The notes under the pieces are model-generated. The model worked only from the letters and a program-made list of their open reading frames with translations. It did not search any database and was not told the DNA's origin. Both the position numbers and the translations under genes were made by a program. Shown piece by piece: positions 1 to 36,854 of a DNA stretch of 36,854 bases (position 1 is its first letter; each line of letters opens with the position of its first letter). This DNA is from Acidobacteriota bacterium (GTDB taxonomy: Bacteria; Acidobacteriota; Vicinamibacteria; Vicinamibacterales; JAFNAJ01): positions 1-36,854 of the forward strand of contig JAHDVP010000036.1 of NCBI GenBank assembly GCA_023384575.1, written 5' to 3'.

Positions 1-49
1 GTGGCGCGGGTCTGGTCGTGGCGACGGACGAGCCTGAAGCCCTTCCCGG

Positions 50-2272
50 TCAGTACCTCAGTAGATAGCTCACCTTCACGAACACCTGGCGCCCCACTGA
101 CGTCGTCGGACCGCCGCCCCGTACGACCGGGGGCCGGGACAGGGGATCCACGCGCAAACCGGCGTAGGCGTCCGTGTAGCCCACGTAGACCGCGGTCCAC
201 GGGTTCGCCTGGTAGGTGACCAGCACGTCGAAGTTCAGGCGCTTGGCCCGCTCCACCGCCACCAGCGACTCGTCGGGTAGCACGGCCTCGTAGTCGGCGA
301 TGAACCGCACCGACCACTCGCGCGTGAACTGGTAGGTCGCCTTCGAGCGGAGGATGTGGTTGTCGAAGACGGTGCGGCCGGCGGGCACGCCGTTCGGCTC
401 GACGTCCTCAGTCGCGAGCCGCGCGTAGATGTAGCGCTGGTCGAGCCGCAACTGCGAAGCCAGGCGCAGCGTGACGCCGCCCTCGAGGTCGCGGCGCGCA
501 CCGAGGAAGGGAGCCAGGCCGTCGGCCGGCTCGAAGTTGATGCCCCGGCCCCAGCGGTAGAACGCGTCGAGCGAGAGCCACTTCAGCCAACTGGTGGACG
601 CGTAGGCGGCCGACGTGTGGAAGCGGAAGTCCGTACCCTCGTAGCGCTCGAGGTTCCGCCAATGACGGACGCCGACCTCGGTCTGGCCGGGCAGCTCGAT
701 CTCGGCGCCCGGCTCGACGACCCACTCCTGGAGGTGCCCGCCGTAGTCCCAGAGCGCCCCGGCCTCCACGTCCACGCCCACGCGCAGCAGGCGGCGCGAC
801 TTCGGGAACCACGCGTAGCCGGCCTCGTGCTCCATCTCGATCATGTCGACGCGCCTGATGAAGCCAAGGTCGGCCTGGAACCCCGGACTGCGCGCCAGCA
901 CCTCGCCGCTGTAGTCGAAGGCGCGTCCCTCACGCGACACCCGCACGACGGCCGACGACCCCGTCGTCCTACGCGCGCCGGCCCCGCGCGTGTCGCTGCC
1001 GACCCACTGCCCCGTCAGGGCCCAGTTGTCGTCGACGCGCCAGCGGCCGTCCACACCGAAGACGCGGTTGAAGCCGGGACCGAACTCGCGCTCGGTCACG
1101 ATGGCTCCCAGTGAGGACTGGCGCGCGAACTCGCGCTGAACGCGCGCGACAGCCGCGAACGCCCTGTCGCCGTGGCCGGAATCGCCTGGTGGCACGGCCT
1201 CGCCGGGCCGCCGGTCGTCGGCGACGATGCCGCCGAAAGACCAGCCGCGGGTGCGCCCCGTCACGCGTGCGCCGATGTCAGGATCGGCGAGGCGTCGCGA
1301 GAAGAACAGCTGCTGGGGCGTCTGGAAGTAGTTCGCGTTCTCGATGAAGAACGGCCGCTTCTCGGGAAAGAACACCTCGAACCGCTGGTTCACCGTCACC
1401 TGCGGCTCGTCCGACTCCACATGGCTGAAGTCGGGGTTCACCGTCAGGTCTACGGTGACCGCGTCCTTGATCACCGCCTTGGCGTCCACGCCGAACCGCC
1501 ACGCGCTGTCGGCCACCCGCAGGCCGTCGTCGCCGAGTTCCCGCGCGCGGGCGAAACTGCCGTAGGGGATCGCCTGCAGGTTGCGCCCCGGCGACACGCC
1601 CTCGATGCCGTCGAGTCGCGCCATCTGCCGGCCAACGCTGGAGATGCGCCGCGTGACGTACGGCCAGAACGAGGTCTCGTTCAGCCGGATGATGGCGCGG
1701 CCGACCGCCACGCCCCAGGTCTGTGCCGGCGTGTTGGCGAAGCGCAGCGACCTGAACGGAATCGCGAGCAGCACCACGTAGCCATCGGCCGTGAGCCGCC
1801 CTTCGGAGTGCCAGAGCGTGTCGAAGGTGTAGTCGTCACTCTGGCCCTCCACCGAAATGCCGTCGAGCTGGATCCCGAGCGGGTTGACGATGAACATGTA
1901 GAAGCGGCGACCGTCGTGGTAGGGGTCGAGCAGCAGGCCAACGAAGTCGTCCTGCTGGATCGCTTCCCGGCGGGTCAGGTTCGCACGCACCAGCCCCGGA
2001 TCGTCCTGGCATACGAACACCGCGTAGAGCCGCTCGTCATCGTAGGACAGGTAGGCGGTCGTGGGACGCGAGATCGCGGCACCGTCACCGGGCTCCCGCT
2101 GTCGGAAGCCCGTCACCTCGACCCCGGGCGGCCTCGCCCCGGCGACGATCTCCTCCAGCACGGGCGCGCGCGGGACGCGGGGGATCTGCAAGGTGGGCGG
2201 GTCGGCCGACGCCGAGGGGGCGGAGGCAAGGACGAGCGTGGCGGCGGCCAGCAAGCTACGAGGTAGCAGCAT
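50..2272 (-). CDS. DUF5916 outer-membrane protein with N-terminal CBM9-like domain
   Basis: 740 residues. A signal peptide (about residues 1-24, ending ASA) is followed by a CBM9-like beta-sandwich (about 38-250) and then a long region alternating charged and aromatic strands, as in an outer-membrane barrel. The chain ends in YLLRY, with the terminal aromatic residue usual for barrel proteins. The stretch containing VNPDFSHVESD and FFPEKRPFF is the hallmark of DUF5916. The family is common in Acidobacteriota and Bacteroidota; its substrate is unknown, though the CBM9-like part suggests glycan contact. The ATG at 2272 was chosen over an in-frame ATG at 2395 because it places the signal peptide at the N-terminus. 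It is the last gene of a minus-strand series, 293 bp after the glucosaminidase gene, so it may have its own promoter. Family assignment is firm; function is open. Confidence 0.88.
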   Translation of the reverse strand: MLLPRSLLAAATLVLASAPSASADPPTLQIPRVPRAPVLEEIVAGARPPGVEVTGFRQREPGDGAAISRPTTAYLSYDDERLYAVFVCQDDPGLVRANLTRREAIQQDDFVGLLLDPYHDGRRFYMFIVNPLGIQLDGISVEGQSDDYTFDTLWHSEGRLTADGYVVLLAIPFRSLRFANTPAQTWGVAVGRAIIRLNETSFWPYVTRRISSVGRQMARLDGIEGVSPGRNLQAIPYGSFARARELGDDGLRVADSAWRFGVDAKAVIKDAVTVDLTVNPDFSHVESDEPQVTVNQRFEVFFPEKRPFFIENANYFQTPQQLFFSRRLADPDIGARVTGRTRGWSFGGIVADDRRPGEAVPPGDSGHGDRAFAAVARVQREFARQSSLGAIVTEREFGPGFNRVFGVDGRWRVDDNWALTGQWVGSDTRGAGARRTTGSSAVVRVSREGRAFDYSGEVLARSPGFQADLGFIRRVDMIEMEHEAGYAWFPKSRRLLRVGVDVEAGALWDYGGHLQEWVVEPGAEIELPGQTEVGVRHWRNLERYEGTDFRFHTSAAYASTSWLKWLSLDAFYRWGRGINFEPADGLAPFLGARRDLEGGVTLRLASQLRLDQRYIYARLATEDVEPNGVPAGRTVFDNHILRSKATYQFTREWSVRFIADYEAVLPDESLVAVERAKRLNFDVLVTYQANPWTAVYVGYTDAYAGLRVDPLSRPPVVRGGGPTTSVGRQVFVKVSYLLRY

Positions 2273-2412
2273 GTCGGTACCGGCGGACCGCAGGGCCGCG
2301 GCGACGGACCACGGCCGCCCGGGGTGGACCGTCCCCCTTCGACAGCGCGGACAAGGCCGCTGTCCGGTCGCTGTCCCGAGCAGATTCTGCACCAACTAAG
2401 CGGGAACTGCCA

Positions 2413-2445
2413 GGATCGCACGGTGGCCTGGATCGCACGGTGGCC
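2413..2445. repeat. 16-bp direct tandem repeat
   Basis: GGATCGCACGGTGGCC occurs at 2413-2428 and again at 2430-2445, a perfect repeat with a 17-bp period. It lies in the 293-bp gap upstream of the DUF5916 gene (about 140 bp before its ATG). It could be a slipped-strand duplication or a pair of protein-binding sites; nothing else here distinguishes these. Apart from it I see nothing recognisable in 2273-2565. Confidence 0.85.
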
Positions 2446-2565
2446 GGACAGGAGCGCCCCGGCGGGTGCGCCACCCCTCCCTGCGCGACGCCACGCCGTC
2501 ACCACGCGGCGTCGCAGTCCGCAACCGCGCGAGCTCGCGCGGCAGCGGGCCGGCGGCTCCGGGGC

Positions 2566-3237
2566 CTACCGGATGCCGTTGAACGCCTTCGCTTCCTGGT
2601 AAAGCGACAGGATGCTGTCCGCGTAGGTCGAGGCCGTCGCCCAGTTGCCGTTCCCCATCTGGTTCCAGGTGGGCGCGCGCCCCTTCGGCACGACCAGGTG
2701 AAACCGCGGATCCACGCAGGGATTCGCCAGCGGCGGAACCGTACACGTGACGGCAGCAGGGTCCGCGTAGGCGCGCAGGTGCTGGATCTGGGCCCGCACG
2801 CCGGTGCGCGCATCGGGGAACATGGCCGGCGCGGGCGCCGAGTCGGTCGCTCCAATGCCCGCGAAGTTGTTGAACGTCGCAGGCACCACTCCCGCGAAGC
2901 GGAACCAGCCCGTCTCGACCACGCTCTGCATGAACGCGACGTCACCGGTCACCCCCTCGGCCGCCCCCTCTTCGATGAAGTACGTCGTCAGGGATTCGAC
3001 CGGCTCGGTGGCGGCGTAGCTGCCAGCTGGCCGCGGCTGGCGGCCCTGGAACCACGCGACGATCTGCGGTGCGCTCAGCCTGGACGGGCCCATGATCGGG
3101 ACCGTGTCGGGACGCGGGGACGCGGGCGCCGTCGGTCCACGCGAGCCACAGGCGCCAGCGAGGACGAGCAGCCCCAGCACGAGCGCGTGCCGGGCGCTGC
3201 GGAAGCCGACCGATGGCCACGGGGCGAGGCAGGCCAC
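2566..3237 (-). CDS. Glucosaminidase-domain (GH73-like) lipoprotein
   Basis: 223 residues, GTG start. Residues 17-30 form a hydrophobic segment ending in a lipobox (VLAGAC, Cys30), so the mature protein should be lipid-anchored. After a Pro/Ser-rich linker, residues about 55-160 read as a glucosaminidase domain of the GH73 type, with the likely catalytic Glu108 in SVVETGWF and the typical NNFAGIGA loop at 123-130. GH73 enzymes cut the N-acetylglucosaminyl linkage of peptidoglycan. Cys165 and Cys174 may form a disulfide. The GTG is chosen because GGAGG sits 4 nt upstream; the in-frame ATG at 3357 would put a charged 40-residue tail before the signal sequence. It lies 132 bp after the D-aminoacylase gene on the same strand. 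A binding-only relative is possible, but the Glu is present. Confidence 0.8.
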   Translation of the reverse strand: MACLAPWPSVGFRSARHALVLGLLVLAGACGSRGPTAPASPRPDTVPIMGPSRLSAPQIVAWFQGRQPRPAGSYAATEPVESLTTYFIEEGAAEGVTGDVAFMQSVVETGWFRFAGVVPATFNNFAGIGATDSAPAPAMFPDARTGVRAQIQHLRAYADPAAVTCTVPPLANPCVDPRFHLVVPKGRAPTWNQMGNGNWATASTYADSILSLYQEAKAFNGIR

Positions 3238-3240
3238 GGT

Positions 3241-3246
3241 TCCTCC
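3241..3246 (-). promoter_or_regulatory. Shine-Dalgarno of the glucosaminidase gene
   Basis: On the minus strand GGAGGA is followed by ACC and then GTG at 3237. This site decides the start in favour of the GTG codon over the upstream in-frame ATG. Confidence 0.7.
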
Positions 3247-3369
3247 GCCCCACACCGGGTGAGGTCTGGCGAAAGGCTCGCGGCGTCGCGTCGAACCGAG
3301 CGGGGCCGCCGGCCGCGAGTCGCGAGTGGCGACTCGCCAGGCGTCTTGGCGTACCAAGGCGTCCGGCCC

Positions 3370-4980
3370 TCAGCGTGCGGGCTTGGCGCCGCGGTAGGCT
3401 GGCCCATACAGCACGCGACCAGGCCGCGCCGGCGTCATCGCCCCGCCCTCGAACACGATCTCCCCGTTGACGACGACGTAGGCGACGCCCTCCGCGTAGC
3501 TGTGCGGCCGCGCGAAGGTCGCGGTATCGCGTACCGTCGCAGGGTCGAAGATCGCCACGTCGGCTTTGAGGCCCGGGCGCAGCACGCCACGGTCGGCCAG
3601 CCCGAGGCGCTGAGCGGGAAACGCCGACATCTTTCGCACGGCCGTCTCGAGCGAGAGCACCTGTCTCTCGCGGACGTACTCACCGAGCACCCGGGCGAAC
3701 GTGCCGTAGCTTCGGGGGTGGGGATGCGCGACGCCGAAGATCGGGATCTCGCCGTCCGAGGCGATCATCGTAGCCGGGTGGACGAGGATGCGCTGCAGGT
3801 CCTCCTCGCCGATCGCATGGAAGATGCCCTGCGCGCCTCCTCGCTCGACCATCCACACGACGGTGGCGGCGGCGTTCTCGATGGTACCGGCGAGACCGCG
3901 CGCCGTGGTGATCTCGCCGAGGTCCTTGCCATCGAGCGAGGGATCCCACGCACAACTGGCGATGACCACGTTTCTCGGATCGCCGCCTCCGCGCTCGTCG
4001 CGAATGATGCGTGCCGCCTCGTCGGTGATCCGCGCGCGCATCGCCGGATCGGCCAGCCTCGCGAGCATCGCGTCGCGCCCACCCTCCTGCACCCACGCGG
4101 GCAGGAGCGCCGAGGCCACCGACGTACTCGACGCCGTGTAGGGATACTGGTCGATTGTGGCATCGACCCCGCGCCGCCTGGCCTCATCGACGAGGTGCAG
4201 CGTCTCGACGGCCCGGCCCCAGTACTTCTTTCCGATGATCTTGTGATGGGTGACCTGCGTCGGCAGGCCTCCCCGCTCGCCGATCGCGATGGTCTCGCGG
4301 ACGCTGTCGACCACGCCGGCCGCCTCGTCGCGCATGTGGGAGATGTGGATGCCCCCCAGGCGCCCGGCGACCTTCGCGAGCTCGACGACCTCCGACGTCG
4401 GCGTGAAGCTGCCCGGCACGTAGAAGAGCCCCGAGCTCAGGCCGAAAGCGCCCTGTTCCATTGCCTCGTGCACCAGGGCCCGCATGCGCGCGAGCTCGTC
4501 CTGGGTCGCCGCCCGGTCGACCTCGCCCATGACCGCGCTGCGGACCGTCCCCTGTCCGACGAAGCTCGCGAGGTTCAGCGCGACCGGTGTGGCCGCAACC
4601 CTGTCGAGAAACGGTCCAAGGGGTAGCGGCGAGCTGCCGTCGGGTCCCTCGACGAGCGTGGCCACACCCTGGCGGACGTAGTTCTCTGCCGTGGGCACGT
4701 CGAAGAGGCCCCGACGGGCGTGTGTGTGGATGTCGATGAAAGCCGGCGCGACAACGAGGCCAGACGCCTCGATGACCCGTGCGGCGGGTACGGCCATCGA
4801 CGGGGCGATGCGCGCGATCGTGTCGCCGTCGATGGCGACGTCCCCGATGAACCACGGGTTGCCGGTGCCGTCGACGATCCGGCCGCCTCGAATGACGAGG
4901 TCGTGTTCCGCACGCGATTGCGACAGCAGCACCGGAGCCGCTGCCAGCCCGAAGCCCGCGAGAAGGAGTGTTCGACGCAT
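3370..4980 (-). CDS. Secreted D-aminoacylase / N-acyl-D-amino-acid deacylase (amidohydrolase superfamily)
   Basis: 536 residues with a signal peptide (about 1-24), so it should act in the periplasm. The amidohydrolase fold is clear: an N-terminal LVIRGGRIVDGTG strand pair (28-40), the metal motif HTH at 85-87, Glu111 in TLVEGPDG, HISHMRDE at 212-219, THHK at 244-247, and Asp409 in IASDGE. The C-terminal LKADVAIFDP closes the small beta domain. The family hydrolyses N-acyl-D-amino acids to the free D-amino acid and a carboxylate; some relatives act on other cyclic or acyl amides, so the substrate is not settled. The ATG at 4980 is used because the signal peptide starts there; a TATAGT hexamer ends 6 nt before it and no Shine-Dalgarno is seen. 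The tct transporter genes lie directly upstream on the same strand. Confidence 0.88.
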   Translation of the reverse strand: MRRTLLLAGFGLAAAPVLLSQSRAEHDLVIRGGRIVDGTGNPWFIGDVAIDGDTIARIAPSMAVPAARVIEASGLVVAPAFIDIHTHARRGLFDVPTAENYVRQGVATLVEGPDGSSPLPLGPFLDRVAATPVALNLASFVGQGTVRSAVMGEVDRAATQDELARMRALVHEAMEQGAFGLSSGLFYVPGSFTPTSEVVELAKVAGRLGGIHISHMRDEAAGVVDSVRETIAIGERGGLPTQVTHHKIIGKKYWGRAVETLHLVDEARRRGVDATIDQYPYTASSTSVASALLPAWVQEGGRDAMLARLADPAMRARITDEAARIIRDERGGGDPRNVVIASCAWDPSLDGKDLGEITTARGLAGTIENAAATVVWMVERGGAQGIFHAIGEEDLQRILVHPATMIASDGEIPIFGVAHPHPRSYGTFARVLGEYVRERQVLSLETAVRKMSAFPAQRLGLADRGVLRPGLKADVAIFDPATVRDTATFARPHSYAEGVAYVVVNGEIVFEGGAMTPARPGRVLYGPAYRGAKPAR

Positions 4981-4986
4981 GAAGGG

Positions 4987-4992
4987 ACTATA
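4987..4992 (-). promoter_or_regulatory. Candidate -10 element (TATAGT) for a leaderless D-aminoacylase transcript
   Basis: TATAGT on the minus strand is followed by six bases and the ATG at 4980. No Shine-Dalgarno lies between. I see no TTGACA-like -35 at 16-18 bp. Transcription from this element would start at or very near the A of the start codon. Confidence 0.4.
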
Positions 4993-5116
4993 CACGGCAG
5001 ACACCTCCAACGGGCATCGTCGGTCCGGGGTGGTGCGATAGATGCCTCGTCGGGTCCAGACCGGCAACGACAGGGCGGCCGACGGGGTGCCGACGCGCGC
5101 CGCGGACCGGCCGGGC

Positions 5117-5611
5117 TCAGAAAAGCCAGATCTCACCGAGCACGATGGGGACGAGCCGCGTGAACGTGAGCCAGAACGCCGCCGCCACGGCGAGCGCGAT
5201 CGGCACGACGCGTCTGGCCGCCTCCCATGGCCTCGCGGAGAGCGCCAGCATCGCCACCAGCATCGACAGGAACGTGCCCGTTGCGATGCCCGCCGTTCGC
5301 ACGGCCACGAAGAATGCCACGGCCCACAGTGCGATCATCAGCACGGGGAGCGCGCCGACGGGGGGCTCGTCGGCCGCGTCGTCCTCGGACGCCCGGCTGC
5401 GGGCTCGCCGCGCCACCAGCATGGCCGCGGGCGCGATGACCAGGTAGGCCAGGAGCGGGCCCACCCACGGCTTCCCACCGGGTCCAGGCCGCCACTCGCC
5501 GAAGACGACGTGGAGCACGCCAGCCAGGGCCGAGGCCACCAGGGCACCGGCGAGCCACAGCATCGGCCGGTCGCGCCCGTCCCAATCCGTGGGGCGCTCG
5601 ATGCGACTCAT
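5117..5611 (-). CDS. tctB: Tripartite tricarboxylate transporter small membrane subunit TctB
   Basis: 164 residues, typical length for TctB. Hydrophobic segments lie at about 17-36, 49-67, 88-108, 110-126 and 135-156; the family normally has four helices, so one of these may be a re-entrant or split segment. A charged loop (about 68-85) separates the halves. TctB pairs with the large subunit TctA in the inner membrane and takes substrate from the periplasmic binding protein TctC, driven by an ion gradient. The ATG at 5611 overlaps the tctA stop codon (ATGA, 5608-5611), so translation is probably coupled. TctB is poorly conserved in sequence; the call rests largely on the neighbouring tctA and tctC. 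Confidence 0.85.
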   Translation of the reverse strand: MSRIERPTDWDGRDRPMLWLAGALVASALAGVLHVVFGEWRPGPGGKPWVGPLLAYLVIAPAAMLVARRARSRASEDDAADEPPVGALPVLMIALWAVAFFVAVRTAGIATGTFLSMLVAMLALSARPWEAARRVVPIALAVAAAFWLTFTRLVPIVLGEIWLF

Positions 5612-7116
5612 CGCCGGGTGACTCGGAAGAACACGAACAGGACGATCGCCGACACGACGTAGATCGTTGGAGCGATCGCGCCTTCGAAGAAGTACCGCGC
5701 GTCGTCGAACCCGAGAATCAGGCTCTGGCGCAGGGCACGTTCGAGCCCCGGACCGAGGATGAAGCCCAGGGCGACCGGGGCAATGGGCATGCCGGCAGCC
5801 CGCATGACGACACCGAGCAGCCCGGCACCGACCAATACCCAGACATCGAAGGCGACGTGGCTCGTCGCATACGTACCGAGCAGCGCGAGGCCGAGCACGA
5901 CCGGCAGGACGAACCGTGGAGGCAGCATCGAGATGCGCGCGTAACAGGGCAGCAGCAGCTTGCTGCTCGCGAGCGTGAAGATGCTGCCGTACAGCAGCAG
6001 CATGAAGATCGCGTACACGATGACGAGGTTGCTCTCGATCATGAGCGGTCCCGGCGTGATGCCCTGCATGATGAAAGCGGCACCGACGAGCGCGGCGCTG
6101 CCGCTGCCGGGAATGCCGAAGGCGAAGAGCGGAATGAGCGTCGCCCCGGCGGTGGCGCTGTTACCCGCCTCCGGCGCGGCGATGCCCTCGAGCGCCCCCT
6201 GGCCAAAGGTCTCGGGCCGTCGCGAGAGACGCTTCGCGAAGCCGTAACTCAGGAAGCCGGCGAGCGTGGCGCCGGCCCCGGGCAGCGCGCCGATGATCGT
6301 CCCGGTGGCCGACCCGGTGAGCACCGCGGGCCACAGCCGGCGGAACGTCCGCCAGCCGAGCCGGTCGCGAGCGCGGTCGTAGCCGGTCCCTGCGGCCGCT
6401 TCGTCGAGGTCATCCCTGGCGCGCTGCACGCGGCGCTGCCACGTCCGGGCGGCCTGCAGCATGATCTCGGATACCGCGAAGAGCCCGATCAGCACCGGCG
6501 CGAGGCCGAGGCCGCCGGCGAGATCGGTCGACCCGAAGGCGAAGCGCGGCGCGCCGCTGAAGGGATCACGGCCGACCAGCGACAGCCACACGCCGGCGCC
6601 GGCCGAGGCGAAGCCGAGCGCCACGCGCCCCCGGTCGAGCGCCGCGATGACGACGATCGACGTCAGGTACAAGGCGAAGAACTCGCGCGGCCCGAACAGC
6701 AACGCGAGCGCGGCAAGCGGCGTCGCGATGAAGATCAGGACCAGGACGCCCGTGAAGTCGCCGATGACCGACGCGTAGAGCCCGACGTGCAGGGCCGTGT
6801 TCGGTGAGCCGGCGCGCTTGGCGGGAAACCCGTCGAGCACCGTCGCGGCGGCGCCCGGCGTGCCCGGGACGCCGAACATGATCGCCGAAACGGAGCCGCC
6901 AAACAGGCTGCCCTTGTACACGCCCATGAGCATCCCGATGGCGGGCGCGGTGTCCATCGTGAAGACGAACGGCAACAGCAGCGCCATCGCCATGTCGCCG
7001 GAGATGCCGGGCACCGCTCCCACGGTGACCCCGAGCACGACGCCGAACAGCACGGCCAGCAGGACTGACGGGGACAGGGCGATGTCCGCCGCCCCGGCCA
7101 GCAGATCGAGCGACAT
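5608..7116 (-). CDS. tctA: Tripartite tricarboxylate transporter large membrane subunit TctA
   Basis: 502 residues, the usual length for TctA. The N-terminal half carries the family signature, with GAVPGISGDMAMALLLPF (about 33-50) and FGVPGTPGAAATVLDGFPAK (about 81-100). A second glycine-rich repeat follows at about 276-330, containing GALPGAGATLAGF and AFGIPGSGSAALVGA, reflecting the internal duplication of the family. About ten to twelve hydrophobic helices are visible. It is the ion-coupled permease of the TTT system, moving small carboxylates across the inner membrane. It lies 31 bp after tctC and overlaps tctB by 4 bp. The substrate cannot be read from the sequence; the adjacent D-aminoacylase gene hints at an acyl-amino acid or its products. 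Confidence 0.95.
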   Translation of the reverse strand: MSLDLLAGAADIALSPSVLLAVLFGVVLGVTVGAVPGISGDMAMALLLPFVFTMDTAPAIGMLMGVYKGSLFGGSVSAIMFGVPGTPGAAATVLDGFPAKRAGSPNTALHVGLYASVIGDFTGVLVLIFIATPLAALALLFGPREFFALYLTSIVVIAALDRGRVALGFASAGAGVWLSLVGRDPFSGAPRFAFGSTDLAGGLGLAPVLIGLFAVSEIMLQAARTWQRRVQRARDDLDEAAAGTGYDRARDRLGWRTFRRLWPAVLTGSATGTIIGALPGAGATLAGFLSYGFAKRLSRRPETFGQGALEGIAAPEAGNSATAGATLIPLFAFGIPGSGSAALVGAAFIMQGITPGPLMIESNLVIVYAIFMLLLYGSIFTLASSKLLLPCYARISMLPPRFVLPVVLGLALLGTYATSHVAFDVWVLVGAGLLGVVMRAAGMPIAPVALGFILGPGLERALRQSLILGFDDARYFFEGAIAPTIYVVSAIVLFVFFRVTRR

Positions 7117-7147
7117 CAGGCCAGTCCCGTGGACGACGGGCGCGCGA

Positions 7148-8107
7148 TCATCGTTCGAACCCCTGGAGCGTGGTGGTCACGGCACTCACGGAGTGGGCGT
7201 AGGTGGCCTGCGCCTCGTCGAGCCCGATGGGCGCGAGCGTGATGCGCGCGCGCGCTGCCAGAGCCTTCGCCTCGTCACTGGCGTAGGCGGCCGTCAGACG
7301 CCGCGACAGCTCGCGTCGACGCGCTTCGGGCACGTTCGCGTGGGCGAAGATCGTGTACCACACCGGCATCACCACGTCGTAGCCGAGCTCGCGCAGGGTC
7401 GGCGTGTCGGGCAGGTCGGGCAGGCGTCGGGCCGTGGCCACCGCAATCGGGATCACGCGGCGGGCGCGCACGGCCGACGCGATGGAGTTCGAGTTGGTCA
7501 CGGCCAGGCTGACGATCGACGCCATGAGGAACTGCATGGTCTCGCCGCCGCCGAGCGTGGGAACGTGGTTGGTCCGCACGCCCGCGAGCTGCTCGAGCCT
7601 GAGCAGCGGCAGGTGGCTGGAACTCATGTAGGCGCCGTGCGTGGCGTGCAGCCGTCCGGGCCTGGCGCGCGCGGCGGCCACGAACCCCTCGAACGTGGGG
7701 TCGGCGAAGTCGTGACGCACGACGAACGTCGGCGCGATCTCGGTGACCTGCACGAGCGGGACCCAGTCGGTTGGTCGATACGGCGTCTTCTCGCGCACGG
7801 GGAGCGTGATCAGGGGCCCGTAGTCGCTGATGAGGAGCGTATAGCCGTCGGGGTCGGCGTCGCGCACGAACATCGCCGCGTTGAGGCCTCCCGCGCCGGG
7901 CATGTTGATCACGTCGACACGCGTGCCGACGTGCTGCGGCCCAATCGACGACAGGATGCGCGCCGCGATGTCGATGCCTCCGCCGGCCCCGTAGGGCGTG
8001 AGAATCCGCAGCGGCCGCTCGGTGGGAAACGCGCCGGGTATCGACTGCGCGGTCAGCCCGCCGCCCAGGTAGACCACGACGACCGCGGCGGCCAGCATTC
8101 GTCCCAT
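7148..8107 (-). CDS. tctC: Tripartite tricarboxylate transporter substrate-binding protein TctC (BugT family)
   Basis: 319 residues. A signal peptide (about 1-20) precedes a Bug-type periplasmic binding protein. RPLRILTPYGAGGGIDIAAR (31-50) is the first beta-strand and phosphate-loop-like turn of the family; NMPGAGGLNA (68-77) and the DPDGYTLL motif (85-92) are also diagnostic. Bug proteins bind carboxylates through two water molecules rather than by charge pairing. The ATG at 8107 is chosen because it starts the signal peptide; the same frame stays open far upstream to 9448, but that part runs antisense to the UPF0173 hydrolase and through DUF2277 and is not coding. A TAGAAT hexamer lies 7 nt before the ATG. 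It is the first gene of the tctCAB unit. Confidence 0.93.
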   Translation of the reverse strand: MGRMLAAAVVVVYLGGGLTAQSIPGAFPTERPLRILTPYGAGGGIDIAARILSSIGPQHVGTRVDVINMPGAGGLNAAMFVRDADPDGYTLLISDYGPLITLPVREKTPYRPTDWVPLVQVTEIAPTFVVRHDFADPTFEGFVAAARARPGRLHATHGAYMSSSHLPLLRLEQLAGVRTNHVPTLGGGETMQFLMASIVSLAVTNSNSIASAVRARRVIPIAVATARRLPDLPDTPTLRELGYDVVMPVWYTIFAHANVPEARRRELSRRLTAAYASDEAKALAARARITLAPIGLDEAQATYAHSVSAVTTTLQGFER

Positions 8108-8114
8108 CGGTAGA

Positions 8115-8120
8115 ATTCTA
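8115..8120 (-). promoter_or_regulatory. Candidate -10 element (TAGAAT) for a leaderless tctC transcript
   Basis: TAGAAT on the minus strand, preceded by GTG, ends seven bases before the tctC ATG at 8107. No Shine-Dalgarno is present between them and no -35 consensus is recognised. It is the same hexamer, in nearly the same place, as in front of the DUF2277 gene. Confidence 0.42.
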
Positions 8121-8202
8121 CACGCGGCGCCGCTCCATCCTCTCGCGGCCCCGTCGCTCGTCCGGCCCCCTCCCCCCTGGCCAGCGCCGCCGCTCCCCTG
8201 CC

Positions 8203-8475
8203 TCACGGCCGGGCGAAGCGCGTCGCGGCCCTGGCACGCGCGCGGGCCGCCCACTCCTCGCGGTCGCGTGGCGAGGCGGTGGTCACGAGCGAGTCGATCA
8301 GCCGCCGGGCGGTCGTGGCGACCTCGTCGACCGCTCGGTCGAAGGCCGCCCGGTTCTTCTGCGAGGGTGCGGTGCACCCCGAGATCTTCCGCACGAACTG
8401 CAAAGACGCCGCGCGAATCTCCTCGTCGGTCGCGGGGGGCGCGAGGTTGTGGAGCGTCCTGATGCTTCGGCACAT
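8203..8475 (-). CDS. DUF2277 family protein
   Basis: 90 residues, full length for this small cytoplasmic family. It starts MCRSIRTLHNLAPPATDEEI and continues with SLQFVRKISG and the C-terminal RDREEWAARARARAA, which match the conserved DUF2277 pattern closely. The N-terminal Met-Cys-Arg and the alternating Arg/Ala helix at the end are typical. Function is unknown. The ATG at 8475 follows a TAGAAT hexamer by 6 nt and has no Shine-Dalgarno sequence. It ends 95 bp upstream of tctC on the same strand, but tctC has its own candidate promoter, so a shared transcript is uncertain. Confidence 0.9.
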   Translation of the reverse strand: MCRSIRTLHNLAPPATDEEIRAASLQFVRKISGCTAPSQKNRAAFDRAVDEVATTARRLIDSLVTTASPRDREEWAARARARAATRFARP

Positions 8476-8481
8476 CGGGCC

Positions 8482-8487
8482 ATTCTA
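8482..8487 (-). promoter_or_regulatory. Candidate -10 element (TAGAAT) for a leaderless DUF2277 transcript
   Basis: TAGAAT on the minus strand is followed by GGCCCG and the ATG at 8475, a spacing of six. There is no Shine-Dalgarno. It lies in the 235-bp divergent gap to the UPF0173 gene. The rest of that gap holds a small perfect inverted repeat (CCGGCAG / CTGCCGG, 8529-8544) and a TACACT hexamer at 8577-8582 that might serve the plus-strand gene. Confidence 0.42.
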
Positions 8488-8699
8488 CGCGACGGCTGGC
8501 GAGCTCACGCGCCGGCCGCGCGTCGATCCCGGCAGCCCTGCCGGCCGATTTCGTCACCCGGCGTGCGGGGGCGCGGTACACTACGGAGCTGAACGGCGTC
8601 GCGGGCCGGGCGCGCAGCCCTCGCGCCTGGTCGGGCGACATCCGCCGGCGCCGGGGAGCCGATCGCGCGCGGTCGTGCCAGGGCAGGTTTTTCGGATAC

Positions 8700-8705
8700 A
8701 GGAGG
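8700..8705 (+). promoter_or_regulatory. Shine-Dalgarno of the UPF0173 hydrolase gene
   Basis: AGGAGG lies five bases before the ATG at 8711. It selects this start over the in-frame ATG at 8279, which would prepend over 140 residues of unrelated sequence running antisense through DUF2277. Confidence 0.8.
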
Positions 8706-8710
8706 CCATC

Positions 8711-9409
8711 ATGATCGAGATCACCTGGCTGGGCCACAGCACCTTCCAACTGCGGGTCGACTCCGGAGAGGTGCTGATCATCGACCCCTGGATGGAGGGC
8801 AATCCGCGCCGGCCGGAGGGATGGACGCCGCATCGCCTCGATGCGATCCTCATCACGCACGGACACTCCGACCACATGGGCGATGCGATGGCGCTCGCCA
8901 AGAAGTACCACCCGAAGGTCGTGGCGAACCACGAGATCGCCACGTGGCTCCAGGGCAAGGGCGTCGGAGACGTGACGGGGATGAACAAGGGCGGCACGCT
9001 CGATCTGGGCTTCGTGCGTGCCACGATGACGCACGCCATCCACAGCTCGTCGATCGCCGACGGCCACGCCCTGCTCTACGGCGGGGAGGCGGGTGGTTAC
9101 GTGCTGACGTTCGCGGATCGGCGCCGGGCGTACTTCGCGGGCGACACGGCGGTCTTCTCCGACATGGCGCTCATCGCCGAGCTGTATGCGCCGGAGCTCG
9201 CCTTCCTGCCGATCGGCGACCTGTACACCATGAGCCCCTACGAGGCCGCGGCTGCCTGTCGCATGCTCCGCCCGAAGCGCGTGATCCCGATGCACTACGG
9301 GACGTTTGGGGCCTTGACGGGTACGCCACAGCAGCTCACAGAGGAGCTGCGCGACCTGCCGGGGACGGAGGTCTGGTCGCTGGAGCCCGGGCAGCCCGTC
9401 ACCTGGTAG
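8711..9409 (+). CDS. UPF0173 metal-dependent hydrolase (metallo-beta-lactamase fold)
   Basis: 232 residues, the normal length of the UPF0173 (YtkL-like) family. It opens MIEITWLGHSTF, in which the LGHS turn is typical. The zinc motif HGHSDH is at 50-55, a second metal ligand Asp145 lies in YFAGDTAVF, and His195 in IPMHYGTF completes the site. The compact single domain has no signal peptide, so it acts in the cytoplasm. Members are hydrolases of unknown natural substrate. A strong AGGAGG fixes the start. It stands alone on the plus strand, divergent from DUF2277 and convergent with alkC; a REP-like inverted-repeat element fills the 94 bp after its stop codon. Confidence 0.92.
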   Translation: MIEITWLGHSTFQLRVDSGEVLIIDPWMEGNPRRPEGWTPHRLDAILITHGHSDHMGDAMALAKKYHPKVVANHEIATWLQGKGVGDVTGMNKGGTLDLGFVRATMTHAIHSSSIADGHALLYGGEAGGYVLTFADRRRAYFAGDTAVFSDMALIAELYAPELAFLPIGDLYTMSPYEAAAACRMLRPKRVIPMHYGTFGALTGTPQQLTEELRDLPGTEVWSLEPGQPVTW

Positions 9410-9415
9410 TCCCCT

Positions 9416-9519
9416 GGGGTCAGGTTCTGAATCGACGGTTTGTTGCACAGTGTGTCATCGGGGGTCTGACCCCTTCGTGACAATCTGTGAAGAAGTCGCC
9501 CATTCAAGACCTGACCCCC
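9416..9519. repeat. REP/MITE-like inverted-repeat element between convergent genes
   Basis: Outer arms GGGGTCAGGTTCTGAA (9416-9431) and its near-complement TTCAAGACCTGACCCC (9503-9518) match at 14 of 16 positions. Inside lies a second palindrome, GGGGTCTGACCCC (9461-9473). A perfect 10-bp inverted repeat, ATCGGGGGTC (9457-9466) against GACCCCCGAT (9513-9522), ties the centre to the right arm. GGGGTCAG/CTGACCCC cores of this sort recur in many genomes as short dispersed repeats, often mobilised by REP-associated tyrosine transposases. The element lies between the converging UPF0173 and alkC genes and could also end transcription from both sides. Its right arm encodes the last residues and stop codon of alkC. 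Confidence 0.7.
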
Positions 9520-10643
9520 GATAGGTGAAACGACGTGGTGGCCACGACCTGGCCGTTGACCATCACGTCCACGACATGACGGCCGGCGTGATAGCGCCGC
9601 GTCGTCACCGGCCGCATCGAGTGCCGCTTCACGAGGGTTCGCGTCTCGTGCGGCCCGAGGTCGACGACCCAGCCCTTGAAGACCTTGGGCGAGGTGGCGC
9701 CGTTTGCCTTGACGTGGTGGATGGCGTAGTCGATGGCCAGCTTCTGCGTCCGCGACGAGTCCGACTGCAGGACGAGCCGCAGCGTCACCTCCCCGCCCAG
9801 GGATACGCGCTTCGGCGAGGCCGAACACGTGGCCTCACCAGCCAGCCGGCGCCCCACGCCCCAGAGCGTCATCATGCCCGGGTGGCCGCGCTTGATGAGC
9901 GTGCGGCTCGCGTGCTTGAGCAGGGCCCGGCGATCCCGGCTCGCTCCGGGCAGATACCGGGCGACCCAGTCGATGAGCACCGCCGGGTGGTCCTTGGCGA
10001 TGTCGTTCAGGTGGTTGGCTACGCTGCGCCGCACGTACTCGCTCGCGTCGTCCTGGAGCACCTCGAGCAGCGGCAGGGTCGGCGACGGGTCTGCCACCAG
10101 CGCCTTGAGCTGCATGCCCCAGGGCAGCCGCGGGCGGCTTCCTTCGCTCACGAGCCGTCTGACGTGCGCGCTGGGGTCGCGCGTCCAAGTCGCCAGAGTC
10201 GCCAAGGTCAGATCCTGATGCCGGACGATGAAGGGCCGGATGGCGAACTCGGCCGAGAAACGCTGGGTGAGCGCGTGCAGCAGCTGCAGGGCGCGCACCG
10301 GATGGTCGAGACCCCGCCTGGCCACGAACTCCCCCACCGGCCAGAGGATCCATCCACCGAGGCCGGCGTCCGTCATTCGCATCGACGAGAGATCGTCGCC
10401 GACGGCCGGCGGGCCCAGACTCGACTCGAGGATGTCCGCGGCCCAGTGAAAATCGTCCGGCAGCGTCGCCTCGAGCGCGGCGCACACGTGCATGGCCCGG
10501 GCCTTCAACTCGAGCGCGTCGAGGCCGTTCGTGGCGAGCGACCGGAAGCGCGCCCGGTCGAACCCCGGCCACGTGCGGTGCAGATGCCCGGCCGCGTCGT
10601 CGATCAGCGCGGCGTTCACGAGGTTCTTGAAGGGCTCAGCCAT
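9504..10643 (-). CDS. alkC: DNA alkylation repair protein, AlkC-like 3-methyladenine DNA glycosylase
   Basis: 379 residues. MAEPFKNLVN and LDALELKARAMHV (41-53) are the N-terminal AlkC signature. HEAT-like helical pairs run to about residue 270, with the conserved stretches AHVRRLVSEGSRPRLPW (159-175) and SEYVRRSVANHLNDIAKDHP (201-220). Residues about 276-375 form a beta-rich Ig-like domain, the extra domain found in full-length AlkC but not AlkD. AlkC excises 3-methyladenine and 3-methylcytosine without flipping the base. The ATG at 10643 follows a TACACT hexamer by 5 nt and has no Shine-Dalgarno. The last codons (GVRS and the stop) are encoded by an arm of the REP-like element, so the native C-terminus may have been replaced. 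Confidence 0.88.
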   Translation of the reverse strand: MAEPFKNLVNAALIDDAAGHLHRTWPGFDRARFRSLATNGLDALELKARAMHVCAALEATLPDDFHWAADILESSLGPPAVGDDLSSMRMTDAGLGGWILWPVGEFVARRGLDHPVRALQLLHALTQRFSAEFAIRPFIVRHQDLTLATLATWTRDPSAHVRRLVSEGSRPRLPWGMQLKALVADPSPTLPLLEVLQDDASEYVRRSVANHLNDIAKDHPAVLIDWVARYLPGASRDRRALLKHASRTLIKRGHPGMMTLWGVGRRLAGEATCSASPKRVSLGGEVTLRLVLQSDSSRTQKLAIDYAIHHVKANGATSPKVFKGWVVDLGPHETRTLVKRHSMRPVTTRRYHAGRHVVDVMVNGQVVATTSFHLSGVRS

Positions 10644-10648
10644 GCGAT

Positions 10649-10654
10649 AGTGTA
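10649..10654 (-). promoter_or_regulatory. Candidate -10 element (TACACT) for a leaderless alkC transcript
   Basis: TACACT on the minus strand is followed by ATCGC and the alkC ATG at 10643. The whole divergent gap to the EVE gene is only 26 bp, so any -35 region for alkC must lie inside the 5' end of the EVE gene. Confidence 0.4.
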
Positions 10655-10669
10655 GCGTCTGGAGGACCG

Positions 10670-11140
<471 letters not shown>

Positions 11141-11160
11141 GTCGGGAATCCGTCACTCGA

Positions 11161-11181
11161 AAAAGGTGAGTGTCCCCTTTT
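11161..11181. terminator. Imperfect hairpin between convergent genes, candidate bidirectional terminator
   Basis: AAAAGGTGA and TCCCCTTTT pair across a GTG loop with one mismatch, giving an A-tract on one side and a T-tract on the other. It lies in the 51-bp gap between the convergent EVE gene (plus) and the thioredoxin-like gene (minus). It may be a dispersed repeat as well as a terminator. Confidence 0.45.
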
Positions 11182-11191
11182 GCTCGAGCCG

Positions 11192-11698
11192 TCACGGGCG
11201 GCCCACCCACGTCTTCACGATCGACTCGAGCGCGCGCGGCGTCCTGAGCGCCCCGGCCACGCGCCAGCGGACTTCTCCCCCGGCCACGCCCACGACATGC
11301 GGGGCGCCCGTCAGCCCGAGCGCCCGCCAGCCATCGCCGCCGACGTCGACGACGAAGCGGAGCGGCTGGAGGTCATCGCCCGCGGCCCGCACCCACTCGC
11401 GCGCGTTCGCGAGGTCGCGCCCGACGACCACGACCGTGCGCGCGCGCAGCGCGTCGGAGTCCCACGCCTTGAGCTGCCGCAGCAGGTGATCGCTCGGCGG
11501 GCTGCCGGGCGAGAGATACACGATCACGTGCGTTCCCGCGCCCACCTCGGCGAGCGACGTCGTCGCCGTCCCGTCGAGCCGCACGAGATCGAAATGCGGC
11601 ACGGGACCGGGCCCGCCCGTCTCGGCGACGACCCCGACCGCACCCGCCACGACGATGGCCGTCACGACAGCCAGCCTACATTTGCGCCCACTGCTCAT
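11192..11698 (-). CDS. Membrane-anchored thioredoxin-fold (TlpA-like) protein with CPPC replaced by SPPS
   Basis: 168 residues. An N-terminal hydrophobic helix (about 8-25) should anchor it or export it. The remainder fits a TlpA/redoxin fold: VPHFDLVRLDG (33-43), a strand HVIVYLSPG (57-65), then SPPS at 66-69 exactly where CPPC is expected, the following helix DHLLRQLKAW, and a cis-proline loop LTGAPHVVGV with Pro133. Both catalytic cysteines are serine (AGC codons, one base from TGC), and the only Cys is in the N-terminal region. It therefore cannot do dithiol chemistry and may bind a partner instead. The ATG at 11698 has GAGG eight bases upstream. It begins 40 bp after the second giant gene on the same strand and probably shares its transcript. 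Fold assignment is by motif only. Confidence 0.72.
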   Translation of the reverse strand: MSSGRKCRLAVVTAIVVAGAVGVVAETGGPGPVPHFDLVRLDGTATTSLAEVGAGTHVIVYLSPGSPPSDHLLRQLKAWDSDALRARTVVVVGRDLANAREWVRAAGDDLQPLRFVVDVGGDGWRALGLTGAPHVVGVAGGEVRWRVAGALRTPRALESIVKTWVGRP

Positions 11699-11738
11699 CG
11701 CACCGTCCTCGGTCAACCAGCCGACCAACACGTGGCGG

Positions 11739-14700
11739 TCAGAAGTTGATGTTGAACACTTCGACATGCATCTCCGGGCTGCCATCCGGCCACACTTCCA
11801 CTTCGTAGCCCGTCCCGTCGTCGATCACCAGGAAGCGCACCCGGGACATGTCGTGCGGCCAGAGGCCCTCGACGACGATCTCGCCCGCGCCGTCGGTCGT
11901 CGTGACGAACCGGCGCTCGCCAAGCTCGCTCTCGATGATGACGAGCACCGTCCGGTCGGCCAGGCGGTCGAAGTTGTCGTCGAAGATGGCAAAGCGCACG
12001 CGCTGGGCCGCGAGGAGTTCCCAGGGCCCGCTCGACCAGCCCGACCCTGGATCGGGACCCGGTTCGTCGCTGTAGGTGACGTAGTTGCCCGAGCGCAGGG
12101 CCACCCGGATGGTTCCGGGCGGCACCCCTCCGATCCGCCACTCCCCGTCCTCGAACACGGCCGCGTCGGTGCGCTGCGGCGTGAGGAAGGAGGGGTGAGG
12201 CTCGCCGAGCCACGACACCTCGAGCGGCCCTGTCAGCGGCGCCCCGCCCTGGAGCGTGACGTGGTTGAACCCGATGCCGCCGAAGTCCGAGAGGTCGATC
12301 GTGACGTGGTGATCGATTGTCGCATCGGCGATCTCGATGCCGACGGCCCCGTTGAGGCCCGTGCAGGTGTCCCACCAGTAGGCGTCGAGGCACGTGAGCG
12401 CCTCGGCCTCGACCGTGACCGTGCCGAGCGGCACGCGCACGGTGAAGGCCCCGCCCTCCTCGGCCTCGGCGAACCACCCGAGCTGTCGCTCGAAGGTCGG
12501 CCCGGAGCGCACGACCACGTTGGCGTACTCGGCCGGCTGGCCGTCGCGACCGCGCACCTGGATGTGCAGCGTGGCGAGCTCCGGCAACTGGATGTCGGCG
12601 CCCGTCACCACGCTGTCGCTCGCGGCGAGGGTCACCTCGATGCTCGCTTCGAGCCCGTCGTTGTCGCTTGCCGTGACGGTGTAGTCGCCCTGCGGAATCC
12701 CCACGAAGACGTAGGTGCCGTCGCTGCGAGTCGTCTGCGGGAACGCCGTCGCGCCGGCGTCGTGCCGCGCAAAGACGTTCGGGAAGACGACGGGGGCCGC
12801 GCTCCCGTACCTCACCCGTCCCGAGAGCACCGAGATGGGCACCGCGATGTCGCCGAAGTCGACGAGTTCGCCCTGCGTGGCCGCCGTGCGCTCGACGTCG
12901 ATGTCGGCCTGGACGAACGGGCGCACGCGCGCCACGATCTGACCGTCGGGGCCCGCGAGCACCCGACGCTCGAAACGGCCGTCGCCATCGGTCGACACGC
13001 TCGTAACGAGGTTCGTGCCGTAGCGCAGGTCGACGTGCATCCCTTCGAGCGGGGTCACGCCGTCGCCGGCGACCACGCGCCCGCGTGCCGTGACGAAGGT
13101 GCTCGGCGGCAGCGTGAGCGTGACCGGCAGCACCGCCCCGATGGACGACACGGGCCCGGTCACGGCCGACACCTGGCCGCTCGTGAGTCCGACGACGTTC
13201 CAGAGCTTCACCCGCGCGCCTTCCACGGGCAGGAAGACGTCGGCGAAGGTGAAGGTGCCGTCCTCGTTCACGTTGCGACCCGCGCCGCTGATGCGCGTCG
13301 TCGTGTTGTCGACGAAGTCGAGGTTGACGACGCCGATGCCGGCCGGCGTCGCGCCGTCGGCGGCGAGCAGCTGTCCCTCGATCGTCGCGCGGTGGACCGG
13401 CACGGCGATCGGCGGCACGACGTACTCGCCGTCGGCCGTCGGCACGATGAGCTGCTCGATGACGGACGACTCGAACGGATAGAACGGCGACCGCACGCGG
13501 ACGATGACGCCCGCGCCGGTGGCCGTGCCGCTCGACGGGTTGTTCCAGAAGTCGGCCGTCGCGTCGAACTGCGTGAAGTGGTACTCGCCGGGAGCGAGGC
13601 CGGCCTGTCCGCATCCCGACCCGCCAACGCAGACCGTCGCGAGCTGGCGCCGATCCACCGCGCGGAGCAGTTCCACGCCCTGCGGGCTCGGCAGCGGCGT
13701 CACCCCATCGGCCTGCACGAGCGTGCCACGCACGGTGATCGTGAACCGCCGCACGTCCACCGCGACATCGACGATGCCGCCGTCACTGGCCGGACCGACG
13801 ACGACAGCGGCGACGTCGAGCAAGTCGCTCGAGCGCTGGTTCGTGCGTCGCACGCGGTAGGCGTAGCTGCCCTCCACGATCTCGGCGAGCGTCACCTGCC
13901 CGGTCGCGTTGGTCACGCTGGTCGTCGACGCCGGCTCCGACCCGTTCGAGAACACGGGGAACACCCCGGCCCCTGACACAGGGAGGCCGCCCTCGGTGAC
14001 GGTGAAGCGCACCGAGGCGACCGCCGGCGTGCGGACATCGAGGGCGAGCGCCTGCCCGTCGGCGGTGATCCGGTGGTCGGCAAACGTCAGCGTCGGCCGG
14101 TTGAACCCATCGCTCAAGGCCTCGGGACGCTGGACCCTCACGTTGACGTTGACGTTGGCCGGCACCGGCTGCGTCGCCGTGTCGGTGGCGTAGCGGCTGT
14201 TCGCGTCGGTGAACGTCTGGTAGTAGAAGCTCGGTGCGCCGGTTCCCTGGAACACCTCCACGCGCACACCCGGCCCGACGAGCGCGCCGGTGGGCCGCCG
14301 CACGGTCCCCGAGATCGACCCGAAGGCCGGGAGCGCGAGCGTCAGCTCCTGGCCCGGCGCCGTGGTCACCGCCTGCGTCGTCTGCAGGATGGCAGGCTGC
14401 AGCGGGTGGAACGCCGCGACGGTGGCCGCCCGGCCCGCCGGGACGTCGGTCACCGTCGCGATCCCGCTCGCGTTGGTGGTCACCACCGGCCGCGAGAAGC
14501 CGGTGCCGGTCACCTGCACGCTCATGCCGCCAATCGGCGTGCCGTTGGCGCGCGTCACGAGCACCGTCATGGCGACGTTGCCGACGTAGCGCAGCTCGAC
14601 GAGGCTCGTCTGGTCGACGGCCACGACGACCGGCTCCGACACCTCGAGGTTGTTGCTCGGGTCGGTGGAAGCCACCGTGAAGCTGCCGAGTCGCGCGTCG

Positions 14701-17700
14701 GTGAAGGTGAACTGGCCCGACGCGTTGGTCGTGGCGAACCGCTGGTACGAAGCCGTCCCATCGCGCAGCCGCACCTGCCGCGACGGCTGCGGCACACCCG
14801 CCGCATCGAGCAGCACGCCCTGCACGGCGCCCGTCGGCTCGACGAGCAGCGCGTCGTCTCGCACTTCACCGGGGGCGAGCGTGACGATCTGCTCGACGAT
14901 CTGTAACGCCGTGCCCTGCGGGTGCGACACCGTGCCTCGCAGCAGCCGATCGCCGGCCACGACGCCACCGATGCGGTAACGCCCGTTCGCGTCGGTCAGC
15001 GTAGCCCCGTTGCTCACCTGCCCTTGGCTGTCGACCACGACAGACGCGCCGGCGACCGGCACGCCCGTGTGCCGGCGCACGACGCCCGTGAGCACGCCGC
15101 CGTCGCTGAAGACCACGGCCTGCGCCGTCGTCGTCTGACCGGGCGCGAAGCTTCCGGTCACAGGCGGAGACACGCGAATCTGGTTGATCGGATGCCGCGC
15201 ATCGAGCGTGAAGTCGGCCACCGGCACCGGCGTACCTGGTACCCCGGTGAAGGTGAAGTTGCCCGACGCATCGGTCTGGAACTCGATCTGGCGCGGATGC
15301 ACCGGCACCGTGCTCCTGAACCGCACCCATGCAAGGCCGACACCCGTCTCGGCGTCGCCCTCGAGCACCTGCCCCGTCACCGCGCCGGTGATGGGCGGCA
15401 GCGGCGCGACGAGGGTCGTACCCGTGGACGGCACGTCGAAGTTGGCGATGGCCGCAATCTCCGAGGCCGAGAGCCCCTCGAGTGCCTCGGGCGGCAACTG
15501 CACGAGCCGGTCGGCCGACGCCGTGGCCGCCGGCACCCCGCCCTGGAGCGAGACGAAGTGCATGAGCGCCACGGTGCTGCCCGCCGGCACCGTCACCGAC
15601 TGCCACGCGTAGGCGAAGCGCGGCCTCAGGAACGGCGAGACGTTCGGGTTGAGCGCCTCGTAGACCGCCGACCCGACGCGCACGCTGCCGCCCTCGCCGT
15701 CGAAGACGAAGCTCACCGACGCCACCTCGTTCGGGTTGACGTACGGGTTGGCCCCGGTGGCGCCGAAAGACACCCAGCGGTCGGGCGTCTCCGATGCGAC
15801 GTCGATGACGTCGTCGCCGCTCGACGTGGTCGACAGGAAGTGCGTGCGCTCGCACTGGAACGAACAGAACTGGAGGACGCCGCCATAGAGGCGCGACTCC
15901 ACGGCGACGTCCACCGTGACGTCTTCGCCGGTCGGGTTCGACAGCAGCTCGAGGTACCGGGCGAAGTAGCCCGTCGCCGGCACGAAGACCTTCCGTGTCA
16001 CGTCGAGCCCGCCCACGCCATCCTGCCTCACGGCAATCTCGCGGCCGGCGTTCTCACGCGTGCCCAGGGTCGCGCCGGTGAAGGTCTGCGGCGCCCCGCC
16101 CTGTGGCGTGAGCGTGAGGCCGAGGCCGCCGTAGCGGAACGTGCGCACGTTGCTCTCGCCGAGGCCCGCCGCCTGCGTGATGGCGTGGCCCGAGTTGTTG
16201 CCGTCGGCAAGCGTCGTCGGCAGCGTGACGGCGTTGTCCTGCAGCAGGACGTCGATCGAGATCACCGCCGGTGCCGGTGGCACGTAGGTCAGCACGCCCG
16301 TCGACTCGCCGAGCAGTTGCTCGGCGGGCTTGCTGGAGGTCACCCGCACCGCCCCGGCCGTGACGCCCGTGACCTCGTAGTTGCCCGCCGCGTCGGTCTG
16401 CCCGAAGCGGAAGCCGCCGAAGATCGGGTCGAGTGCCTGCACCGACACCGTGAGGTGGCCCACGTCACCGCCGACATTCGGGTGGATCACGCGTCCGCGG
16501 ACCGTGCCCTGCGCCACGAAGGCGAGCGCCACCGTCGGATGGTCGCCGTTGACGGCCAGCACGATGCCGGAGGTGGTCGCGCGCCGGCGCCCCGCCCCGT
16601 CGAACGCGTCGACGAAGTAGCTGCCCATCGGCAGGTCGGTCGCCGTGAACGTGCCGTTGGCGAGCGTGCCGTTGACCTGCGCGCCGGTGGTACGGGTGAT
16701 CCGGACGCTGCCGGCCGCCGGCGTCTCGCCGTCCTGATCGAACACCGCGACCGTGATCGACCCGCGCGGCTCGAGGGCAATCGTCACCGTCGAGACCTCG
16801 TCGGCGACGATCGTGCCCGGCGTGCCGGCGCCCGAGAGTCCGGCCGCCGTCGCCGTCACCGTGAAGCTGCCTGCCAGCAACCGGTCGAGCAGGACGCGGC
16901 CCGCCTGGCCGTCGACAATGCCCGTCGTGCCGCTCAGCACGTCGGTGAGTGGCGCGCTCGTGACCTCCACCGTGACGGTCGCGCCGTCGACCGGCTGACC
17001 CCCGGCATCGACGACGGTGGCAAGCAGCGCCCCTTGCGGCCGAAGCGTCACGTCGCGCTCGATGGTCTCGCCGCTCACCGCGAACGCCACGACCGAGGGG
17101 TGCACACCCTGGCCGCGCGTGCCCGGATCGGTCGCGAACATCGTGTAGGTGCCAAGCGGCAGGAACAGGAAGCTGTAGGCCCCGTTGGCGTCGGCCTCGC
17201 GCGTGTAGGCGCACGTCGGCCCGCACCGGGCGGTCACCATCGCCCCAGGCACGGGTGTCGTGCCGTCGGCCCGGACGACAGTGCCGGTGATATTGCCGAA
17301 GGCCGAGAGCGTGATGGTCGCGCTCACCGTCGCCCCGTCGGCCACCACCTGGCCCGACGTCGACCCACCCTGGCCCGTGGCCGGGTCGTTGGCGGTGGCA
17401 GTGAAGGTGCCGGCCAGCACGTCCGCAAAGCGTGCGACGCCTTCGCCGTCGGTCGTCGCCGTGCGCTGCGGCGCGGTGCCGAGCGCGCTCGTCGCCTCGA
17501 AGCTCACGACCGCCCCGGAGACCGGCGCGCCGGCCGCCGCGTTGACGGTGATCTCGACCGTGGCCCGCGCGAGCGTCACGACGTCGGCCACGACCTCTTC
17601 GCCGCTCGCCACCGCCGCCTCGGCGCGGCCGATATCGACGTTCTGGGCCGACGCGATGATCACGTAGCCGCCCGGCGCGACGAGCGGGAAGAGATACCTG

Positions 17701-20700
17701 CCGTCTGCTCCGGTGAACGTCGTGGCAATCGCCACGCTCGGCGCGGCCGCCTCGAAGAGCCGCACCATGACGTCGGCGCCGGCCGGCGTCACGCCGTCGG
17801 CGCGCCGCACGGTGCCGCTCAGACTGCCAACCGGCGCGAGCGTGAGCGTCACGTCAGCGAAGCCGCCGGGTGCACTGAGGTCGACGGTCCTGACGTCGAG
17901 CCGCCCGGAGTCGGTCGCGCGCACCGACACGCTCGCGCCCACGAGGCCCTCGACGACGAACGTCCCGTCTGCCGCGGTCACCGTGGCGGCTGGCGGTCCG
18001 CCGTGGGACACGGTCACCTGCGCGCCGCCAACCGGCACGAACCCGCCCTCGGGCACCGGCGCAACGACGGTACCCGTGAGCGCGCCGCCGATGACGGTCA
18101 CCGTGCTCGTCGCCTTGACGACGCCGCCAATCGACGCGGTGAGCTGCGCGCTGCCGCCCCGCAGTGCCGCGACGGTCGCCGTCGCCGTCGTCTCACCCCC
18201 CGCAACCGTCACGCTCGGGTTCACGGTGGCCGTGGTCGTGGCGCTGCTGGCGAGCGTCACGACCACGCCGCCCGCCGGGGCCGGCGTGTCGAGCGTCACC
18301 GGGACGCCAGCGGTCTCGCCGGCACGCAGGAGCAGCGACGTCGGCAGCGTCGCGGTGTAGTCGAGGGTCACCGTCACCGCCACGGTCACCGAGAACGCGA
18401 GCGCCGTGACCTCGATCGTCGCGGTGCCGTCGCCGACGGCGCTGACGAGGCCGTTGGGCGAGACGGTCACGACGCTGTCGTTGCTCGAGAGGAAACCTGG
18501 CGCGCCCGCAGGCGACGTCGTGCCGTCGTCGTACTGGACGATGACCTGCAGCGGCACGGTCTCGCCCAGGCTCGACAGGGTCAGGCTCGAGGGGCTGACC
18601 GTGATCCCGGTGGGCTCGGGGCTCTCGACGGTGACCGGTACGACCACCGGCGGCAGTCCCGCGCTGGACAGGTTGATCGTCGCCGACCCGAAGCCGGTGG
18701 CCGTCACGCGGCCGGTGTGGTCGACGGTGGCGATGCTGGGGTTGGTCGTCGCAAACTGCACCACGCCCGGAAACGGCCCCAGGGTGTCGTCGGAGAAGCG
18801 TGCCTGTACCGTGATGCGGTCCTGGTGGCCGAGGCCGGACAGGGTCAGCGACGTCGGCGTCGGCTCCACGCCGATCACCGTCGAGAAGTCCACCGCGACC
18901 GATACCGCGACGGGCGTCACCCCGGAGGCGGTCACGCCGACCTGGATGGTCGCGGTCCCGTTCTGTCCGGGAATGACGAGGCCACCAGCGGTCGCGCTGG
19001 CGACCAACGGGGCCGACGACGAGAACGTGAGACCGCTCGCGAGCACCTGCTGGCTTCCGTCGCTGAAGTGTCCCGTCACCGTGAGCAACTGCGAAGGGTG
19101 CGTGCGATTCAACGTGAACGAGAGCGGGCTCACGCTGACGGAGGAGAGCGACGGCGGGGCGGGCACCACGACGGTGACCGGCGTGCTCGACAGCCCGCTG
19201 TCGTCGGTGACGACGATGCGGAGCGTGTCGCCGCCAGCGGCCTCGATCTGGGCCGTGAACGCGCCCGAACCGCTCGCGCCCGCGATGGCGCCCGCCTGCG
19301 TCGAGAGATTGGTGAGCGTCACCACGACACCCGGGCCCACGGCGCCGGCCGCGCCGACGACCGGCACGATGCCGTTCATCGGCGTGCCCGGCGCGATCAA
19401 CGCCACGTTGGCCGGAGACGGGGGCAGGGCTGCGGGCGGCGGCACGAACAGCTCGAAGGGCACGGCCAGCGTCGCGACGTTGCCCGACGTGTCCGTGGCG
19501 GTGATGGTGACGACGTGCAGGCCCGGCGCCAGGCCGGCCGTGTCGAGCGTGAAGCCGCCCGACCCGAGGCCGCGAGGTGCGGTCTCGACATCGAGGCGGT
19601 ACTCGATCGACCCGACACCGATGTTGTCGGTCGCCTCCGTGGCAAAGGCGATGAGCGCACCGTGGCGGAAGCGGTTGCCGGCCGGGGCCACGAGCGCGAT
19701 CTGCGGCGGCGTGATATCGGCGGTCACCTCGAAGCTGGTCGTCGACTCGCCCACGTTACCGGCGCCGTCGGTGGCCACCGCGCGCAGCTGGTACGAGCCG
19801 GCCGCGAGCGCAGTCGTCGACACGACGAAACGATACGGCTCGACGAGCCCGACGCCGACCGGCTGCGGCGAGCCCGCCAGGAACAGCTCGACGCGATCCA
19901 CGCGGCCATCGTCGGCGGCCTCGACCAGGACCGGCAGGAGCTGCCCGCGCGGCACGCGGGCGTCGGCCACGATGGTGACGACCGGCGGGGCGATGTCACC
20001 CACGATCTGCATCGAGAGCGTCGCCGTGCCCATGTTGCCGGAGGCGTCGAACGCCCGAGCGGACAGCACGTGCGTACTCCCCGGCAGGAGCGCGCGGGTC
20101 TCGACCAGGAATCGCACGGCGGAGGTCGAGGCGCGCGTGTCGATCAGCTCGCCGTCGAGCAGCAGGTCCAGGCGGGTGACGCCCACGTTGTCGGTCGCGC
20201 CGACGAGCAGGGGCACGGTCTGGCCCTGGCTGATGGAGCCGGCCGAGAACGGGGCCTCCACGGCGATGGCCACCTCGGGGGCGAGGCCGTCTGGCGACAC
20301 CGGCGACGGCTCAGTGGTGAAGCGGGCCACCACGCCCGAGGCGAGCGCGACCCCGCTCTCGTTGAAGATCGAGGGGTTCACTACGATCGAGTACGTCGTG
20401 CCGAACTGCAGCACGTCGTCGGACCGGAAGATGGCGGCCGTGGCCTCGAAGAGCTCGGCGAAGTCGAGCGAGCCGGGCACGACGTTGCCGTCGGGATCGA
20501 TCACGTTGAACGACGCCCCGGGATACCCGGTGGTGATCGTCGGCAGGATCATCCGGTGCGAGAAGATGGCGGTGATGGCGGGATCGATCGACACGTCGGT
20601 CGTGTTGTGCGCCGGCACCACGGTCACCGTCGGCCGACCGTCCGGATTCAGCCGCTCGGATGGGAGCGTGCCGATGGCACAGCCGATCCGCGATCGACCG

Positions 20701-22067
20701 ATGAACTCCACGTTGAGCGTGATGTTCTCGGTGGCCGCGCCCACACAACTCGTGATCGGCCCGGTGAGGAGCGGCATCACGCGGTAGGTCTGCACCGTGG
20801 TCTCGCCCCGCAGGATGTCGCCCACCGCCCGTGTCTGCGGCCCCTCCATGACGTCGCCCGTGAGTGGGTCGATCAGCTCGGCGCCGCCGCCCACGTCGAT
20901 GAGCAGCGAGGTATAGAGCGCGTCGAGCGTACTGTCGGTGTTGCGAATGGTCACCTCGAGGTCGTACGGCTCGTTGGCGACGACGTAGTCGGGGTGGGAC
21001 ACCTTCACGTCGAGCTTCGGTGGGCCCTTCACCTCCAGGTCCGTCGAGGCCCGCCCTGAGAACGGCAGCGGCTCGGGCAGGAAGGCGCCCGTGACTTTGC
21101 CGCCGAAGTGCACGGTCACCGTATGGGTGCCCTTGCGGTCGCCGCGCACGATGAACTCGCTGGTGTTCTCGGTCGCTGGCTCGAGGTCCGGCACCGACAA
21201 CGTGCCGCCGGCTGGCGCGACCGCGGAGAGCGCGCCTTCGGGCAGTTCCACCCGCGCCGTCAGGTCGGTCAGGGTGAAGAGCGGCGACAGGTTCATCAGG
21301 AGCAGGTTGACGCGGAAGAACTCCTTGAGCGTCTTGATGCGGCCCTCGATCAGGATCACGCCCGGGATCGACGGCATGCCGGGCGCAGGCGGCGCGACCT
21401 CGAAGGGGACGATCTCGATGTTCGGGGCCCTGCCCCCGCCGCCGCCACCGCCGCCACCGCAGGGGATGAGGATCCGGTTCGCGGTGCTCGTGAGGCCCTG
21501 ACCGGGCGAGGCGCACCCGACCGACACCCCCTCGCCAACGGCCACGGGCTGCTGCACGTGACGGACGACCGGGACGGGCACCTGCACCTGCCGCCCCCCG
21601 ACGACGAGCGCCACCACGAAGCGGGAGACGTTGTAATTGCTCGGATCCTCGACGTCGATCGTGCCGTCGGCGACGAGCTGTCGGATCTCCTGCGTCGTGA
21701 GCGGCTGCGTCGTGACGGTGGCGCGTACGATTTCGGTGAGCGAGATCTGCGCGACGCTCAGGCCCTCGACAGAAGCGGTGCGGCCGTCCCGATCGGTCGC
21801 CACGAGCGCGAGCCGGTTCTCGGCATTGGGCTTGAGCGGCACCCGAATGCCGAACTGCGCCTGCCCGGCCGGCAGACGCTGGCTCGCGGCCTGCGACCCG
21901 CCGGAGATCGCGACCGTCGTCGGCGTGGTCTGGGCGGCCGCCGTCGGCACGAGGGCGAGCGTCATCGCCGCCACGATGCCGAGGACCCTGCGCCCGCGCG
22001 GTCGAGAGGTGATCGCCACGGCTGTTGCCCCGGTTCTCGTCGGTCGGCTGGAGTGCCGGTGGGTCAT
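11739..22067 (-). CDS. Giant secreted multidomain protein with Ig-like and carboxypeptidase-regulatory-like repeats
   Basis: 3,442 residues. An export signal ends near PTAAAQ (residue 46). A nine-glycine run (204-212) follows Cys203. Residues 215-475 are beta-rich and unassigned. An SbsA-type Ig domain (about 478-586) is followed by three Ig-like domains with DNVG/DASGN motifs (about 596-875), three BIG_2-like domains (about 972-1240), and from about 1327 onward some eighteen repeats resembling CarboxypepD_reg (pattern G-x-V-x-x-x-D-G-x-P). A different beta domain at about 1945-2215, with VFVPATGYFARYLEL, breaks the series. No LPXTG, PEP-CTERM or type IX sorting signal is seen at the C-terminus, which ends VEVFNINF. 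The ATG at 22067 overlaps the stop of the upstream giant gene. The open frame above 22067 runs inside that gene and is not coding. A structural or adhesive extracellular role is inferred. Confidence 0.85.
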   Translation of the reverse strand: MTHRHSSRPTRTGATAVAITSRPRGRRVLGIVAAMTLALVPTAAAQTTPTTVAISGGSQAASQRLPAGQAQFGIRVPLKPNAENRLALVATDRDGRTASVEGLSVAQISLTEIVRATVTTQPLTTQEIRQLVADGTIDVEDPSNYNVSRFVVALVVGGRQVQVPVPVVRHVQQPVAVGEGVSVGCASPGQGLTSTANRILIPCGGGGGGGGGRAPNIEIVPFEVAPPAPGMPSIPGVILIEGRIKTLKEFFRVNLLLMNLSPLFTLTDLTARVELPEGALSAVAPAGGTLSVPDLEPATENTSEFIVRGDRKGTHTVTVHFGGKVTGAFLPEPLPFSGRASTDLEVKGPPKLDVKVSHPDYVVANEPYDLEVTIRNTDSTLDALYTSLLIDVGGGAELIDPLTGDVMEGPQTRAVGDILRGETTVQTYRVMPLLTGPITSCVGAATENITLNVEFIGRSRIGCAIGTLPSERLNPDGRPTVTVVPAHNTTDVSIDPAITAIFSHRMILPTITTGYPGASFNVIDPDGNVVPGSLDFAELFEATAAIFRSDDVLQFGTTYSIVVNPSIFNESGVALASGVVARFTTEPSPVSPDGLAPEVAIAVEAPFSAGSISQGQTVPLLVGATDNVGVTRLDLLLDGELIDTRASTSAVRFLVETRALLPGSTHVLSARAFDASGNMGTATLSMQIVGDIAPPVVTIVADARVPRGQLLPVLVEAADDGRVDRVELFLAGSPQPVGVGLVEPYRFVVSTTALAAGSYQLRAVATDGAGNVGESTTSFEVTADITPPQIALVAPAGNRFRHGALIAFATEATDNIGVGSIEYRLDVETAPRGLGSGGFTLDTAGLAPGLHVVTITATDTSGNVATLAVPFELFVPPPAALPPSPANVALIAPGTPMNGIVPVVGAAGAVGPGVVVTLTNLSTQAGAIAGASGSGAFTAQIEAAGGDTLRIVVTDDSGLSSTPVTVVVPAPPSLSSVSVSPLSFTLNRTHPSQLLTVTGHFSDGSQQVLASGLTFSSSAPLVASATAGGLVIPGQNGTATIQVGVTASGVTPVAVSVAVDFSTVIGVEPTPTSLTLSGLGHQDRITVQARFSDDTLGPFPGVVQFATTNPSIATVDHTGRVTATGFGSATINLSSAGLPPVVVPVTVESPEPTGITVSPSSLTLSSLGETVPLQVIVQYDDGTTSPAGAPGFLSSNDSVVTVSPNGLVSAVGDGTATIEVTALAFSVTVAVTVTLDYTATLPTSLLLRAGETAGVPVTLDTPAPAGGVVVTLASSATTTATVNPSVTVAGGETTATATVAALRGGSAQLTASIGGVVKATSTVTVIGGALTGTVVAPVPEGGFVPVGGAQVTVSHGGPPAATVTAADGTFVVEGLVGASVSVRATDSGRLDVRTVDLSAPGGFADVTLTLAPVGSLSGTVRRADGVTPAGADVMVRLFEAAAPSVAIATTFTGADGRYLFPLVAPGGYVIIASAQNVDIGRAEAAVASGEEVVADVVTLARATVEITVNAAAGAPVSGAVVSFEATSALGTAPQRTATTDGEGVARFADVLAGTFTATANDPATGQGGSTSGQVVADGATVSATITLSAFGNITGTVVRADGTTPVPGAMVTARCGPTCAYTREADANGAYSFLFLPLGTYTMFATDPGTRGQGVHPSVVAFAVSGETIERDVTLRPQGALLATVVDAGGQPVDGATVTVEVTSAPLTDVLSGTTGIVDGQAGRVLLDRLLAGSFTVTATAAGLSGAGTPGTIVADEVSTVTIALEPRGSITVAVFDQDGETPAAGSVRITRTTGAQVNGTLANGTFTATDLPMGSYFVDAFDGAGRRRATTSGIVLAVNGDHPTVALAFVAQGTVRGRVIHPNVGGDVGHLTVSVQALDPIFGGFRFGQTDAAGNYEVTGVTAGAVRVTSSKPAEQLLGESTGVLTYVPPAPAVISIDVLLQDNAVTLPTTLADGNNSGHAITQAAGLGESNVRTFRYGGLGLTLTPQGGAPQTFTGATLGTRENAGREIAVRQDGVGGLDVTRKVFVPATGYFARYLELLSNPTGEDVTVDVAVESRLYGGVLQFCSFQCERTHFLSTTSSGDDVIDVASETPDRWVSFGATGANPYVNPNEVASVSFVFDGEGGSVRVGSAVYEALNPNVSPFLRPRFAYAWQSVTVPAGSTVALMHFVSLQGGVPAATASADRLVQLPPEALEGLSASEIAAIANFDVPSTGTTLVAPLPPITGAVTGQVLEGDAETGVGLAWVRFRSTVPVHPRQIEFQTDASGNFTFTGVPGTPVPVADFTLDARHPINQIRVSPPVTGSFAPGQTTTAQAVVFSDGGVLTGVVRRHTGVPVAGASVVVDSQGQVSNGATLTDANGRYRIGGVVAGDRLLRGTVSHPQGTALQIVEQIVTLAPGEVRDDALLVEPTGAVQGVLLDAAGVPQPSRQVRLRDGTASYQRFATTNASGQFTFTDARLGSFTVASTDPSNNLEVSEPVVVAVDQTSLVELRYVGNVAMTVLVTRANGTPIGGMSVQVTGTGFSRPVVTTNASGIATVTDVPAGRAATVAAFHPLQPAILQTTQAVTTAPGQELTLALPAFGSISGTVRRPTGALVGPGVRVEVFQGTGAPSFYYQTFTDANSRYATDTATQPVPANVNVNVRVQRPEALSDGFNRPTLTFADHRITADGQALALDVRTPAVASVRFTVTEGGLPVSGAGVFPVFSNGSEPASTTSVTNATGQVTLAEIVEGSYAYRVRRTNQRSSDLLDVAAVVVGPASDGGIVDVAVDVRRFTITVRGTLVQADGVTPLPSPQGVELLRAVDRRQLATVCVGGSGCGQAGLAPGEYHFTQFDATADFWNNPSSGTATGAGVIVRVRSPFYPFESSVIEQLIVPTADGEYVVPPIAVPVHRATIEGQLLAADGATPAGIGVVNLDFVDNTTTRISGAGRNVNEDGTFTFADVFLPVEGARVKLWNVVGLTSGQVSAVTGPVSSIGAVLPVTLTLPPSTFVTARGRVVAGDGVTPLEGMHVDLRYGTNLVTSVSTDGDGRFERRVLAGPDGQIVARVRPFVQADIDVERTAATQGELVDFGDIAVPISVLSGRVRYGSAAPVVFPNVFARHDAGATAFPQTTRSDGTYVFVGIPQGDYTVTASDNDGLEASIEVTLAASDSVVTGADIQLPELATLHIQVRGRDGQPAEYANVVVRSGPTFERQLGWFAEAEEGGAFTVRVPLGTVTVEAEALTCLDAYWWDTCTGLNGAVGIEIADATIDHHVTIDLSDFGGIGFNHVTLQGGAPLTGPLEVSWLGEPHPSFLTPQRTDAAVFEDGEWRIGGVPPGTIRVALRSGNYVTYSDEPGPDPGSGWSSGPWELLAAQRVRFAIFDDNFDRLADRTVLVIIESELGERRFVTTTDGAGEIVVEGLWPHDMSRVRFLVIDDGTGYEVEVWPDGSPEMHVEVFNINF
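11760..18089 (-). repeat. Tandem array of about eighteen carboxypeptidase-regulatory-like domains
   Basis: Protein-level repeats inside the 3,442-residue gene. Each unit of roughly 80-100 residues opens with a strand such as GSLSGTVRRADG, GNITGTVVRADG, GVLTGVVRRHTG, GSISGTVRRPTG or ATIEGQLLAADG and continues with a DANGRY/DASGNF-type turn. Units diverge at the DNA level, so the array is old rather than freshly amplified. The series is interrupted at about 15423-16235 by the unrelated beta domain. The count is by eye. Confidence 0.7.
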
Positions 22068-25000
22068 GGCGTCACCCTGATGGCGATGGAGAGGTCCGAT
22101 GCGACGCTGCTCGTGACCTCGATGGCGTCGACGTTCATGTAGTGGCCGAGCCGGTCGAGCGCCGCGGCCACGCGGTCGATGTCCTCGTCGGGCGGATCCT
22201 CCTCCGACTGTGTGAGGTAGTGCGCGAGCCGGACGAGTGTGAGCTCGAGCCCGACGAGGGTCTCCTGGACGGGTCTCGCGCTCACGGCCGCGATCGGCGC
22301 GCGCCGGAAGCGCGCCTCCTCCACGAGCGTGTAGAGGCGGGCGAGCGACTGCGCGGCGGCGACCTCCTCGCCGGCGCGCAGGAGCGCCACGAAGGTCGAG
22401 AACTCGGCCGTGAGCCCACCGACGATCGTGTTGGCGTGCTCGACGGCCGGCAGGAAGTCGGGCAGCGTGACGTTCAACTGGAACGTGCCGAACGCGTCGG
22501 TCGTCGTGCCGATCCCCGTGCCGGGGATCTCGATGGGAAGGCCGACGAGCGGCGTCCCCGTCACGCTGTCGAGCACGCGACCGCGAATCGCGGTGGCGAA
22601 GCCGATCTGCGCCCGGTACTCGGCCGCGCTCTCCGGGCTCGCCGCGTAGAACACGTCCACCGGCGAGGAGATGGCCATGTCGGCCTCGTCCTCGACGCCG
22701 GTCTGGCCGCACTGCCCCTCCCGAAGTACCTGCCCGGTGACGACCACCGTGAGGCGGTTCAGCCCCTGCTCGAGCGCGACGTCCAGCTCGAAGTCGTGAC
22801 CCGACAACGGGACGTCGTGCCGGTGCTGGTTGGCCGTGAGCCCCACGCTGCCGAGCGAGGGATCGGACACGAAGCCGCGAACCGCGATCGTGGGCGTCGT
22901 CACCACCACGCGGTGGCCCGGCTCGAGGAGCTGCGCGATCGGGCACCGAGCGTCCGGCTCCTCGGTCGGCGGCGGCGGCACACCGGGACCCGGCGTCGGG
23001 ACGACCGCGGGGATCGTGGCCGTCGCCTGCACCGGGATCACGGGTCCGGTCGGCGCGATCGGCGGCGGCGGCACCGGCGGGATCGGCGAGGGGCGCAATC
23101 GCAGCGGTGGCGGCGTTCCCCCGGGCGGCGGCGGCTCCGGCTCGAAGGTGAGTGTGACGACGTTGTGCTGGAAGCGGTTGAGCCCGAGGATGCCGCTCGA
23201 CACCTCGCCCTGGTGGCGAATGGTGTACTCGATGGCGTTCGACCGTGCGGGGTCGAGCAGGTCCGGGATGACCACCACGCCGTCGGCGTCGGCAATCGCG
23301 GTCTTGCCGCGTTCGGGCAGCACCACCATGGCGCCCGACAACGGGTTGCCTCCGGTGTCCAGTACCCGAGCGGACAGCCCGAAGGCCACTTCGCGGAACG
23401 GACTCTCGGCATCGAAGAAGGCGAGCCCCTGGAGATCGCCGCGCAGCTTCACGTCGGAGGGACGCGGCAGCCCCCGCATTACCGTGAAGAGCTTCCGCTC
23501 GAGCGGCGAGATGTTGTTGCCGGTGAACAGCGGCGAGACCTTCGTCTGCGGCAGCATCACGATGGTACCGGCCGTGAGGTCCGACACATAGAGGTTGCCG
23601 TAGACGTCGGCCGCCACGCCGCTCGTGTTCTCGAAGATGCTCGTGCCGGGCTGGAACAGCGGCGCCGCGGTGTAGGTCCAGATGCCCCGGTGTTGCGGCG
23701 GCACCTTGATGACGTTGTCCTGCTGGTTGAAGAAGACGGTCGTGTCGTGGCGCACGACCAGCCCGCTGTTCTCGAAATTGAACAGCGGGCTCTGGGCCCA
23801 GACCTGCGAGACGTTGCGCTCCGGATACTCACCGGGCGCGAACGCCTCGGGCCGCTTGAGATTGGTGATGCGCTGGTTGAGCCCGTCGGCGACGAACAGC
23901 GTCTCGCCGAACATGCCCGGGCCGAACGCCATCGCCTGCACCGACGTGGGATTGGCCCGCATCAGCAGCTGGCTGTAGTAGTTCATGGTGCCGGCGAGCG
24001 AGCGCGCGCCCGTGTAGGGCGCGTAGCGGAAGATGCGGCCCCCGAACTGCGCGTTGCCCGACACGTTGTTCGTGTAGACGTACCCCAGGCTGTCCACCGC
24101 CAGGCCGGCCTGCACGCCCTCTGGCACGACCTTGAATCCCGAGCGCGCGAAGACCCGCATGGTCGGCTTGAGCGAGAACATCAGCCCCTCGAACTGCGGG
24201 GCCGGCAACGAGAGGTATGCCTGTCGGTCGAGCGGGTCGATGGCGAGCGCCGCGACGACGGCCGGCGCCGTGCGCATCGAGACGGTGACGATAGCGACCT
24301 CGCTCGGGTCGCTCACCTGGTAGGCCAGGCCCCTGAGGATCGTCGCTGCCGGGTCGAGCACCGTCTTGAGCGTGTCGAACGACACCGACATCGTGATGGA
24401 GGTCGAGCCGGCCGATGCGAAGCCCCCCCCGGGGAGCGACAGCCCCGAGGGTACGAACGGTGCAAGCAGTGGGGCGATCGCCGTGTCGAACGTGGTCGGA
24501 GCGTACTCGATGGGCCCGCCCACGCGGCGCCGGGCGATCACGTAGTACCCGTTGTTCCCGAGCGGCGGATCCTCGTCGACGAAACGGAGGACCTTCCGAT
24601 CGCCCGGGAAGCGCTGGAGCGCGATACGCTCGTGGCCGCGCGAGGCGTTCTGCCGCCACAGCTCGTACGACCACACGGTGTTGGCGTCGTGCTGGTCGCC
24701 CCGGTCGTTGTCGCTCCGCTGGACCGACAGGAGCACGCCGCGAATCTTCTCGCCGCTCGTGGGGTCGGTGACCTGCTCGGCGCGGAGGATGACCGGGGGG
24801 CGCGGGCGGAGCGACTGGATGATGAGGTCGGCCTGCACCTGGAAGATGGCGCGGACAACAGCGCCCTGCTGCTTCGAGAGCACGTCTTCGGCGTAGCCGC
24901 GGGCCGCGTCGGCCACGTGGCGGATCAGGTTGTACTTGCGGGCCTCGGCCTGCGCCTCGGCCCAGGCGCCCCACGTGGCGTCGACGTTCTCGCGGAAGGC

Positions 25001-27892
25001 CCGCTGACGGGCCTGCGTGAGCGACTGGCTCTCGAGCACGCCGTCGGCCAGCTCGCGCAGGGCGGCGCTGCCGGGCACCAGCTCGCCGTGCAGGGCCGCA
25101 CGCGCGCGGTCGGCCAGGTGCCGCGGCACGCCCTCCCGCTCGAAGAACCGGAAGAACTGCGCGTCGGCGGCCACCACGTCGCCCACGCGATCGCGCAGCA
25201 GCACGCCCATCAGCTTGACGACCTCCGCGCAGCTCGGCTGCGGCGGGTACAGGTCGGTCCTGAACTGATCGGCCGCCGACGGTTCGGGTGGCGGCGGCCC
25301 GCTCGGCGTTCCGCCGGGCAGCGCCCTGATCGTCTGGGTGCAGAGCTCCGAGTACACGCCAGGCAGATTCGCCTTCACCTGGTCGCTCTTGGCCTCGAGC
25401 GTCAGCTGCCAGACGTTGCCCCACGCGTGGGACGGCTCGCGGGCCGGCGGGGCGTCGCCCTGCGCCAGTGGCGTGGTCCCGACCCACGCCGGCGCCCGTC
25501 CGCCGACGTTCGTCGCGAACGCGCGCTCGATGTCGCGGCTCACCCTCGACCGGCTCCCGGAGGAGCCCGCCCACGCCAGCACGCGGTCCGTCGGAGAGAA
25601 CTCCCCTGCGGCCCGCTGGAACGGCTCCACGTACTGGCGGTGCAGGAACGTGAGGAACGTGGCGACGAGCAGCTGCTGCTGCAGTTCGTTGAGCAGCGTG
25701 TCGACGCGGACGCTGGGCGGGGCGGCCGAGGCGGTCCTGCCCTGATTGAAGAGCACCATCATCAGCGCCGCACCGGGGCGGGACGGATCGGCCCAGACCG
25801 CGTCCACCTCCGCCTGGAGCGCGTTCAGCAGCTCGCCCATCGACGGGACGTACTCCGGTCCGGGGTACCGGAACGACAGCAGCAGCATCTTCAGCGTCTC
25901 GCCGAGGGTGACCGCGTCGCCGGCGATCATCCGCTGCGCCGTGGCCTCGACGCCGCTGTGGCGGAAGCTCCAGTAGCCGTCGCCGGCCACCTGCGGGTTC
26001 AGCTGGTGGCCCCCGGCGTCGAGCACGCCCACCTCCGGCCCGCCGACCGCGATGATGGTGTCCTCCACCATCTTCATCACGACTTCCATCTTCTGGGGGC
26101 CGGAGAGGATCTCGGTGGCGCCGCGACCGAGCGCCGCCGCGAGGCGAGGCGGCACCGGCGGGCTGTTGGGCGGTGGGGGCGGTGGCGGCACGTCGACTTC
26201 CGCGAGCTCGATCTCGCCGAGGTCTTCGGCGTCCTCCAACGTGAGCGACACCCGCAGGCTCGTCTCGAGGTAGCCCTCGGCCTGGATCACGACACGCCGC
26301 AGGTCCACCGGCACGCCGAGCAGCGTGAACGTGCCGTCGGCGGCCGTCGTCGTGCACAGCGAGGTGCCCGGCACGCAGACCAGCGCGTTGGCGAGGGCCT
26401 GTCCGCCGGCGTTGCGCGCCCGGCCGGTGACTCGCGTCGTGCCGCTCGTCACGTGGAACGCGTTGAGGAGCGCCGCCTCCTGGTTACCGGTCGTGACCAC
26501 CACCACGCGCGGACCCACGCCCGCATCGCGGGCCACGCGCACGCGCGCGCTGAGCGAGGTCGGCCCCTGGACGGTGATGGCGCCCACCTCGATGCCCGGA
26601 CCGAAGGTGACGAGGCTCTCCTGCGGCTCGAAGGCCGTCGCGTAGCCTGTGACGACCACGTCGAGCTCCTGGCCCTGCTCGGCGCTGAGCGGCGCGATCG
26701 ACGCGACGAAGGCCCGAGAGGCCGGTGGCCGCGGTGTGCCCTCGCCGAGGACGCCCGTGATGATGGCGGTCGGCTGGAACGTCGGTGAGAGAGGCGGGTC
26801 CACCGTGACGCGCAGCGGCGTGCCGTCGCCGGTGGGATCGATTGAGGCCACGACGACGGTCGCTTCGGTGGTGGCCTCGTTGCCGGCATCGTCCACCGCG
26901 CGCGCCGAGAAGGTCAGCGGCGTGTTCTCCGTCGCGTCGGGCGGCACGGCGTGGTTGAACTGGAATTCGAACGGAGGGGCGCTCGCGGAACCGAGCGGCG
27001 TCCCCTCGTAGTCGAGTTCGAGCAGCGCCAGTGCGCCGTTGTCGGTGGCCCGCACGACGATCGGGACGAGCCCGCCCGGCACCACGGCCGCCGGCGCCTC
27101 GATCGCCACGACAGGCGGCGTCGTGTCGGGCACGTCGACGACGAGCACACGCGTCGCCGTGCCCACGTTGCCGGCACGGTCGCGCACGCGCGCGAACATC
27201 GTGCGCCCCGTGTCGCGCGCCGCGTCCGGCGGCACCGTGACGTCGAAGGCGAACGGGCCCGACGTGCGCTCGCCGATCCTGGTCGTGAACTCGAAGAACT
27301 CCACGAGCTCGGGCCCCGACAGGTCCGCGACCTCCACCGTGAACTGGACCGTCTCGTCGGGCCGGGCCCTGACCTGACCACCGATCGTCAACCGCGGCGC
27401 CGTCTTGTCGACATTGAGCGTCACGCTCGCCGTGGCCGTCGCGCCGGCGCTGCTCTGCACGGTGCGCTCGATCACCTGGCCAGCCCCCTCAGTCGTCACC
27501 TCGATGGCCTCAGGGCAGCTCGTGGCGTGCGTGCACGCGAAAGAGACCGTCACGCTGGTCCGATGCCAGCCGTTCGCGTTCGCCGCCGGCGTGACCGTGG
27601 CGACAATCGTCGGCGTCTCGACGGGATACGTCTTGCCCAGGTTGCGCCGGACGATGGTGAGGTCGACGGTGTTGATGACGCCATCGCCGTTCACGTCGGC
27701 GTTCGGGATGTAGCCGGGCTGACCGACTCGCTGGCCCAGGGCGCCCTGCACGATGGCGACATCGGCCTGGTTGACGATGCCGTCGCGGTTGACGTCAGGG
27801 TTGGGCACGGTCTGCCCGCGTGCCGGCGAGGGCGCCGAGGCCACGAACGCGAAGAGCAGCAGCGCGGCGAGTCGATGGGTGAAGTGCCTCAT
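22064..27892 (-). CDS. Giant secreted protein with N-terminal dockerin-like domain, Ig-like domains and NHL-like propeller
   Basis: 1,942 residues. A signal peptide ends near residue 26. Two dockerin-type calcium loops follow, DVNRDGIVNQADVAIV (33-48) and DVNGDGVINTVDLTIV (66-81). Ig-like domains span about 95-350, an IPT/TIG-like region about 390-485, and a carboxypeptidase-regulatory-like domain about 486-565. A proline linker (569-582) leads to a helical region without a recognised family (582-1035), then a fibronectin-like part (1036-1130), an NHL-like propeller (about 1255-1500), a second carboxypeptidase-regulatory-like domain (1504-1585), a proline-rich stalk (1585-1645), further beta domains and a helical end (1815-1942). 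The ATG at 27892 starts the signal peptide. Its TGA overlaps the ATG of the next giant gene (22064-22067). It is probably exported and calcium-binding; partner and purpose are unknown. Confidence 0.85.
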   Translation of the reverse strand: MRHFTHRLAALLLFAFVASAPSPARGQTVPNPDVNRDGIVNQADVAIVQGALGQRVGQPGYIPNADVNGDGVINTVDLTIVRRNLGKTYPVETPTIVATVTPAANANGWHRTSVTVSFACTHATSCPEAIEVTTEGAGQVIERTVQSSAGATATASVTLNVDKTAPRLTIGGQVRARPDETVQFTVEVADLSGPELVEFFEFTTRIGERTSGPFAFDVTVPPDAARDTGRTMFARVRDRAGNVGTATRVLVVDVPDTTPPVVAIEAPAAVVPGGLVPIVVRATDNGALALLELDYEGTPLGSASAPPFEFQFNHAVPPDATENTPLTFSARAVDDAGNEATTEATVVVASIDPTGDGTPLRVTVDPPLSPTFQPTAIITGVLGEGTPRPPASRAFVASIAPLSAEQGQELDVVVTGYATAFEPQESLVTFGPGIEVGAITVQGPTSLSARVRVARDAGVGPRVVVVTTGNQEAALLNAFHVTSGTTRVTGRARNAGGQALANALVCVPGTSLCTTTAADGTFTLLGVPVDLRRVVIQAEGYLETSLRVSLTLEDAEDLGEIELAEVDVPPPPPPPNSPPVPPRLAAALGRGATEILSGPQKMEVVMKMVEDTIIAVGGPEVGVLDAGGHQLNPQVAGDGYWSFRHSGVEATAQRMIAGDAVTLGETLKMLLLSFRYPGPEYVPSMGELLNALQAEVDAVWADPSRPGAALMMVLFNQGRTASAAPPSVRVDTLLNELQQQLLVATFLTFLHRQYVEPFQRAAGEFSPTDRVLAWAGSSGSRSRVSRDIERAFATNVGGRAPAWVGTTPLAQGDAPPAREPSHAWGNVWQLTLEAKSDQVKANLPGVYSELCTQTIRALPGGTPSGPPPPEPSAADQFRTDLYPPQPSCAEVVKLMGVLLRDRVGDVVAADAQFFRFFEREGVPRHLADRARAALHGELVPGSAALRELADGVLESQSLTQARQRAFRENVDATWGAWAEAQAEARKYNLIRHVADAARGYAEDVLSKQQGAVVRAIFQVQADLIIQSLRPRPPVILRAEQVTDPTSGEKIRGVLLSVQRSDNDRGDQHDANTVWSYELWRQNASRGHERIALQRFPGDRKVLRFVDEDPPLGNNGYYVIARRRVGGPIEYAPTTFDTAIAPLLAPFVPSGLSLPGGGFASAGSTSITMSVSFDTLKTVLDPAATILRGLAYQVSDPSEVAIVTVSMRTAPAVVAALAIDPLDRQAYLSLPAPQFEGLMFSLKPTMRVFARSGFKVVPEGVQAGLAVDSLGYVYTNNVSGNAQFGGRIFRYAPYTGARSLAGTMNYYSQLLMRANPTSVQAMAFGPGMFGETLFVADGLNQRITNLKRPEAFAPGEYPERNVSQVWAQSPLFNFENSGLVVRHDTTVFFNQQDNVIKVPPQHRGIWTYTAAPLFQPGTSIFENTSGVAADVYGNLYVSDLTAGTIVMLPQTKVSPLFTGNNISPLERKLFTVMRGLPRPSDVKLRGDLQGLAFFDAESPFREVAFGLSARVLDTGGNPLSGAMVVLPERGKTAIADADGVVVIPDLLDPARSNAIEYTIRHQGEVSSGILGLNRFQHNVVTLTFEPEPPPPGGTPPPLRLRPSPIPPVPPPPIAPTGPVIPVQATATIPAVVPTPGPGVPPPPTEEPDARCPIAQLLEPGHRVVVTTPTIAVRGFVSDPSLGSVGLTANQHRHDVPLSGHDFELDVALEQGLNRLTVVVTGQVLREGQCGQTGVEDEADMAISSPVDVFYAASPESAAEYRAQIGFATAIRGRVLDSVTGTPLVGLPIEIPGTGIGTTTDAFGTFQLNVTLPDFLPAVEHANTIVGGLTAEFSTFVALLRAGEEVAAAQSLARLYTLVEEARFRRAPIAAVSARPVQETLVGLELTLVRLAHYLTQSEEDPPDEDIDRVAAALDRLGHYMNVDAIEVTSSVASDLSIAIRVTP
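27632..27796 (-). other. Dockerin-like duplicated calcium-loop domain
   Basis: Encodes residues 33-87 of the 1,942-residue protein. Each half has the D-x-N-x-D-G-x-I/V-N-x-x-D pattern of an F-hand calcium loop followed by a helix, and the two halves are 33 residues apart. Type I dockerins normally sit at the C-terminus and bind a cohesin; here the domain is N-terminal and I recognise no cohesin in the window. Confidence 0.8.
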
Positions 27893-28132
27893 GGCGTCAA
27901 TCCGTCGTGGACACGTGCGAGGAGCGAGAGGACGGTTCAGTTGAGCAAAGCGCAATCGCATCGCGAAGGGGGCCACGGCCGCCCCCGCGTCGCGGGACCC
28001 GAAGACTCGCGCGCGGGCGTCCGCCCTGCGCGCGGAACACACGACGCCCGCGGCCAATGACGACCATCGTGACGAGGCATGCGAGGACCGGCCGACGCCT
28101 GCGAGGGTGGCGTCATCCCGTCGTGCTGGTCT

Positions 28133-28885
28133 CTATCGAAGTCGGCGGAATCGCCCGTGTGCGCTCAGGCCGATTCCCAACGCCACGAGCACGAGCACAC
28201 CCGGTTCGGGCACCGGCGCCGGATCGGGGTCCGTGCCGCCGCCACCAGGCGCCGCAATCGACAGTGAAAGACTCGCGGGCACGAAGTCGAAGTCGACGAG
28301 CGGGAAGAAGCCCCACTCGTCGAGCTCCTCCAGCTCCTGCAGGCCAAAGCCACTCACGCCGAACAGTCCGTTCGCGCCAGTCGCCGGGTCGTAGCTGAAG
28401 AGCGCCGAGAACAATCGACCGGACCCGGTCGCGCGCGGGGTGACGATCGGAAGGTTGGTCGTGCTGTCGAAGAGCGCATTGAGGAAGCCGGCAAACGACC
28501 ACGTGCCACCGCCGGTGTCCAGATCGAGGAAGTCGGCAAACGGAGGCAGCGGATCGAGGCAGTCGGCGCCGGCCGCGCACGCCGCCTCTGCCGCCGTCTG
28601 CGCCGCCGCGGCTTCGGCCGTGAGCCAACTCCCGAGTTCGGCGCTGACGAACGTGAACGGGCCGCTCCACTCGAAGAGCAGGTCGAACATGACGAGGTTC
28701 GCGGGGTCGTTGTCGGTCAACTCGCCGTCGACGTGCAGGGTGACGAACCCCGACACGGTCGTGTCTGCGCTGAGCGACAGGATGGCCGCGGCCTCACCAC
28801 GGGCGGGCCCCAGCAGGCCGCAGGCCGCGACGAGCATGGCCCCGACAAGGCGGTGCGATGAACGCAAGGACGGATGGATGGTCAT
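28133..28885 (-). CDS. PEP-CTERM sorting-domain protein
   Basis: 250 residues. A signal peptide (about 16-33, ending GEAAA) and a C-terminal PEP-CTERM tripartite signal (VPEPG at about 225, a hydrophobic helix, then RFRRLR) mark it for export and exosortase-dependent processing. The body between them is acidic, with a cluster LQELEELDEWGFFPLVDFDF near 182-201 and a likely disulfide pair (two Cys near 102 and 108), and has no family I can name. Proteins of this kind are usually surface or biofilm-matrix components. No exosortase gene is in the window. It starts 18 bp after the HTH gene on the same strand; the 240-bp gap downstream to the giant genes shows no clear terminator, so read-through into them is possible. 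Confidence 0.85.
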   Translation of the reverse strand: MTIHPSLRSSHRLVGAMLVAACGLLGPARGEAAAILSLSADTTVSGFVTLHVDGELTDNDPANLVMFDLLFEWSGPFTFVSAELGSWLTAEAAAAQTAAEAACAAGADCLDPLPPFADFLDLDTGGGTWSFAGFLNALFDSTTNLPIVTPRATGSGRLFSALFSYDPATGANGLFGVSGFGLQELEELDEWGFFPLVDFDFVPASLSLSIAAPGGGGTDPDPAPVPEPGVLVLVALGIGLSAHGRFRRLR

Positions 28886-28903
28886 GTCTGCTGCTCGACT
28901 CCG

Positions 28904-29548
28904 TCAGGACTCCCGATCTGAGGTGAAGGAAGGCAAGGCCCCTGCCAGCGCGGGGCGCGAGGCGCGCCGCGCCTCCGTCTCGTGAATTGCCTGCGGGTCG
29001 CCGTCGCTCGCCATCGAACACGCCGCGACGGGCCGACCCGGCTCGCGCCTCCAGAGGCGATGGACGGTGCTGTGGCTCACGCCGAGCGCCACGGCCAGCG
29101 AGCGGGTGGTCCATCGCGAGGTCCGGCTCGGCGTCGTGGCCAGCAGGGCCCGGAACCTCGCTTCGAGGGCCGGGTTCGGCCGAGGCTTGCGCCCGCGACC
29201 GGGCTTGTCGCGAGCGATGGCCTCGAGCCCCCCGTCGGCGAAGCGGCGGCACCACAGGCGGACGGTCCTCGTCGACACGCGCACCTCGCGTGCGATCGCG
29301 CGATCGTCCAGGCCGGCCCCCGCCAGCAGGACGATGCGGGCACGCACCACCAGACGGCCGGCGATCGTGCGCGATCGTGCCCACCGCTCGAGCTGGGTGC
29401 GCGCTTGCTCCGGCAGCGCGACGCGCGGGCGTGCCGTCCCACCTCGCTCATCGGCTGGGCGAGCGTCATCCAATTCCCGTGACAGGGTGTCGAAGCCCAC
29501 CCACGGTGAGGAGAGGGCGCCCGAAAAGATCCACTGTGGAGACGACAT
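28904..29548 (-). CDS. IS630-type helix-turn-helix protein lacking the DDE domain
   Basis: 214 residues. Residues about 43-168 match the N-terminal part of IS630-family transposases: RSRTIAGRLVVRARIVLLA (59-77), a first HTH with DDRAIAREVRVSTRTVRLW (81-99), the FADGGLEAIARDKPGRGRK link (103-121), and a second HTH, TTRSLAVALGVSHSTVHRLW (147-166). The sequence then stops resembling the family, just where the DDE catalytic domain should begin. The last 46 residues look like random high-GC translation, and no reading frame nearby continues the transposase. It is either a decayed transposase or a captured DNA-binding protein. I use the ATG at 29548, which has GGAAG about 6 nt upstream. It lies 18 bp upstream of the PEP-CTERM gene. 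Confidence 0.6.
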   Translation of the reverse strand: MSSPQWIFSGALSSPWVGFDTLSRELDDARPADERGGTARPRVALPEQARTQLERWARSRTIAGRLVVRARIVLLAGAGLDDRAIAREVRVSTRTVRLWCRRFADGGLEAIARDKPGRGRKPRPNPALEARFRALLATTPSRTSRWTTRSLAVALGVSHSTVHRLWRREPGRPVAACSMASDGDPQAIHETEARRASRPALAGALPSFTSDRES

Positions 29549-29705
29549 TTGTCTTCCGTTCTTTGACCGAATCTGACCGGCGGGCACCCCACGCACACGG
29601 TCGAGGTGGCCTCACCAGAACAAGCGGAAGACGAAAGAGAATGGGGCCAGCCCAGGAGCCAGGCCGGCAGACGAACCGCCCCGGGGTGCCGGCTGTGGGG
29701 GCGGG

Positions 29706-30302
29706 TCAGTCGTCGGGCGTCAGGCGCGACATCTCGCGCTTGAGCCACACGCGCGCCACTTGCCACTCGCGCTTCACCGTCCTCGTCGAGACGTCGACGA
29801 TGGCGGCCGTCTCCTCGACGGTCAGGCCGCCGAAGAACCGCAACTCGACGATGCGTGCCTGGCGGAGGTCGAGCGCGGCGAGCCGGGCGAGCGCTTCGTC
29901 GAGTGCGACGAGGTCGAGGTCGGCATCGACGACCGGCGAGGCCACGTCGACCTCGTCGAGCGGCACGCGCGCCTGCCCGCGGCCACGTTTGTGCGCCTTG
30001 CGGCTCCGGGCGTGGTCGACGAGGATCCGGCGCATGGCCCGCGCCGCGGTCGCCAGGAAATGGTGGCGGTTGTGCCACCCGTCATCTGGCGCCTCTGCGA
30101 GCCGGAGGTACGCCTCGTGGACGAGCGCGGTCGGCTGAAGCGTGTGGTCGGAGCGCTCCCGACGGAGCGCGGCCGCCGCGACGCGGCGCAGGTCGTCGTA
30201 CACGATCGCGAACAGTGAGGCCGCAGCCAGTTCATCGCCCGACGCGGCGTCGGTCAGCAGCCGGGTGACGTCGCCCCGAGCCGGCTCGCGCCGCTCGTTC
30301 AT
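29706..30302 (-). CDS. ECF-type RNA polymerase sigma factor, TIGR02999 family
   Basis: 198 residues. Region sigma-2 covers about 25-100, with IVYDDLRRVAAAALRRER (33-50), HTLQPTALVHEAYLRL (53-68) and HHFLATAARAMRRILVDHAR (80-99). Region sigma-4 lies at about 135-190, with IVELRFFGGLTVEETAAIVD and VSTRTVKREW forming the -35 recognition HTH. Where ordinary ECF factors carry an acidic DAEDL-like segment that docks on the beta-prime subunit, this one has LQPTALVHE, as in ECF groups switched on by phosphorylation. No anti-sigma gene is adjacent. The ATG at 30302 overlaps the stop of the kinase gene (ATGA, 30299-30302), so the two proteins are probably made together and the kinase is the likely controller. 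Confidence 0.92.
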   Translation of the reverse strand: MNERREPARGDVTRLLTDAASGDELAAASLFAIVYDDLRRVAAAALRRERSDHTLQPTALVHEAYLRLAEAPDDGWHNRHHFLATAARAMRRILVDHARSRKAHKRGRGQARVPLDEVDVASPVVDADLDLVALDEALARLAALDLRQARIVELRFFGGLTVEETAAIVDVSTRTVKREWQVARVWLKREMSRLTPDD

Positions 30303-32866
30303 CGACACCGCTCCACCTTCGCGGCCATCTGGCGTTCGATCTCCGGACCAGTACACGTGGTGATCGCGTCGGCGCGCAGCGCGCGATGCGCCTCGAGGCC
30401 GGCCTGCCATTCCCGGCACGCCAGGGCGACCCGCGCCGGGGTGCGCTGCGGAGCCGTCCACGCCAGGTCGCCCACGGCCTCCGACACGCGCGCAACGTCG
30501 CACCGTGCCTGCGCGTTGCCCAGGTCGCGGGCGACCATGCCTCGATAGGCGCCGAGCGCCTCGCGGAGCAGCTCCAGCGCTTCGTCCTCGCGCCCCAACA
30601 GGTCGAGGACCTGCGCGAGCTTCTCCTGCGACACGGCAACGCTGCGAACGGCGTTCGCATTCGACGGGTCGACGTCGCGCAGTCGCACGAAGCGGTCGAG
30701 CGATCCGCGATAGCTGGCCGCCGCGGCCGGAAGATCGCCCTTTCTCCGCTGGACGTTGCCCACGCGCTCGAACGCGATGGCCAGATCGCGTTCGATGTCG
30801 GTGTGACGCGCCACCGACGCGGCGAGGTCCTCGCGAATGCGGAACGATTGATCGTACGCCGCTGCGGCGTCCTCGAGACGATCGTCCTCCTCGTGCAGCG
30901 TGCCGAGGCGCTCGAACACGATGCCGAGGAAGCGACGAACGCGCCGGTCGTTGGGGGCGTCCCGGTCGAGGTGCTGGAAGGCCCCGAGGGCCTCCCGGTA
31001 CCGGCCCGCGGCGTCGTCTCGACGCCCCAGGTTCGGAAAGACCGGGTTACCGAGCAGGTCGCCCACCTTGATCTCGGCGATGGCCGCCTGGAGTCGATCG
31101 TCGAACGTCGAGCGCGGCCGGGCGGCAAGGTCCTTGAACAGCCGGTCGGATCGCTCGGCGTGCTCCAGCGCCCGCGGCAGGTCGCCGGCCCACGAGACCA
31201 CGTCGCCCAGCCGTCGATGCGCGAGCGCCAGCGTCCGGGCGGTCTCGACGTCGTCTGGTGCCGCGGCCAGCAACGACGACGCCGTCTCGACGACGCGCTC
31301 GTAGTTGGTCCTGGCGCCGGCCGTGTCGCCCAGGTTGTGTCCGGTCGGGTTGCCCAGGGCATCGCCCATCTTGAGGAAGCCCGACGCCAGCTCGCGCTGC
31401 AGATCGAGGTCGCCGCGCGCTTCGCTCGCCAGCCGCTCGAGGTACTCGACCCCGGTCGCGACGAGGAGGGCGCGGGCCTCGGTGGTGCCAGGCACGTTGG
31501 CGATGGCGTCGTGCACGTCGAACATGAAGGCATGCGCGAGCCGCTGGACGTCCTCGAAGCGGCGTTCGGCGAGCGCACGGGCCTCCGCCGCCTCGTTCGC
31601 CTGCCACCAGATCGTGCCCGCGCCGCTCACGAGCGTCGCCACGACGATGCCGCTGAGCGCCAGGGCCACCGCGTGACGGCGCACGAAGCGCCCGGCCACG
31701 TAGGTCAGCGTCGGCTGGCGGGACGACACCGGATGGCCCGATCGGTATCGTTCGAGGTCCTGGACGAGCTGGTCGACCGACTGATAACGGTGCTGCGGGT
31801 CGCGACCGAGCGCGCGCGCGACGATCGCGTCGAGATCGCCGGTCAGCCGGCGCGCGAGCTTTGCGGGGGTGGTCGCCCGCACGGCGGCTTTTGCGTCGCG
31901 CCCCGCGTCCTCGACGACCCGGACGCTGGGTGCGACCAGTTCGACCGAGGCGAGCTGCGCCTCGATCGAGGACTGGGTCGTGCCGGAGAAGTGGTACGGC
32001 CGGCATCCCGTGAGCAGCACGTACAGCAGCACGCCGAGGGAATAGACGTCGGTTGCGGTGGTGACCGGCGCCCGCCCGGTCACCTGCTCGGGACTCGCGT
32101 AGTCGGGCGTCAACAGCCACGTGGTCGACGCGGCGTCGTCGTCTCCGTCGTCACCGGGGCTCGAGAGGATTTTCGCGACGCCGAAGTCGAGCAGCTTCGG
32201 CACACCCTCCCGCGACACCAGGATGTTGTCGGGCTTGATGTCCCGATGGACGATCAGGTTTTGATGGGCGTACTGGACGCCGGCGCAGATGGTCCGAAAG
32301 AGATCGAGGCGCCGTTCGACCGACAGGCCCTTGTCGTCGCAGAAGCGATCGACCGGCATGCCGTCGACGTATTCCATGACGAAGTAGGGCTCGCCGTCGG
32401 GCGTCGTCCCTCCGTCCATGAGCCTGGCGATGTTGGGATGGTCGAGGGCCGCGAGTGTCTCCCGTTCGCGCTGGAAGCGCTCGACGATGGACGCCGAGTC
32501 GCGCCCTCGCCGCACGACCTTGATGGCCGCCGGCCGCTGGAACGCGGCGTCGGCACGCTCGGCCCGGTAGACGATCCCCATACCGCCCTGGCCGATGACG
32601 TCGAGAATGCGCCACGCCCCGAGCGTCTCACCGACGCGGGTCCGTCCGGGGTCGAGCGCGGCCATCAGGTCGGTCACGCGGACGGGTGCCCGGTCCAGGA
32701 AGCCCTCGGCCTTCTCCTCCCAGGCGAGCAGCGACCGCACCTCGGAGAGCAGCGTCTCGTCGTCGGCGCACTCGCGGCGCAGAAAGGCGTCTCGCTCCGA
32801 CGCTGGAAGCGACAGTGCCATCTCGAACAGCCGCTTGGCAGCCGGCCAGTTCACGTTGGATGTCAT
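30299..32866 (-). CDS. Membrane Ser/Thr protein kinase with extracytoplasmic TPR-like domain
   Basis: 855 residues. A short N-terminal helical segment (1-70) precedes a Hanks-type kinase domain (about 83-375): glycine loop GQGGMG (92-97), Lys116 in AAIKV, catalytic HRDIKPDN (207-214), DFG at 227-229 and SPE at 258-260. All catalytic residues are intact. A single transmembrane helix at about 399-421 is followed by some 430 residues of alpha-helical, TPR-like repeats outside the membrane, presumably the sensor. This layout is widespread in Acidobacteriota. The ATG at 32866 is preferred to the in-frame ATG at 32944, which adds a basic non-conserved tail. A TATACT hexamer ends 13 nt before it. 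The downstream sigma factor gene overlaps its stop codon. Confidence 0.93.
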   Translation of the reverse strand: MTSNVNWPAAKRLFEMALSLPASERDAFLRRECADDETLLSEVRSLLAWEEKAEGFLDRAPVRVTDLMAALDPGRTRVGETLGAWRILDVIGQGGMGIVYRAERADAAFQRPAAIKVVRRGRDSASIVERFQRERETLAALDHPNIARLMDGGTTPDGEPYFVMEYVDGMPVDRFCDDKGLSVERRLDLFRTICAGVQYAHQNLIVHRDIKPDNILVSREGVPKLLDFGVAKILSSPGDDGDDDAASTTWLLTPDYASPEQVTGRAPVTTATDVYSLGVLLYVLLTGCRPYHFSGTTQSSIEAQLASVELVAPSVRVVEDAGRDAKAAVRATTPAKLARRLTGDLDAIVARALGRDPQHRYQSVDQLVQDLERYRSGHPVSSRQPTLTYVAGRFVRRHAVALALSGIVVATLVSGAGTIWWQANEAAEARALAERRFEDVQRLAHAFMFDVHDAIANVPGTTEARALLVATGVEYLERLASEARGDLDLQRELASGFLKMGDALGNPTGHNLGDTAGARTNYERVVETASSLLAAAPDDVETARTLALAHRRLGDVVSWAGDLPRALEHAERSDRLFKDLAARPRSTFDDRLQAAIAEIKVGDLLGNPVFPNLGRRDDAAGRYREALGAFQHLDRDAPNDRRVRRFLGIVFERLGTLHEEDDRLEDAAAAYDQSFRIREDLAASVARHTDIERDLAIAFERVGNVQRRKGDLPAAAASYRGSLDRFVRLRDVDPSNANAVRSVAVSQEKLAQVLDLLGREDEALELLREALGAYRGMVARDLGNAQARCDVARVSEAVGDLAWTAPQRTPARVALACREWQAGLEAHRALRADAITTCTGPEIERQMAAKVERCR

Positions 32867-32879
32867 GCCGTGGCTCAAC

Positions 32880-32885
32880 AGTATA
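32880..32885 (-). promoter_or_regulatory. Candidate -10 element (TATACT) of the kinase-sigma unit
   Basis: TATACT on the minus strand ends 13 bases before the kinase ATG. A weak TTGCGC lies 19 bp further upstream. The mRNA leader would be very short and no good Shine-Dalgarno is visible. Confidence 0.3.
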
Positions 32886-32997
32886 TGCGGGCGGTGTGAC
32901 CGACGCGCAACGGGAGCCTGGCGCCAGCGGGCGCGCTCACCCACTCGGCCGCGGTCACTGCCCGTGGGCGGGTCGGGCGAAGCGGCGGTGGCCGGCG

Positions 32998-34029
32998 TCA
33001 GACAGTCGCGAAGGTGCGCATGCCGTCGGACGACTGCACGACATAGGCACGATCGGCATCGCCGTCACACCGGAGTGTGAGTCTGACTCGCGGGCCGGCT
33101 CCCGTGTCGGCCTCGACGACGGCGTCGGCGATCGTGAACCTCGGAAGTGCGACGCCCCGAGCCTGCGCCGAGACCCGCGCGGGCTCGGACGCGCGCAGGA
33201 GCACCTCGAAGTCGCGCTGAACGACGTTCCGCGCGAGCGACAGCTGCCTTTCCGACGGTGAGGCGCCCCCGGTTTCGATCGACAGCAGGCCAATCCGATC
33301 GCCGGTGTCGGCGACACGCCAGCGCCCGGCTCGGTCGTCCCACTGCACGCGCCCGAGCACGGGGTCGTCGAAGGTTGAACGCGCCGGTGCCGCTACCGCC
33401 GGGGGCGTCTCCTGCGAGGGCACCTTCCCTGCCGCCGTGCGGGTCCGTCTCGACGATCGAGACGGCGCACCCTGTCCCCCGGCCTGCCGCTCGGCCCACG
33501 TCGAGACGACACGGAGGCCGACCAGGATGAACGGCACGGCGATCAGGTAGCCGATGAACGGCTCGGGATCGACGAGCGCCTGCTCGAGCGTCCGAAGGCC
33601 CGCATCGAGCGCGCCCCGCGCGGGGTGAGCGGGATCGTCGCCCACGAGGCCCGCGAGCGCCCAATCGGCGAGCGGCCCGACGAAGACGAACGTCGCCGCG
33701 GCGGCGGCGAGGCTCCCGAGACAGCCGAGCGTTCCAACGAGCGCCTCGAGGCCCGTCGGCTTGACCTTGCTGTCGCGGCGCCTCACGGGGCGCTGAAGCA
33801 CTCCGCGCACCACGTAGTGCCAGGCCGCGGCCCAGAGCCAGATGGCGGCGATCCCACGGACGACGTATCCGACGACCTCCGCGTCTTCATCGGCCTGCAC
33901 CAGCAGGAACGCGGAGAGGAGAAAGAGCGCGCCCGACACGACGGCGTTGATGGCCAGTCGAACGGTCGACTGGACGAGGCGTACGAGCCAGATGAGGACG
34001 GGCATGACGGAAGCCGCGGCGCCAATCAT
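32998..34029 (-). CDS. Four-helix membrane protein with a C-terminal domain of unknown function
   Basis: 343 residues from the ATG at 34029; an alternative ATG at 34005 would lose eight residues, and neither start has a clear Shine-Dalgarno. Hydrophobic helices lie at about 24-45, 53-75, 97-118 and 157-177, with a basic loop (78-90). A Pro/Ala/Arg-rich linker (180-218) leads to a soluble domain at 219-343 that begins FDDPVLGRVQWDDRAGRW and ends in short beta strands. The opening of that domain recalls small immunity-like or SUKH-adjacent DUFs with a D-P-V-L-G-x-h-x-W-D pattern, but I cannot place it. It lies 131 bp upstream of the kinase gene on the same strand and is divergent from the SEC-C gene. 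No function is proposed. Confidence 0.7.
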   Translation of the reverse strand: MIGAAASVMPVLIWLVRLVQSTVRLAINAVVSGALFLLSAFLLVQADEDAEVVGYVVRGIAAIWLWAAAWHYVVRGVLQRPVRRRDSKVKPTGLEALVGTLGCLGSLAAAAATFVFVGPLADWALAGLVGDDPAHPARGALDAGLRTLEQALVDPEPFIGYLIAVPFILVGLRVVSTWAERQAGGQGAPSRSSRRTRTAAGKVPSQETPPAVAAPARSTFDDPVLGRVQWDDRAGRWRVADTGDRIGLLSIETGGASPSERQLSLARNVVQRDFEVLLRASEPARVSAQARGVALPRFTIADAVVEADTGAGPRVRLTLRCDGDADRAYVVQSSDGMRTFATV

Positions 34030-34118
34030 ACGCCAGACCGGGCGCCGCCCGGGGTGTGGCCGGATGAGGGACGGCTCCGGTGCTGGCGCGGCGGTTCCCT
34101 TGGGAGTACAGTGAAGCG

Positions 34119-34124
34119 AGGAGG
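34119..34124 (+). promoter_or_regulatory. Shine-Dalgarno of the SEC-C gene
   Basis: AGGAGG lies eight bases before the ATG at 34133. A TACAGT hexamer at 34107-34112 could be its -10, but that would put the Shine-Dalgarno at the very 5' end of the transcript. Confidence 0.65.
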
Positions 34125-34132
34125 CGACGACC

Positions 34133-34411
34133 ATGACGGCGGTCACCAGCATGCGCCCGGGACGCAACGAGCCCTGCCACTGCGGATCGGGCCGCAAGTA
34201 CAAGCAGTGTTGTCTCGACAAGGACGAGGCGATGGCCCGTGCGGCGCGAGACAAGGCAGCGGCGGAAGCGCCCCTGCCCGCGCCCGATCCGGTCGCGGCC
34301 ACGCATGCCGCGCCTCAACGCGTGCGCACGGCGCAGCCCTGGAAGAAGTCGGCGACCAACACCCACGGCTTCCAGCGAATGTCGACGCCGCGCAAGGTGG
34401 GCGGCAGCTGA
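34133..34411 (+). CDS. SEC-C motif zinc-binding small protein
   Basis: 92 residues. GRNEPCHCGSGRKYKQCC (10-27) is a textbook SEC-C metal-binding motif, with Cys15, Cys17, Cys26 and Cys27 as zinc ligands, the same module that ends SecA. The rest is an Ala/Pro-rich linker and a short basic tail (FQRMSTPRKVGG). Stand-alone SEC-C proteins are common and mostly uncharacterised; the motif can contact SecB or nucleic acid in other proteins. The start is set by AGGAGG eight bases upstream. It precedes the AidB-like gene by 15 bp and the two are probably co-transcribed. Confidence 0.9.
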   Translation: MTAVTSMRPGRNEPCHCGSGRKYKQCCLDKDEAMARAARDKAAAEAPLPAPDPVAATHAAPQRVRTAQPWKKSATNTHGFQRMSTPRKVGGS

Positions 34412-34426
34412 GGGACGAGGCCGGCC

Positions 34427-36112
34427 ATGGATCCGATCTTCGTGCAGTCGCCCCCGAAGCTCGGTAACCAGTACCTCGACGACCCGCTGCTCGGCGAGTT
34501 CCTCGACCGCACGCTGCCGCCCGGTGTCCGGCGCGAGATCGATCCTCAACTGGACGAGCTCGGCCGCCTGGCCGGCGGTGAGCTCTACGAACTCCAGCTG
34601 GCCGATCGCCTGAGCGAGCCGCGACTGGTCCAGTGGGACGCGTGGGGCAACCGCGTCGACCGTGTCGAGCTGACGCCGCTCTGGACCCGATGCGCTCGGC
34701 TGGCCGCCGAGCACGGTCTCGTGGCCATCCCGTACGAACAGCGGCACGGCTGGCAGTCGCGCGTGCACCAGTTCGCGGCCGTGTACCTGTTCCACCCGTC
34801 CTCGGACGTCTACACCTGCCCCCTCGCCATGTCGGATGGCGCGGCGCGGACGCTGCTCGACGTCGGTGACGGCGCGCTCGTGGCACGGGCGGTGAGCCGG
34901 CTGACGAGCCGCGACCCCGCGTGGGCCTGGACGAGCGGCCAGTGGATGACCGAGGCGAGCGGCGGCTCCGATGTCGGCAAATCGCAGACCGAGGCCGTCC
35001 CCCAGCCCGACGGGAGCTGGCGCCTGTACGGCAAGAAGTGGTTCACGTCGGCGGTGACCTCGGAGATGGCCCTCGCCCTTGCGCGCCCGGCGGGACGGGG
35101 TCCGGGAGGCCGGCACCTTGCGCTCTTCTACATCGAGGTCCGAGATCACGACGGGACGCTGAACGGCATTCGGGTCGAGCGGCTGAAGGACAAGCTGGGC
35201 ACCCGCAAGGTGCCGACCGCCGAGCTCCTGCTCGACGGGACGGTCGCCGCCCTCGTCGGCGAGCCGCGACACGGCACTCAGGCGATCGAGCCGATGCTGG
35301 CCGTGACGCGGGCGTGGAACAGCATCAGCGCGGTGTCGTTCATGCGCCGTGGGCTCGCCCTGGCGCAGGCCTACGCGCACGAACGATCGGCCTTCGGCAG
35401 GCGACTCGCCGAGCTCCCCCTGCACGTCGACACGCTCGACGGGCTCGAGGCCGAGACGCGCGGAGCGTTCCTCCTCGCCTTCGAGCTGGTCGGCCTGATG
35501 GGCCGGCGCGAGGCCGACGAGATCACGGCCGACCAGCGCGCCCTGCTCCGCCTGCTCACGCCCATCGCGAAGCTGTTGACGGCGAAGCAGGCCGTGGCGG
35601 TGATGAGTGAGGTCGTCGAGTCGTTCGGCGGCGCGGGCTACGTGGAGGACACGGGGCTGCCGCTGCTGCTGCGCGATGCGCACGTGCTGCCGATCTGGGA
35701 AGGCACGACCAACGTCCTCGCGCTCGATGCCCTGCTCAGGAGTCACCTCGCGCGGGGCCTCGAGGCATGGCAGAGGCGCGTCGACGAGTGCCTGCAGTCG
35801 GTGCGCCACGACGCGCTCGCGGCGAGCGGCCGGGTCGCCCGCACCGCCGTGGAGCACGTCGCGGCCGTCGTGCGCGCCGCCGGAGACGACGTGTCGTCGC
35901 TCCAGTCCGAGGCCAGACGGATCGCCGTCACGCTTGGCCGTGCGCTCGAGCTCGCGCTGCTCGTCGAGCACGCGCAATGGGTCATCGACCACCGCGACGC
36001 CGGTTCGGGCGTCGACATCGCCCGCCGCTTCGCGTCGCACGGCGTCGATGCGCTCGACCGGTCGGCGTGGCTGGCTTCGCCCGAGCCGGCAGGTTCGTCA
36101 CGGTCGACGTGA
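34427..36112 (+). CDS. AidB-like acyl-CoA dehydrogenase family protein
   Basis: 561 residues, the length of the AidB branch rather than of a classic acyl-CoA dehydrogenase (about 380). The N-terminal LGNQYLDDPLLGEFLDR is typical of AidB relatives. The FAD-binding signature QWMTEASGGSDVG is at about 172-184, KKWFTSA follows at about 204, and the C-terminal helical domain has ERSAFGRRL (about 323-331) and IWEGTTNVLALD with the likely catalytic Glu425. AidB is a flavoprotein induced by alkylation stress in Escherichia coli, while many relatives act on acyl-CoA in branched-chain or fatty-acid breakdown; which applies here is unclear. GAGG six bases before the ATG is a fair Shine-Dalgarno. The 261-bp gap downstream holds nothing I recognise. 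Confidence 0.88.
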   Translation: MDPIFVQSPPKLGNQYLDDPLLGEFLDRTLPPGVRREIDPQLDELGRLAGGELYELQLADRLSEPRLVQWDAWGNRVDRVELTPLWTRCARLAAEHGLVAIPYEQRHGWQSRVHQFAAVYLFHPSSDVYTCPLAMSDGAARTLLDVGDGALVARAVSRLTSRDPAWAWTSGQWMTEASGGSDVGKSQTEAVPQPDGSWRLYGKKWFTSAVTSEMALALARPAGRGPGGRHLALFYIEVRDHDGTLNGIRVERLKDKLGTRKVPTAELLLDGTVAALVGEPRHGTQAIEPMLAVTRAWNSISAVSFMRRGLALAQAYAHERSAFGRRLAELPLHVDTLDGLEAETRGAFLLAFELVGLMGRREADEITADQRALLRLLTPIAKLLTAKQAVAVMSEVVESFGGAGYVEDTGLPLLLRDAHVLPIWEGTTNVLALDALLRSHLARGLEAWQRRVDECLQSVRHDALAASGRVARTAVEHVAAVVRAAGDDVSSLQSEARRIAVTLGRALELALLVEHAQWVIDHRDAGSGVDIARRFASHGVDALDRSAWLASPEPAGSSRST

Positions 36113-36373
36113 CGGGAGAGGGAGCAGGCGCGGCGCATGCACCCGCTCGTCCGCCGCCCCGCGAGGTGGCTCCTGGCGCCCGGCGGGCGATGGCCCGCCG
36201 TCGACCTGATTCGGCTGTGGGCGTGGGACGCCTACGCGCGCCTCGCGGCGCGGAGGCCACCGGGCAGCGGGGCCGAGCCGACAAGACCGCCTACCATCCC
36301 GTCCGGATGTGTCATGCGCTCGTCACGCGCGCCGCCGCCTTTCGATCCGACACGCCGCCGGGCCGGCCGCCCG

Positions 36374-36787
36374 TCACGGAATCGCGCGAACCTGGCGGTT
36401 CGACACGATCCGCTTGACCAGCGGATCGGCGGCGAGCGCCTCGACCTGGGCCGGCGTCAGGTCGACCGCGAGGCCTCCCGCCAGCGGCAGCGGGGTTCCC
36501 GGGCCCGCGACGCCGAGTTCGGCGAGCCGGGCTCGCAGGCGCTCGACCACGGGCTGCTGCCGGCGCTCGAGGTCGGCGAGGTCGCGGGGTGTGGCCCCCT
36601 CGTCGGGAATCGCCAGGACGAGCACCACCGACACCGTCGCGTCGGCGCCCGCCGCTTCGGCCCGCGCCATCTCCTCGTAGACCACCGGGTCCACGTTCGG
36701 CCGCCGATCGGTCGTCATGCACGCTCCTGCCGAGAAGCACCACGCGGTGACACACGCGCGCGCGAAGAGGCGCCGCGGTGAGGTCAT
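36374..36787 (-). CDS. Small lipoprotein resembling a free-standing peptidase inhibitor I9 (S8 propeptide) domain
   Basis: 137 residues from the ATG at 36787. A short hydrophobic segment ends in FSAGAC, a lipobox with Cys23, so it should be membrane-anchored. Residues about 48-137 follow the pattern of the I9 propeptide fold: a strand TVSVVLVLAIPDE, a long amphipathic helix RQQPVVERLRARLAELG (76-92), the segment GGLAVDLTPAQVEALAADP (104-122), and a final strand VKRIVSNRQV. In subtilases this domain chaperones and blocks the active site; alone it may inhibit a protease or be a decayed propeptide. No protease gene adjoins it in the window. Starting at the ATG at 36718 would remove the signal. 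Assignment is by pattern, not by search. Confidence 0.6.
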   Translation of the reverse strand: MTSPRRLFARACVTAWCFSAGACMTTDRRPNVDPVVYEEMARAEAAGADATVSVVLVLAIPDEGATPRDLADLERRQQPVVERLRARLAELGVAGPGTPLPLAGGLAVDLTPAQVEALAADPLVKRIVSNRQVRAIP

Positions 36788-36854
36788 CACGCCGCCCTCG
36801 TCCACTCGTCGCCCGGCCGCACTCCGCATCTTCCCACGTGTTCGTCCGGCGGGA

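What the first reader, a model, noticed from the sequence alone, without database searches (positions are those of the whole stretch)
11192..27892. Three-gene extracellular unit of two giant proteins plus an inactive thioredoxin-fold protein
Two secreted proteins of 1,942 and 3,442 residues are joined by ATGA and followed 40 bp later by a TlpA-like protein that cannot do redox chemistry. The arrangement suggests fixed stoichiometry and joint function, for example a surface fibre with an accessory folding or anchoring factor. Giant Ig/carboxypeptidase-regulatory proteins are known individually in Acidobacteriota; I know of no description of this trio. Neither giant has a recognisable sorting signal at its C-terminus, so how they stay attached is open.
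Basis: partly seen in the sequence, partly recalled or inferred. Interest (0 to 1): 0.65.

Follow-up and report, generated by a model that had tools for sequence, protein, structure and literature searches.

The report
Giant surface-protein pair with folding helper
Two giant secreted proteins and a small thioredoxin-shaped helper are encoded together, not by accident: matching sets recur in soil and sediment bacteria of several phyla, usually behind a gene for an exosortase-sorted surface protein, and the copy seen here is a recombinant of two versions of that set.

Summary
On the minus strand, giant A (1,942 aa) and giant B (3,442 aa) overlap by ATGA, and a 168-aa thioredoxin-fold protein without CxxC starts 40 bp after B. 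The trio is part of a recurrent cassette, often PEP-CTERM protein – A – (PpiC isomerase) – B – Trx-like protein. It occurs in Vicinamibacteria and in Desulfuromonadales; B–Trx occurs in another Acidobacteriota class, and A–isomerase–B without Trx in Geobacter argillaceus. All 22 family Trx genes examined lie next to a B gene on its strand (20 directly, 2 about 1.5 kb away). The window's cassette is a hybrid: A and residues 1 to about 1240 of B belong to a 'type II' lineage that lacks Trx; the rest of B and the Trx belong to 'type I'. Trx tracks B's CarboxypepD-repeat tail (18 of 19 loci with the full tail, 1 of 14 without). CxxC is missing in half the family while the fold is kept, so a binding or assembly role is likelier than redox. 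Best reading (mechanism inferred): an ECF-sigma-linked, exosortase-associated surface fibre or matrix pair with a dedicated assembly factor for B's tail. Secretion route, surface location and binding are untested. I found no published description.

The parts
22064..27892 (-). Giant A, 1,942 aa: signal peptide, type I dockerin, Ig domains, CarboxypepD_reg domains, C-terminal half specific to type II A proteins
   Evidence: homologues in G018, G139, G147 and G558, G560
27638..27796 (-). Type I dockerin domain of giant A (aa 33-85)
   Evidence: Pfam PF00404 E 1e-10; also in G139 A, E 2e-7
11739..22067 (-). Giant B, 3,442 aa
   Evidence: B family by N-domain profile
18348..22067 (-). B head, aa 1 to about 1240, type II; contains the family-defining N-domain (aa 90-476), predicted as Ig-like beta sandwiches
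   Evidence: up to about 70% identity to G018/G139 B per window; AlphaFold pLDDT 82.7, Ig-like matches
11739..18350 (-). B tail, aa about 1240-3442, type I: CarboxypepD_reg repeat array plus conserved stretches without a Pfam family
   Evidence: about 50% to G056:C8 B per window as far as aa about 2600, sharp switch near aa 1220-1250; Pfam
22064..22067 (-). ATGA overlap of A stop and B start
11192..11698 (-). Thioredoxin-fold protein, 168 aa, CxxC replaced by SPGSPPS, cis-Pro region kept (TGAPHVVG)
28133..28885 (-). PEP-CTERM protein, 250 aa, directly upstream of A (putative exosortase-sorted anchor or matrix partner; cohesin-like only by eye)
   Evidence: TIGR02595 16.2 bits, cut-off 16; PF07589 E 0.0014, just under its cut-off; upstream of A in 11/19 loci
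28904..29596 (-). HTH (homeodomain-like) regulator
   Evidence: PF13565 E 5e-17; similar gene in the same place in G046
29706..30503 (-). ECF sigma factor (TIGR02999/PF07638); true start probably downstream of 30503
   Evidence: homologues near A in G018, G046, G056:C8, G000:C9 and upstream of A in G139 (by sequence)
30299..32944 (-). Ser/Thr protein kinase with TPR repeats
   Evidence: PF00069 E 7e-45; homologue in G018, 53% over 849 aa

Best explanation
An ECF-sigma/Ser-Thr-kinase-linked surface-matrix cassette. A and B are exported by Sec and probably act together as a long multi-Ig surface fibre or matrix scaffold, tied to the PEP-CTERM protein encoded just upstream. In the window and its closest type II relatives, a dockerin at A's N-terminus may hold that protein. 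The Trx-like protein is a periplasmic binding or assembly factor for the CarboxypepD-repeat tail of B; it keeps the thioredoxin fold and cis-Pro region but in this copy not the redox pair. SHOWN: gene order, homology, B's hybrid make-up, the tail-Trx association, presence or absence of CxxC, PEP-CTERM adjacency. INFERRED: co-assembly, surface location, the anchoring link, chaperone role, regulation. UNKNOWN: how 2,000-6,000-aa proteins cross the outer membrane.
For: Same-strand A-B-Trx in G000:C9, G000:C1, G029, G056:C4, G056:C8, G026, G046, G101 and in Desulfuromonadales G545, G547; B-Trx in another Acidobacteriota class, G416. All 22 Trx family genes examined sit by a B gene on the same strand. 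Trx in 18/19 loci with the full B tail, 1/14 without. Window B is type II to about aa 1240 and type I after it. PEP-CTERM upstream of A in 11/19 loci against roughly 1% of genes expected; own exosortase. PpiC isomerase between A and B in G056:C8, G543, G545, G101:C147 and before B in G001:C220. CxxC in 11 of 22, 8 changes on the tree. Cysteines of window A (8) and B (12) can be read as neighbouring pairs, as for disulfides.
Against: No expression, localisation or interaction data. The PEP-CTERM proteins upstream are not all homologous to one another, and 8 of 19 loci lack one. Cohesin was not detected in the window's PEP-CTERM protein. Geobacter argillaceus has the tail but no Trx. No outer-membrane export signal was recognised. 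Related loci are not independent, so the Fisher p (3e-7) overstates significance.
Confidence: 0.55

Rival explanations
1. The Trx-like protein is, or was, a disulfide oxidase/isomerase for the giants; copies without CxxC are decaying or use another oxidant.
For: Half of the family keeps CxxC, and G001:C81 has a CxxC copy and a CxxC-less copy in tandem; giants have paired cysteines.
Against: CxxC-less copies stay open, mostly keep the cis-Pro region and a C-terminal motif, and many sit beside B proteins with more cysteines (25-28 in G029, G056:C8, G046, G545) than most CxxC copies do (6-24).
Confidence: 0.2
2. Polymorphic-toxin or contact-dependent weapon: B carries an effector and the small gene is its immunity protein.
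For: Giant secreted protein followed by a small gene; a survey of such systems discusses Acidobacteria (PMC3482391, found, not read).
Against: Many B C-termini are alike between phyla (LTxxE...NFxxP endings) rather than variable, and no toxin domain was found; the small protein is a signal-peptide-bearing thioredoxin fold.
Confidence: 0.05
3. Two separately useful adhesins that merely share an operon; no physical complex.
For: Type I and type II A proteins are not detectably homologous in their distinctive halves (hhalign Prob 17), and G027 has B-Trx without A.
Against: Fixed order persists across phyla and short overlaps recur within Acidobacteriota; type II A and B heads travel together in W, G018, G139, G147, G558, G560.
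Confidence: 0.2

Closest known systems
PEP-CTERM/exosortase (EpsH) sorting system (PMC1569441)
   Same: C-terminal PEP motif, TM helix, basic tail in the upstream protein; exosortase in the genome
   Different: [quoted passage not shown] here one precedes a giant pair, and the giants lack the motif
Serial giant extracellular proteins Giant1-5 of Apilactobacillus kunkeei (PMC12863079)
   Same: Consecutive genes for 3,000-8,000-aa surface proteins (abstract)
   Different: Gram-positive host (own knowledge); no PEP-CTERM, PpiC or Trx partner mentioned in the part of the abstract seen; sequence homology not tested here
TlpA/ResA-like periplasmic thioredoxins
   Same: Thioredoxin fold, exported, cis-Pro region
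   Different: CxxC absent in this copy and in half of the family; always encoded beside giant B in the loci examined
PpiC/SurA-type periplasmic folding factors
   Same: The isomerase gene between A and B in some related cassettes matches PpiC-type PPIase and SurA N-terminal models
   Different: Absent from the window's cassette

Membership tests
Giant A-giant B-Trx cassette family (defined here) | Same-strand order A, B, Trx with no intervening gene | tested here: met
Giant A-giant B-Trx cassette family (defined here) | B N-domain (A2 profile) | tested here: met
   window hit in two pieces, 206 and 169 bits; the window is one of the profile's rows, independent blastp to G056:C8 B gives 26% over 410 aa, E 1e-20
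Giant A-giant B-Trx cassette family (defined here) | Type I giant A | tested here: not met
   window A matches type I A proteins only in the dockerin/Ig region; hhalign Prob 17 for the distinctive half; it is a type II A
Active thioredoxin/TlpA oxidoreductase | Thioredoxin fold | tested here: met
   family profile to PDB 2m72, E 2e-6; no structure was predicted
Active thioredoxin/TlpA oxidoreductase | CxxC redox motif | tested here: not met
   SPGSPPS at that place
PEP-CTERM protein (28133-28885) | PEP-CTERM model | tested here: met
   TIGR02595 16.2 bits against cut-off 16; PF07589 19.1 against 20.7; borderline
PEP-CTERM protein (28133-28885) | Exosortase in the same genome | tested here: met
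   PF09721, 194 bits, C64
Cohesin (for the PEP-CTERM protein) | Cohesin domain | tested here: inconclusive
   no Pfam, NCBIfam or PDB sequence match; single-sequence fold failed, pLDDT 34

The most novel reading that the evidence does not exclude
A hitherto undescribed envelope assembly system shared between phyla: a pair of giant Ig/CarboxypepD proteins tied to exosortase sorting, with a redox-dead thioredoxin reused as a dedicated chaperone for the repeat tail of one giant, and with heads and tails of the giants exchanged by recombination.
Probability: 0.3. Interest if true: 0.75.

Novelty: new variant of a known kind. Interest (0 to 1): 0.6.

Why it matters
It turns a single-genome curiosity into a conserved cassette with a cultured host (Geobacter argillaceus ATCC BAA-1139 carries A–isomerase–B). 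That makes three questions testable: what PEP-CTERM proteins partner with, how Gram-negative cells assemble proteins of 2,000-6,000 residues, and what a thioredoxin fold does after losing its cysteines.

Tried and rejected
Cohesin in the PEP-CTERM protein: no sequence support, fold failed. RHS/toxin reading of B: no such domain. B N-domain structure search: only generic Ig-like matches (transglutaminase, complement; Z about 11 over about 100 residues), no functional clue; the C-terminal part of that model was barely tested. Trx as catalyst of B's disulfides: cysteine counts do not follow CxxC. Homology of type II A with type I A beyond dockerin/Ig domains: not found. Promoter/terminator scan: no promoter-like site in 10600-28500 and terminator-like sites at chance level, so operon limits rest on spacing. 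Papers: no description of this cassette among the results of eight full-text searches; subscription journals are mostly not held.

Full report
OBSERVATION. Pfam finds in A a type I dockerin (E 1e-10), Ig and CarboxypepD_reg domains, and in B Ig domains and a long CarboxypepD_reg array. The small protein has no Pfam or NCBIfam hit, but a profile of its family reaches solved thioredoxin-like proteins (2m72, E 2e-6).

THE TRIO IS A RECURRENT UNIT. In related genomes same-strand A–B–Trx occurs at G000:C9 and G000:C1 (the window's own genome), G029:C13, G056:C4, G056:C8, G026:C5, G046:C1 and G101, and cut by contig ends in G001 and G028. In the class-wide search (193 genomes) the Trx profile gives 19 hits at 80 bits or more, then a gap to 36 bits. 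All 22 family members examined lie next to a B gene on the same strand: 20 directly, two (G060, G101:C415) about 1.5 kb away (for G001:C701 only the last part of B is on the contig). One of them, a distant member with CxxC, follows a B gene in another Acidobacteriota class (G416).

BEYOND ACIDOBACTERIOTA. A genome-wide scan with the B N-domain found 33 loci, including Geobacter argillaceus ATCC BAA-1139 (67% identity), Desulfuromonadales, Nitrospirae, Binatia and Myxococcaceae records (many are MAGs, where binning errors are possible). G545 (Desulfuromonadaceae) has PEP-CTERM – A 4,503 aa – PpiC – B 5,657 aa – Trx. G. argillaceus has PEP-CTERM – A 3,840 – PpiC – B 5,900, without Trx. G547 has A (in two frames) – B – Trx.

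TWO TYPES, AND A HYBRID. Type I is A and B of mostly about 4,000-5,900 aa with Trx. Type II is a shorter A and B (mostly about 1,900-2,500 and 2,500-3,200 aa) without Trx: G018, G139, G147, G558, G560, Thiodictyon L132, Myxococcaceae L135. Window B switches sharply: aa 1 to about 1240 match type II (up to about 70% per window); after that the match is to type I (about 50% to G056:C8 as far as aa 2600, then 34-38% to about 3200), with type I nearly silent before and type II silent after. Over the loci with B, Trx accompanies the full type I tail (18/19) and hardly ever its absence or weak form (1/14); Fisher p 3e-7, uncorrected for relatedness, with contig-truncated Trx-less loci left out. So Trx goes with B's tail, not with A. 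Whether the hybrid arose by recombination or is an ancestral form lost elsewhere was not tested.

THE TRX-LIKE PROTEIN. CxxC is present in 11 of 22 members and absent in 11; the tree needs about 8 changes (bootstrap range 5-9, poorly resolved, direction not determined). The CxxC-less copies mostly keep the cis-Pro region and a C-terminal motif. I infer selection for the fold and binding rather than redox.

UPSTREAM GENES. Directly before A lies a PEP-CTERM protein (28133-28885); further up an HTH gene, an ECF sigma factor (TIGR02999, 217 bits) and a Ser/Thr kinase with TPRs. A PEP-CTERM-like ORF ends near A's start in 11 of 19 loci (two of the 11, G046 and L132, have variant motifs judged by eye), against a median of 8 such genes per genome in the original survey (PMC1569441; about 1% of genes is my estimate). 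Other cassettes have CHAT-TPR proteins in place of the kinase (G000:C1, G026). The genome has one exosortase. A PEP-CTERM gene has been tied to floc formation (PMC9850573) and an exosortase to biofilm formation (PMC12188702; titles and abstracts), which fits a matrix role.

MECHANISM (inferred). Sec export, folding with PpiC in some cassettes and the Trx-like protein where B has the CarboxypepD tail, and a surface or matrix fibre tied to the PEP-CTERM protein; in type II possibly through A's dockerin. The cohesin partner is a guess by eye and found no support in sequence searches.

VERDICT. Real, conserved and, as far as the searched literature goes, undescribed; new variant of a known kind (giant surface-protein operon linked to exosortase sorting).

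Noticed in passing
L038 (G018:C1:1478591-1481584 +) and L039 (G018:C1:4825463-4828645 -): In the single-contig genome G018 the type II giant A is split: its N-terminal half lies at 1.48 Mb on + and its C-terminal half, still followed by B, at 4.83 Mb on -. An inversion with a breakpoint inside the gene (or a misassembly) would explain it.
   Followed up: partly
L058:11555-12566: G001 has two Trx-like genes in tandem after B, one with CGSC and one with SPAS in place of CxxC.
   Followed up: no
L044/L062 (G000:C1:46042-61274): B of the third cassette in the window's genome reads in two frames (3,086 and 2,054 aa), a frameshift or sequencing error; it also contains a run of unknown residues.
   Followed up: no
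L071, L157:11008-12372, L147:10889-12427: A glycine-rich secreted protein (447-512 aa; no Pfam family where scanned) follows B in G060, G551 and Geobacter argillaceus; absent from the window.
   Followed up: no
window:10670-11140: Convergent + strand ORF downstream of the Trx gene looks by eye like an EVE-domain protein; it marks the end of the cassette.
   Followed up: no
L090-L095 (G053, G064, G090): Another B clade without Trx is followed, not preceded, by a second giant gene.
   Followed up: no
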